A stretch of DNA of 64,000 nt, from assembly GCA_026075535.2 (NCBI GenBank), contig AP026548.1, positions 2,294,001 to 2,358,000 of the forward strand, in the 5' to 3' direction. Both the position numbers and the translations under genes were made by a program. Source of the DNA: Tricholoma matsutake. Taxonomy: Eukaryota; Basidiomycota; Agaricomycetes; Agaricales; Tricholomataceae. Positions 1-64,000 of this stretch are shown here, one piece after another (the stretch's first letter is position 1; each line of letters opens with the position of its first letter). Under the pieces are notes generated by a model that was given only the letters and a program-made list of their open reading frames with translations, was not told the origin of the DNA and did not search any database.

Positions 1-1479
1 GGCAGTCCTTTCGGTACAACTTCTCCTGAAAGATTGCCGGTTCTGAAGCTAACAATATGTTTTAGGCGTATTCGATACCTATCAAGCTCAAATACGATTG
101 TCCAGCACCATCAAAATTCGGTAAGGATCCTCCACTATGGAAGACCGCTACAGGCAGTTTCTTGCGAATAGTTAAGGAATGCGCCATTCAGATAAAGTCT
201 CTGGGAAAAGGTCGGTCATGTGCTTGACATTCATCTGCAGCTAGGACAGACTTTGCTCGACAGAGATCCCAGACGATCGGCTCGAGGGTATCTGGCGCCA
301 AGTGCTTGACGTTTTTCGGGGAGGTATTCTTGCCGACTGGTAAGATACGACATCTCTAGGTCTATTGTATCACCCGTTAACCCCTAGTCCTGCTAGCTCG
401 GCCGCTGAAACACTTTCCTTCGAGTCACAAGAAGCGGAGGAAAACTTCGATCTGGCTCTTATCGCTTCGCTTGAGATCGATGTCGTGCCGCACCTAGGCG
501 ATCACCGTGTACCGGACTACCTCGTCAGGCAACTGGCACAGATTCTACATGGAGGAAGTGTGCTGTACGAGCCGGATGTGGAGTCCGTTGATACAAATCC
601 ATCTCCTTCGAGGGTGGAACATTCTCAGAAGGTGGAGAAAGTGGACGTTGAAGACCAATATGATCTCGGAAGTACCGAATTTGGGTCCTTGGTCCCCCGA
701 GAGCGTTTTTCGTACTGGTGTTTCGATCTACTATTTCTGATATGTTCCAATACTACTAATGGCAAGTATATTATAAAACACCGGACTCTTCTCATTTCCC
801 TTCGTTTTAGATCAAAAAAATGCGCGGCGTCGATTGGCAGCGCTCAGCATGTCTTCTTTGCTGAATCGATGTAGATCAGCTATGGTTGGATACGTGGCAG
901 ACGAGGCGCTCCGAGGAAACCTTCCTTTCCCCAGGTAAGAGCAGTATGGATGTCGGGAATCTTTCATTTACTTGGTCGTCAGAGCACGAGAGCACGAGCT
1001 ACTATACGTTCTACGAAAACTCTTGGAATTGAAGCTATGGCCCGGATCACTATGGGCAGCAATGTCGGATGACCCCTCAAAACATTGTGTTGAACAACCA
1101 GGTGATATAAACGTAATTCCTGCCTTTGCCGCCCTGTTACTCAAACGTTGTCTGTCATATAGTTATTGATCTCTCCTTGAGTCCCAAAGGATTGATATCA
1201 GATGCAGTGAAGCGGTCTTCTGTCGCACACCTCTTCCATTTCTATCCGGTACTTTGTGAGATTGCGTCAATCCCGCGCAAAACACCGTCTGCGTGGGTGC
1301 TATCATCGCCAACCTCGCCTCGTACCAGTGAGATCAATGGGAAACGAGCAAGTCACTCTGGTACATCGACAGCCTCTGAGTACAATCCTCAAGATACCTG
1401 TTCAACAGAACTTGATGCGAGAGCCCTAGCGCGGTCATGTTTGAAGGAAGTAGGGAAGGAAATGGGGGTCATGCATTGA
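1..1479 (+). CDS. Mon2-like endosomal trafficking protein, C-terminal part (gene starts before the window)
   Basis: This is the C-terminal end of a Mon2/Ysl2-type protein, a large Arf-GEF-like scaffold acting at the trans-Golgi and endosomes. I read seven exons: 1-13, 66-210, 264-339, 388-761, 811-934, 983-1101 and 1163-1479. All joins keep frame and give about 388 residues ending in TGA. Landmarks are IPDDRLEGIWRQVLDVFRGG, LVPRERFSYWCFDLLFLICS, MVGYVADEALRGNLPFPR and SSVAHLFHFYPVLCEIAS, which match my memory of the conserved Mon2 C-terminus. Introns are 45-61 nt, typical of basidiomycetes, several with CTRAC-like branch sites. The intron at 762-810 works only as a GC-AG intron (donor GCAAGT). 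No internal stops are seen, so this is an intact host gene. The family call is from memory of the motifs; the exon structure is direct reading. Confidence 0.82.
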
Positions 1480-2229
1480 TAGATGTCGACTCTAATTTAC
1501 TCTATTTACGAATGCACATGTGTACGATATGATGTTCTTGTGCAGCTAATACCAATCCGTAATGCCCAACATTCGCCCCACCTGAACGTTATGAATGGCA
1601 GATAAGGAGAATTTCAATGACAAGTGTTGGACAAGTGTTCCTCAGCTGCGCGGGAAATTTCCGATTTCCAAACGTGGGTGCGTCGTCGGCACATGTACAG
1701 CTTTACACCCAACACCCACGGACTAGTTTGGAAGGGGAAAGTTGTAGCTATGTAGATTTCGAAGACATTGTTGAGGAAACATTTTGTGTTTTCACTTTTT
1801 TACATCAGTTTCAATAATCCAGAAACATAACAAGGAACAATTTTCAATTTTTTTCATGGACAAAATCTTCTTATTGCTTCAAAATAAACATTCCCCTGTT
1901 TACGAGGTTTATTGGTGGAGTGTGAAAGGCTGCAGCGATGTTGTAAAATTCACGGTAATTCACGCGACATGTGCTTTATTCAGGCAATTGATCTCGCAAG
2001 TCATTTCTGGAGAACACTTACTCGAAATAGACAAATCAAAAGCCTTGGAAGGTTATTTTCAGAATATTTAACATGCTTTAGATACAGTGACATTGCAGGA
2101 GGAACACATGGGTAAGCAACATTGTATTGAGAAGAAGAATTGCAAAGGAAGCAAGCTCTCGGATCTTGAGTTTTGAATGCCGTCCAGATCGCGAGCGGGT
2201 CACTTCCCTGACAGAATGGCAAGGGTGCA
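1480..2229. other. Gene-free 3' flank
   Basis: Region between the Mon2-like stop codon and the hAT relic. It has short AT-rich stretches and no reading frame with recognisable protein similarity. It presumably contains the 3' UTR and poly(A) site of the upstream gene. Confidence 0.5.
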
Positions 2230-3123
2230 TTAAGATGACGGAGCAGAGATGGCAGTACTAATCATGATGTCTTCAAAGCTTTCACGTCCATCTTTCCAGT
2301 CACTGAACGATCCTTTCCCAGCGAGGTACTGTAGGAAAGCCTTCGAAAGTGCACGTTTCTTCACAATGCGTACGTCTGGTAGGTCACCGTTCGATGGACA
2401 GGTCTTCATGTGACGATACATCTGCACGAGATTTGTATCAATGGCAAAAAAATAGTGAGAATAATCAAAAGGGTGTTGCACTTGGAGTGATTGAGAACTG
2501 AAGCGTGAAAGTCCCTCGTATGGGTTTAGGATGAGTGCCAGCATGAACAGTGGCTGGTCACAAACTGCCCATCTCTTCTCGAGGCGGCTAACCATGCTTG
2601 TTGCGATGTCGGGTTCAGGGTGATCCACGAAATGCAAGAACATAGCAGCCAAGGTAAGCATTGCAGACCTGATCGGCAGGAGTGGAATCGCTTTGATTGA
2701 TGTTTGTCCCAAAGCAGATCAGCTCAATGTCGCCAACCACCATCTCCAGACCAGTCCAGATTCTAGGCATGGATACTGATCAACTCGCAGTTCTGCATAA
2801 TGTGCATCGTTCGTTAGGCGATCTTTCTCAGCCGCCTTGGCTGCCCCAACTTCCGCGGCAATGATGGCTTCTCGATGAAGCATTACAGCAAGCTGGAGTG
2901 CCTCCTTTATGACACAAAGTCGAGCAAATGCAATATAATGTGCCGTCCAGCGCGTGAGATTAGCCACCAAGTAAATATGGCCGCTGTTACGATCCTTGCT
3001 GATCTGCGCCTGTGCCTCGTTGAAGATGGTGGGAACCTTCCCATGGTTGTTTAGCCAGATGCTCCAATCTCTACGGCATACAAAACAACTTTGAAGTAAT
3101 GAGCAAGAATTAACTGAAACCAT
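2230..3123 (-). pseudogene. hAT-type transposase relic
   Basis: Two minus-strand open stretches (3123-2719 and 2712-2230) carry pieces of a basidiomycete hAT-like transposase. The first has EAQAQISKDRNSGHIYLVAN followed by LTRWTAHYIAFARL. The second has LEKRWAVCDQPLFMLALILN followed by PYEGLSRFSS, the C-terminal RNase H-like/dimerisation region. Around 2660-2760 the expected residues (GDIELICFGTNINQSD) lie in another frame, so at least one frameshift separates the halves. The N-terminal zinc finger and first catalytic region are absent. I did not find terminal inverted repeats. It is a dead fragment; superfamily confidence is moderate. Confidence 0.62.
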
Positions 3124-3621
3124 GTGGTGGACGTCAGTAACAAGGAAGAGTGACGCAATGCAAGGGGGCTCCGGGATCGAAAAAAAAAGACCTGGGGTCG
3201 ATTTTTTTGTTAAGGGAGTTTAGGGTAAATTATCACTCGTTCGGGAGACGAGGATAGCCAGAGATGAATTAGCCCGAGATGGGCACTGTCCCCGTGACTG
3301 AATTGCGCGTGAACCGGTAAATAAGATACAGGTGTATGATACTATTCAATTCCTTATTACTTGAACAGATTTTCAACACAGCACGTTCGTACGTTCGGAG
3401 GCTTAAAGTATAGCACTCAATGCCATGAGCCAACCCTACAAGTTGCGCTCTTTTCACGGTGATCGATTGATTATCATTTGGCTTATCGGAAGTCCAGAAC
3501 ATGTGCCGAGTCATGGTACCTGCGTCCCGTTTACAGCATTTCTCAAACGTGCCCCTTGAAGCTTTACCGTGAGATAGTTCGTGCCTATCTCCTCAACTCT
3601 CCCAACTGATTCTCGACGCCA
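3124..3621. other. Gene-free upstream region of the STAND gene
   Basis: About 500 bp with no supported gene. It should hold the promoter of the C2-NACHT-WD40 gene that starts at 3622. A minus-strand open stretch at 3269-3514 has no recognisable motif and I treat it as chance. Confidence 0.4.
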
Positions 3622-6600
3622 ATGGAAGTGAAAAGTGAGTGGCTTCAATTCGCTCTACTGCCCTCTAACCAACTTTGTATACAGTCATTGAAGCTCAAGA
3701 TTTGCCGTTTACCACCTTCAAGCATCACCCCAATACCTTCGTGGAAATCGAGGCCGGGCGTATTCGCGACCGCACCGAGATAATCAAGAAGAACCGTTAC
3801 CCGCGTTGGGATGCTAAATTCATACTGTGCGCCGGTCCTTGCTGATTAGGTGTATCCAACTGACACAACTTCATAGCCCCGTCCTAGATGATTCATCTAT
3901 GATTATCTTCAGCATATTCCATGACACTGTTCCTCGTGACAAATTGCTTGGTAGGGTAGCGATCAGTGTTGGCACACTGCTTGAGCAGAAACCAGAAGAA
4001 GGTGAGTGCGGTTTTGTTGTTTAATGATGCATATTGATTGATACTCCAAAATAAACAGATGTCGTTCTCCCCTTGACTGACAAGAAAAACAGACCCAGCG
4101 GTGGCCAATTAGTAGTCCGCGTGATGAAATCGTCCACCTCGACCGTCGGCGCTGCTTTTGAACAGGCTACAGCGGCGTCGCAGAGGTTGGAGCAGAAGGA
4201 TCTTGCGGCATCGTTCCAGTCCCTTCTGGCGAAGGTAAAAATTGTGGTTACGTTGGGGAACGAGATCGTCAAGGTTCGCTCCTGGTTACATTATGCAAAA
4301 TATACTGTTCTAATATTCGTGATAGATCCATCCTTATGCAAACCTTGCCTGGCAAATACTCTCCGTAGGATTACAGGTAAGTCACTGTTATCTTTCGTAG
4401 TATTTGATACGCAAATAGCCGAATTTCTAGTTAGTGAAAGGACAACAAGATCGAGACGGGCAGATTTCCGACCTTATTACGACAATGGACGACATCTACT
4501 CTTTTGTAACAGTTGCCGACGACCTGAAGAAGAACAAGGTGCTTCAAGACACCGTTGAACAAATATTAAAACAAACGATAGAGTGCGCCTTTTTTATTAA
4601 GGAGTATGCCCAACGCAACTTCGGAGGTTTGTGCCTTCGAGATGTGCATACTGTTACCAGAACTGACCAAATATTACATAGTACGAGCTGTCACCCAACC
4701 ATTCCTCGAGACCAGTGACCTGATAACCAAGTTCTGCACTGAGTTCACCAGGCTTCGGGCAAATTTTGAGACGAGAGTCGAACTTCATACAACTTTGGTC
4801 CTGTCCAGGGCTGTGCCCATTGTCGATGCAATACGTGTGTTTCCTCCCTTCAATATCAGCTCACTTGTACTGATGATTTGTACCTAGGACGTGATCAAGT
4901 GTTGTCATCACTTAGACCTGTGGTCATCGACGAATATGATAGACTGACTTGCCTTCCGAACACAAGATTGGAGGTCATAAAATCCATCACTGAGTGGATA
5001 GCGGATGAATCAAATGATCGAAAGCAAGTTTTCTGGCTTAATGGTTTAGCTGGATCGGGCAAGAGTACACTGTCGACAACCATTGCACATATGATGCGTG
5101 ACCTCCATCGGCTCGGTGCCTTTTTCTTCTTTGACCGTGACATCCCCGAACGGAATGCTGCAACCATGATCCGAACATTAGTGCATCAGCTTGCATTGTT
5201 CGATACCAACATTGGCTCTGAAGTTGCACGCATCATAGAAAGTCACCCAAATATTGCAAGTATGCCACTGGAATTCCAGTTCAAGAATCTTCTCACCAAG
5301 CAGGCTCTGACTGGTGTTGAATGGTCTGGGGGCCCAGTTATTCTTGTTATTGATGCATTGGATGAGTGTGGCAATGCAGATGATCGCAAAGTCTTGATGC
5401 GAGCATTGTCAATGGGTTTTTTGGCCCTCCCTCCATTTATTCGAGTCATGGTAGTCAGCCGCCGAGAGCCTGACATTGAGAAGATGCTGGCGTCTCACCC
5501 CACTGTTCATTCATATCATCTCAACATTGACACTCCAACCACAAAGGATGACATTCTGGGATTCTTACAACATTGTTTAGGTGAAATACGTGACACCAGG
5601 ATATATTCTAAGTTACCCAGTGATTGGCCTGATGATGATCACATTCAGATTCTATTGGGGCATGCTGGTGGTTTATTCATTTGGGCTTCAACAGCCTGCT
5701 TATATATAGACAGCTATGATCCAGCACAACAGCTTGGGGAACTGGTTAATCAGCAGTTGGTCAATAGCTCCTCTGGACCATTTTACAAACTGGACAGACT
5801 ATACAAAACTGGCCTTCAATCTGCAGGTAACTGGGCTGATCCTGGATTCAAATCTGATTGTTGCAGCATCTTGGGCACCATTTTGTGTGCAAGAATTCCT
5901 CTATCTAGCTCTGTGATTGATACTATTCTTGCTCTGCCTCGACAATGTCTGCAGTCCATCTCACACCTGGGTTGTGTTTTACAGTGGAGTGAAACACAGC
6001 CAATACGTATTCTACACCCTTCCTTTCATGACTACCTTTCAAGCCGAAGTCATGCTGAGCCATGGTGTGTTGACCTTGGGAAACATCACCAAATACTTGC
6101 AGAGCAGTGTATCAAACATCTCCAAAGTGATTTGTGGGAAAATAGATGTGGGCTCACACTCCTTCATCCAGTCCAAAAAGAAACCCTGCCAGAGGCAACT
6201 TCTTATGCATGTAGATTCTGGATTGAACATGTCTGTATGATACCACAGGTTGCAGTCACCTCAGACATTGGAGAGCAGATATATGGGTTTTTGTGTCAGC
6301 ATCTCCTACATTGGATGGAGGCCATGGTGATTTTGAAGAACCATGACTACACGATCAAATTGCTTCAGAACCTTCTAATATGGCTACAAGTTAGTGCTAC
6401 AGACATTTTTGAAGGAATATAACTAATTTTCATCTTTTAGCAAATATTGCCAAATAACAGTGATCTGCACTTGCTTGTGTATGATGCCCACCGATTTGCT
6501 CAGTTTTTTGCAAATACTATTCAGGAGCATCCATTGCTGGTGTATGTGGGAGCACTTCCTTTTGCTCCCTCAACTACTAGCATATTTCAGAAGTTTCATC

Positions 6601-8300
6601 ATGCAGGATTACCAAAGGTTATCTGTGGAGTAGCTAAATCATGGCCAGCTCAGTTGCAAGTGTTGCATGGCCATAATGATTGTGTTAAATCAGTTGCATT
6701 CTCGCCTGATGGATCCAAAATTGTGTCAGGTTCTTATGACAAGACCATTCGAGTGTGGAATGCAGCCACTGGTGCTCAGATGCTCCCTCCACTGCATGGT
6801 CATGATGATTGTGTTAATTCAGTTGCATTCTCACCTGATGGATCCAAAATTGTGTCAGGTTCTGATGACAAGACCATTCGAGTGTGGGATGCAGCCACTG
6901 GTGCTGAGATACTCCCTCCACTGCATGGCCATGATGATTGTGTTTATTCAGTTGCATTCTCACCTGATGGATCCAAAATTGTGTCAGGTTCTGGGGACAA
7001 CACTATTCGAGTGTGGGATGCAGCCACTGGTGCTGAGATACTCCCTCCACTGCATGGCCATGATGATGGGGGTAATTCAGTTGCCTTCTCGCCTGATGGA
7101 TCCAAAATTGTGTCAGGTGCTTGGGACAACACCATTCGAGTGTGGGATGCAGCCACTGGTGCTCAGATGCTCCCTCCACTGCATGGCCCTGATGGTTGGG
7201 TTAATTCAGTTGCATTCTCACCTGATGGATCCAAAATTGTGTCAGGTTCTGATGACAACACCATTCGAGTGTGGGATGCAGCCACTGGTGCTGAGATGCT
7301 CCCTCCACTTCATGGCCATTATGGTTGGGTTAATTCAGTTGCCTTCTCGCCTGATGGATCCAAAATTGTGTCAGGTTCTCGGGACAACACCATTCAAGTG
7401 TGGGATGAAGCCACTGGTGCTCAGATGCTCCCTCCACTGCATGGCCATGATGGTTGGGTTAATTCAGTTGCATTCTCACCTGATGGATCCAAAATTGTGT
7501 CAGGTTCTGATGACAACACTATTCGAGTGTGGGATGCAGCCACTGGTGCTGAGATGCTCCCTCCACTGCATGGCCATGATGATCGTGTTTACTCAGTTGC
7601 ATTCTCACCTGATGGATCCAAAATTGTGTCCAGTTCTGGGGACAAGACCATCCAAGTGTGGGATGCAGCCACTGGTGCTGGGATGCTCCCTCCACTGCAT
7701 GGCCATGATCATTGTGTTAATTCAGTTGCATTCTTGCCTGATGGATCCAAAATTGTGTCAGGTTCTGATGACAGGACCATTCGAGTGTGGGATGCAGCCA
7801 CTGGTGCTGAGATACTCCCTCCACTGCATGGCCATGATGGTGGTGTTTCTTCAGTTGCATTCTCGCCTGATGGATCCAAAATTGTGTCAGGTTCAAATGA
7901 CAAGACCATTCGAGTATGGGATGCAGCTACTGGTGCTGAGATGCTCCCTCCACTGTATGGTCATGATGATCAGGTTTATTCAGTTGCATTCTCACCTGAT
8001 GGATCCAAAATTGTGTCAGGTTCTGATGACAACACCATTCGAGTGTGGGATGCAGCCACTGGTGCTGAGATACTCCCTCCACTACATGGACATTATGGTT
8101 GGGTTAATTCAGTTGCATTCTCACCTGATGGATCCAAAATTGTGTCAGGTTCTGATGACAAGACCATTCGAGTGTGGGATGCAGCCACTGGTACTGAGAT
8201 ACTCCCTCCACTGCGTGGCCATGATGATGGTGTTTATTCAGTTGCATTCTCGCCTGATGGATCCAAAATTGTGTCAGGTTCTGATGACAAGACCATTTGA
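3622..8300 (+). CDS. C2-NACHT-WD40 STAND (NLR-like) protein, truncated by a premature TGA
   Basis: A signal-transducing NTPase of the fungal NWD type. Family members act as incompatibility or putative immune receptors; this one's ligand is unknown. Nine exons keep frame: 3622-3634, 3685-3826, 3877-4001, 4059-4273, 4326-4376, 4431-4626, 4682-4834, 4888-6389 and 6441-8300, giving about 1418 residues. The order is: an N-terminal C2 domain ([20 protein letters not shown]), a helical linker (residues ~100-300), a NACHT domain with Walker [10 protein letters not shown] and Walker [13 protein letters not shown], a winged-helix/linker stretch, then 13 WD40 repeats of exactly 43 residues. The start was chosen because MEVK splices into IIEAQDL, the normal first strand of C2. 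The frame stops at TGA 8298-8300 inside repeat 13, where all other repeats have CGA. It is either a pseudogene or a naturally shortened allele. Confidence 0.85.
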
Positions 8301-8342
8301 GTGTGGGATGCAGCTACTGGTGTTCTGATGTCTTTGGACCTA
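6666..8342 (+). repeat. Thirteen tandem 129-bp WD40 coding repeats
   Basis: The unit begins at CATGGCCAT (His-Gly-His) and repeats every 129 bp, 13 times, with very high nucleotide identity. The invariant core reads [15 protein letters not shown] and [10 protein letters not shown] with small changes. Amino-acid differences cluster at a few positions: the residues after HGH, the residue before SVAF, the pair after SGS, and the E/Q-M/I pair near the end. This is the pattern of highly internally conserved WD40 repeats known from Podospora HNWD proteins, where those positions form the binding surface. Repeat 13 contains the premature TGA. Confidence 0.93.
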
Positions 8343-8699
8343 CAGCATGGCTTGGATGATGATATCAGTTCAGTAGCTGCACAATCTCTTGAAAAATCCA
8401 TAGCTAACCCTCATTCCCATGACACAGCTACTGAAGGGGGCATAAGCACTTGTCTTAACACTCAACTACCCGGTGATAACACAGATGATGCATGTCCCAA
8501 TGCTCTTCCAGATCCAATCATGTCCATTGATAGGAATGGATACATTACAAACATTTCAACATGGCATTGTCAAGGTAGGGTTCCTGTTGAGCTTTCATGT
8601 TACAATTGGATGACATGGGGATATCTATGTGTGGGATGGATAACTACTACCCATAAGCTCATAATAATAATCCAGCTTCCCAAGATGCAGAATAAATAG
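8301..8699 (+). pseudogene. Detached C-terminal tail of the NWD protein
   Basis: Directly in frame after the TGA at 8298-8300, the reading continues VWDAATGVLMSLDLQHG, then a low-complexity Ser/Asp/Asn segment, then DRNGYITNISTW and LCVGWITTTHKLIIIIQLP before the stop at 8699. As I remember them, basidiomycete NWD proteins end with a similar NG-I-TNI...VGW...HKLVLIHFP segment. So this is the normal end of the gene cut off by one base change, not unrelated sequence. Confidence 0.75.
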
Positions 8700-8942
8700 T
8701 TGTAGAATAGCACCCTGGTCCCTAATGGCTATAAACAGATAGACTACCACATATGTATGTCAATTGGATGCCCTGACACCAACCTCCACCACAACTTTGA
8801 ATACAATTGTTCAAAGTGGATGGATTCTGTGGTGGTGCCAACCCAATCTGTGCTCCTGGGCAGCCCCCATTTCAACATGGCTGGCCACATCTGCTTTCTG
8901 ATCCATTCACCTACTCCTGTAATTTACCCTCCCCCACCTATT
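8700..8942. other. Gene-free stretch
   Basis: Downstream of the NWD tail. No gene, tRNA or repeat was recognised, apart from the minisatellite that begins at its right edge. Confidence 0.4.
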
Positions 8943-9052
8943 CCGATTGGAGTCCAGTTATTCCAGTCAGAGTCCAGTTATTCCGGTCAGAGTCCAGTTA
9001 TTCTGGTTGGAGTCCAGTTATTCCAGTTATTCCAACCAGATTCCAGTTACTC
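8943..9052. repeat. Minisatellite with TCCAGTTATTCC core
   Basis: An imperfect tandem array whose unit is close to GAGTCCAGTTATTCCRGTCA, about six units. The same core recurs at 16336-16380, in each case beside a tRNA-derived SINE head, so it may be the variable tail of that SINE family. Confidence 0.7.
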
Positions 9053-9139
9053 CAGATGCTCAACTTAGAGTATATACCCCTAATGGATAGTCAAATTTCA
9101 AGTCTTAAGTTGTCAAAGTGCCTACAAAATATATTTGTG

Positions 9140-9230
9140 CAGAGTAAGGATTGAACTCAAGACATCTTGATTAGAGTGATCACATGACAAACCCAACATG
9201 TGTGCTTAACCAGTTGAGCCACAGGAGAAT
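9140..9230 (-). mobile_element. tRNA-derived SINE head (SINE A)
   Basis: On the minus strand an RNA polymerase III A box (TGGCTCAACTGG, 9210-9221) lies about 50 nt upstream of a B box-like GAGTTCAATCC (9149-9159), the spacing expected of a tRNA-derived promoter. The arms do not fold into a full cloverleaf, so it is a SINE or tRNA pseudogene, not a functional tRNA. Downstream on the same strand is an AT-rich body and then the TCCAGTTATTCC minisatellite. Confidence 0.6.
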
Positions 9231-9325
9231 TATCAGTTAGTAATATAAGGTTTATTCATGACACTCAAACTCACAACTCTAATTTTTTTCGAAGTAGTTA
9301 AGATCAAATTTTTTTAATTAACCAC

Positions 9326-9590
9326 ATCCCTCACATTGAATGCGAGGGAGTGGGGATGATTGTGATTACATACATAAACAAAAAATCCTCCCTCTCACAA
9401 GATGCGAGAGGGAGTTTTATTTATATACATAAAAAGCTAACCCCTCATGTTTGGCGCGAGGGGGGAGGTAAAAACATGAAGAAAAAAAATCCCTCCCACA
9501 TGCAAAATGGGGGAGGGGGGGCACAATACTAATAAACAATTAAAAGTACAAAAAACTCCCTCCCCATGTGAAGTGCAGGGGAGGGGGAGG
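9326..9590. repeat. Cluster of five C-rich/G-rich stem-loops
   Basis: Five imperfect hairpins at about 9326-9350, 9388-9414, 9441-9465, 9491-9517 and 9556-9586. Each has a CCCTC-type left arm, a short loop (for example ACAAGATGC) and a GAGGG-type right arm, separated by A-rich linkers. Start spacing is about 50-65 bp. The arms are longest in the last copy. Origin unknown; see findings. Confidence 0.6.
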
Positions 9591-9599
9591 GGATGTGAC

Positions 9600-10430
9600 C
9601 CTGCTGTGCTAGCTGTGTTGTCTGTCATTCCACCCATGATCCACCCCATGAGCAGTTGCTCGTGAGGCTGGGGGTGGGTGGTGTGTCGTTGTTGTCTCCT
9701 GTCCCTATGCCTGGGTGTCATTCCACCCACGATCCACCCCACGAGCAGCTGTTCATGAGGCTGGGGGTGGGTGGCTTGTCATCATTTGTCGCTGTCATCC
9801 CCTGTTTGGATTTCTCTTTTTTTCTCTTTTTTTTGGGGGGGGTTTGGGCACATCAGTGTGACGTGGCATGAGTACAAAGGTTGGCTTGTCGTCATTTGTT
9901 GCTGTCATCCCCTGTTTGGATTTCTCTTTTTTGCTCTTTTTTTGGGGGGGGGGTTTGGGTGCATCAGTGTGATGTGGCATGAGTACAGAGGTCAGTGGGT
10001 GCTTACTAGGCAGGTACCCCCCTTCTGGGGTCTCCTGGCATCCCTCTGCACCCTCTTAGCCCATGTCGACAGCCTCACATCCCATTTGAATGGGGAGGAG
10101 GGGATTGGGTGGGCGTGGGCATGTGTTGCGCGTTTTTCATCATGGCAGGTCATCCCCAGTAGTATACAACCTGAAAAGCAATGAATTACAATTAGTTGAT
10201 TGAAAGAAAAAAGAAAAAAAACTTATCTATGGCCCAAACAATGTTGCCATCATTTGGGCCCATGTTCTGTCCAGTCAGCTTGTTTGAAGGTGGTGGTGAT
10301 GGTGGCAGTGGGCATGGGAATGGTGGTGGCGGGTGCGCATGCAGTGGTGGTGGTAGAGTGGAGAGGAGGAGGAGGCGGTGTTGATGATGATGGTGGTGGT
10401 GGTGGTTGTGAGCTGGCAGTCACATGTCAC
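9600..10430. repeat. Block of direct repeats and GGT-rich low-complexity DNA
   Basis: Three structures lie here: an ~90-bp direct duplication (about 9620-9710 and 9715-9800, sharing CACCCAYGATCCACCCCAYG), an ~112-bp duplication (about 9775-9886 and 9887-9998, sharing CATCCCCTGTTTGGATTTCT), and a GGTGGT/GATGGT-rich tract (about 10288-10410). A related GC-rich block lies inside the hAT-type element at 19930-20760. The open frames here are low-complexity and not genes. Confidence 0.6.
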
Positions 10431-10532
10431 GTGTCATGCATGTATGCATACTTATTATTATTCCGTTAATGGCTGCAGTTAACTATGCACCTTGGTTTGG
10501 TCATAAAGGTATTAAATGTATGTAGAGGAATG

Positions 10533-10559
10533 ATTACCTTGTAGCTCAGTGGTTAAGCA
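10533..10559 (+). mobile_element. Left part of a tRNA-derived SINE split by copia 1 (SINE B)
   Basis: Holds the A-box segment TAGCTCAGTGGTTAAGCA. The sequence stops at AAGCA, the copy of the target duplication, where the copia LTR begins. The matching B-box half is at 16258-16320. Confidence 0.7.
10555..10559. repeat. Target-site duplication AAGCA (left, copia 1)
   Basis: AAGCA directly precedes the LTR at 10560. An identical AAGCA follows the other LTR at 16258-16262, so both element ends are exact. Confidence 0.9.
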
Positions 10560-10833
10560 TGTTGGAGCAGACTATATACGCTGCACAGTGGAAGAGACAA
10601 CACGTTCCTTACAACCTACCTGGGGTTTACTTAGACTTACAGCTAGGGTTAGCAGAGGTAAGAACACTGTATTCCTACTACGGTACAGGTTCTCCTTATA
10701 TACATAATAATAAGGACGTCAAATGACTCAGGAATGTGTTTACCGCATGTATGCGCAGTAAGCGCAGTAACATGCGTATGCTGCATGTATTGCCTCATGT
10801 ATACAGCATGCATCACTGGGATTAATTTCAACA
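10560..10833 (-). repeat. Copia 1 LTR, 3' in element orientation
   Basis: 274 bp, TG...CA ends. Identical to the LTR at 15984-16257 except at five positions. This copy keeps CpG at four of them. Confidence 0.95.
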
Positions 10834-10842
10834 CCCCCCCTC
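10834..10842 (-). other. Copia 1 polypurine tract
   Basis: On the element strand GAGGGGGGG directly abuts the 3' LTR, as expected for the primer of plus-strand DNA synthesis. Confidence 0.8.
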
Positions 10843-10865
10843 AAACTGTACAGTGCTCTAAGCAG

Positions 10866-13800
10866 CTAAGTTTGAATCTTGAAAGTAATTCCGAGAGAGT
10901 CTCTAAATTTCCTGAATAGGACGGTGCCAAGGTTCTTTGTGAACATGTCAGCCGGATTATCACTTCCAGGAATGAAAATGACTGTGACTTTGTCATTTTC
11001 TATGCATTCGCGGGTGTAGTGGTAGGGAATGTCTATATGTTTGGTCCTTCTTTCCTGAACTGGATTTGATCCAATAAAGATGGATCCCTGATTATCAGCG
11101 CAGATTGGTACGCGCTTCAGTGTATATCCAAGTTCCTGGAATAAGGACTCTATCCACACTATCTGCCGACAAGTGTCAGAGAGAGCCATATATTTGGCTT
11201 CTGTGGATGACAGTGCTACAGTTTTTTGTAAACGGGACTGCCAGCACACAATGCCACTCGCCAGAGTAGCAAAGTAACCCGTTGTAGATCGGCGCTTGAC
11301 AGTGTCAGCTGCCCAATCAGAATCTGTGAAGGCCTGCAGCCCCTCGGATTTCTCTCCATCGTAGACTATACTGTACTTCTGGGTTCCCACCAGATAGCAC
11401 ATTATGTACATTGCTTTGTCTAGATGTTCTTGGCTAGGATTAGCCGAGAATTGTGACATCTTGATTACCATGTAAGCGATATCAGGTCGCGTTCCGAGCA
11501 TCAGATACAATAAAGATCCGATCACAGACTGATATTTCGATCTAAGCGCCGCATTTGGCATCGCTGTGTTTTCCAACGGTTTGTAGCCAGTCAGGAGCGG
11601 AGTGGGGGCAACTTTGGCATTTGTCATCTCGAACCTCTCGAGCACTTTGGTGAGATATTCTGTTTGATCGAGTTTGACTTTTGTAGCGGTCTGGGTGACG
11701 CGCATGCCTAAGAATTCCGTGACTTTTTCAGTACTACGGCACTCCCAATGCTTCAGGCAAGCATTCTTCTTTTCATCCACAAGTTTCTTGTTCTTGCCCA
11801 TGAACAAGCCATTGTCAACATAGACTAGTGCAATAATGATGCTGCCTGTCTTAGGATCCTTGTGTATGAAGATGCCGGCATCGGAGCTGGCGCGCACAAA
11901 CCCAATGGTGCACATAAATGCCTCTAGCTCTTTCCACCATGCTAGTGAAGCCTGTTTAAGGCCATACAATGCTCGGCGTAAGTGCATTACTTTGCGCTCT
12001 TTACCCTCGAGTCTGAAACCCTCGGGTTGATCCATATAGATCTCCTCATCAAGTTTGCCATATAAAAATGCGGTTTTTACATCTAGACCAGTCATATACA
12101 TGCCTTCTAGAGACGCAAGGGCAAACATGAGGTGTACGGTCTCGTAGCGGACTACTGGTGAGAAAATCTCATCAAAGTCAATGCCTTCGACTTGTGAAAA
12201 GCCTTTGGCCACGAGTCTGGCTCGTTTTCTTCCGTCCGATTTCACGGAGAAAACCCATCTATTTTTGATCGTTTTCCGATCATGTGGAAGATCGACGATA
12301 TCATAGACTTGTCGCTTGCGAAGAGCCTCTAACTCTTTACGACAAGCCTGTTTCCACTCAAGTTGCTGCTGCCAGGGTAGGCACACAATATCGTGAAATT
12401 GGTTTGGAACTAGGCTTTTTCCGCTTGATGGTGTGACTGCTTTTGATAACAGCCAGCGGGTAATCTCATCTCCACCTTCCTTGGTTATCTTTTTAATATA
12501 ACCTGCTTTGTCCAGTTCCCCCATTGGGTAATCATGTTCTTGATTATTGGAATCGGGCACACTCTCGTGGGGTGCCGAACTCGGTCCAGCAACCGGTTCT
12601 TGCTGTTGAGGTCATGGTCATGTTCGGTTATGATCCGAATCTTGACCCACAGACTTCTTCCAATATCGATCACGCGCAATGTCTCTCTCTATGTCAGAGG
12701 GGAGTCACTGTTCTCCATAGGTATTGCCGGGACGGTTTGGGATTTTCCTCTGCCTGCCTGATCGACGGGGCAATTGCTGCCATTCCTGTTGATCTTCACA
12801 TCTTGGACGAAAGTCCTCAGTGTTAACTGGAGGTGGCGGAGGAGGAGCGTTAGTCGCATCGTCATGCGCCTTTTGCTCACTTGGTAAATCATCATCATCA
12901 TCTTCTGATGATGGAGGAAGGGGCGGATTTTGTGGCGGTATAGGGTCATTGCCATCCGTTCCAGATGAGTGGTCATCATCTTCTGGTTCTGGAGGTGGAA
13001 AATCACCAAGGTCTGTCTTGGCAGGAGTTTTAGCTCCAGGACAGCATGGGAACATCGTTTCATCAAATAGTGCCGTGGCACCAATGAATATTGCACCATT
13101 TTGTTGCATGAAACGATATGCTTTAATGCCATCTTCTACTCCAAGGTACATCATTAACTCCGATCGAGGAGATAATGTTGTTGGACGTTTTTCCTTTGGT
13201 AGATAGACATAAGCACCGCAACCGAAGACCTTCAGATTGTTTAGATCTGGGCGGACCTTTGTCAGGTCCTCAAAAGGTGTCAGCCATTTCAGGCGCCTTA
13301 TTGGGGTTTGGTTGTATAAATGTGTTGCATGTTCTATGCAAAATTCCCACCATGATTGTGGTAGACAAGCGGTGAATTGCAAGGTTTGCGACTTTTCCAT
13401 TATTGTCCTTATGGCGTGCTCTGCGCGCCCATTCTGTTGATGAACGTGGGGTGCAGACATCTCTATTTTGATGCCTAAGTCCTTGAGCTGTTTTTGTAGC
13501 TCACGATCCTTGAACTCCCCCCCTGGATCGACACGCCAGTGCTTGATTGTAGCACCATATTGAGTTTTAGCCATCGCTTGAAATTGTCTAATCACTGCAG
13601 CAGCGTCAGATTTCTTTCTGAGACATTGGACCCAAATATGTGACATTTTGTCATCCAGAAATACAATGAAGTATTTATGTTTGTGGTACGATAGTACTGG
13701 GAGTTCCTTTAGGTCAGAATGTATTAATTTAAAGGATTTGTCAGCTCGTGAGTCTGACTCGGGAAAAGATTTTGAGGTCATTTTCCCTTCTGCACACCCT

Positions 13801-15767
13801 GGACATATAATTTTGTCTTTAGGAATAATTAAATTCCTTGGGAATTTTATGGTGCTTTTAGGCATTTTCCCTAGCGCCTCTTTGGATGGGTGTCCAAGTC
13901 GCCTATGCCAAGTCAAGTAGTCAGCAACATAAATGGTTGTGACATTAACCTTTTTGGTGCTCAATATATGAGTCCGAGCCCAATAGATCATGTCATTCCT
14001 CCTTAGAGGGACACAATGCATGATTGGGTTTCCATGCTCGATAAATGAAATGTGTGCAGAGGAACCACGCACATCACTTCTGTCTTGTAAAAAGACCCCC
14101 ATTGACATCAATCGAGTATTAGTGTCGGGTATGTAGTAGACGGGGTATAACCGCGTTTCACGTGTCTCTGACTTCCCGTGACATACTACCTGGTGTTTAA
14201 TGAAGACTGCTCCCTTTCCTACTATATGAGTAGTACCAGTGGCCATTTGGACCAAGGTAGAGTCCTTTCTTGGTAAAGGCTTGTAAGAAGCGAAATCTTT
14301 TATTTCACCAGTGAAGTGTTTTGATGCGCCTGAATCCATGATCCAGTCGGCACCTTTCTTACAATCTCCCTTTGCACACATAGCACATATATTAAGATCT
14401 AAATAATTCCATGATACATTTAATAGCGGTAAAATTTCATATGAAAAGTTTGCTGTATTCATAGGAACATTAATCTTAGTGCTTGTGGCAGGGAAAAGGA
14501 CTGACCTGTCATCATATGCCCCTGTATCAAGGGGTTCATCGACGAGCATTTTGTCGACGGCTTTCCACACTTCCTCATCAGACACTGGAGGTTCAGATCT
14601 GAGGGAGATGGTATCGTCTTCTACCTCCTCGATCCTAGACTCGGGTTCTGGTTCTATCCTTCTTCTCTTTCCTTCTCGCACCGTCAGGTGCTCTTCCAGC
14701 GGTCGCAGATTTTTCGCGCTGCGCGGAAGTTGCATTTGCTCGAGGGTGTCTCGAGCTTGCTGATATTCGGCATAAACCAAACGAGAGGTAGAGGCCGCGC
14801 CCGTATATGCCTGTGCAGGCAGTCAGCGGTGAGGATCCCTTGTGGGAGTGTGTTCGCGTCTTTCAATGCGCTGTATAAGCGGCATTGGCGGTATGATGGT
14901 GCCATTACCATTTATGGTGGTATAGGCTTTGGAGGCGAGGTGGGTATGTTTATCCTTTGGCTTCTCCTCCTTAGTCTTTCTGTCCCCATGTCGTCCACGC
15001 TTTCGGGACGAGTCTCCGTTGCTGTTTTGCCCTTCTTTGGGCTGCCATTTGGGGTTTCCCCCTTTGTGCTTAACAGCGGAAAGTTTGTTGGCCTGAGGCT
15101 GGCCAGTGGGCTTTCCTACTGCTGTGCACCTTGAGGCTTCAGCGACAATGGAGTCCTTGACATGTTTAAATGTCAAGGCGCTAGTAGCAGTCGTGTTAAG
15201 GACCATTGTGGACAAGGAATTGTACTCGCGCGGCATCGCAGCAAGTAGAATCATTGCTTGCACTAGCTCGGGGATGGTGATGTTAGCAGCCGTAAGGTGC
15301 TCAAATTTGTCTGCCATTCTAGCAATCTCCGGTGCGGGGTTTGCAGCCGGGATCTTGATCACTATTGCGGACCTAAAGTCCGCGAAGACTTGGGAGGGGC
15401 TGTCCACACCATAATCAGTGTGGATGAGATCCCACACCTCCTCAGCAGTGTCCTTTGAGTTGGCACGCTGCCGAATGGAGGGGGCCAGGCGGAGCACTAG
15501 GCTACCAATGGCCTGGTCATTTTTGTTGCTCCAGGTCTGGAGCTTGGCATTAGCATCCGCTACCAAAGTAGCGTTCGTCGCCGTCAAGGGAGGCGCTGGG
15601 GGCGGTTTTTGCTCCACCCCGCTAGTTATTTGCCAGAGGCCCTGAGACCTGAGCCACGCCTTCATTGAGTCGGCCCATTGAATGTAAATTGATCCGTCAA
15701 AAGTTTGAACGAGTTTCTCAAGAGTTGAAGACATGATTTTGTGGTGGCAGCTGTTAAAAGTGCTCAA
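10866..15767 (-). pseudogene. Copia 1 Gag-Pol
   Basis: One continuous reading frame from 15767 to 10866, interrupted only by TGA codons (after Gag at 14823-14825; at 12705-12707; two more just downstream of that). Gag (15767-14823) starts MSSTLEKLVQTFDGSIYIQW and belongs to the UBN2/copia Gag type. The protease motif is DSGASKHF. Integrase has an HHCC zinc site (HRRLGH...CPGCAEGK) and catalytic HSDLK, RVDPGGEF and GRAEH. RT contains RWVFSVKSDGRKRARLVAKG and ALVYVDNGLFMG, in which the second Asp of YVDD is Asn. RNase H contains TDSDWAAD and the C-terminal KHIDIPYHY. The catalytic change and the stops mean no active RT is made from this copy. The first TGA could in principle be a readthrough site. 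Confidence 0.9.
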
Positions 15768-15968
15768 TCAGTCTTTTTACTCAATAAAACATGTTTAATG
15801 TTCTCAGGAGAAAACACTCCTTCAGAGTGGTTAACCCTAGTCAACCTAGGTTTTATGTGCAGCTCGCAGGGAGTGCAATGCAGCTCACGAAGAGCGCAAG
15901 GTTATAATTTGGAGACAATGAAGTCAACGTCGTTTGCAGCCAATTAAGGCGCGTTCGCGATGTGCCCA

Positions 15969-15983
15969 GCAGGGCCCATAACC
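15969..15983 (-). other. Copia 1 primer-binding site, half-tRNA-iMet type
   Basis: Directly after the 5' LTR the element strand reads GGTTATGGGCCCTGC. Its complement GCAGGGCCCATAACC resembles the anticodon arm of initiator tRNA-Met, not its CCA end. This matches the internal half-tRNA priming established for Drosophila copia. The same 15 bases occur in copia 2 (38882-38896). Confidence 0.78.
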
Positions 15984-16257
15984 TGTTGGAGCAGACTATA
16001 TACACTGCACAGTGGAAGAGACAACATGTTCCTTACAACCTACCTGGGGTTTACTTAGACTTACAGCTAGGGTTAGCAGAGGTAAGAACACTGTATTCCT
16101 ACTATGGTACAGGTTCTCCTTATATACATAATAATAAGGATGTCACATGACTCAGGAATGTGTTTACCGCATGTATGCGCAGTAAGCGCAGTAACATGCG
16201 TATGCTGCATGTATTGCCTCATGTATACAGCATGCATCACTGGGATTAATTTCAACA
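15984..16257 (-). repeat. Copia 1 LTR, 5' in element orientation
   Basis: 274 bp, ending directly before AAGCA (16258-16262). Four of the five differences from the other LTR are CpG changed to TpG or CpA in this copy; the fifth is C versus A. Confidence 0.95.
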
Positions 16258-16320
16258 AAGCACACTGTGATATGCAGACCCAAGGTCAAGGGTTCAATTC
16301 TTGTTGTATGTTGAACTTTT
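16258..16320 (+). mobile_element. Right part of SINE B, with B box
   Basis: Begins with the second AAGCA copy and continues CACTGTGATATGCAGACC to a B box GGGTTCAATTC. Joined to 10533-10559 it restores a pol III-type A-box/B-box unit. A TCCAGTTATTCC minisatellite follows at 16336-16380. Confidence 0.68.
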
Positions 16321-16431
16321 ATTTGGGGAAGCACATGCATTCTGGTTATTCCAGTTAGTCCAGTTATTCCAGTTATTCTGGTTGTGATGAGTCCAGTCAG
16401 ATTCTGGGGATTCCAGGTGTAAATTGGATCC

Positions 16432-16690
16432 TTATTCCAACCGGAATTGTGTTGCATAAAGAAAACTACATACAAAAACAATTCCACCGGATGCCAAAAA
16501 AAGAAGGGTATAGATATCTGAATGTTTGTTGAGTCCAGAATAGTGTAAAATTTCAGTAACACATACTTTAACCAGGAGATTAATAATGTGTGGAAAACAG
16601 CATCCATGAGCTGCCATCCCCTGAAAGGATGGGATAAGCACTGGAAGATATCTGGCCAATACATCATTGTTTCCTGCATTGTCCATGCAA
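16432..16690 (-). pseudogene. hAT transposase fragment (RNase H-like core)
   Basis: The minus strand reads MDNAGNNDVLARYLP then PSFQGMAAHGCCFPHIINLL, the DNA-N-N...CxxHxxNL signature of hAT-like transposases in fungi. The reading ends in a frame with no further similarity. About 80 codons survive. It is adjacent to the SINE B tail and the broken LTR and is only a fragment. Confidence 0.65.
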
Positions 16691-16734
16691 AGTGAAAATA
16701 GCTATAATAGACTCAGATTGGATGAAACAAGAGA

Positions 16735-17452
16735 TATGTTCATTACCTAATAAAATTTCATTTTTATTTTATTATGTTGAATTTTTTTTTTTCTTTTTCT
16801 TTTTGGTGGAAGCATTTTTCCCACAATTTGTGGGAGGCTTTGAGACACTAGAATTCCATTTCTGGAAGACCATCCTGCTTAATATGGGGATGACAATGTG
16901 AACCTCAGAGTAGGGTTACCAGGGAGGAAATGCATTTTATGCACACTGTATGATTACAGTAGTGTGGGACTCATCACATTGGATAATACCCACTAAAACC
17001 CCCCAGTGGCTGAACAGGGGCAGGATTCGAACTTGAGACCTCCTGCCTATTGTCAGTTGGCCACTGGGCCTAGGCTGAGTACGATGGTTGCCACTACACC
17101 ATTGTGCCCCTTTATTATGTTGAATTACACTACACTTTGCTACATGATGCTGCATGTGACCTCTCCAAACATTGACCAGTCATGTGTGGATCAAACATTT
17201 CACACACATCAATATGTACATGCATGTACTTGCACATTGGTAGCAACAATGTACAATATATGTAACATAGTATATAAACCTTGAATACACACCTAGGGGA
17301 CCCCAGTTGTGTTCTCTTGAGTATTCCACCTATAATTGTGGTGTGAAACACCTTTCTCAACCAACCATTCTATTTATAACCCCTCACATCAAAACCATCA
17401 ATTTTCCCATCATGCATGCAGATCCTGCCCCCTTCTTGTAGAGAGAACCTGC
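16735..17452 (+). mobile_element. Broken LTR related to chromovirus 1, carrying a SINE
   Basis: The segments 16741-16783 and 17111-17452 together align with the 402-bp LTRs at 21737-22138 and 27030-27431. Shared blocks are CATTACCTAATAAAATTTCA, ACAATGTACAATATATGTAA and TAGGGGACCCCAGTTGTGTT. The first ~20 bp and last ~55 bp of the LTR are missing. It is interrupted by SINE C (16784-17110). Confidence 0.85.
16784..17110 (-). mobile_element. Complete tRNA-derived SINE with poly(A) tail (SINE C)
   Basis: On the minus strand the element begins GGGGCACAATGGTGTAGTGG (A box) with a perfect B box GTTCGAATCC about 70 nt on, continues through a ~200-bp unrelated body and ends in an A-rich tail (A runs broken by G). 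A 16-bp duplication TTTATTATGTTGAATT flanks it (16768-16783 and 17111-17126), the hallmark of target-primed reverse transcription. It would need an autonomous LINE in trans. Confidence 0.85.
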
Positions 17453-17760
17453 ATGCTTATGAATCCTTATGTTTACATAAGACTCATTCTTCAATCCTGG
17501 AATGCATGAAAAATTCAGTGCATCAAGAAAACCATAGGCATTTTACCATGGTTAGCAATTTGAGGCAACCATTTACAAAATTTAGTGACTTTTCAAACTG
17601 TGGGACATAAAATTAGCTGAGACACAGATTTTGGATATAGAAGGCAACTACTGGTATCCAGCCACATTTGTAACCAGTGACCATTTCAAGCCATTATTGA
17701 CTTCCTTGTAATCCATTATGGACTTGTAATCTTATTCAATTTGTTGTAATGTCACAATAA
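17453..17760 (+). pseudogene. Relic of a SET-type gene 3' end, second copy
   Basis: This stretch aligns with DNA on both sides of chromovirus 1 (about 21650-21736 and 27437-27640). Shared blocks include CAAAATTTAGTGACTT-like and AAATTAGCTGAGA sequence. In the other copy the left part encodes the last residues of the SET-type protein (KTRSSYRELRKNSVL); here it is degraded (KTHSSILECMKNSV). It joins the broken LTR at 17452. Confidence 0.5.
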
Positions 17761-18059
17761 TGTAATACTGACTTGTAGTTTTATTCATAGTTATAATGGT
17801 GATCCAAATCTTTAATAATGCTTCCTCAGAGTGGACCATCTACTAATTAAATAGATTCAACCATGGCATGCAGTTCCTCCTTGCACTACTCCTTGTCATT
17901 CTATGGCGAGCAGCATAAGGCATCAGTCAAATGCTGTTGGCATAGGACTTAGAGAATATTTTGCTTTGAAGTTATGATCAAAAATTATAACTAAAGTGTT
18001 TCATCATAAGCCATGCCTCACACAGCAGATGCCAAGAAGTATATGATTATGGTAATGAT
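17761..18059. other. Gene-free stretch
   Basis: AT-rich DNA between the SET-gene relic and the 3' end of the minus-strand gene at 18060. Nothing recognisable. Confidence 0.4.
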
Positions 18060-19168
18060 TCATGACATGGTAGGAGAATCAATCAACATTTTTCTCATCT
18101 TAGCTCTTGTCTTCTCCTCTTCTGCCTCTTCCTCCACATAGTACCCTACTTTCCTCTTCAGCACAAATGAATGCAATTGCAATTGCAGACTTCCATATGA
18201 CCTGGCTATCTTGGCATCCTGTTATCAGTTAGTATGAAGGGTAACAAGTGGCCTGAGTTAGACATCTCCACATACCTTCAAAGGATTGCTGTCAAGTAGT
18301 GCAATGGCATGCAGCACAACAATAAGTTTGAACTTCTTGCCTTTTAGAGGGACTGTGATGAATGATACTTGGGCCTCAACAATGTCTCCAATCCTGAACT
18401 TGATAGGATCAACAGTATCATATCTGCATTATTAACATCAGCATTTTGGTATTCTGTTGATTGATTTACTCACTGCTTGTTTCCATCTTTGTCTACAATC
18501 AACTCAAAGTAAGCCACTTCATTCTCAATTGTGTGAGCAAACTCAGTCCCCATCATAGCTGCCATGAGAATGCCATTAGGATCCACTGAGGTTTTGAAGT
18601 CCAATACTTCAGATGACAAGATGTCTTTCCAATTTGTAAAGTATTGATTGCCCATGTTGACTGCCAGAAATTCATCAAATGTAGTAGGATACCAAGGTTC
18701 CATGCTATTTTCTGGAAGCACATGTGAAAACAAATGATGGATAGCATAGATGCCGGAGATTGATTCATTCTTGCTGCTAGTGCCAAATGATGTCAATGTA
18801 ATAGATTGGTGCATGTACCTACAATGTCGTGAATCACTGCACATGGAATCCAAAAAAGTTGAGTCAGAGCTTGTGACAGACAGAAGGAAAAAAGGTGGCT
18901 CTCACACCTGATGATGCTCCCAGATGGGTGGCAAATCCTTTTGGCATATTATACCCTGTAGTTGAAGGACAACTTCTTCTTGCATGCCTGCATCATCTAT
19001 TGGTTGTGCAAGCTTCCAATACTTGTGCTTGTCAATGTATAATGGTGCCACCATAGATGATGCACCATCAGGCTGTGAATCGTGAACATTAGTATTGTCC
19101 GACTTGAATTCACTTAGATCTGACCTCTTGGTATAGACAAAGCTGAGCTTGACTTGGTCCACATGCAC
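18060..19168 (-). pseudogene. Uncharacterised basidiomycete repeat-family protein, probably decayed
   Basis: The downstream exons splice cleanly: 18836-18474, 18423-18276 and 18218-18060, with canonical GT-AG introns of 50 and 57 nt. They give SITLTSFGTSSKNESISGIY, FLAVNMGNQYFTNWKDILSS, EVLDFKTSVDPNGILMA, IGDIVEAQVSF and a final KRKVGYYVEEEAEEEKTRAK before TGA. I recall this family as frequent in Agaricomycete genomes near transposons, with no known function. The upstream exon (19168-18908, ending PPIWEHHQ) does not join in frame to the next one. Sequence like EQLEAIVAEHRACGPSQAQL just upstream lies in another frame. So the 5' part looks broken, or my exon model is wrong there. Confidence 0.6.
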
Positions 19169-19329
19169 GGTGTTCTGCTACTATGGCTTCAAGTTGCTCA
19201 CCTATACAAGTAATTTAGACTCTAGTGCCCTGTGCAATGGAGTGGATACTTATGAGCAGATGAGTGATTGAAGTACTGGTCCATATGATGGGTGCTCAGA
19301 ATGGATGTCTAAAATGGACAAATAAATGG

Positions 19330-21703
19330 AGAGGGAGTGGAAAAGTTCAATATAGGTGGCTGCCATGAGTGCATCTGTATTTCTGGTTCAAGATTGTGCT
19401 TCTCTGCTGGGGTATAATCTACGAAGTGCAACCACATTCCAGAGTCATGCAAACACTTTGACAATGAAATTGTGGAGGGACCAGAGGATGTTGAAGACTG
19501 GCTCACAATCTGTCTTAGAGTGGTTTGTATCATATTGTCTGCATTTCAACATTGTAGATCAGCTTATCTGCATATTTTTAGGTGCCTTACTGCCTCTCCC
19601 CTGGTTATACTGGAAGATTCCTTGGTACAATTGAGAGTCCTAGATTTAGGGCCAGAAGGAAAATATTCACTCAAAATAGTGTTTAAAGGTCCAGTTCAGT
19701 CTGGTTTTTTGACCCCCAAGGGGTGCAACTGGGACTGCAACTGGGACTGCAACTGGTCCAGACCATTACTCAAAGTTGCAGGACTGCAACCAAAAACTGG
19801 TTTCAACCAGTTTTACTGCCATTTTTCGCCTCTAACTAAATTTATTACATGTTATATAAAAATAATTACATTTCACCCTGCAAGCAGGTGCTTGCAGCAG
19901 TGAGCTGTTGTTAAGACAGAAAAAAACTAAAACAAAGACATCCCCAGTGCAGGGGAGAGGGTGAAGAATCCATTAGCAGTGAAAAAAGAAAAGGAAACGG
20001 GCCCCGCATGGTGTCAGGTAGTCATTGTTGTCATCCCCTCCTGTTTGCATTGTCGCCTGTCATCCCCCCCATCTGTGTTGTTGCGAGTTGTCCCCTCCAG
20101 TTCACATTGTTGCCCATCATCCCTGTTTGGGTTGTCTGTTGCCCCCCATTCACCATTCCCAACCCTTCACATTGTCATTTGTTGTCCCTGTTTGTGTTGT
20201 CATTTGTTGTCCCTGTTTGTGTTGTCGTTCATTGTCCCTGTTCACATTGCTGCCTGTTGACCCCCCTGTTTGTCTTGTCACATTGCTGCATGTCCCCCCC
20301 CATTTGTGTTGTTGTGTGTCATCTCACCTGCTTGGTGATGTCATTGGTGTTGTTAGTTAGTACCTCCATCGCCCCCTATGAGCAGAGGCTCACAGGCAGG
20401 GTGGTGGTGCTGTGACATGGCAGTGGTGGGAGTTCCTGGCTCTGTTGCCACCCTGCAAGCAGAGGCCCGCAGTGGCAGCTTGGGGCATGGGTGGGTGATG
20501 TCATTATAAAAAGATAGAAACTAAAAAAAAAAGAGCAGTTAGTAAAAGAAAAAGAAAAGGATAAAAGACTTACTCTGGGGCTCAAACAATGACTAGCATT
20601 GTTTGGGCCCCCTACCTTGCATTCGTTTATAGGCAGCAACTAGAGGTGTGGGTGTTGGTGGTGAGTGTGAATGGCATGGGCATCATTGGTGGTGAGAGAG
20701 GATGGGAAGCATGGGAGTGGTTATCTGTTGTCATGGGAGTCATCTCACAAATGGTGCCACTTTATTTTTTTGAAGCACAAACAAGACCACATGGTCTGTG
20801 TGCAGCCACAGGGTATGTAAGCACCCACTTTACAACTACTTTTCCTCTGGGCTTGTCCCACCGCTCGTATAAATAGTAGTAATTAGTACTTTCATTAGTT
20901 ATTTTTCTTACTGTAAAGGTACATATGTAGTATATTATATATACTGTACAAGACCAGTTGCAACTGATTGCAGCTGATTTTGTAACGGTTTTCAAATATT
21001 TCTGAAAGTAAGGCAACCAGCAACTCAACTGACCTTGAAAGAGGGCAACCGCAACCAATGGTCCGATTGCATTCGGTTGAGTTGGGTTGGGTTGCAGTCA
21101 TTTTTTTGGTCCATCCAACTGGACCTTCAAACACTAGCTCAAAAAGACATCGTTGCTGGTGAAATCATCTACAAGCTTCCAGGCCTTGTGGCAATAGATG
21201 CCACTGAGGAACACTCACATCTATCAGCCACTGTTCCTCACCCAGAGCAAGGTCTTGGCTCCCATTCACAAGTTTTCTTTGGACTGATTTGTTTCATCAA
21301 CCATCATTGTCACCTCTTTAATGTGGGAGTGAGTGGCTTTTCATTATACTGAATCTTCACTGACCATCAATAAGTATATGGTGATCACCAGGATGGGTAC
21401 AGCATGTATGCCATTCAAGATATCCCTGCAGGAGATCAGCTGTATGCTTTTTATGGACTGGAGTTCTTTGCAGAGAATTGCCCCTGTGATACATGTTGGG
21501 TAAGAGAAATCAGTGTTGTAAGACAGCCAAGGCAAGACCCAGTTGTCAATGAAGAGGAGAGAGTGGAGGCCATATGAAACTGTAAAAGGGCCAAAAGGGA
21601 AATCAAAGTGCAGAATCATGCCAACCAATGTTACAAGTCCTTAACAACCTTAAGTAAGACTCGTTCTTCATACCGGGAATTGAGGAAAAATTCAGTGCTA
21701 TAA
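19330..21703 (+). pseudogene. SET-domain protein gene split by a hAT-type element
   Basis: The left part ends DSLVQLRVLDLGPEGKYSLK at 19676. After removing the inserted element and one duplication (19677-21144) the frame continues KDIVAGEIIYKLPGLVAIDA, HSQVFFGLICFINHHCHLFN, then AIQDIPAGDQLYAFYGLEFF and AENCPCDTCW. FINHxC, YAFYG and the following Cys cluster match a SET methyltransferase core with post-SET cysteines. The coding tail runs to 21703 with an in-frame TGA near 21577. Frameshifts or lost introns also occur around 21330-21390. No substrate can be assigned. Confidence 0.62.
19677..21136. mobile_element. hAT-type non-autonomous element, copy 1 (1460 bp)
   Basis: Terminal inverted repeats begin TAGTGTTTAAAGGTCCAGTT and TAGTGTTTGAAGGTCCAGTT. 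An 8-bp duplication flanks it, ACTCAAAA (19669-19676) and GCTCAAAA (21137-21144), one base different. It lies in the SET-type gene. The interior holds a GC-rich block of TTGTTGTCMTCCCC-like repeats (20010-20330) related to 9540-10430. No transposase is encoded. Confidence 0.85.
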
Positions 21704-21731
21704 GAAAAACATTTCCTTTTTCCCCATGGTC

Positions 21732-21736
21732 AGCAA
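21732..21736. repeat. Target-site duplication AGCAA (left, chromovirus 1)
   Basis: AGCAA before the 5' LTR, versus AGTAA after the 3' LTR (27432-27436). The single C/T difference is consistent with later mutation. Confidence 0.7.
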
Positions 21737-22138
21737 TGTTAGGAAACCACCCCATTACCTAATAAAATTTCATTTTTATTTTATTATGTCAAATTATGCT
21801 ACATGATGCCAAATTATGCTACACTTTGATAGCATGAGAATTTTATTTTGCACGCATCAAAATGTATGTGCATGTACAAGTGCATTGGTAACAACAATGT
21901 ACAATATATGTAACATAGTATATAAACCCTAAATATATGCCTAGGGGACCCCAGTTGTGTTCTCTTAGGTATTCCACCTATGCTTTCGGTATGAAAGGCC
22001 TTTCTCAACCAACTCATCTATTAATAACCCCTTGCATCAAAACCATCAGTTCCCCCATCATGAGCGCAGATCCTGCCCCCTTCTTGTAGAGAGAACCCAC
22101 ACGGTCTTAGCTAGCAGATAGTGGGTGTTGCCCTAACA
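21737..22138 (+). repeat. Chromovirus 1 5' LTR
   Basis: TGTTAGGAAACC...GCCCTAACA, 402 bp. About 16 differences from the 3' LTR by eye, most at CpG or its decay products. Confidence 0.93.
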
Positions 22139-22602
22139 GAAGAACACAACTTCCCATATCAGTGCACCTTCTCTTACTTGCACATATGTCATTGTTTCAC
22201 CGAGCCACATCCAATTACTCATCCTTTTGGCACAAGCCAGAAGTACTTGTACATACGTAATCTACCTTTTCTTTTGTAAGCCAATGCCAGGCCTCGCCTT
22301 ACATTGCAACTGCCAGTGATCGAGAGGCAGTGCTCGTCATTAGGACAGCTGCAACCAGACAACCAATTGGATCTGGTTTAGTTACGATTTACATCACTCT
22401 ATTCAGACGACTATTTTAGTTACAAGCCGAATTCAGTGTTATCTCTGAGATCAGGCACTGTTGGAAGGGTTATTGATCCGAAGTGTCAAATTAGGTGCCT
22501 GACAAATGATGAACCATCATGTGACCTGTAAACATTTGGAGAGGTCTTGAAGAACCAATCTTGGATTTGTTGAAGAAGTGATTCATCACAGATTCTACAA
22601 TT

Positions 22603-23690
22603 ATGTCCGAACCTTCAACTTCTAATCCCGGCCCTAATCCTGTTCCCACACCAGCACTAGAGGCAAAAATTGATGCACTTACAGTGCAAATGTCCCAATT
22701 AGTGTCAGTGTTGGCAGCATCACAGCCCAGACAAGCAGAAGTACAGCCAGAGATGACAGGAGAAAGAGATGATGAGATGGAGGAGATGGTGGAGTGGATA
22801 TCACAGGAGGATGAGACAGTGGAGAAATCCAGAAATGGAAAAGTGTGCTTACCTAAGTATGTGCCCCTGCAAATCTTTGATGGTACCATGGAGAATACAA
22901 AATCCTTCATCAGCTCTATAGTATTGTACATCCATGGGAGGAAGCCAGAGTTTTGTACAGCTGAGTCTAGGATTATGTTTGCTCTCTCATACATCCAGGG
23001 GGGGAAAGCACAGTTCTGGAGAAACGAGGCTATAAATCAAATTGCCATGGGAAATAAACCATTTGTAACCTTCAAGGAATTTCTGGAGAGATTGGAGGCA
23101 CAGTTTGGAGACCCTAATCCAAAGGCAACAGCCAATGCTAAATTAAAGACCATGCACCAAGGTTCCCTAATGGTGGATGAATTTATTTTGCAGTTCAAAG
23201 CAGAAGCTTCGCAAACAGACATGGGAGAAGCTGCATTGGTAGAGTAGGATTAAATCCCTCTTTATTCAAGTCTATCTACCGACTACCTTCTATGCCAGAG
23301 AAGTTGGACGAGTGGTATAGTTGGGCAATGCACCTTGACTGGCAATATTGGCAGGAACAGGCGGAGTCAAAGTTGATGTATGGAAGTAGTAAATTTGGAA
23401 AGTCATCAGGAGGAAAGTCTGAGAAAGGAAAGACGCCTCAGGCCCACGCTCCAAGGGCACAGCCATCAGCCATGGCAGTGACACCTATAGTTATGGAGTC
23501 AGCAGCACCAGCAGAGGCAATGGAGGTTGATCAAGCAGGGAGACAAGCCCCACTTAAATGCTTTAACTGTGGGCAGTTAGGACACATTTCTAGGAATTGT
23601 AGGCAGAAAAGAAAGATTAGGGAAGCTACAATCGAGGAAGTGAAGCCAGAGGAAGGCAAGCAGAAGAATTTTGTGGAAGAGTCCCAGTGA
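22603..23690 (+). pseudogene. Chromovirus 1 Gag
   Basis: The first open part (22603-23247) begins MSEPSTSNPGPNP and carries the Ty3-type capsid region (FDGTMENTKSFISSIVLYIH, GGKAQFWRNEA, QFGDPNPKATANAKL). A frameshift near 23240 moves the remainder to another frame (to 23690). That part continues GLNPSLFKSIYRLP, PEKLDEWYSWAMHLDWQYWQ, a Gly/Ser/Lys linker and a zinc knuckle CFNCGQLGHISRNC. One lost base would explain the break. Confidence 0.85.
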
Positions 23691-23913
23691 AGGTTTCCCC
23701 ATTGGTGACCCAGAATCATTACAATGTATTAGTATCCAAGGAAACCCAGAGCAAATCAGAAAAGGAAATCGAGGAGGAGTACAACCATTCTGAATCACAT
23801 GATGAAAAGGAGTACAACTGTTGTCAATCACATGACAAGAAAATTGTCATGCATCATTTCCGAAAACCCCTAAATTCTTTATTTGCTCTGCGTGAATAGA
23901 ACCCGAAATCACC

Positions 23914-26900
23914 TTGACTGTGGGATTGAAGACAGTGGACACGCATGCAGCGATTGATGTGGAAGCATTGCTTGATAGTGGTGCTACAGGATTATTTATT
24001 AATCAATCCTTAATTACCAGAAACGGTATTAACACACGCAAGCTGGCGCAACCTATAATGGTGTACAATATTGACGGAACAGTCAATCATGGAGAAACTA
24101 TCAAGGAGGAGGTGACTATCGTCCTAAAGTATCAGGTGTATCAGGAGCGAGCAGTATTCGAAGTGTGCGATCTTGGGAAAACCAATCTAATAATAGGATG
24201 TCCGTGGTTACAGAAGCGTAATCCCAAAATTGATTGGAAAACTGGGAAAGTACAAATGACTCATTGTCCTAAGGAATGTAATGTGTATGGAAGGAAGATG
24301 AAGAAGGAAAAAAGGAAAAAGAAAGAAAAAGAATGTCCGAGAAAGTATTCTGTTACAATGGAGGAAGTGGAGGATGAGGAAATGCCAAATGAGGAAGTTC
24401 TGGTCATTATCAAGAAAGAAGAGCAGAAGGCTGCATTTGCCACACATCGAGGATCCTTCGAGCTGCTTGTCATGTTTTTTGGGATGACTAATAGTCCCCA
24501 ACCTTTCAAAATATGATGAACAACATTTTCAAGGACATAATAGACAAAGGCGTGGTAATAATATTTATTGATGACATTCTGATATTCATGGAGGATGAAG
24601 AGAATCATGAGGCAATAGTGCAGGAGGTAGGTGGAGAATGATCTATTTTTGAAACCGGAGAAGTGTGTGTTTGGGGCAAGCGAGATTGAGTTCCTAGGGT
24701 TATTGATCAGCCCTGATGGGATCAAAATGGATCCGATCAAGGTACAGGCGATCACAGATTGGCCTGCGCCCACCCATGTCAAGGAGGTTCAAGCCTTCTT
24801 GGGACTCACAAATTATTATCATCGCTTTGTGCACAATTTTTCTAAAATTGCTGCACCCTTACATAACCTTATGTGAAAGGGAGTAGTATGGAGGTGAGGA
24901 GAGCAGCAGCAGACAGCATTTGAGGAGTTGAAGAGGAAGTTTGTGGAGGGACCAATATTAGCCCCAGTAGATTTCACATGCCCTTTGCGAGTGGAATCCG
25001 ATGCATCCGATTTTGCTACTGGAGCGGTATTATCAATGCTGTGCGAAGATGACAAATGGCATCCTTGTGCATATTTGTCCCGAGGGTTGAATTATGTGGA
25101 GAGGAATTATGATGTGTATGACAAAGAGATGTTGGGGATAATACGAGCATTGGAGGTGTGGAGACATTATTTGGAGGGATGTACACATCAGATTGAGATC
25201 TGGATGGATCATCAAAATCTGCAATACTTCATGTCTGCTAAAAAGCTTAATCGCCAGCAAGTGCATTGGGCACTATTCCTATTGTGTTTCAATTTTCACT
25301 TGGTCCACAAAGCAGGAAGCTTAATGAGGAAAGCAGATGCATTATCCAGACGTATTGATCCTAAAAGGGGGGTGGAGGAGGACAATAAGAATGTTACCTT
25401 ACTCAAACCCGAATACTTTCGCATTTGTGCTATGTGTCAAGGGCATCTATTAATAGATAGCTCGGAAACAGAAATGTTGTCTAAAATCAGACAATGTTTG
25501 GAAATGGATGATGAAGTAGTGGAAGCCGTGAAAGCTCTGAAGAGAGAGAAGAAAGGTAATATCAAAGGAGATGAATGGGCTGAGGAACAAGGGTTGGTGT
25601 TGTTTCAAGGAAAAGTGTATGTACTGAAGGATCAGGATTTGCAAAGGGAGATCATCCAGTTACATCATAATACACCGACTGCCAGACACCCAGGAAGATG
25701 GAAGACATTGGAATTAGTAATGAGAAATTATTGGTGGCCCGGAATTTCGAAGTATGTGTTGGGGTATGTGGATGGATGTGATACGTGCATGAGGGGGAAG
25801 AAATTTCCAGAAAAACCTGCAGGAAAATTAATGCTGAACCCTATACCTAAAGCACTGTGGCGAGATATATCTGTGGATTTTATTACCGGATTACCTGAGG
25901 CTCAAGGGTATGATGCAATATTCGTAGTATGCGACCGCTTCACAAAGGAGGTCCATATTATTCCTACTACTACAGAAACCTCATCATTGGGCTTGGCGCA
26001 CCTTTATCTAAATCAGGTATGGCGGTTACGTGGGTTACCTGATACTGTTATCTCTGATCACAGACCACAATTTGCTTCTGCATTTATGCGAGAACTGAAC
26101 AACATATTGGGGATTCAAACTAAATTATCTACGGCATATCACCCACAGACTGATGGGCAGACAGAGAGAATGAACCAGGAGTTGGAGCAGTACCTACATA
26201 TGTTTGTCAACTACCAACAAACCAACTGGCCCAAATGGCTGGCAATTGCCAAATTTTCCCACAATAACAAATTCCATTTGGCTACTCATATGTCACCCTT
26301 TTTTGTGAATTATGGATATCATCCTCGCATGGGAGTAGAACCCAGAAGGGAAGTCAAAGTACAGTCAGTAGAAGATTTTGTATCTAAGATGCAAAAGGTA
26401 CAAGAGGAAGCAGAGGCAGCATTGAAGAAAGCACGTGATGATATGATGTGACACACGGATTGTACTCGAGCACGTGCTCCAGAGTACAAAGTTGGTGACT
26501 TGGTATGGTTAAGTACCAAGGACCTGAATATTCCACGACCTTTGAGGAAACTTACAGAAAAACAAGTTGGCCCATATGTGATCTCTAAAGTAATCTTGCC
26601 TAATGTGGTAGTGCTAAAATTACCCTGATCATTCAAGATTGATCCTGGGATTAACGTATCCCGCCTATGCCCTTACCGCCCACCCACTATTCCTGGCCAA
26701 CAAACTACTCCGCAACCTCCAATAATAGTAGAAGGTGCTCCAGAATACATAGTTGAAGAAATTCTAGACTCACATCTTCGACGGAACAAATTGGAGTTCT
26801 TAATAAAGTGGAAAAACTATACCGACAAAAATCATTTGTGGGAACCCGAAGAGAAGTGTAAGTGAGCATGTAACGCAATCGCCCAATTCTTTAAACATAA

Positions 26901-27018
26901 TCTGAATGCTCCGCATTGCATTGTGAGAATGGTGTATGAGGGGATGAAATTCCAGCCTTACCAAAATTTCACAGAGGGGACAGACGTAATATTTTCTTGC
27001 CTGGAAGTCGAGGCATAA
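23914..27018 (+). pseudogene. Chromovirus 1 Pol with RT deletion and chromodomain
   Basis: The protease (23914-24300) has the active site DSGATG. At about 24420 the sequence jumps from an acidic Lys/Glu linker directly to AAFATHRGSFELLVMFFGMT, so the RT fingers and first catalytic Asp region (roughly 150-170 residues) are missing. RT then retains IIFIDDILIF. RNase H follows (VESDASDFATGAVLS). Integrase has H2C2 (HHNT...CDTCMRGK) and the D,D,E core, with DHRPQF in place of DxGxQF. The C-terminus VEEILDSHLRRNKLEFLIKW is a chromodomain. TGA codons break the frame at about 24874, 26449, 26626 and 26863. Confidence 0.88.
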
Positions 27019-27029
27019 AAGGGGGGTAA

Positions 27030-27431
27030 TGTTAGGAAACCACCCCATTACCTAATAAAATTTCATTTTTATTTTATCATGTCGAATTATGCTACATGAC
27101 GCCAAATTATGCTACACTTTGACAGCATGAGAATTTTATTTTGCACGCATCAAAATGTATGTGCATGTATGAGTGCATCGGTAACAACAATGTACAATAT
27201 ATGTAACATAGTATATAAACCCTAAATATATGCCTAGGGGACCCCAGTTGTGTTCTCTTAGGTATTCCACCTATGCTTTCAGTGTGAAAGGCCTTTCTCA
27301 ACCAACTCATCTATTAATAACCCCTCGCATCAAAACCATCAGTTCCCCCATCATGAGCATGGATCCCGCCCCCTTCATGTAGAGAGAACCCACATGGTCT
27401 TAGCTAGCAGATAGTGGGTGTTGCCCTAACA
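27030..27431 (+). repeat. Chromovirus 1 3' LTR
   Basis: 402 bp, preceded by GGGGGGTAA (polypurine tract). Ends in CCCTAACA followed by AGTAA. Confidence 0.93.
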
Positions 27432-27436
27432 AGTAA

Positions 27437-27680
27437 GTTCTGTGCAACCATTACAAAAATTACTGACTTTACTAACCATGGGACTGAAAAATTAGCTGAG
27501 ATGCGGATTTCGAGTATAAAAGGAAATTTTACATCTGGCTATCTAAATTACCAGTAACCTACAGTAATTGACTTCAATACAATCCATTACAAAGTCTTAT
27601 TGATAGTTTCATTACAAACTATTATTGATCAGTTACAAACTTTGTATTGAAATTTTGAAATTTGATGATACTTTGGGGGC
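27437..27680. other. Right half of the chromovirus 1 target sequence
   Basis: Continues the sequence interrupted at 21736. With the element removed it aligns to 17540-17760. It contains repeated CATTACAAA-like motifs and no gene. Confidence 0.5.
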
Positions 27681-27767
27681 GCCCTAAAGTTATCATGTGC
27701 ACCAAATATCGACTTCTCTCCCCCCCCAAAAGATGTCAATATTTGGCACACGTGACCGCTTTAGGGT
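27681..27767. repeat. Foldback element P1
   Basis: An imperfect palindrome: CCCTAAAGTTATCATGTGCA on the left and its near-complement ending CGTGACCGCTTTAGGG on the right, around a short C-rich centre. It belongs to the same foldback family as 37477-37612 and 47252-47340. Confidence 0.65.
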
Positions 27768-27779
27768 ATGCTTTTTTTA

Positions 27780-27986
27780 GCACATCTACAATGAAAGTCT
27801 TGTATCTCACTCATTTCTTGTCTGATTAGGTTCATTTAAATACAGATGGGAAAGTACATCATTGGCCAGTCATCGGGAGAGTAGTTGGCAATGTTTGGCA
27901 TTCTTGTCATGGCTAAATATAGTATCTCCTTCAGTTTTCATCCAATTTGCATGATTTAACTTGCAAATGAAAAGTATGCAGTTGGT
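27780..27986. repeat. AT-rich satellite, left of the RecQ-DUF6589 element
   Basis: Shares GTCATGGCTAAATATAGTAT and GATTTAACTTGCAA with units at 34470-34640 and later. It is the left flank of the element starting at 27987 and continues at 34275. Confidence 0.75.
27978..27986. repeat. Target-site duplication GCAGTTGGT (left)
   Basis: Nine bases identical to 34266-34274 and directly abutting the inverted termini. One terminal base is ambiguous, so the duplication is 8 or 9 bp. Confidence 0.85.
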
Positions 27987-28130
27987 TAGTCTCAGTTCCA
28001 GAAGTTAGGGAGAGATCCGGTGGGGTCTGAAGTTGGAGGCAAAAAAAGTTGAACAAAACATCTTCAGCCAGCTCTCTCTAACATCTGGTGCATTCTGATA
28101 GGAAGGGGTGGGCTCAGGTCACAAAGTCAC
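27987..28130 (+). repeat. Left terminal inverted repeat of the RecQ-DUF6589 element
   Basis: Shares, in inverted orientation with 34085-34265, TAGTCTC at the tip, GGAGGCAAAAAAAGTTGAAC, TAACATCTGGTGCA and AGGGGTGGGCTCAGGTCACA. The right copy is longer because of indels totalling about 35 bp. Confidence 0.88.
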
Positions 28131-28171
28131 GAAAGTAACTAGATGTAACATAGTGTAACAAATGGGAATGA

Positions 28172-30899
28172 GTGATGACGGCACAATTTAATTGCAGTGG
28201 ACGTCAAGTGGGCATAATGGCAATAGATGCCTGCAAATTCTTCTTTTATGATGACTCTGATGACAAAACAGATGACTCCCTTGAACATGTGGACAATAAA
28301 CCTGACAACTGCGCTAAGGATCTCTTGGATGATGAGGAAGAAATTGGAGAGCCCATACCTCTGGTGCATACCTTCAACATGAAGCAGAGACTTGCCAATG
28401 AGGATCTTGCATCGAAAGTCAAGGAAGTTCTGTCTTTCATGAAGCAGAAAAAAATCAATCTCCCCATTTTCCTCGATGCTTTGAGCTGGGGTGATGCTGG
28501 CTGCTGTTCTGATCCAGAGATTCAGTATGCAAGAACAAGTCTTATGGTTAGTGAGGAGCTTCCAGGGATTTTAATGTGCTGGTACAAACCTCCAAGAAGT
28601 CTGAACCACAAGAAAGGAAAGTGGCTGGCTGGTGCAAGGAACACCCTTCTGGAATTTGTGGTGGAATGTGTCAGTGATGTTGTAGATCGGGAAATGAAAT
28701 GCTCAGCCTTGTTGTTTTTGTCACTGCCCAAAGAATTGACCAAAGAACATTTGACAAAACTGGATTTCAAAAAATTCAAAACCAAGATTATTTGAGATGC
28801 GCCGGTATTTTGGGGGCTCCTGCAACACACCGCATATAGTAAGAAGCAGGGGTTGCAGAACAGACACAAGGATCCAGACATGGTAAGTACTAAGTTACTT
28901 TCTACATGGCCTAGACTTATGAACTATTATCTAGGTAATCCTAAACATGGTCTCACAAGTACAATACACATGGTCTCATCAATGCAGCCATTTAGCCAAG
29001 CTTTGGGCCATCTATCTCAAAGCTTGTGGTCTCTCTGCACACATGTTTGATGCCGTACATGCATTAGGAATCATGATGAGCCACAAGTGGGCTGCAAATG
29101 CTTATGGAGATCTCTCTGAACTCAAAATGAAGGAAGTCCAAGCAGTTATTCACAAACTGCTGTGGACAATTACGTATGACAATGTCAATTTACTGCTTCG
29201 AGTCTTTTCTCAGTGGTTACACAATCAAAGCCACTTTGTCAGTGGTTGCACTGCCACAGTATGGGTTTTACCTGCACGAGCTGCTCTGCCCCCGGATACC
29301 AACTGACTCCTGCAAAAACATCATGCCCAGTTTGTGGCAACACTTTTCCGATTGATGAAGTCCTGTATGGTGATGAGATCACAGATCAGCACATGGAAGT
29401 GCAGCATATTTATTGTGTTCTGCATATCCTTCTGGATTCCCCCAAATTCTTGGACTATCTACATTGTGATAGTGAGCTGTTCAGTCTGCCACCTGCTGTC
29501 AACAGATTGTGTGCTGGACCTGATAATGTTACTCAGGAATCTATTCTTGGCACTTCCGAGCTGGAAGAAGCAAGCTACAATGGCACACTAAAAGTAAAAG
29601 CAGAATTTTTTTGACAACTTCACCTTCACACAAAGGAAGAGCAGATTCAAACTGGATTGGAGCATGTAATTGCTTGGATGGGAGATCAGTTGACTGTCGA
29701 ATGGCTACAAGGTCTCTGGAAGTATCGACACAAGGATTTCAATTCATTTGACCGCATGGATTACATGATTCCAGTCTTTGGATGGTTCCACTTGGTCATG
29801 GCAGTTGCAAATTCTCTGCATAAGCAATACCTTGGAACATCAGCTGGCATTGGAGGAATGTGTCAGGCATTTGATATCCTGAAATGAAAAGGCCTGGTAA
29901 CTCAGTCAATAAAAGGTCCATTCTGGCACCATCTTGACAAGGCAATACACCATATTAGCAAAGCGCATTTCAGATCAAGCTGGCTCATAGTTGGCAATGT
30001 TAAATCTTTGGTTGAGCTCAAGTCAAAATCACCATGGCAACTTTGTGACCTTGTGAGGAGGGTCATACATGAGCATGCAAGTCAGGAAGCACTTGTGTGG
30101 ATGGATACTCTCTCTGTTGAGAAGCAAGATGCAGTGGACCATGTGGAACATGGATGTGTTACCATATCTCGAATTATGGGATGCTATCAAGCATGGTGAT
30201 GTCGGCTGTATGGAGGACTTACTCCCTACACTCCTCTTTCAGTTTTCTGGAGGTGGTAATCCAAAGTATACTATTGAGATCCTTGAACTGCTCCAAGGGC
30301 TGTGACGAGAATGGCCTGAAGATGTTTCGTAAGTTTGCTTTGCTACTCTTATGTGAATTTCCACTTAGTGACAACGATATAGTAAGTATATCTGGGAATG
30401 GTGTTGGTTGATGAATCAAGCTGGAAAAGAGGACTCATGGCTTGCATTTGACCTTGGACAAGAAGAAAATATCTGTGACATCAAGGTTAACTTTCACTCT
30501 ATGGGCCCAGGTGTGAAAATGGCTTACATGCACAAAATTTCACCTGCCATTCCAACGTTATGAGCCATTCAATGACATGTGGAAAATCAATTCAAGACTG
30601 TTGCTTGAGGTGCTCACCATGGAGTGCCAGACAAGGAGAAGGATGTGCAAATGCTGACAACACAATACAGTGATTCCAAATTGCATGGTCACACAGCTGG
30701 TCAAAAGATTAAAACAAGTGTAGACAGGTCAAATGATTTTATTTCAATTGGTGCAGATAATCTAGAGTGGCTCAGGACTATAAGTGAGTGGTTTAAATGT
30801 CGTACACACCCTCGTTCAACAGCAGAAGATTGGGGTCCTGAGCCAGAAATAGAACCACTTGTGCAAATAATAATTATGTATGATAATTTTGATTGTTGA
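28172..30899 (+). pseudogene. DUF6589-family protein, inactivated by TGA stops
   Basis: Nearly the whole family sequence is readable. The N-terminal part is SFMKQKKINLPIFLDALSWG. A GT-AG intron lies at 28883-28934, joining HKDPDM to VILNMVSQVQYTW. Then come GIMMSHKWAANA, ITYDNVNLLLRVFSQ, MGDQLTVEWLQGLWKYRHKD, FGWFHLVMAVANSLHKQYLG, a segment with GDVGCMEDLLPTLLFQFSGG and a C-terminal THPRSTAEDWGPEPE. In-frame TGA codons occur at about 28793, 29612 and 29885 and again near the 3' end, usually where CGA would give Arg. The YDN and GDQL acidic residues may be catalytic (inference). It converges on the RecQ gene with about 30 bp between them. Confidence 0.82.
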
Positions 30900-30928
30900 G
30901 TCCATGTCCATTGCACTTCAGAGATGGT

Positions 30929-33900
30929 TCAGTGGTGCAGTATAGGATATAAGAATAGCAGCAGATAACAGCCAGAATAGAAGTGTGCAGGAGGGAGTGG
31001 ACTGGTAATGGGGGTCGGTGCTGGCAGTTGTTGATGCAGAATCGGTGTGAAATGTGGAGGTGTCACATAGGCTTGTGAATGGGTAAAAGAAAGATGGATA
31101 TGGTTGGTTGGTTGAGAAATAGGCATGTACATCTGCAGGAGATAGTGTGGCTGAAAGTGGGCAGGTGGTTGTGGCATATGTGGTGTGACATGTTGAGGAG
31201 AGACATTCTTGGGTCCAGGATGGGGTGTTGAAAGAGCAATTGCAGAGAATGGGAAAGGTGAGTTGAGGATGAGAGTTGAATCTGCTAAGGTATGTGTGAC
31301 CTTGGGAGTCTTCTTTGCACAAGATGGTCATGGCTTTTTTGGTTGACTCTCACATTCTGCTTGCCTTTGAGCTGTTTCAGCCTTTGCAGCTTCGCATTTC
31401 TCTGCCTTTTTCAAAGCTTGCTGCCCAGCTGTCTCCTGCTTTCACTTTTCTGCCTTTTGGAGTTTCTCCACCTCTCACACTTTGTAGAATTTGTCATCAT
31501 ACACCTTCAACAATTCCAAGACTTCTTGCCCATGTTTCTTTGAATGTTTTGGGCTCCATCCGGTATCTATCAGGTCATCAATGGAACTAAAGCAAGCTTT
31601 TGTAGCAATTGATGTGATCAAGACATCTGATAGGAAGCAATGATGACCCCATGGCCGACAATGGTAGAACTCCAGCTGAGTCTTTATCCGCCACTTCTCC
31701 AACAACTCTCATGCACCTTTGAGGTGAGCGTCTTGATGGTTGGCAACCTTGGCTCCTTCAGCCATTTGCCATTTACCATTCTCATCTGCCTCTTGCTGAG
31801 GTGAGTCCTCAGTATCACTACTTGGAGGATGGTGAGGGGCAGTATTGGATCTTGCAAGGAGTGGGTGATCAGTATTTGATTTGAGAAGGCAATTGTTGCA
31901 ACAGATTCCTGTTGGCTCTAAGAAAAGGAATTGAGTTGAGCAGCATAGAACATGAGCAACACCTACATTTTTGTGGGACACCATCATTGAAGTATATAGC
32001 AGAAGTATCACGATGGCAGCCATCAGTCTCGATCCACTCGTGTAGCCCAGCTTCAACATCCTTCCAATATTTCACTTCACCATCCTCTGGTTCGATCCCT
32101 TTTACTGGCTTGAGCTCTTGGAAAACACTTGGCTGCACCAGCAAGATGGCCCAAGCATAAATGTAACAATTGTGTCCGCCACATCCTGCCTGCTGTGTCC
32201 ATATTGACATTGACTTTGGGACCATGAACTGAACAACTTGTTCGACATGGGGTAAGTCACAGCCCTGCAATGGAGCTTGTCAGGTTTCAATACGATGAGA
32301 TACTGTCAAATGACTCACCATTCCTGCAGCCTCAGTGGTAAGTAGAATCTTGATCTGACCCTTTCTGTTACAACTTTCCTTGTAACTCATGGAACCTGAC
32401 GCACCCGACAATCCCCTCCAGACAGGAGGCACCCCTTGACTCATGCCTGTGGCATGCCCTTGACACCAGACACATGCACAATGCATGCTGACTGCATGCA
32501 TTCAATCCCCTTCCCAAGGAAGGCACCCTTGATGCATGGTGACTCCATGCACCCAAACCTACTCCCACACATGCTGTGATATGACAACCTCTTGACATGA
32601 GGTCCGTGACATCGGACACCTCATGCAAGGCATGAGGGCTATTGTTTCTATTCTTACTTGATATGCATCTACCTTTCCAATTGGACAATAAGGACCTCCC
32701 TTGTAGTATAAGTACTGCAACTCATAGTAGGGATGTCCTTAGTTTAGATCTAGGCATTCTACAGCCTTAACTTGCAACTCACGAACTTACTTGAAACCAC
32801 TAAGGAAGCCCCTTAGTGTGTGAACCTGAATGACTCTACACAGAAGCCCTGCTAGAGTGCACTACCTATCTTATGTCGGACGCTCTGAGTAAGAACTAGT
32901 GCCAAACAACTCGTCAAGGAAGCACCTCGTCGAACAACATTGACTAGATCGAGTGGTTGAGGCTTTGCCCTTAACACTTTCAATATTCTTGCAAGACATG
33001 ATCTTTGGCTCATTTACTACACCTCAAGTTGTATACTGCCACCTGATCCTGCAAATGAGGAGGTAGCTGGCTTTGAATCCATTTTAAAGCTTCCAACACC
33101 ACATTGATATCATCAAAGAATACCATGGTCTGTACGAGCTCCATGAGCTCTTCATCTGTTGTGTCAGGAATAAGAAATGATAGAGATTCAAAATCATTTT
33201 TTGCTCCTGCCATACGCTTCACAAACCATGCAATATTTGGCCTGTCTGTACCCAGATTGACATGATATGATGTATCAGCCTGCATGTGAACTGTAGCGTG
33301 AACCTGAGCCAGAACAAGCGGGGGAAGTGTCACCAATATTTTTTTTGGTGAGTTTAGAAGTTGGCGGAAGCGATCATGCTCGAGACATAGTTCAGGTGAG
33401 GTAATGATAACATGATGTTGAAGTTTTTCTAGTTCCTTCAGATGGGTTCATTTCAGCCTTGTAAGTACATTAGCATCGTCAACTAGCATGATCACCTTGT
33501 GAACATCATTATTATAAGTGTCACCATTGACAGCAACTGCGGAGAGTCCCATTTTTTTAAACTGGCTTGCCTGTTTAACCAACAAAAATGTGACCATCCA
33601 GTCACCTTCTGAAGGAGAATGCATTACCTGGTCCTCCTCCAATGCATTAAGTGGAGATATCACAATCATTATTTTTTCAGACTCAATGAACAAGGGCATA
33701 ACAAAGGGCATGGTCTTTCCTGCACCTGTACCAGCTATAACTGAGCAGTCCAGACCAAGCAAGAGTGCCTCCGACACATCTATCTGCCACTCATATGCAA
33801 CCATTCCCTCATTCCGCTTGCTAAATTCCGTGTGCAGCTTCAGTCGCATTGCAGCTGATTGATAACCATGCATTTTGAGTGCATCCTCCCGTGCTTTCTG

Positions 33901-34002
33901 CAGATTTCTTGTGGAACATTCAATGTCAGTCTTGTACGATGCGAAACGCACTTCTTGTGATGCCATCCTGTGATGTCGGGACCACCCGGTATAGTAAGTC
34001 AC
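30929..34002 (-). pseudogene. RecQ-like ATP-dependent DNA helicase, broken
   Basis: A superfamily 2 helicase of the expanded Agaricomycete RecQ type. N-terminal ALLLGLDCSVIAGTGAGKTM is motif I; VISPLNALEEDQ is motif Ia. At about 33340-33360 the frame runs RFRQLLNSPKKI directly into LVTLPPLVLAQVHATV, so the segment that should carry DEAH (motif II) is deleted. The second RecA lobe continues YHVNLGTDRPNIAWFVKRMA, then ILLTTEAAGM and, after an intron ending near 32267, GCDLPHVEQVVQFMVP. Motif VI reads QQAGCGGHN in place of the usual QRxGRxGR. The C-terminus has LLEKWRIKTQLEFY, a Lys/Ala/Glu coiled coil and a Pro/His-rich tail. A solo LTR (32366-32976) sits in the second lobe. Confidence 0.83.
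32366..32976 (+). mobile_element. Solo LTR A in the helicase gene
   Basis: 611 bp, TGTTACAACTTTCC...GCCCTTAACA, with 5-bp duplication CTTTC at 32361-32365 and 32977-32981. No internal region remains, so it arose by LTR-LTR recombination. Its 3' third carries AAGC-loop hairpins such as CACTAAGGAAGCCCCTTAGTG minus its last base. Same family as the solo LTR at 48591-49205, in opposite orientation. Confidence 0.88.
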
Positions 34003-34084
34003 ACCCAGGAGAAGAGATGCATGTCAAATGTCAAGCCAAAAAGGGACATTTCGGTGGAGATAAATCATGATGGTTTCAACAATT

Positions 34085-34265
34085 TTGTGACCTGAGCCCA
34101 CCCCTTATGATCAAACTGCACCAGATGTTATAGGGCAGGAGCTTGCAAGTGTTTCGTTCAACTTTTTTTGCCTCCGACTTCAAACTCAGCTCAGACCAGT
34201 TCACTGGACCTCCTACATGAGCATCAGCGAGTGTCTCCTGCCCTATTTCGTCGGGAACGAGACTA
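34085..34265 (-). repeat. Right terminal inverted repeat of the RecQ-DUF6589 element
   Basis: Inverted relative to 27987-28130, with the tip GAGACTA directly followed by GCAGTTGGT (34266-34274). It contains two copies of a CTCCTGCCCTAT-type motif in opposite orientations. Confidence 0.88.
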
Positions 34266-34274
34266 GCAGTTGGT

Positions 34275-36480
34275 CTATCATTGGGAAATATTTACAAGTA
34301 TTTGGGATTGTTTGTTTATAGATCAAAAAGATCAAAATAACTATATCAGAGCCAGTTTTTACTCAATTGAGTTTATTTAACTTGTGGAAGGGTATGTAAC
34401 TTGGACACTTTACCCTGTGCTGACAAAGTTGTTTATATTTGTTTGTTAGATTATCAAAATACTGTATCTTGCTCAATTCTTGGCTGATTTCTTTTATTTA
34501 ACTTGGAATGAGAAGATACATTATTGGCCAATCATTGGGAGGGTATTTGGCATTGTTTGGCATTGTTGTCATGGCTAAATATAGTATCTCCTTCAGTTTT
34601 CATCCATTTTGGATGATTTAACTTGCAAGATAAAAAGTATACTGTTGGTCTATTATTAAAAGATACTTACAAATATTTGGCATTATTTGTTCATATATCA
34701 AAAAATCAAAAAGATGATGTCAGTAGTGTTTAAAGGTCCAGTCTGTAGGACCAAAAAAAAGACCAAAACTGAACTGAACTGGACCGATTAGGACCGGACC
34801 AGTGGTCTATTTATGGACCGGTCTTTTTCAGTCCAGTTGCTGGTCTTTCATTTTGAAAAATATAGGACCAATGAAAAACCAGTTTAAACCAGTTTCGACT
34901 GGTTTTTTGTCCTAACATATGTTGGACCTTACTCCCACACATATTTACTTCATTTTCGGTCCCTGGACCATCAAAAACAGTCAAGAATTGGTTGAGATAT
35001 GACCAAAAACATTTTTGTACAAGTATTTTGTTGTATCAGAACAACTTTGATTGCATTGCTTATTACCTGAGCCATAATTTTTTTTGTACAGCTATATGAC
35101 ATCATAAAAGTAACAGCAACACACCTAATCATCTGTACCATGGGATTTTATTTATATAACTGCCCAAATGAGTGCAACTACAAACTACAAATTACAAACT
35201 ACAAACTGCAACTTGAATGCATGTCCTTTTGGTTTTGGCCATATCTCAGTCAAATCTTGATGGAATTGCTTAAATGTTGGATCAGTCTATGGAGCATTAC
35301 AATCTCCATCCATGAATATAATACATATGAGGTAATGGTCATATTTGTTGAGATACATATGGGTTATTTGGCACAATAAATTTTATGACAAAAGACCGGT
35401 CTGAACCAGTCTTTTTTCGGTCCATGGACCAATTAGGACTGGTCCTAAAGGGTCCGGTTGTGGTCCTCCAATATCTGGGTCGGTCCTAGACCGGTTGCGG
35501 TTGCTGGTTGCCCCATTTGGAAGTCAAAAACTGGACTGGACTGGACCTTTAAACACTAGATGTCAGAGCTGGTTTTAACTCAGTTGAGTTTATTTAACTT
35601 TTAGAAGGGTGTAGCTTGGGCACTTTACACTGACAAAGGTTGTTTATCTTTAATTGTTAAATCATCAAAATACTGTATCCTGCCCATTTCTTGGCTGATT
35701 TGTTTTATTTAACTTGGAATAAGAAGATACACTATTGGCCCATCATTGGCCAATCATCAGAAGAGTATTTGGTATTGTTTGACATTGTTGTCATGCCTAA
35801 ATATAGTATTGCTCCATTTTGGATGATTTAACTTGAAAATAAAAAGATACTGTTGGTCTATCCTTAAAGGATATTTACAGATGTTTGCTATTATTTGTTA
35901 ATATATCAAGCAGATCAAAAAGACTATATCAGAGCCAGTTCTAATTCAATTGAGTTTAACTTGTAGAAGGGTATGTAGCTTGGGCATTTTATACTATGTT
36001 GACAAAATTGTTTATCTTTATTTGTTAAATTATCAAAATGCTGTATCTTGGTCAATTCTTGGCCAATTTGTTTTATTTAACTTGGAATAAGAAGATACAT
36101 TATTGGCCCATTCATTGAGATCATGTTTGGTATTGTTTGGCATTGTTTGTGGTATCTCAGTTAGTTCTTCTTTAATCCAACTGATTTAACCCACAAATAA
36201 AATATATACTGTTTGTACATTATCTGATTTATGTGTGCTAACAAAGGTTGCTTATATTTGTTATTAAATCATCAAAAATGCTGTATCTCACTCAATTCTT
36301 GTCCCATTAGTTTTATTTAACTTGAAATAAAAAGATATATTGTTGGCCCATTATTGAAATCTCATTTGGATTTATTTGGCCTTGTTTGTATAGTTTCAAT
36401 TTATTATTTCAGTCAGTTCTTATATAAACAATGTTGTATACTATTGGACCATCATTGTTAAGTGCTGAACTTGAGGGTGG
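34275..36480. repeat. AT-rich satellite-like array
   Basis: Degenerate repeats sharing CTGTATCTTG, TTTTATTTAACTTGGAAT, CATTATTGGCC and GATTTAACTTG...ATACTGTTGGTCTAT. Recognisable unit starts lie near 34460, 35670, 36040 and 36280, so spacing is irregular (about 240-370 bp). It is interrupted by hAT element copy 2. No genes. Confidence 0.7.
34724..35558. mobile_element. hAT-type non-autonomous element, copy 2 (835 bp)
   Basis: The left end TAGTGTTTAAAGGTCCAGTC and the inverted right end form TIRs. An exact 8-bp duplication GATGTCAG flanks it (34716-34723 and 35559-35566). The interior is rich in GGACCGGTC-like and GACCAGT motifs, typical subterminal repeats. No coding capacity. Confidence 0.92.
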
Positions 36481-37295
36481 AAATCTGTCAGACTCATATT
36501 GGATGGTGTATCAGAGAGGACTTGGCTTCAACTTATGATAAATTGGGCCCTTCACCTTGTCAGTGTCTAATTTCAAGACAAAGGTAAATGTAAGAATATC
36601 AGAGTTTGAGAGGAAGTCCAAGACAGGAGAGGAGACTAGAGATTGAGATGGGTAAACTTGGTTGATTTATGAACTGAAGAATACAAACAGAATTAAATAG
36701 GTTAAATACTAAAGAGCAGAGTTAGGTCAGAGACCGGTGGAGAACAGAGTAGTGGAGGTATCATAGGAATGGAAACTATATCTAAAATACTAATGCTATG
36801 CCAATCATTACTAGGTGACCTCAGTGGAAAATGGTTGGAAGTCCAACAAAAATCCACATTGCTGGAACAGAATCAAGAGATATTATTATATATTTGTTAT
36901 TATTTGTTATTAATGAAAATAAGCTATATCTTCCTTATTTTTGTGCTATGTTTAACTTGTAATAGAACAGAATATCATTGATGCATCATTAACATAATAG
37001 TCTCCACTATTTGCTATTATTTATTTGGGCTAAATATAAAGTTATATCTGTATTATAACACATATTTGATTAGTTTCTTGAGCTGATTTTTTATTTTTTA
37101 TTTCTTTGCATACTATTGGGTTTTTTATTACCAAATATTGTCAGGTATTTAGCATTATTTGATTATAGATCATAAAATATAAGGACTTGTACCTGCCAGA
37201 ATTGGCCCTCACCCCCAAGTATATATAACATTTTGATATGATATAATGTACTGCATGTAAAAAAAAGCCAATGTTACTAAATTTGATTCCCCTTT
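36481..37295. other. Gene-free AT-rich stretch
   Basis: No gene, TIR or LTR recognised. The open frame at 36769-36981 has no motif. Confidence 0.4.
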
Positions 37296-37746
37296 ACATG
37301 CAGTTGAACTGCTGATAGCCCTGTGGTGAAGGTCAAAGAACCAGGGCAGTCGAGGGAGGGGTGCACATTGGCTGACAGATTCAAGGGTATGCACTGGCAA
37401 ATATATTCAGGAGGTTGTTATCCACAATTGAACTGCTGATAACATTCCACATTTGGTTGAAGGATGGACTTGACAAGATGAGACACATTTTGCACACCCT
37501 AAAGCAACACATGACATTTTGAATCAACATCTCTCAGGGGGGGGGGGGGGGGGGTGAGATGTCAATTCAAAATGTCATGTGTTGCTTTAGGGTGCACAAA
37601 ATGCATCTCATTGCATCAAGTACCAAACATGGAATGTTATTGGAAGTTCAATTACAGATAACTTCTGTATTTATCTGGCGCTTGATCTTATGCTGTGTGA
37701 CTAACCTTGTCCTTCAACCACCACTGCTGTGCTATCAGCAGTTCAA
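37296..37746. repeat. Large foldback centred on an 18-G run (element P2)
   Basis: The inner palindrome 37477-37612 has CACCCTAAAGCAACACATGA opposite its complement and a run of 18 G at 37537-37554 as loop. Outer arms continue with TTGAACTGCTGATA / TATCAGCAGTTCAA and ATAACATTCCA / TGGAATGTTAT, interrupted by small indels. No gene. Confidence 0.75.
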
Positions 37747-38049
37747 CATTTTATTTTTTCTGCATTCCATCTTATAATTTTTGCATACTCTCCTTGACTA
37801 CCCTTGTTCTTCAACCACCACCACCATGTTATCAGCAGTTTGAACTGCAGACAACATCTCTGTTTTTTCAATCAGCTACCAGCAGTTCAATTTCAGGTAA
37901 TGATTTTGTTGTTTGGGTGCTCGGTGTTGGATTGCCCTCTTATGTGCTGTCTCTAGGCTGTGACAGCCTATCCTATGCCATAGAGGACAACTGTCACCTC
38001 TGTACCCTTGGCAAATGTGCCCTGCCCCCTTATGATCGATGCCCCTAAA
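37747..38049. other. Gene-free stretch
   Basis: Contains a second copy of the TTCAACCACCACC...TATCAGCAGTT motif (about 37809-37841) that also ends the foldback. Otherwise unremarkable. Confidence 0.4.
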
Positions 38050-38555
38050 TGTCATGGGGCTTGTGCATCCTCTATAGCCAAAGGAATGCATGTAGAGAGG
38101 TGGATAAATATATGTAGAGGTGTGGAATGAGGTTGGGAGAGCTGTGAGGGAGGGGTTGGGTGTCAATGCACCTGTGTGGGGAGGAGGAGAGGTTATCACT
38201 TACCAACACTTCTGGGCCTTTCCTTCATAAACTAAACATGGGAATAGTGTAGAATGGTCTTTTTAAATGACCTGATGGACCCCTAGAGGCCATGCAGTTG
38301 TTAGGATGGACAGAATAGAGAACATGGAGTCAGGGGGAGATATGCTTACCCTGGGAAATCCATGGAGCCAAAACATTCGCTTTCTTCAATTCTTAGATCT
38401 AATATGAAAGTATAATGAGGGTCAATAGGAGTTATGGCAGGGGGAGAAGGTCCCGGCTCACCATGGCATGAGTTCCCCATCACCTGAGGTGAACTTCACT
38501 CACCATTGGTCAAGCACAGTACCTATCATCCAAAGCCCATTCTCAGTGATCAATA
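38050..38555. repeat. Left arm of a large inverted duplication, outer part
   Basis: Matches the inverted sequence at about 45120-45480. Shared blocks include AAGTATAATGAGGGT-like, GAGAAGGTCCYGGCTCACCA, GGTGAACTTCACTCACCAT and CCAAAGCCCATTCT. The arm continues after copia 2 at 43967. Confidence 0.7.
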
Positions 38556-38881
38556 TGTTGGAACAGACAATCCTACATAGTATGCTCATTTACTTATTAC
38601 TCTATTTATAGGACTCAGGAGTCCAGATTCCTTTTGTTCTGTTACTGTACCCATTCTGACACAGCCTCTGTTTTACTTATAGTTAGCATAGTTATGGTTG
38701 ACTCCCTCAGAATTTGCCACTATGTCAAGTGGGCTGAGCTGAGGCAAGTATCCTTCACTTACTTTTATTATCTACACTATTACCTATAGTCTCATACTTT
38801 ACAGGTAATATATAGACTTTGCCACTATGTTGAGTGGGCTGAGCTGAGTCTCATACTTTACAGGCTTTACTCACTCTTTCA
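38556..38881 (+). repeat. Copia 2 5' LTR
   Basis: 326 bp, TGTTGGAACAGAC...CTCACTCTTTCA. The 3' LTR is 337 bp, mainly because of an extra short segment with CAGACACTATTACTTAC. Confidence 0.92.
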
Positions 38882-38896
38882 GGTTATGGGCCCTGC
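38882..38896 (+). other. Copia 2 primer-binding site, half-tRNA-iMet type
   Basis: GGTTATGGGCCCTGC, identical over 15 bases to copia 1 although the two elements' LTRs are unrelated. It is complementary to the anticodon-arm side of initiator tRNA-Met. Confidence 0.78.
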
Positions 38897-38994
38897 CCTT
38901 CCTTGAATTTCTGGAAAGCAAGTCTCAAATTCATGCTCATTGATTTATCTACCTGTCCGATTCATCAATACACTCATTTCCAATCATATTTGCA

Positions 38995-40120
38995 ATGTCA
39001 ACACCTACCCCTGTCTCCATAAGCAAGTTTGGCTCTGCTGTCGACAAGCTTGATACCTCCAGAAAGAATTGTGTTATGTTCCAACACTGTTTCATAATCA
39101 CAGTGAAGCAGAAAAGAGTTTTCAGACACTTTGATGGCACCAACACAAAGCCAGTACTCTCATTGCCTGCCATGGAGAACGAGACTAAGGCCACGACTGC
39201 CTGGCAGGAGAAGGAGGACACAGCAATGTATCTCTTATTACAGAAACTTGCTGACTCAACCCTCACCAAGTATATGTGGAAAAACACTGTAGCTGAAATG
39301 TGGTCAGCAATTGTCCTTGAATTTACACAGAAGAGCATGCTCATACAATCTAACATGCACTCAAAATTCATGGCCATGTGCTATACATCAGGTGCAAACC
39401 TCCACACTGAGCTGGGCCATGTTTGCATTGAATATGAGACACTCCTAAATGCAGATGTTGCAGTCACTGATAATGACTACTGCACCCTCATGATACACTT
39501 CCTCCCATCCTACCTCACATCCTTTGTTGCTCAGATATCTGTGAACACAAAGGCCATTGCAATGGTACAGCATGCAGCTAGCGCTGCCAGCTCAACAATG
39601 CCTATCGCACCCTTGGACCCAAAGCTGCTTGAGATGTCACCTGAGGCCATGATGACACTTGCATTGGAGGAGTATGATTGTCAGTCTGACAAGAAATCCT
39701 CCAAAGAATGCTGGTGTTGCAGCAAGCATGATCGCTAGTGAGAAACCAGGCTCAAAGACCAGGGGAGGCAAGGGAGGCAAAGGGAAAGGTCCACAAAAGC
39801 CCAAGGGAGTTTGTTGGAACTGTGGTGGCAAGGGGCACAAGTCAGATGTGTGTCCAAGCCCTAAGACAGATGAGAAGTCAAAGGACACTAAAACCAACAA
39901 TGCAAAGGTGAGCAGAACACCTAAGCCAGCTGCCAAGTCCCCAAACACTGCCACTGCAAACACTGCAGCTAGTGTGACCCTCAATGAGGTAGCCAGGGCA
40001 TGGCACATATTCAATTCACACAACAATCCCTATGATGATCCTATCTACAATGGATCACTGTGGGGACTAGTACTGCCCTGCAATCTGCATGTTGCATTGG
40101 ATAGTGGTGATGATGATTAA
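38995..40120 (+). pseudogene. Copia 2 Gag
   Basis: Starts MSTPTPVSISKFGSAVDKLD and continues through HFDGTNTKPVLSLPAMENET and NTVAEMWSAIVLEFTQKSML, a UBN2-type capsid. Near 39700 the frame shifts (first frame stops at 39738). The second frame holds a basic Gly/Lys segment and the zinc knuckle CWNCGGKGHKSDVC. The acidic spacer that follows leads toward the protease. Confidence 0.8.
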
Positions 40121-40419
40121 GTCACTGACACTGACATGCCTGACATGATCCCACTTGACTCATCTACTGAGGGGGATGACAACAAAGAGCACTGCACCAT
40201 TGTCATCCATGTTGGCCAGTGTCACAACAACAGTCTCAGGAAAGACTCACCTGATGATGAGGACCCTGACATTGCTGGGATTCTTGAGCTTTATGAATGT
40301 GATGATGAGTTACTGGAAACTCATATTGCAGATTGGGTTGCCAATCATGTAGCCACCATAAGCACTGATGGGGAGGATGACAATCCTCTGGGCCCAATGG
40401 ATGTGCTGGCACTGGGACG

Positions 40420-43400
40420 CAATGTGGGGCAAGCCCCTTCATGCATCCTCAAGATGTCTTGCCTTGATGGTGTCACTGCCAGCCTATTTGAAGGGTCAGA
40501 TATGGGAGTTATACAATTTGGGGGTGAGTTACCACATGTCACCAATTTGTGAAGACTTTGTGGAATTCCAGTCCACAACACCGAAGAGCCTGACTGCTGC
40601 AAACCAACAGGGGTTCCATTCGAGTAGAATAGGGGACATACTCATATCTGTCCCCAATGGTTGCATCACAACCACAATCTGTCTCACATCTGTGCTATAC
40701 ACCCCATCAATCAGTGTGACTTTGATATCAGTCAGACACATTGACAATGCTGGGTATATGTGCTTATTTGGCAATGGATGCTGCAAGATTCACAGGAGTG
40801 AGGGGGAGCTAGTTGGTGTCATACCAAAAAGACAGGCTCTGTATCAGGTCATCAGAAATGTTGAGAAGCCATTGGCACACACTGTGAAGCCCACTGAACT
40901 CACCGTAATGGATGTACACTGAACTCACCATAATGGATGTACACTGCTGCATGGGCCATAATGCACCTCATGCCGCACGTGAACTAGTCACAAAAGGGTT
41001 GGTGACCGGCTTGAAGATTATCCCCTCCAAAGAGCCTGAGGAGTGTGAAGCTTGCATCAAAGCCAAGTTGACACACCAAGAAGTCCCTAAAGTCTGCCAG
41101 GGCCAGAGGGCAACTCAATTTGGTGAAGAAGTTTGGTCAGATTTGTGGGGACCACCGAAAGTCCCTATGCTTGGTGGACAAAAGTATTTCATCAGCTTCA
41201 CAGACGACCATAGCCAATGGACAACTGTATACCTTCTTCAGACAAAGGACATCCTTGAGGCATACAAGGCATTTAAGGTGTGGGTCAAGAAACACCTTAA
41301 TGTTGGGATTGCATGCCTCCATTCTGATCGTGGCGGGGAGTACATGTCGATGGAGCTAATTGCATACCTTGACCGCAAGGGGACGGCGAGGAATCTCACA
41401 CTTCATGACACCCCAGAACAGAATGATGTTTCTGAACAACTAAACCACACATTAATGGAGAAGGTCCAAGCTATGCTTTGAGCTGCTGGCTTACCTCAAT
41501 TCCTGTGGGGGGAAGCACTCCTACATGCTGTATTCCTGAAAATTGCATGTCAACCAAGGCTTTAAATGGGCGGACCCCTATGAAGTTGTCAATCAGAAGC
41601 CACCTGATCTCCATGATCTCCCCAAATGGGGGTGCAAGGTGTGGGTCCATGATGAGATGACTGGGAAAATCAGCATGAGGGCCATAGAAGGCCGTTGGGT
41701 TGGTTATGATGACACAAGTGCTGCTCACAGGATCTATTGGCCTGATAAGAAGTCAGTGGGAGTCAAGAGGAATGTGAGGTTCTCAGTCACATACAAAGCT
41801 ACCCCTCATGAAGAGGAGGTTGTGCTCGAGGGGGGGATGTTGAATTAGATGAGCCCACCACTCTGGAGCACACTTTGACACCACCTATTCCCACACTAGC
41901 CAGTGAACCCAAGAGATGCTCATCTCGCACCCAAAAACCCTCGCAATACATCAGAGACATCCAATCTGGAAAAGGTAGTGCAAAAGGTTTGAATAACCAA
42001 CCCCTCATGCCATGTGGCATACAGATACCTGAGGCAACCATTGAGGAAGTCTCCCTGGAATAGCCAAGATGGCTGAGGCTCATGGAATGGAGCTAAGAAA
42101 TCTTGTGGAGGCGAAAAGAAGTCCTGACTGGCCTAGGTGGCAAGGCAATGGACGTGGAATGCACAACACTCGAGAAGTTTGGAACATGGCATCTTGAAAA
42201 ACTGCTGCCCAACACAAACATCGTTGGATGCTGTTGGACTTTTGTTGTAAAGTGGGATGCCGCTGGGGCAATAGTCTGCTACCGTGGATGTCTTGTCACC
42301 CAGGGATTTTCACAGATACCTGGAGTTGATTTCTTTGAGACATATGTGCCTGTGGCAAAGATGGCATCCATGCACATCTTATTTGCCATGGCTGCCCATC
42401 ACAATTTCAAGATCACCAAATTGATGTCAAAGGCACCTACTTAAACAGTGAATTTGAAGAAAACAAAGTCATTTATATGTGCTTACCTCCTGGCATTCAC
42501 CTAATGGATTGATAAGACCCTTGTCTTCCACCTACTCAAACCCATTTATGGACTACGCCAGAGCAGCTGGCACTGGTACTGCAAATTCTCAAGCATGTTG
42601 ATGGGGCCACTGCAAATGAAAAGTGAAGTTGACCAAGCAGTCTTCTATCACATTGAGGGGGAGTTGGTGATAGCATTAGCATCACACATTGATGACTGTT
42701 CAGCCATCACATCATCAGCTGAGCTGGAGAGTGAAATCAAGACCATGCTCAGAAAAGCATTTGAAATTTCTGACCTCAGTGAGATTAACTGGATTCTGTC
42801 AAACGAGACCATATGGCCAGCACGATTGGACTCTGACAGAAGTCCTACATCAACTCAATGTTGAGTCAATATGGCTTCAAGAATGTCAAGCCTGCCACAA
42901 TGCCTACAGACCCTAGCATGCACTTTCCCACCTCCCAAAGCCCCAAAACAATGCATGACCATACCAAGAAGCCATCAGCTCCTTGATGTATGCATCACTC
43001 AGCACAAGACCTGATATCACCTATGCAGTCAGTGTCCTCTCAAAATACACTGATCATTCCAGATTAGTGCACTGGAACGTGGTAAAACATGTTTTCACCT
43101 ACTTTGCTGGCACCAAAGACCTGTGGTTGACATATGGTGATTCATCAGGTGAACTGGAGGGCTACACAGATGCAGATGGCTCAATGCACAAGAACAGAAA
43201 AGCCATATCTGGCTATGCTTCCTTCTTGATGGAGGGACTATTTCATGGAGCTCAAAGAAACAGGAAATCATCACATTGTCGACAATGAAGGCAGAATACA
43301 TGGCAACAACCCATGCTGCCAAGGAAGTGCTCTGGCTCTGATCTTTGATTGCAGAAATTTTTGGGAAATTTACTGGTCCAATGACACTTTACAGTGATAA

Positions 43401-43617
43401 CCAGGGCACAATTGCACTCACTCACGATCACCAACACCATGCACACACAAAGCACATCGACATCCACTTCCACTTCATCCACTGGATTGTTGCTGATGGG
43501 AAACTCAAACTTGTCTATTGTCCCATGGAAAATATGATTGCCAACACCCTTACAAAGGCCTTCCCAAGCACAAAAGTCAAGCATTTCACCTACTCACCTG
43601 GACTATGCAAGGATTGA
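40420..43617 (+). pseudogene. Copia 2 Pol
   Basis: The protease region reads NLGVSYHMSP where DSGASYHMSP is expected, so the catalytic Asp is gone. A 25-bp tandem duplication at about 40895-40944 shifts the frame. Integrase (40912-41481) has ECEACIKAK, WSDLWGP and LHSDRGGEY; TGA follows at 41479. RT pieces include TNIVGCCWTFVVKWDAAGAI, GFSQIPGVDFFETYVPVAKM and ASHIDDCSA in place of a VDD motif. RNase H pieces are LWLTYGDSSGELEGYTDADG and GPMTLYSDNQGTIALTHDH. At least six frame changes or stops; non-functional. Confidence 0.85.
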
Positions 43618-43624
43618 GGGGGAG

Positions 43625-43961
43625 TGTTGGAACAGACAATCCTATGTAGTACACTTGTTTACTCATACTCTATTTATAGGACTCAGGAGTCCAGATTCCT
43701 TTTGTTCTGTTACTGTACCCATTCTGACACAGCCTCTGTTTTACTTATAGTTAGCATAGTTATGGTTGACTCCCTCAGACTTTGCCACTACATTGAGTGG
43801 GCTGACCTGAGGCAAGTATCCTTCACTTACTTTACCTGCAGACACTATTACTTACACTATTACCTATAGTCTTGTGCTTTACAGGTAATATATAGACTTT
43901 GCCACTATGTCAAGTGGGCTGAGCTGAGTCTCATACTTTACAGGCTTTACTCACTCTTTCA
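43625..43961 (+). repeat. Copia 2 3' LTR
   Basis: 337 bp, TGTTGGAACAGAC...CTCTTTCA, followed by the second CAATA. Confidence 0.92.
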
Positions 43962-43966
43962 CAATA

Positions 43967-44430
43967 TAGCCTACAATCCCTCAAACCTAGCATTGGTACA
44001 GCTCTGAAGGTCAAAACTTTGTCCTACAGGGAGGGGTTTCACCTACTCATCTATTCTCTTTGTTACTCCATGGCAGCTCATAGGGACCACTGGTGGTTGT
44101 ATAGCCACACATACCAAGGTATTACAAGTAGAATTAGGATCTTGCAATGGTCCATAAGTCTATACAAGAGAGGTAGATAGCCAATATATTGTGTTGGGAT
44201 GCAGTCACTCACCCAAGGCATACAGAACTTTCATGACTCAGTGTAGTGGATAGATAATGGTATAATCTCATAGTAAGAAAGTTTCCCTTGAGATATAGAC
44301 TGTCCAGACAGTAGAAGAACCCACATCATGCACCAGAGAGTTGAATAAACCATATGTTCCCAAAAAAGCAATAATCTGAGTATATCTCCACAGTAGCACA
44401 ACACACCATTAATGGAATGCAAACAAGATG
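43967..44430. repeat. Left arm of the inverted duplication, inner part
   Basis: Continues the arm begun at 38050. Blocks shared with the inverse of 44640-45110 include CTGAAGGTCAAAACTTTG, CTACAGGGAGGGG, CATTCTCTTTGTT-like and GCAGTCACTCACCCAAGG. No gene. Confidence 0.7.
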
Positions 44431-44639
44431 AGAGAAATCTGCTGAGAAATAGAGGAAGGATGCCCAAAAGAGTGCCAGTGAAGAGTATGATCGAGCATGC
44501 ATGATATGATCAGATGCCTGCCCTGATCAACAACTGGAGAGTCAAAAATCTATCATTTTGCCTGTATCTCACTCATTCTTCCATGGATTCTCTTCAGTCA
44601 TTTTGCAGTCTGTGCAATATATTCTCCTCTATCTACCTT
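44431..44639. other. Spacer between the arms of the inverted duplication
   Basis: About 200 bp at the centre of symmetry with no recognised feature. Exact arm ends are uncertain because similarity fades. Confidence 0.45.
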
Positions 44640-45480
44640 TGCTATTCAATTAGTGGTGCACTGTGATACTGTTGAGATGTCTTTGAGTTATTACCTTTTT
44701 GGAACCCATTGTTCAACATGCTCTCTAGTGCTTGCTACAGCCTCCTCTACTACATGGACTGTCTCTAACCCAAGGGAATCTTATGATAGGCTTTAATCAC
44801 CATTGTACAATGAGCAGATAAAGTGCTATGGACCTTGGGTGAGTGACTGTAACCTACCACAATCCATTGACTCCTCATCTCTTTTACTGACCTATGGACT
44901 GTTCTAAGGTTGCATTTATACTCACAGGACATTGTTGTCTCTGCATCTACTGTCACTAATATTCCTCACTAGCTGGCATGGAGCAACAAAGAGAATGAGT
45001 CAGTAGGCAAATCCCCTCCCTGTAGGGCAAAGTTTTGACCTTCAGGACTGTGCATAGGCTATGTTTGAGGGATGATGGGTTATATCAATCACCTAGAATG
45101 GGCTTTGGACAATAGGCACTGTGCTTGGCTCATGGTGAGTGAAGTTCACCTCTGATGATGAGGATCCCATGCAGTGGTGAGCCAGGACCTTCTCCCCTGC
45201 TATAACTCTTACTTACCCTCATTATACTCTTATATTAGACCTAGGAATCAAAGAAAGCAAACATTTTAGGCCCATGGATCTCACAGGGCAAGCATACCCC
45301 TTCCTGACTCCATATTCTCCTTCCTGGCTATACTAACAACTGCAGGGCCTTCAGAGGATCCATCAAGTCATTTATAATGACACTTCTGCACTATTTCCAT
45401 GTTTACTTCCCTTTGGCTGCAGAGGGTGCACAAGTCCAGTAGATGGTTACCCTGTCTCACACTTTCCTCACTTCTCTCCT
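44640..45480. repeat. Right arm of the inverted duplication
   Basis: An uninterrupted arm, inverse of 38050-38555 plus 43967-44430. Because it lacks the copia element, it acts as the empty-site reference for the CAATA insertion. Confidence 0.7.
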
Positions 45481-45558
45481 CCCTACTTCATGTACCACCA
45501 TTTCCCTGTCATTTATATACTATATATATGATTACCTTAGCCCTGTACATGTAGTAGA

Positions 45559-46626
45559 TAGTGATGTGTGTGGCTCAGCTCAAAGCCACAAGCCAGCTGA
45601 GGCCAAGCCCTAAAAAGCTGAGCCTGCATGGGCTGTAGTGACAGCTTCACAGGGCCCACAGCTCAGGCTTTGAGTCAAGAAAGCCATAAGCCATGGCCTT
45701 AGCTGCAGCTTTTGTAACAACATGTCAAACTTGAACTCCTTCTCAAAATGGATTTCCCCAATGATTTTCATGATTGAGATTTGAGAACGCATAGTTTAGG
45801 TAGGTCATATCTTCTGAACCTGTGTTAACTTCTACTACTGATGATATTGATGTTATGTTCATATGCAAAAATAGTTGTTTCTGAGCCATTTATGTATTCC
45901 AAGTATGTCTCTTTTTGGATTGTGTTTAGTGTTGTCTTGACCGACTTGGGGTATTTTTGTATTTTTGAAATAACTTGACACAATGGACTCAACCTGCTTA
46001 GTGTTGAGAGAGGACCCATTGACTTTTGGGGCTCCCTATCTATGTAAATATGTTCAGAATTCTACACAATTTATTGGAATTGATATTGCCTTTGACTCAT
46101 TTTTTGCAAGTCAACCAGCAAAAATGAGTCAAAGGCAATATCAATTCCAATAAATTGTACAGAATTCTGAAAATATTTACATGGATAGGGAGCCCCAAAA
46201 GTCGATGGGTCCTCTCTCAACACTAAGCAGGCTGAATCCATTGTGTCAAGTTATTTCAAGAATACAAAAATGCCCCAAGTCAGTCAAGGCAATACTAATT
46301 GTGTTCATTTTTCCACTAATGATGCATTCCATTATTGACTTTTAGCCACACAATGATGATTACCAGCATAATGACCACCACACATACATCAAAACTCGCT
46401 GTTGCACCTGTGTCCCCTGCTACAAACCCCCATGCCCACCAACACCAGCAGTGCCCAGTATCACAACACCCTTGTGTACCCCAATGAGCTGTGGCTTGGG
46501 CTGAGGCTGACCTAAGCCAGCCTGAAGCCATCTTCATGGCTCAGGCTTGGATTTTCAAAAGCCTGAGCCCCTCAAAGCCAAACCTTAGCTGCAGCTTTCA
46601 GGCTGAGCCGAGCCATCACAACACTA
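45559..46626. mobile_element. hAT-type non-autonomous element, family B (1068 bp)
   Basis: Ends TAGTGATGTGTGTGGCTCAG and, inverted, TAGTGTTGTGATGGCTCGGC. Exact 8-bp duplication GTAGTAGA at 45551-45558 and 46627-46634. Subterminal regions carry many GCTCAGGCT/AAGCCTGAGC motifs. A separate foldback element is nested at 45927-46297; without it the element is about 690 bp. Confidence 0.9.
45927..46297. mobile_element. Near-perfect 371-bp foldback MITE nested in the hAT element
   Basis: Two arms of about 175-180 bp pair almost throughout: for example GACTTGGGGTATTTTTGTAT on the left, and the inner TTTGACTCATTTTT opposite AAAAATGAGTCAAA. The loop is ~14 nt. Ends are TAGTGTTG and inverted TAGTATTG, flanked by the exact 8-bp duplication ATTGTGTT (45919-45926 and 46298-46305), as for hAT MITEs. 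Transcription through it would give a long hairpin RNA. Confidence 0.92.
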
Positions 46627-46634
46627 GTAGTAGA

Positions 46635-46874
46635 GCCCCTCAATGAAGAGAAGAGACCCTTCTCTTCCCCCTATGAAGGGAGAATGTTGATTTGCAAGCT
46701 TAATATAGGTGAAAAAGCAAAATATATGTTTATTGAACCTATATATACATGTACAAGTATTATCTACAGAAAAAAGCAATGAAAAAAGTTGAGGAATGAG
46801 TGGAATAGCATGCTCATAATTGAGAATGGTGAGTGCATGGTTAGCCAAAGATCTTGCATGCATTGATCAACCAT
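46635..46874. other. Gene-free spacer between elements
   Basis: No recognised feature apart from a short inverted CCCTTCTCTTC-like segment near 46660. Confidence 0.4.
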
Positions 46875-47136
46875 CACTGGGTGCAAGGCACAATACTGCT
46901 GGAGAAGTACTGTGGAAGTACCCTGACAGTATTCCTAATATTGTCAACAGACTTTGCCAGAAGTATTTTGACAGTATCATATCATATTTTGACAGTACTG
47001 AAGGTACTCAAGTAGTATCTTAGATTGGTATGAATACTGACAAAATATCTCTTGGTGACTATGATGACAGTATTAAGAATACTTCTACAATACTGACATG
47101 ATACCTCCCCAGATGTATCTTGCTGTGCAGCCAGTG
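46875..47136. mobile_element. Short CACTA-type non-autonomous element (262 bp)
   Basis: Begins CACTGGGTGCAAGGC and ends ...GTGCAGCCAGTG, that is CACTG/CAGTG termini, with 3-bp duplication CAT (46872-46874 and 47137-47139). The arms are inverted repeats filled with the subterminal motif GACAGTATT and variants. CACTG termini, a 3-bp duplication and dense subterminal motifs fit the CACTA (EnSpm/CMC) superfamily. Confidence 0.72.
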
Positions 47137-47251
47137 CATGGGAAAACTGTTAGTAATCCAGAAATGCTGGTCACCTGGACATTGTCTGATGGTCAGCTAA
47201 TGGCTTTGCTGATCCATTGATCAAAAAAGGGGCAGTCCAGGTTCTGTTGCC

Positions 47252-47340
47252 ATACTAAACAAACACATGACATAAATTGACATCTCACCCCCCCCCCCCT
47301 GAGAGATGTCGATTCAAAATGTCACATGTTAGTTTAGGGT
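47252..47340. repeat. Foldback element P3 with C12 centre
   Basis: Left arm ACTAAACAAACACATGACAT, a run of 12 C at 47288-47299, and right arm ending ATGTTAGTTTAGGG. Same family as 37477-37612 and 27681-27767. Confidence 0.75.
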
Positions 47341-47685
47341 GTGCTTTCTGTGCTCTCTGGTTCTGGGGTGCAGAATATTTTATTTCTTTGCTTGGCTGTC
47401 TTTACAAACTCATCTGCTGAATTCAACAATCAAGTAGTCATGTATTTCAGTATTCAGTATACTGTACCATTTTAATCAATTCACATGTCACAGGCCATGG
47501 GCCACTTTCGCAGCACTAATTGTCATGGATGTCACAGGTCACTGGGCAGATGTGTGAACCTACCTGGGACACCTATTTTTCCCATATAAATTAATGTTAG
47601 GCTGTCAACACTGTGGGATTGGAAGATGGAAGTGTACAGGTGCAAAGTAGGCCACTACTGAATTGGTGCAAACATCATGTAAGCA
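47341..47685. other. Gene-free stretch
   Basis: No gene or repeat recognised between the P3 foldback and hAT copy 3. Confidence 0.4.
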
Positions 47686-47693
47686 AATCCAGT

Positions 47694-48533
47694 TAGTGTT
47701 TAAGGGTCCAGTCCAGTTTGGTTTTTTGACCCAAAAACATAAAGACTGCAACCTAAACCAGTCCAGGACTGACCCAGATACTGCTAGAACCAAACTGGAC
47801 CACTTAGGACCAGTCCTTTCCAGTTAAAAGACTGAAAAAGACCAGTTAAGACTGGTTCAGACCAATGTTTTGTTGTGAAATTTGTCATATTAATATAACC
47901 CATATGTATCTTAGCAAATATTACCTGGAACTTATAACCACTGTACAGATGGATAGACATTGTAATTCCCCATCATTTGGTCTAACTTTTAAGACATTTC
48001 ATCACAATTTGACTTGGCTATGATCAATATAAAAACACATCTACTGAATGACTCGTGCTGAACACCAAGAAATGTAATGTGACAACCATAAATTATGTGA
48101 TGGATAGCATGCATTGACAAATGGTGGGAGTATTATTATACATGTTAGTCCTATGATCATTAATAGAATCAAGCAAATGATCAACATATGAGTAAGATGA
48201 AATGAAAATCAATCTGATACAACAAAATACTCATACAAAAAATAGATTTGGTTATATCTTGCTCAATTCTCAACCATTTTTTATGAACCAGAGGTCAAAT
48301 TCACTGGATTTTATGTGGAAACATGGTCCAATATATGTTCCCACAATAAAACCAGTCCTAACTGGTTTAGACTGGTTTTCTTTGGTTTTACAACATTTTT
48401 CAAAATGGAAAGACTGCTAACTGAACTGCAAAAGACCAGTCCATAAATAGACTACTGATCTGGTCTTTTCTGGTCCAATTCAGTCCAATTTCAGTCTTTT
48501 TTTCGGTCCTATGGACTGGACCCTTCAACACTA
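47694..48533. mobile_element. hAT-type non-autonomous element, copy 3 (840 bp)
   Basis: TIRs TAGTGTTTAAGGGTCCAGTC and inverted TAGTGTTGAAGGGTCCAGTC; exact 8-bp duplication AATCCAGT (47686-47693 and 48534-48541). Length and internal GACCAGT motifs match copy 2, so these two represent the usual form, and copy 1 (1460 bp) carries extra internal DNA. Confidence 0.93.
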
Positions 48534-48590
48534 AATCCAGTGACTTTGACACCTATGTCGCCCACTTTTCATCCGCGATCCAATTGTCAC

Positions 48591-49205
48591 TATTAAGACT
48601 ACAGGTCCTTAACTCAGCCTTGGCTTCATGTGTCACAGTTGGAGGCTTTCCAACTGTATCGGTATTGCAGTAGGAGGCTTTCCTACTGTATCGGGTTCTG
48701 TCCTGGACTTGGGTGCTTCCCTAGTCAACACGGCTATCCGTACTCAGAGGCTTTCTGAGTAGACTGTCTGTTCATGTATCACAGTTGGAGGCTTTCCAAC
48801 TGTCAAGTTTGAGTTATCACAGCTAGGAGCTTCCTAAGCTGTTGAGTGTTCTGGTTGAGTTTAAGACTGTTAATTGAATTAGGTCAAGCTAAGGAATACA
48901 GACAGTATTACTGTAGCTTATATATGGTTCAAAGGTATCTATTGTCCAATCGGAATAAGAGATCGTTGTCAAGTAATAATAGAAAGGACAATAGAACAGT
49001 AATCCTCATGCCAAGCATGAGGCATCTGATGTCAAGGACCCGATGTCAAGGACTGCTGCAGTGCAGCCTGTCAATCAGTGGGAGTCAGATCGGAGGGTCC
49101 CATCAGGATGAGTCATGTCATGAGTGGAGGGAAAGAAAAATGAAATACCCGGTCTCGCCAGAGTATGCTTTAGTCATTGTGGGTTACAATAGCAAAATTG
49201 TAACA
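48591..49205 (-). mobile_element. Solo LTR B with a six-hairpin array
   Basis: 615 bp on the minus strand, TGTTACAATTTTGC at 49205 down to ...GTCTTAATA at 48591 (one end base changed from the expected CA). Exact 5-bp duplication GTCAC at 48586-48590 and 49206-49210. The downstream part of the LTR (48600-48845) holds six short hairpins with a shared AAGC-containing loop but different stems. Same family as solo LTR A. Confidence 0.88.
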
Positions 49206-49210
49206 GTCAC

Positions 49211-49429
49211 CATCATGATGTCTCCAGAATGTCGATGATGTGTACAGCTTATTCACTGTTCGACAATGCTTACCACGACCAAGATCTGCATCCTTGATCT
49301 CTACATCTTGAGGTGCATTTTCTCCCACAACATCAACTTCTCATTCCATGTCCAGCCACTCTGCATTCACCACTGACATCAGGCCTCCCATTGAGCAATG
49401 CACAATCCCATCTGGGCAGGTCCCATTGA
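49211..49429. other. Gene-free stretch
   Basis: Between solo LTR B and a short minus-strand coding fragment. Nothing recognised. Confidence 0.4.
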
Positions 49430-49663
49430 TTATTTCCTCAATAACAGCACTGAGAGGAAGCTCACTATCATCCATGGATGGATCATGACCCCTGCCCGAT
49501 CTTCAGGCATCGTGATGTCCCATGTGGGGAGATCCAGTGTCTTTGTTTCAGTGAGTTCTTTCCAGAACTCTGGATCTGTATCCTTCATTTCCCATAGCTG
49601 CTTTCTAGCACTGAAACTGGTCAAACATTCGTAAGACAAGTTCCATTCACAGACACAGCACAT
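49430..49663 (-). pseudogene. Unidentified coding fragment
   Basis: A 77-codon open stretch reading MCCVCEWNLSYECL, then KQLWEMKDTDPEFWKELTET and LPTWDITMPEDRAGVM. The composition is protein-like, with a CCxC cluster. It may be a remnant of the same Plavaka-like gene as 50690-51431, from which the TIR element at 49692-50648 separates it, but I do not recognise the sequence. Confidence 0.35.
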
Positions 49664-49691
49664 CTCAAATGCCTGTCAGGTGCTCGCATCT

Positions 49692-50648
49692 GAGGCATGA
49701 CAAGGGTATGAAAAATGCATGGTAGGGGTATGGCCATATCTTCAAAATGTTATTACTAACTACCTAGCAAGAGTTTTATCACAGTTGGTCAATATATAAG
49801 GCTTTGAGAAACCTCAAGTTATTAAGCCCCAAAAGGGAAATTACATTCAGCAGAAAGGTAAGGGTATGTAAAAACCCATGAAAAACAGAAAAGGTCAGAT
49901 TTTCATCGGTTTTTCATACCCTTACTGTCAAGGTTCAGGAAGTGGGCCACCTAAGGTAATGGACCATCCACTGTTTAAAGCTGAACTAAGAGCATGTGGG
50001 TGGTTAAATAAGTGGCCAATGTACTAATCTTCATTCCTGTAATGTAAAAATAGCACCTTGATGAGATGTTCCCAAACCCAGAGCTATTTGAGGTAAAATT
50101 GATGAAATTGGTAATATTCAAGCCCACTGGTTCCAGTTTCCCCCATAACTAGTGTTCAACATAGAATTTCAGGGAGTTAGATACTGGAATTTGTTCATAC
50201 AGGCCAGGGCTTTCTCTGATATCCAAAAACTTCCATCATCTTTGTTATTTTCCATGTTTCAGGGTAAATGGCCCACTTCTGAGGCTTTTATCATTTTGGA
50301 TGGGCCACAATCAAAACTACTCCAGAACAACAAATATAACATGGACCAACTACAGGTGCAACATGCATCCTCCAAACTCCCCTGTCCACCATTTGACCAT
50401 GTGTAATCAAAGTGAGAGGCTTCCCCTCTGTGCTAGAGGGGCAAGATGTCCTTAGGTGGCCCATTACCTGCATAGTGACAGTACCTTTCTGCTGAATGCA
50501 GTTTTTCTTTTGTGGCTTAAGTTTCTCAAAGCCTTACATATTGCCCAGCCATGATAAAACTCTTGCTAGGTAGTTAGTAATAACATTCTCAAGATATGGC
50601 CATACCCCTGCCATGCATTTTTCATACCCCTGTCATGCCTTACCAAGT
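49692..50648. mobile_element. TIR element of about 957 bp, superfamily unclear
   Basis: The left end TGAGGCATGACAAGGGTATG and the inverted right end TAAGGCATGACAGGGGTATG open TIRs of about 170 bp. The arms share AAAAATGCATGG, GTTATTACTAACTACCTAGC and AAGAGTTTTATCA. I could not find a convincing target duplication, so the exact ends and superfamily are uncertain. The GGGTATG-rich ends recall the hAT-like element at 57956-58444. No transposase. Confidence 0.72.
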
Positions 50649-50689
50649 CACATCAGACAGTTCAGTTCTTTTTATCATGATGTCTCACC

Positions 50690-51431
50690 TTTTTGAGAAG
50701 TTCAGGCTTGTTGATTGCATTACATATCAGTTTCAATTTGCATGATCCCAGAGATCTTCCTGAGGCAGCTTTTGACAAGCCAATATGAATGGAGAGGACT
50801 GTCAGGGTGAGTTTTGTTGAATACTCAGTGTGCCTCCTCATAGGCTGATTTTGGGTGAGCAGCCAAGGCACTGAACAACTCAAGGGATATTTGAGTCTGC
50901 TTGTTGAGTTCAGGAACCTCTCTCAATGGATTTTGAAGTTGATCAAGAATGTCATGATCATCAATATCATCCTTGAGTCATGCATTTTGGATGTTGGCTA
51001 TCATATACTGAGAAAGCACTAGATTTCTGAGAAGAGCATGAGGGAAAGTGTCATAACAGAGAGGTTGCTGAGGAATTGGAGGGATGGGAGGAGGTGGCTC
51101 AAAGAGATCTGGTGGATCCATATCAGTATCGCCTGAGAAGTTATTGTAGTCATCAAAAGCATTCTGCTGAGAAGTATCAGGAGCACAAGAACCACTAGGT
51201 GCTGCCTAGAGAACACAACAACACCAGTCAAGATCACCAAGTTACTGAGAGGACTATCATTATGTTTACAGATTGAGTAGCCTGTGTCCTTGCTTGGCAA
51301 GCATTAATAGTAGCATGATATCTTAACTGCCTCACTGTAACCCAAGCTTCTCCTTTGCAGTATTTCATGCACTTGCATATCTTGGTTTTGGTGGAATTAG
51401 TAGGAGGGGGAAGATGTACTTGTGGGTGCAT
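50690..51431 (-). pseudogene. Plavaka-like transposase, N-terminal fragment
   Basis: Exon 1 (51431-51239) gives KTKICKCMKYCKGEAWVTVR, a Cys-rich N-terminus. After a short intron the next exon reads an acidic and proline-rich linker (DTDMDPPDLFEPPPPIPPIP), then TFPHALLRNLVLSQYMIANI, DQLQNPLREVPELNKQTQIS and HSYWLVKSCLRKISGIMQIE. One TGA (near 50980) interrupts where Arg is expected. Order and motifs match, from memory, the N-terminus of Plavaka/CxC-type transposase-like proteins of Agaricomycetes. The catalytic part is missing. Confidence 0.55.
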
Positions 51432-51439
51432 AAGGAGAA

Positions 51440-51794
51440 CTTAGACTCAGGACAACTTGAAATTCCTATGATACAATGTGACATGAAATGACAGTGTCAA
51501 CAAGATGAGTTGATCAACTCAACAATCCCTATGTCATTTCAAGCTGAGGTAAGATGTTAAATCGTTCATTTCTCCACCTTGATCCCTCCAATAAGAGATC
51601 TCAAGGGTTTCCCAGGGATCCACAGGGATACTGAAGTATGGACTTTTGACTGGGTATCAAGTCTTACAGGATTCAATACAACAGTGTGATATGAACCAAA
51701 CTGCTCAATGTGACCACAGACTTTGCCACTATTCATAGAATAGCAGGAGGGATTTAATACATTCTATAGGTTTAGTAAGGACCCATATTACATA
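51440..51794. other. Gene-free stretch
   Basis: Target region of chromovirus 2. It ends in ATCAC (51795-51799), the left copy of the duplication. Confidence 0.45.
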
Positions 51795-51799
51795 ATCAC

Positions 51800-52506
51800 T
51801 GTCAAGAACCATTCCTTGCCCAATAGGAACCCGCATCCATCCAAACCTTTCCTGCACATCGAACCCAACATTTGTCTATGCCTCCCAATTTTGTTCCCAG
51901 CTGCCTTGCACTGCCCACACTGCTGTGCACCAGGCCACCTTGTACAGCACCCACAGCTGCCTTCCCAAGGCTGCCATCTCTATTGCAAATTTGACTATGG
52001 ATTCCTGTGCGGCTCCTGCTAGGTAATTTATCTATGCAGTCAAGACACTGCCGCAGTCTTCGTTCCTGTTCTGCATTTATTCCAGACTACAGTATTTAAG
52101 CTTAGTTAGTTTTGCCTTGTATTCCTCAGTTTGTATATTGACATAGACTCGACTTTACCCTGCCAATCTAAACCTCCTTCTACTCCAACCTCAGTTCTCT
52201 AAGAGTCTGAACTCCATTCAACTTGACCTCTAGTCTCCCTCTGCAGTTCTAACCTCACCTGAACTTAACCTAAGTCCCTCCATACTCCTTCCCACGTTTA
52301 CCTGCACTTTCCTGCTCCTACCTCCAAACCTTCGACTTAAAATTAGGACACCAGACGAGGTGAAGGGTGTAGCTTCTTACAAGCTGAAGCCAAGTCCTTT
52401 CCATTTCCCCTCGCACAGAATCTGCAATGACCCGACAACCTTCTGCTATCATCACCCACAGGGTCCAATCAGATTCCAACATCCCTTTTAGGATCAGTTC
52501 TTAACA
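51800..52506 (+). repeat. Chromovirus 2 5' LTR
   Basis: 707 bp, TGTCAAGAACC...CAGTTCTTAACA. It is almost identical to the 3' LTR over the central ~400 bp; differences are mainly transitions. Confidence 0.94.
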
Positions 52507-52669
52507 GTATATACAAACTCACACTTCACTCATCCCATTCCTCTCTATGACCCCTACCAAGACCTGCCAGCGCACAACCAGAAATTCCCAACGTGCTGGT
52601 ACTATCCCAGGGATCTCTGCAATCCAGTGATCCACCCTTTCCGACCCTCATCCCACCACTACTTTTGGA

Positions 52670-53943
52670 GTGTCTTCCAGACCCTCAAGCATATTCCAAC
52701 AAATCAGCTCAGGAGCCCCTTCAATCAGTGCCAATCTCATGTCCACCTGTGCCCTGCACCCTTCCACCAACCCAGAAGGTTTTCGATCAAGAACTCCCCT
52801 TGAGTACGTAAGGGGCATCAACCAGCCTGAACCCTTTGGGTTGGAAGATCCTGGTCTAGAGGATGGACCCCCCGGCAGACCCAATGACCCTAGTGGTCCT
52901 GATGGCCCTGGGGGTGACCCCGATCCCAATGATCCAGAGGATCAACCTCCCATGGGGGAAAACCCTGACCCAGGGGATAGGTTCATAGATGTCCTTTACA
53001 ACCTCTCAGAGAGTATCTGCACCCTTCATCAAAATAATGCACCCAAGACCGAGAAAATCAAAGTTTGTGACCCCAACACTTTCGACGGTGCCAATACAAA
53101 GAAACTTAGAGACTTCCTAGTCTCCTGCAATCTTCATCTCTGTGACCATCTGCATGCATTTTCCTCTGATGAGAAAAAGATCATATTTATCCTTTCTTAT
53201 CTTAAAGGATCAGCTCTCAGTTGGTTTGAGCCTGGTCTTAATGACCCAACAGATTCCGCACACTGGATGTATCATGTGGGACTATGAAGCTTTCCTCACT
53301 GAGCTGGAAAGTAACTTCGGCTTGCATGACCCGGTCAGAGATGCAGAAAAAGCTCTCTCTGACTTAACAATGAAGAAAGGTGGTCGTATCACGAAATATA
53401 ATGTTGACTTCTGGGAGAGCTTCTAGGGTCAACTGGAATGAAGCAGCCCTTTGTGACCATTATTTCTGCGGTCTTCTGCTCCAGCTTTGCATAGAAGTTC
53501 TCTGGGGTGGTAAACCCAATACTCTTGCAGAACTGCGCTTGAAAGCACAGGACAGCGACAACATCTACTGGATGCAAGAAGATGAATCCCATTTTGAAAC
53601 AAAGAATTCCAGTAACGTCACTAACTCTAGTCAGAAGGACTCTTCCAAAAGTCCTTCCCCGTCGACAAACCAAGCCTCTTCAAACTCTGCCTGCAGTAAC
53701 ACCTCCAACCAGCAGTCTTCCACGACAAAGAACACTCCCTGGGACAAGCCCAAGTCATCCATCTCTGATAAGTTGGGGAAGAACAGCAAGCTTACTGGGG
53801 AGGAACAAGAACATTGCATGAGAGAACGACTTTGTCTCTACTGCGGTGAAGAAGGGCACATAGCAGGAAACTGCCCAAAATCCAAAGCCGCAAAAGCCCA
53901 TGCATCCATTGTTGTTCCCGACACTATGGACTCGGAAAAATAG
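52670..53943 (+). pseudogene. Chromovirus 2 Gag
   Basis: Starts MSSRPSSIFQQISSGAPSIS; a Pro/Asp/Gly-rich stretch follows (GPDGPGGDPDPNDPEDQPP), then capsid motifs FDGANTKKLRDFLVSCNLHL and FILSYLKGSALSWFEPGL. A frameshift near 53270 moves the next part to another frame (FLTELESNFGLHDPVRDAEK), and a second near 53400 moves it again (ELRLKAQDSDNIYW). The zinc knuckle CLYCGEEGHIAGNC is near the end. Confidence 0.85.
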
Positions 53944-53999
53944 TCCACAACCCTCAGGATACAGCCATTGGGGTTGGGGGTTGCATTGACCTTACCCAT

Positions 54000-56900
54000 T
54001 TGGCTGCCTATGTTCATCTCAACGTGTCTGCTCTTTCTGACCCTGACTCCCTAACCATTCTTTTAACCTTTCCCGACTCTTCTGCCCCTTTCCGAACCCT
54101 TATTGACTCTGGCTCCTCCCACTGCTTCCTTGACTCCTCTTTTGTGTTGGATAACCAACTCAGCATGGAATTCATTAACCTGATTGGTTTACAACTCTTT
54201 GATGGATCTTGCAACTCCACCATAACTCAGGTCGTCAAACTTCCAGTCACCTTCCCTGCTGGTGAAGTGTTCAATTTGTCATTCTATGTAACCTCACTCG
54301 ACTCTTCCTGTTCCGCCATACTCAGTCATAACTGGCTGAAGCAATACAATCCATTGATTGACTGGTCTTCAAGCCAACTCGCTTTCTGCTCTGCAGATCA
54401 TAGCAGTCCAGCACCCCTGATGTCACCTTTGCCCCTGAACCTTCCAGTAGAAATCCTCAACTCCTCCACACTTTCCAAACCCCCCATTCCTCCTAAGTTT
54501 ACACCTCCCGACATCTCTTTCATCAATGCTGCTGCTTATGCGCATGCTAGCAAACTTCCTGGGGCAGTAGCTTTTCAGATGACCTTTGCTCCAGAAGGGT
54601 TATCTGCCCACTCCACCCAATCTGCTAACTCGTCTGACCTTTCTGATATTCTGCCCAAGTATCATGAATTCACTGATGTCTTTAATAAGACTAAAGTGGA
54701 TACCCTTCCTCTGCATCAGTCTTACGACCTCAAGATAGAGACAGAAGACAATACTCCTCTGCCTCCAGGCCGCATGTATTCTCTCTCCCCCTCTGAATTA
54801 GAAGCCTTACAAGTCTTTATTAACAAAAAAGCTCAGGTTTCATCCACCCGTCCAAGTCCCCACATCGTGCCCCAATTCTCTTCATCAAGAAGAAGGATGG
54901 TAGTCTCTGACTTTGTGTCAACTACCGAGGACTTAACCATCTTACAAAGAAGGACCGCTACCCACTTCTGCTCATTTCCGACCTCCTTGACTCTCCCTGC
55001 AAAGCCCGCTTATTCACCAAGATAGACTTGTGGCACACTTATCACCTAGTCTGCATCACTGATGGTGATGAGTGGAAAACCACTTTCCGCACCCACTATG
55101 GATCCTTCGAGTGGTTGGTGGTTCCCTTTGGACTCACTAATGCACCTGCAGCTTTCCAGCAGTTTATGAACAACATCTTCAGTGACATGCTAGATGTTTG
55201 TGTCATCGTGTACCTCGATGACATCCTAATCTACTCCAACAACAAGTCCCAGCATGGGGCTCACATCAAAGAAGTCCTCCACTGTCTCCAGAAAAATGGA
55301 CTTTACACCTCTCCACAGAAATGTGAGTTCCACAAAGACACCATTGAATATCTGGGTTTCATCTTGTCACCAGATGGACTGCAGATGTCTGAGGATAAAG
55401 TCAAAACCGTGCTCGACTGGCCCAAGCCTAGGAAAGTTAAGGATATATCCTTCTTAGGCTTTTGCAACTTTTACCGCTGCTTCATTAATGGCTATTCAGA
55501 CATTGTCATTCCACTCACCCACTTGACATGGAAATCTGCACCCTGGGACTTCAACAAGAAGTGCCATGATGCTTTTGAAAAGCTCAAACAAGAATTCACT
55601 CATGCCGCTGTCTTAATTCAATGGGTACCCGACTCACAGATGGTACTCGAAACTGATGCTTCTGACTATGCCCTAGCAGCTATCCTTTTGGTTTAGACTA
55701 TGGATGGAGAAATCCATCCAGTTGCTTTTCATTCCCACTCCTTTAATCCCACTGAACTGAATTACGACACCTATGATAAGGAACTCTTGGCCATTTTCGA
55801 AGCCTTCAAACACTGGTGGCAGTATTTCGAGGGTTCGGCAAACCTGGTTGATGTGGTCACTGACCACAAAAATCTTGAGTACTTCAGCACAACTAAGTTG
55901 CTCACCCGCCACCAGGCCCATTGGTCTGAATACCTTTCCCAGTTCAATCTCATCATCCGCTTCTGCCCCAAAAAATTGGGGGCCAAGCCAGATGCACTCA
56001 CAAGATGTTGGGACGTCTACCATAAACAGAGAAATAGTGACTTCGCCTCCATAAACCCAACTAATTTCTGACCTGTATTCACACAGGAACAACTAACCTC
56101 TTCCCTTCGCGCCACCTACCTTGCAACACCTATTCTTCAACAAGCAGTAATCATGGATGTTGAGAAACTTCACCATGACATCTGCACCTCCTTACCCCTT
56201 GACCCTCTATCATCCACACATCTTCCGACACCTGTCGACCCCAACTGGACCATAGACAAGGCAGGTCTTCTCTGCCACTTCGACTGGATTTATGTTCCAG
56301 ACATCGCAGATCTCCACCTCAAAGTCCCTCAATACAAACATGATCATATCCTCTCTGGCCACTTTGGACAGAACAAAACCCAGCAGCTTGTCTGCTGCGA
56401 ATATGTCTGGCCAAACCTCCGCACCTTTGTCCAAGAATTCTGCAAATCCTGTATGGCTTGCAAGTGATCCAAATCGCCTCGACACAAGCCCTATTGGTTT
56501 CTAAAGCAACTTCCAGTTCTGGAACAACCTTGGCACTCCATCTCCATGGATTTCATTGAGCAACTACCCAACTCCAATGGTCACACCGCTATCCTGGTCA
56601 TTGTTGACCGTCTCACCAAACAAGGCATCTTCATCCAACTGTCAATGAAATCACAGCCCAAGAACTAGCCAACCTGTTTGTCCTCCACGTCTTCTCCAAG
56701 CATGGTGTCCCATCACATGTCACTTGTGACTGGGGATCCGAGTTCGTCTCCCATTTCTTCTGCTCCCTCGGAAAAGTGCTCGACATGCGGATCCACTTCA
56801 CTTCTGGTTATCACCTGCAAGGTGATGGTCAGACGGAATGACTTAATCAGACGTTGGAGCAGTATCTCCAGATTTTCTGCAACTATCAGCAGGACAACTG

Positions 56901-57621
56901 GTCTCACCTCTTACCCTTGGGTGAATTTGCCTACAACAATGCTCCCTCTGCCTCTACAGGTGTATCTCCTTTATTTGCCAACAAAGGCTACCACCCAAAC
57001 ATTTCCGTCTTCCCCGAACGTGACTTAGCTTCACAGCGCACCTGCGAGTTCATCGTTGACTTAGACAACCTTCATCAGGAACTTTGGAAACAGCTTGTGG
57101 CCACTCAAGAGTGTTATCAAAGCCCTGCAGACAAACATCAGGCACCTGCACCTGACTTCAACATTGGTGACTCTGCCTACGTCACTGCGGAAAATATCTG
57201 CACCACTTGTCCCTCCAAGAAACTTTCTGAAAAGAACCATGGTCCTTTTGAAATCATTGCCCACCCGGGTACTCACTCAGTCACCCTGCGGCTTCCAGAC
57301 CACATGCGGGCCATCCACCCTGTTTTCCATGTCTCTCAACTAGAAAAACACTGCCTGAACACAATTCCAAATTGAGCACAACCTCCACCTCCTCTGATCA
57401 CCATCAACAACAAGCTCAAATATGAGATTGCCGAAGTTCTCAACTCCAAGGTTGACAACCGACATCGCTGCAAGATTCTCTACCTTGTCCAATGGGAAGG
57501 TTACCAGGGAACCAATGAGGAGACCTCCTGGCTACCTGTTATGGAACTTGACCACGCCCAAGAACTCCTTGTGGATTTTCACACCCACTACCCACAGAAA
57601 CCTGGACCATTACCTGCTTAA
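54000..57621 (+). pseudogene. Chromovirus 2 Pol with chromodomain
   Basis: Protease active site LIDSGSSHCFLD. After a frameshift near 54830 the RT reads in another frame and then continues in 55028-55696 with YGSFEWLVVPFGLTNAPAAF and VIVYLDDILIYS, an intact catalytic YLDD. RNase H has LETDASDYALAAIL and TDHKNLEYFSTTKLLTRHQA. Integrase has H2C2 (HFGQNKTQQLV...CKSCMACK), [15 protein letters not shown] and the Glu-containing NQTLEQYL region. The C-terminus EIAEVLNSKVDNRHRCKILY then LVQWEGYQGTNEETSWLPV is a chromodomain. Stops at about 55694, 56069, 56465, 56839 and 57373 break it. Confidence 0.88.
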
Positions 57622-57710
57622 AGTCTATTCACGTTACTTACTCACTCAGTCTGAACTCAGAAACAAACTTTATTGAAAAAAGAATTTTTTCTTTGGATCC
57701 AACTGGATCC

Positions 57711-59295
57711 CTACACTACCTCCACTTCTCCCTCTCCACCTTTGTCACCCTCTCCCCCAATGTCACCCTCTTCTCCACCCTCATCCTTCTCTCCACCCTC
57801 CTCATCTCCACTCTCGCTCTCTTCCTCATCATCTGCCCGCCTTTTCTCCAGATATCTCTGGAAGGCCGCCCAGTCATCTCCAGACTTGCAGATCCCGCAT
57901 CTTTCCCACTGGGACTCTCGCACCGCCTGCTCCACTTCTTCGTCGCCCTCATCACTAGGGCAAGGCAGTGGTTACCCCTGGGTGTCAAATCTCATACCCC
58001 TACCCCTACCCCTGAACACCCTACCCTTAGGGGTAAGGGTATGGAAACATATAAGGGTTGCCAAGGGTATGGGAGGGTTTGTCAAGAGTACAAGGGTTTG
58101 GCACAAAATCAACATATTTGGAGCAAAATTCATTTGAAAAGTGTTGATAACTATTGTATTTAATATTAATATCACATATTAATACCTCTTATTAACATAT
58201 GAAAGCCATTATCATGTTGGACAATCCCAAAATCTGAATTTAATTGATGAAAATCTTGAATATGAGTCTTTGTAGCTGAAAAAATCAAATGATATTCTTA
58301 CATAAGCATACCCCTGGCATACCCCTGTACCCTTACTAAGGGTACAGGGGTATGCAAGGGTATGAACTTCCAAACCCCTACCCTTACCCCTCATACCCTT
58401 AGCCCAAAGACACAAGGGTATACCCCTACCCCTGCCTTGCCTTACTCATCGCTCTCCTCCCTGGCGCTTTCATCCTCCACCCACTCTGGATCCAAAGTGT
58501 CCCGGATCTCCCCCATTGACTCCCGCACCGCAGTGGCCACCTCAGTGAATCCCCTCCTTATCAACTTCATTATCTGTTGCATTACCTCTGGGTTCTCCCC
58601 ACTAATTCCTGTTGTTCCTGCTGCTTTTGCTGCAGGGGCCTCCTGCCCCTCCCACACTACTTCTTCGCACTTGTGTTTGATGCGTGTGCAGTTATCGCAC
58701 ATGTGCCCCTTTGCACCCATCTTGAAGCAAGCAATTTTTTGATACTTGCATCTAGGCCATTGTCAGTAAAGAATACAGAAAAAGAAGATAACGATGCACC
58801 TTTTGCAGGGCAAAGCCACCTGCACCCGCACTGGACCCTCTGACTCCTCTGACCCCACTTGCGCCCTCGATTTGGCGACTTTCTTTTTCTTCAGGGACTT
58901 ACTCCCCTCAGCCTCGTCTTCCAAACCTGCAGCCACAGCCACCCGCTTCTTGTCTGCTCATTGTGCAGCCGCTGCCTCTTTTTTCCGTGCCTCTGCCTGG
59001 TGTGCCTCCTCAGCCTTTGCAGCCTCCTCTGCTGCCTTTTGCACTTCCTGTGCCTTGCACTTCCTGTGCCTTGCACTTCCTGTGCCCTGCACTCCTCCTC
59101 CCTTGCCGCTTCCTCCAGCTCCTTCATCTCCCATTCCATCTGCTCCTTCATCGCCTGCTCCCTCTGTTTGTGTTGGGCCCTCATCGCGGCCAATTTGATC
59201 TGCGCGGATACTGCTGGGGGGACATATTTGATAGTTGATGGGGGAAGGAAAGAACATGAAAATTTTTCAACCAATTGCCACATTCGGAAATTCAA
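57711..59295 (-). pseudogene. Antisense passenger gene: Zn2Cys6-type protein with coiled coil
   Basis: Minus-strand gene between pol and the 3' LTR. The N-terminal part is a charged helix (AVSAQIKLAAMRAQHKQREQ, AAEEAAKAEEAHQAEARKKE). A 48-nt intron (58752-58799, GT-AG) splices PCKR to CKYQKIACFKMGAKGHMC, then DNCTRIKHKCEEV, giving CX2CX6C-X9-CX2CX6C, the spacing of a GAL4-type binuclear zinc cluster. The C-terminus is acidic (DDEEESESGDEEGGEKDEGG). It is interrupted by a hAT-type element (57956-58444), a frameshift in a 16-bp coding repeat near 59050-59095, and a TGA near 58958. Function is unknown; DNA or chromatin binding is an inference. Confidence 0.72.
57956..58444. mobile_element. hAT-like non-autonomous element in the antisense gene (489 bp)
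   Basis: Ends TAGGGCAAGGCAGTGG and inverted TAAGGCAAGGCAGGGG, with 8-bp duplication CTCATCAC (57948-57955) and CTCATCGC (58445-58452), one CpG-type difference. The interior is full of CCCTACCCCT / AGGGGTAAGGGTA repeats. Removing the element and one duplication restores the acidic reading frame of the antisense gene (EESDE to GDEEVEQAV). Confidence 0.82.
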
Positions 59296-59360
59296 CCAAC
59301 TTCCTCATTCGGACTCAAACCCTCATGTGCCTCATAGGCTCGGCACTAAGGGGGAAATAC

Positions 59361-60066
59361 TGTCAAGAACCATTCCTTGCCTGATCGGAACCCACATCCA
59401 TCCAAACCTTTCCCACATGTCAAACCCACATTTGTCTATGCCTCCCAATTTTGTTCCCAGCTGCCTTGCACTGCCCACACTGCTGTGCACCAGGCCACCT
59501 TGTACAGCACCCACAGCTGCCTTCCCAAGGCTGCCATCTCTATTGCAAATTTGACTATGGATTCCTGTGCGGCTCCTGCTAGGTAATTTATCTATGCAGT
59601 CAAGACACTGCCGCAGTCTTCGTTCCTGTTCTGCATTTATTCCAGACTACAGTATTTAAGCTTAGTTAGTTTTGCCTTGTATTCCTCAGTTTGTATATTG
59701 ACATAGACTCGACTTTACCCTGCCAATCTAAACCTCCTTCTACTCCAACCTCAGTTCTCTAAGAGTCTGAACTCCATTCGACTCAACCTCTAGTCTCCCT
59801 CTGAAGTTCTAACCTCACCTGAACTTAACCTAAGTCCCTCCGTACTCCTTCCCGCATTTACCTGCACTTTCCTGCTCCTACCTCCAAACCTTCGACTTGA
59901 AATTAGGACACCAGACGAGGTGAAGGGTGCAGCTTCTTACAAGCTGAAGCCAAGTCCTTTCTGTTTCCCCTCCTGCAGAATCTGCAATGACCCAACAACC
60001 TTCCGCTATCATCACCCGCAGGGTCTGATCAGATTCTGACACACCTTTAAGGATCAGTTCTTAACA
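59361..60066 (+). repeat. Chromovirus 2 3' LTR
   Basis: 706 bp, preceded by a purine-rich AAGGGGGAAATAC and followed by ATCAC. Confidence 0.94.
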
Positions 60067-60071
60067 ATCAC

Positions 60072-60350
60072 CAACAATGTGTCAGATTATTTAACATTTC
60101 CAAGACTCCTCATCATGTAGTAAAGTGTGCCAAAGGCCCAAACGACACTAACAAACTACTTACCACCTCCCCCGTGGATGCCTCTCGAGCCACACGCTTC
60201 CTAGAGCCTTCCAAGTCGAACAGATAACATAAACACGTGACGAAGACTTACCATATATAGAATGAGGGGCAAAAAAGTAGCATACGATTTTCCCGTTCCG
60301 CCCCCTTGAGGCTTGAGTTATCGTTATCTTTTCAAGGACAACCGCTGTAG
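60072..60350. promoter_or_regulatory. Upstream region of the AlkB-like gene
   Basis: About 280 bp between the retrotransposon end and the ATG at 60351. It must contain the promoter. No clear TATA box was identified. The chromovirus therefore inserted within about 300 bp of this start codon. Confidence 0.45.
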
Positions 60351-61610
60351 ATGGCAGACAATTCCGATCAAGAGAGGACCAACCTCGACCACAGTAAGCA
60401 GCCTGAGCAATCCGCCAATAACCCAGCTTCAAACTTATCTTACAATCGGGCGTACGACGATCTCCCTCGTTCGTTCGGGGGGCGCGCATCACGAGGACAG
60501 GGGACACGGACTCCCCGTGCATCTGAACCTGGTGGCCCAACTTTGCGTGTTGGAGATGCCATAGGTGCCGGCGACTCCTATCTGGTTGCAGACTTATTAC
60601 CGGAAGATGTGGCGGGGGTGGCATTTGAGAAGCTGAAGGCTGAGGTTAAGTGGGATACGATGTATCATCGAGGTGCGTTTTATCTAGCTTTGTGGTGGGA
60701 ATCGCGGTGGTCTAACGATGTTATGTAGGTGGCGAGGTGCCAAGACTCGTTGCTGTTGAAGGGGAGGTGGGTGCCGATGGAAGGTATGGTACCCTTTTCG
60801 TACAAACTCGCACACGGGGTGAAGGGTATCTTTGATTCCTTCTAGTTTTCCTATATATCGACATCCAGCCGATGAATCGCCACCCTTGTCAGCATTCTCT
60901 CCTACGGTGTCTATCATCCGTGAACACGTGCAGAAGGCATGTTATAGTATCTATGCTCAGTTCTACGTATTTCTTATGCCTGATACTAGGTTCTGGAACA
61001 TCCAGTGAATCATGTACTGATCCAGTATTACCGTACAGGTAAAGACTACATATCAGAGCACTCTGACAAAACGATCGATGTTGTTCGTGGATCTAACATC
61101 GTCAACGTCAGTCTTGGGGCACAGCGCGTCATGACGCTTCGCTCGAAGCGGGACAGGATGCGGCAAGAAGAACAAGGGACTACAACACCAACACAGTCGT
61201 CAATTACAGAGCTGTCTCCACCGCGAACTTCACAGCGGGTGCCTCTTCCGCATAATTCAATGTTCGTCATGGGTCCGGAAACGAATGCGAAATGGCTGCA
61301 TGGGATCAATCACGATAATCGTCCGCAAAAGCTTAAATCTGATCCTGAGCGGTATCAGGGTGGCGAGCGTATCGGCTTGACGTTTCGTCACATTGGTACA
61401 TTTTTGACTGCTGATGAGTCCAAAATATATGGGCAGGGTGCAAGGGGTAAGACGAAGGAGACTGCAAGTGCAGTCATTCATGGAACGAAGGAGACTAGTA
61501 GATTGATAGAAGCATTTGGAGAGGAGAATCACAGAAGCGATTTTGATTGGGAAAATAATTACGGACAAGGTTTTGACGTTTTACATTTCAACAAACATGT
61601 GGACTCTTGA
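60351..61610 (+). CDS. AlkB-like 2-oxoglutarate/Fe(II) dioxygenase
   Basis: Four exons, 60351-60672, 60729-60783, 60846-60936 and 60990-61610, all in frame, give 362 residues. The first ~75 residues are low-complexity. The core reads IREHVQKVLEHPVNHVLIQY, then YISEHSDKTIDVV, where EHSD supplies the iron-binding HxD. KWLHGI supplies the distal His and GERIGLTFR the 2-oxoglutarate-binding Arg. This order is that of the 2OG-FeII_Oxy_2/AlkB family, which oxidatively demethylates nucleic acids or related substrates; the substrate here is unknown. Intron 3 (60937-60989) has a GC donor (AAG|GCATGT), the only choice that keeps the conserved frame. No internal stops; it appears functional. Confidence 0.82.
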
Positions 61611-62134
61611 GAAGTCTATATGATTTTTTGCATCTACGTACTTATCATGAGGCCAGAGAGTATGTGCCCATGGCAACCATCATGTACATCTGGTGTACAT
61701 GTTATCTATCAACCACCACCACCAACTGTATCGTATCTCGCAAGTCAGTCTAAGCTATTGTGCCACACTCGTTCAACGACCTTACCTTCACCATTGGCAA
61801 TCGGGTTAGGGTTACATAAAAGGCAAGTCTTGTCGCGTGTTTATTTTTGGCCCAACAAGGCAAGTTGAAGTTCAGGAACATTTTGATTCCGTTTGTTTCC
61901 TCCCAACCGCCATCATTTTTGCCTCCTGCTCTCCCAGTATAGGCAAACACGAGGCAGGTCTTCGTCATTCGGCACGAGGCTCGAGGTTCGAACTCCTGGT
62001 GTGCTACGAGATCCTAAAAACTCCGTGCTCGTTCCTCGGCGCGCTCGTAAAAAAATTAGACAAAAAATAGCGTGATATATACGGCCCTTTTGCTTATTAC
62101 TTTTACTAACCATTGAATGCTCTTTTATTCACGA
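61611..62134. other. Intergenic region
   Basis: About 520 bp between the AlkB-like gene and the membrane-protein gene, both transcribed rightwards. It contains a GAGTTCGAACC sequence on the minus strand (around 61996) that resembles a pol III B box but has no convincing A box. No gene. Confidence 0.45.
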
Positions 62135-64000
62135 ATGTCACGACAGACCACCCCCGAATATCCGCAGAACAGTTCTATCCCAGAGACTCAGAGTTCACCA
62201 ACGGACGGGCGGGGAGACGTGTCAGAACGACGCTCTTCGTCTTCTCCCAACCGAATGGACTCGGATGGCTATCCTTCTTGGCTTCCGAAACGACCACCTC
62301 CTCCGCCTCCGGCATCTACATTTCACTCATCTGTAGGCGCTCCCGAACCCGGCCCAAGTGAACCGTCCCCGTTCCTTGGCGGTCGCAAGCCGACACCGCG
62401 TTCTGTGCGGATTGTCAGCCTTCAGGAGTCTTATGCCGAGCAGAGCAGGCGGGAGCCTACAGACCAGACCCGGGTAGCGAACAATTCTCGTGCATGGTCA
62501 AGAGCAACTGGGGCTGCAATGTCACCTGCTGTTTTCTCTTCGACGGAACCCTACGAATCTCGGCTCTCCCGACCAAGGTTCAATTCGAGAGGTCTTCACC
62601 TGGAACTCTTACGGAATCCATCTCTCAAATCTCGACTCTATTTCTATATTTATCCTATTCTCGTGTTTGCCCATATTCCTGTTCAAACCTTCTTCGACTT
62701 TAATGCTGTATTTATGATGCTTCAGTGAGTGGTTGTTTCTGTCTATTATCGCTGTATCGTGACTAAACTTCCCTATTTCCAGAGTTTCGAAATTTCCCAA
62801 CCCCCAAGCGCCCGGTGTGCCCGGATCGGGCAGGAATTGGGCGCTGGGCGCGGCTGCTTACATTGCTTGCTGGCTTGTGTGGATAATGATAGTTTTTACT
62901 GTATATGAATTAGTTTTCTCCTTTGCTCGACGATGGCGCGTTAGTAAGTGTTCATCTCACCCATCCTTCCCTGATTTGCCACATTCTAACATACGACTCT
63001 AGAACGCCCGCTCATGATGCCGATCTATCTTTCCTCGCCCTCCTTCAACCTGGTGTGCATGACATCCTACTCCAACTTCTGCTTCCTTCAACACCTCCGG
63101 TTTTCTGCTTTCTTCGGGGAGAGTGGCAGCATTCGTGACGGGCTCGCTGAGACTTTCTGGTACTATTCACAAAACCTGCCAACAGTAGCCTTGCTTATGC
63201 CACGCGCGGGACTTTCGCTGGCGCTTCTCCTTGCTTTCACTATTCCTCAAGTCGGGGTTGTTGCTCTCGCCGATGCTGGTGTGAGCCACCGGGATGCAAC
63301 ATTCTTCCGCCAGGATGGTACCCTCACAAATTATGCCCGAGGTGTGCTCATTTCTAATGCTACCTGGACCGCCTGGCGGGTACTCGTCTTGTTGATTAGC
63401 TGGTGAGATGACATTCGGCAATTCCTAATTACATTGTCTTCTCTAACTTTCGTTTGCCACATTGCAGGATTGGCTTGTGGGTTCTCAGTGGGCAAGGCTG
63501 TGCTGGACTTTGTGGCCCACGATATCGCTGGGAGGAGGAAGAGGCGGAGAAAAGGAAGTCTTTCTATTCCGACGCTGAATTTGATGAGGATGTGCCCCCC
63601 TGGAGCTGGCGCGAGTGCACTCAGTTGCGAATTCAAGAGGCGTATGACTTTTGCCTCACTATCCGGCCGTCTTTAAAATGGGGTCACGGGAAGAAAGAAG
63701 TCTCTGATGCAACGGATGTATTGCGTAGTGATTCTCCCAACAAGGGAGAACCTTTCGTGGAACATGTGCTTGCCGCTGTGGGCTTCCCATCTATGCCTCC
63801 TCCTGCTCGGCGGGGTATGCTCTCAGAAGACCTGTTTGAAAGTCCTAAAGATTCTTTCTCCTTGCCAGCACCAGGCTTGTCGGATATTATTCCAAAGGTC
63901 GCAAAACGCTCTTCGAAGGATAAGGTTGCTGGACCTTCCGCTCCGCTTATGTCTCTACCGTATCCTTTTACTGCTCATGGAGCGCAGATGTCATCTGCAG
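62135..64000 (+). CDS. Conserved multi-pass membrane protein of unknown function (3' end beyond the window)
   Basis: Exons 62135-62724, 62783-62943, 63003-63402 and 63468-64000 keep frame through GT-AG introns of 58-65 nt. The N-terminal ~150 residues are Ser/Pro-rich and probably cytosolic, with a polyproline run. Membrane segments follow: SRLYFYIYPILVFAHIPVQT, WALGAAAYIACWLVWIMIVF, a segment around SPSFNLVCMTSYSNFCFLQH, LSLALLLAFTIPQVGVVALA and AWRVLVLLISWIGLWVLSGQ. A cytosolic tail begins CAGLCGPRYRWEEEEAEKRK. I recall close homologues across Agaricomycetes but no assigned role. An in-frame ATG at 62117 would add six residues; 62135 is chosen because MSRQTTPEY looks more like a normal start, but this is uncertain. 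Confidence 0.75.

Follow-up and report, generated by a model that had tools for sequence, protein, structure and literature searches.

The window analysed here, a 64,000-nt stretch of the Tricholoma matsutake genome, carries at positions 27987–34265 (C11:2321987-2328265 in the genome) a unit of 6,279 bp in which two broken genes converge between inverted ends. The left terminal inverted repeat (27987–28125, + strand) has the tip TAGTCTC and the right one (34084–34265, − strand) the tip GAGACTA, as the sequence-only reading had proposed. The two repeats align with a score of 136, where 200 shuffles reached 32.5 at most, and a gap-free search resolves them into long imperfect arms of 50 nt (88%) and 36 nt (92%). 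A perfect 9-bp target-site duplication, GCAGTTGGT, stands at 27978–27986 and again at 34266–34274, in agreement with the identical flanks claimed earlier.

The gene on the + strand (28217–30914; span from tblastn at the window locus, L016) encodes DUF6589 (PF20231), which matched two ORF pieces in a Pfam scan (E = 1.2e-7 and 1.6e-10) and scored 178 and 138 bits in a six-frame search. The gene on the − strand (30692–33981 at its widest, by tblastn with 120 relatives; 31016–33906 in the genome searches) is a RecQ-like helicase gene in which the Pfam scan found the DEAD-box helicase domain PF00270. Two scanned relatives of this helicase both have the DEAD and Helicase_C domains, and the consensus of 35 relatives contains the motifs GTGAGKT, DEAHCISQWG and QRAGRAGR. 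The two genes had rightly been read as convergent, with the correction that both are broken: in-frame stops and frame breaks in DUF6589, frame breaks and the loss of the segment that bears the DEAH motif in helicase relatives, and a later solo LTR in the helicase gene (32366–32976, with CTTTC on either side) mean that this copy makes neither protein whole.

Empty sites and target repeats

The flanks of the unit belong to a dispersed repeat in high copy (344 and 362 first-look candidates) rather than to a satellite as had been thought, and the neighbouring units without an insert, at 34540–34730 and 35735–35960, are local copies of it. The earlier observation that the fused flanks match uninterrupted repeat copies holds beyond these neighbours. 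With the flanks joined into a 200-base query in which the 9-bp duplication is counted once, 40 places were scored among the 362 candidates, at 96–98%, and 37 of them covered all 200 bases without interruption. The comparison of occupied and empty sites within the genome extends to a second element (L033) inserted in another repeat, whose 191 joined bases were covered by 25 of 77 rows at 85–97%, and, more weakly, to a third (L030), whose junction was spanned in 26 of 33 rows over 64–87 bases at 75–84%. The window segment is confirmed as a transposon copy. The joined flank of L033 finds copies of its target repeat on both strands and adjacent to one another, which gives this repeat a palindromic look.

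Sibling elements in the genome

PF20231 gave 117 matches in 90 clusters of the genome, a lower bound since 102 of 249 candidates were scored, and two RecQ queries gave 146 matches in 70 loci. A RecQ match lay within 5 kb of DUF6589 in 29 of the 90 clusters, 27 of them convergent and 2 divergent, whereas random placement produced a mean of 0.44 pairs and a maximum of 4 (1000 trials). An earlier count, which used 59 of 76 RecQ matches after second exons had been removed by hand, had found 28 pairs at this distance, of which 27 were convergent and 1 was divergent. Among the first 20 loci by DUF6589 score, tblastn with 120 RecQ proteins found a convergent RecQ in 8, a divergent one in 2 and none in 10; five further loci (L029–L033) were picked for being paired, and L001–L008, which duplicate places inside L018–L027, were counted once.

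Matching tips and 9-bp duplications were present in 11 of the 13 convergent loci read, features for which the sequence-only reading had proposed a test, with termini near TAGTCTC and duplications of 8–9 bp. The tips found across loci (TAGTC, TAGAC, CAGCC, CAGGC and CAGTC) follow the pattern YAGNC. The two copies of the duplication are identical at 9/9 positions in eight loci (L014, L016, L022, L024, L027, L030, L031 and L033), at 8/9 in L020 and L032, and at 7/9 in L029, where both differences are G to A. When lengths of 1–14 were tried, flank identity peaked at 9 in 11 of 11 loci, in L024 as a tie with 3. A first scan for terminal repeats had been confounded by palindromes within the long repeats themselves, and three sets of ends were not found blind: the edges of aligned repeats supplied the ends of L020 and L027, and a pattern search supplied the L029 ends (22 exact matches to the tip pattern, against 7 for a reversed control). 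The mobility claimed for the unit is supported by the empty sites, by tips and duplications at sibling loci and by a convergent pairing that recurs across this genome.

No matching tips or duplication were found at the convergent loci L023 and L028; the apparent terminal repeats of L023 were rejected, as they resemble LTRs in inverted orientation. Twelve fetched loci without a convergent RecQ had no inverted repeat enclosing DUF6589, and the tip scan of these loci returned rows at chance level, with L013 and L017 scoring the same as the true ends of L016. At ten loci (L009–L013, L015, L017, L019, L021 and L025) the 9.9 kb read contain DUF6589 and gave no RecQ match; several of these loci bear ORFs that by eye are retrotransposon-like. 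RecQ-less loci of this kind may be single-gene lineages or wrecked copies. L018 and L026 are similar DUF6589 loci with a divergent RecQ match upstream. A 1.2-kb relative at 249–1486 of L035 contains remnants of RecQ, has the TAGTCTC tip at each end and is flanked by a 9-bp duplication, GACCTGCCC, whose copies are identical.

DUF6589 as a predicted DDE transposase

The proposal that DUF6589 is the transposase gains support from structure prediction: two fold models are similar to transposases of the DDE type, and the solved folds closest to them are those of hAT (Hermes) and the P element. Three acidic residues are conserved in a 71-row alignment of relatives, and the YDN and GDQL motifs singled out earlier fall among the conserved acidic motifs. 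The models and the alignment together predict an RNase H-like core with D302, D471 and E716 (P0002 numbering) as the catalytic set, features that DUF6589 would share with DDE/D transposases in general. In the window, alignment of relatives puts the codons of the predicted catalytic residues at 29178–29180 (D in TYDNVN), 29684–29686 (D in GDQLT) and 30462–30464 (E in DLGQEEN), all on the + strand.

Structure prediction also shows a large helical insertion, placed, as in Hermes, ahead of the final acidic residue. Duplications in hAT and P elements are about 8 bp long, close to those seen here, whereas the present family differs from both in its 9-bp duplications, its helicase partner and the lack of a conserved C/DxxH. 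When D471 and E716 were taken as the second D and the last E, C/DxxH occurred scattered in 16 of 71 rows, with at most 4 per column, and formed no conserved column. A PDB sequence search with the DUF6589 profile returned only two weak, unrelated matches, and a scan of viral contigs gave 26 pattern-matching stretches, none encoding a relative. A protein search with the DUF6589 ORF of a RecQ-less locus gave 45 matches, and those named to species were all fungal. In the literature searched we found no statement that PF20231 is a transposase, nor the word DUF6589.

Pairing and co-inheritance with the helicase

The relatives collected comprised 83 DUF6589 sequences, with a Tricholoma matsutake sequence at 86% as the best short match (P0006), and the best 120 of 187 RecQ matches. 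For pairing across species, 72 of the 83 DUF6589 rows and 98 of the 120 RecQ rows were used; left out were 11 DUF6589 and 5 RecQ rows that named no species, together with the 17 RecQ rows at the end of the list. A species name and an equally long contig were common to both genes in 27 cases from 20 species (27 DUF6589 and 25 RecQ rows), where 1.0–3.9 would be expected with assumed genomes of 150–40 Mb; an Agrocybe contig of 5,312 bp and the Paxillus locus tags 12087/12088 are examples. Between different species no contigs of equal size occurred. Taking equal contig size as the sign of a shared contig, this suggests that DUF6589 and RecQ are paired in 20 species.

Distances within DUF6589 and within RecQ were correlated over 25 pairs (r = 0.87; 0 of 5000 permutations), as they were for the 18 shallow pairs (0.82; 0 of 5000) and, less closely, for the 7 deep pairs (0.50; 409 of 5000), which suggests that the two genes are co-inherited. 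Between diverged copies, dN/dS was 0.18–0.39 for RecQ and 0.09–0.23 for DUF6589 (four pairs each; saturated pairs made up 15 of 21 and 9 of 15 in the analysis), and between closely related broken copies it was 0.54–0.71. As far as this statistic can tell, past selection would seem to have acted on both genes. Low values are the pattern expected of a needed helicase partner, and together with co-inheritance they support the accessory role that the sequence-only reading had given to RecQ.

Discussion

The unit is very likely a broken DNA transposon with DUF6589 as its predicted DDE transposase and the convergent RecQ-like gene as its accessory helicase, and it likely belongs to the AcademH lineage. 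In an intact element, DUF6589 would bind both ends and cut them, and would join the cut ends to target strands 9 bp apart, and the helicase may open or remodel DNA, either at the ends or as gaps are repaired.

Terminal inverted repeats, which the window family has, are a trait of Academ transposons. The primary paper on AcademH, a group within the Academ superfamily, is Kojima 2020 (Mob DNA 11:15). PMC10045372 gives duplications of 9 or 10 bp for AcademH and of 3 or 4 bp for AcademX and ties the groups to a helicase or a nuclease, and PMC10799480 reports AcademH from Basidiomycota, Ascomycota and Mucoromycota as low-copy elements. In the traits compared (an encoded helicase, with DEAD and Helicase_C in the two relatives, the 9-bp duplication of 11 of 13 convergent loci, inverted ends and occurrence in Basidiomycota) the unit agrees with AcademH except for copy number, low in the fungi described and at least 27 convergent pairs in this one genome. 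On this match of descriptions, rather than of sequences, AcademH is its probable lineage. Since Academ elements that encode a helicase and make 9–10 bp duplications are already in print, the earlier suggestion that such a unit is undescribed finds no support. AcademX would be of the same superfamily if this placement is right; it differs in combining a nuclease with duplications of 3–4 bp, where the window unit combines a helicase with 9 bp. When seven ORFs of the element were scanned against Pfam (E up to 0.1), no nuclease was matched; this and the duplication length speak against AcademX. Helitrons have neither inverted ends nor a duplication, and the window family has both.

That DUF6589 and RecQ form a transposon as described, only of a separate superfamily outside Academ, is rather unlikely. 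The likeness to Academ is known from descriptions and not from sequence comparison, and the scattered C/DxxH, the large helical insertion in the model, the convergent two-gene layout, the YAGNC tips, the absence of the word DUF6589 from the literature searched and the low copy number reported for fungal AcademH could all speak for distinctness. Against this, a helicase together with 9–10 bp duplications in fungi is the combination stated for AcademH, and that two superfamilies should share it by chance is less likely. A broader version, still a doubtful conjecture, makes DUF6589 a DDE superfamily of its own in mushroom genomes, with a structure intermediate between hAT/P and RAG/IS256. In this version a RecQ helicase dedicated to it would accompany it across the Agaricomycetes and would be the source of much of the RecQ expansion there. 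The other known fungal lineage with a RecQ helicase, KolobokH, is a very improbable home for the window unit. Kolobok elements target TTAA, whereas the duplications here are varied and 9 bp long. PMC9587614 reports KolobokH only from fungi, with RecQ encoded downstream of the transposase domain, where 27 of 29 pairs here are convergent, and it gives C/DxxH between the second D and the last E as a signature of Kolobok, hAT, P, MuDR and Dada, which is not conserved in DUF6589. The same account mentions one rhodophyte Kolobok with RecQ on the complementary strand, so orientation alone does not exclude Kolobok.

The many DUF6589 loci without a RecQ match would suit a captured host helicase riding as a passenger on an element that DUF6589 moves alone. 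Between copies that have diverged, RecQ has a low dN/dS; this, its divergence in parallel with DUF6589 and the apparent pairing in 20 species suggest instead a long joint service, and we regard a passenger as improbable. Nested repeats abound in the region, and the inverted ends might have been unrelated dispersed repeats around two host genes; this reading is refuted by the empty sites, the duplications also speak against it, and we give it next to no credence. The transposon with a predicted DUF6589 transposase and an accessory helicase, our preferred reading, had also been offered as the reason why both families are so expanded in Agaricomycetes. For DUF6589 this explanation is supported only in part: 29 of 90 clusters are paired, but 61 have no nearby RecQ (two queries), as was the case for 10 of the 20 loci searched with 120 queries.

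The new point is a likely role for a common fungal protein: PF20231, a family whose function is labelled unknown, occurs in at least 90 genomic clusters of this fungus. With PF20231 as a predicted transposase, many mushroom "hypothetical proteins" would be relabelled likely transposon genes, and many genes annotated "P-loop hydrolase" or "DNA 3'-5' helicase" would likely belong to transposons and not to host repair. The paired unit also makes it testable why such a transposon would need a helicase.

Other features of the window

At 4770–8325 (+ strand) a NACHT-type ORF precedes a WD40 ORF in which a 129-bp unit recurs about 12.9 times in near-identical form (91% matches). The two make up an NLR-like gene whose repeats are homogenised. 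Three LTR-like direct repeat pairs were also seen: at 10560–16257 (98%), with reverse transcriptase and integrase matches inside; at 21735–27431 (96%), enclosing by eye a polyprotein ORF; and at 51794–60066 (95%), with a retroviral-protease match inside.
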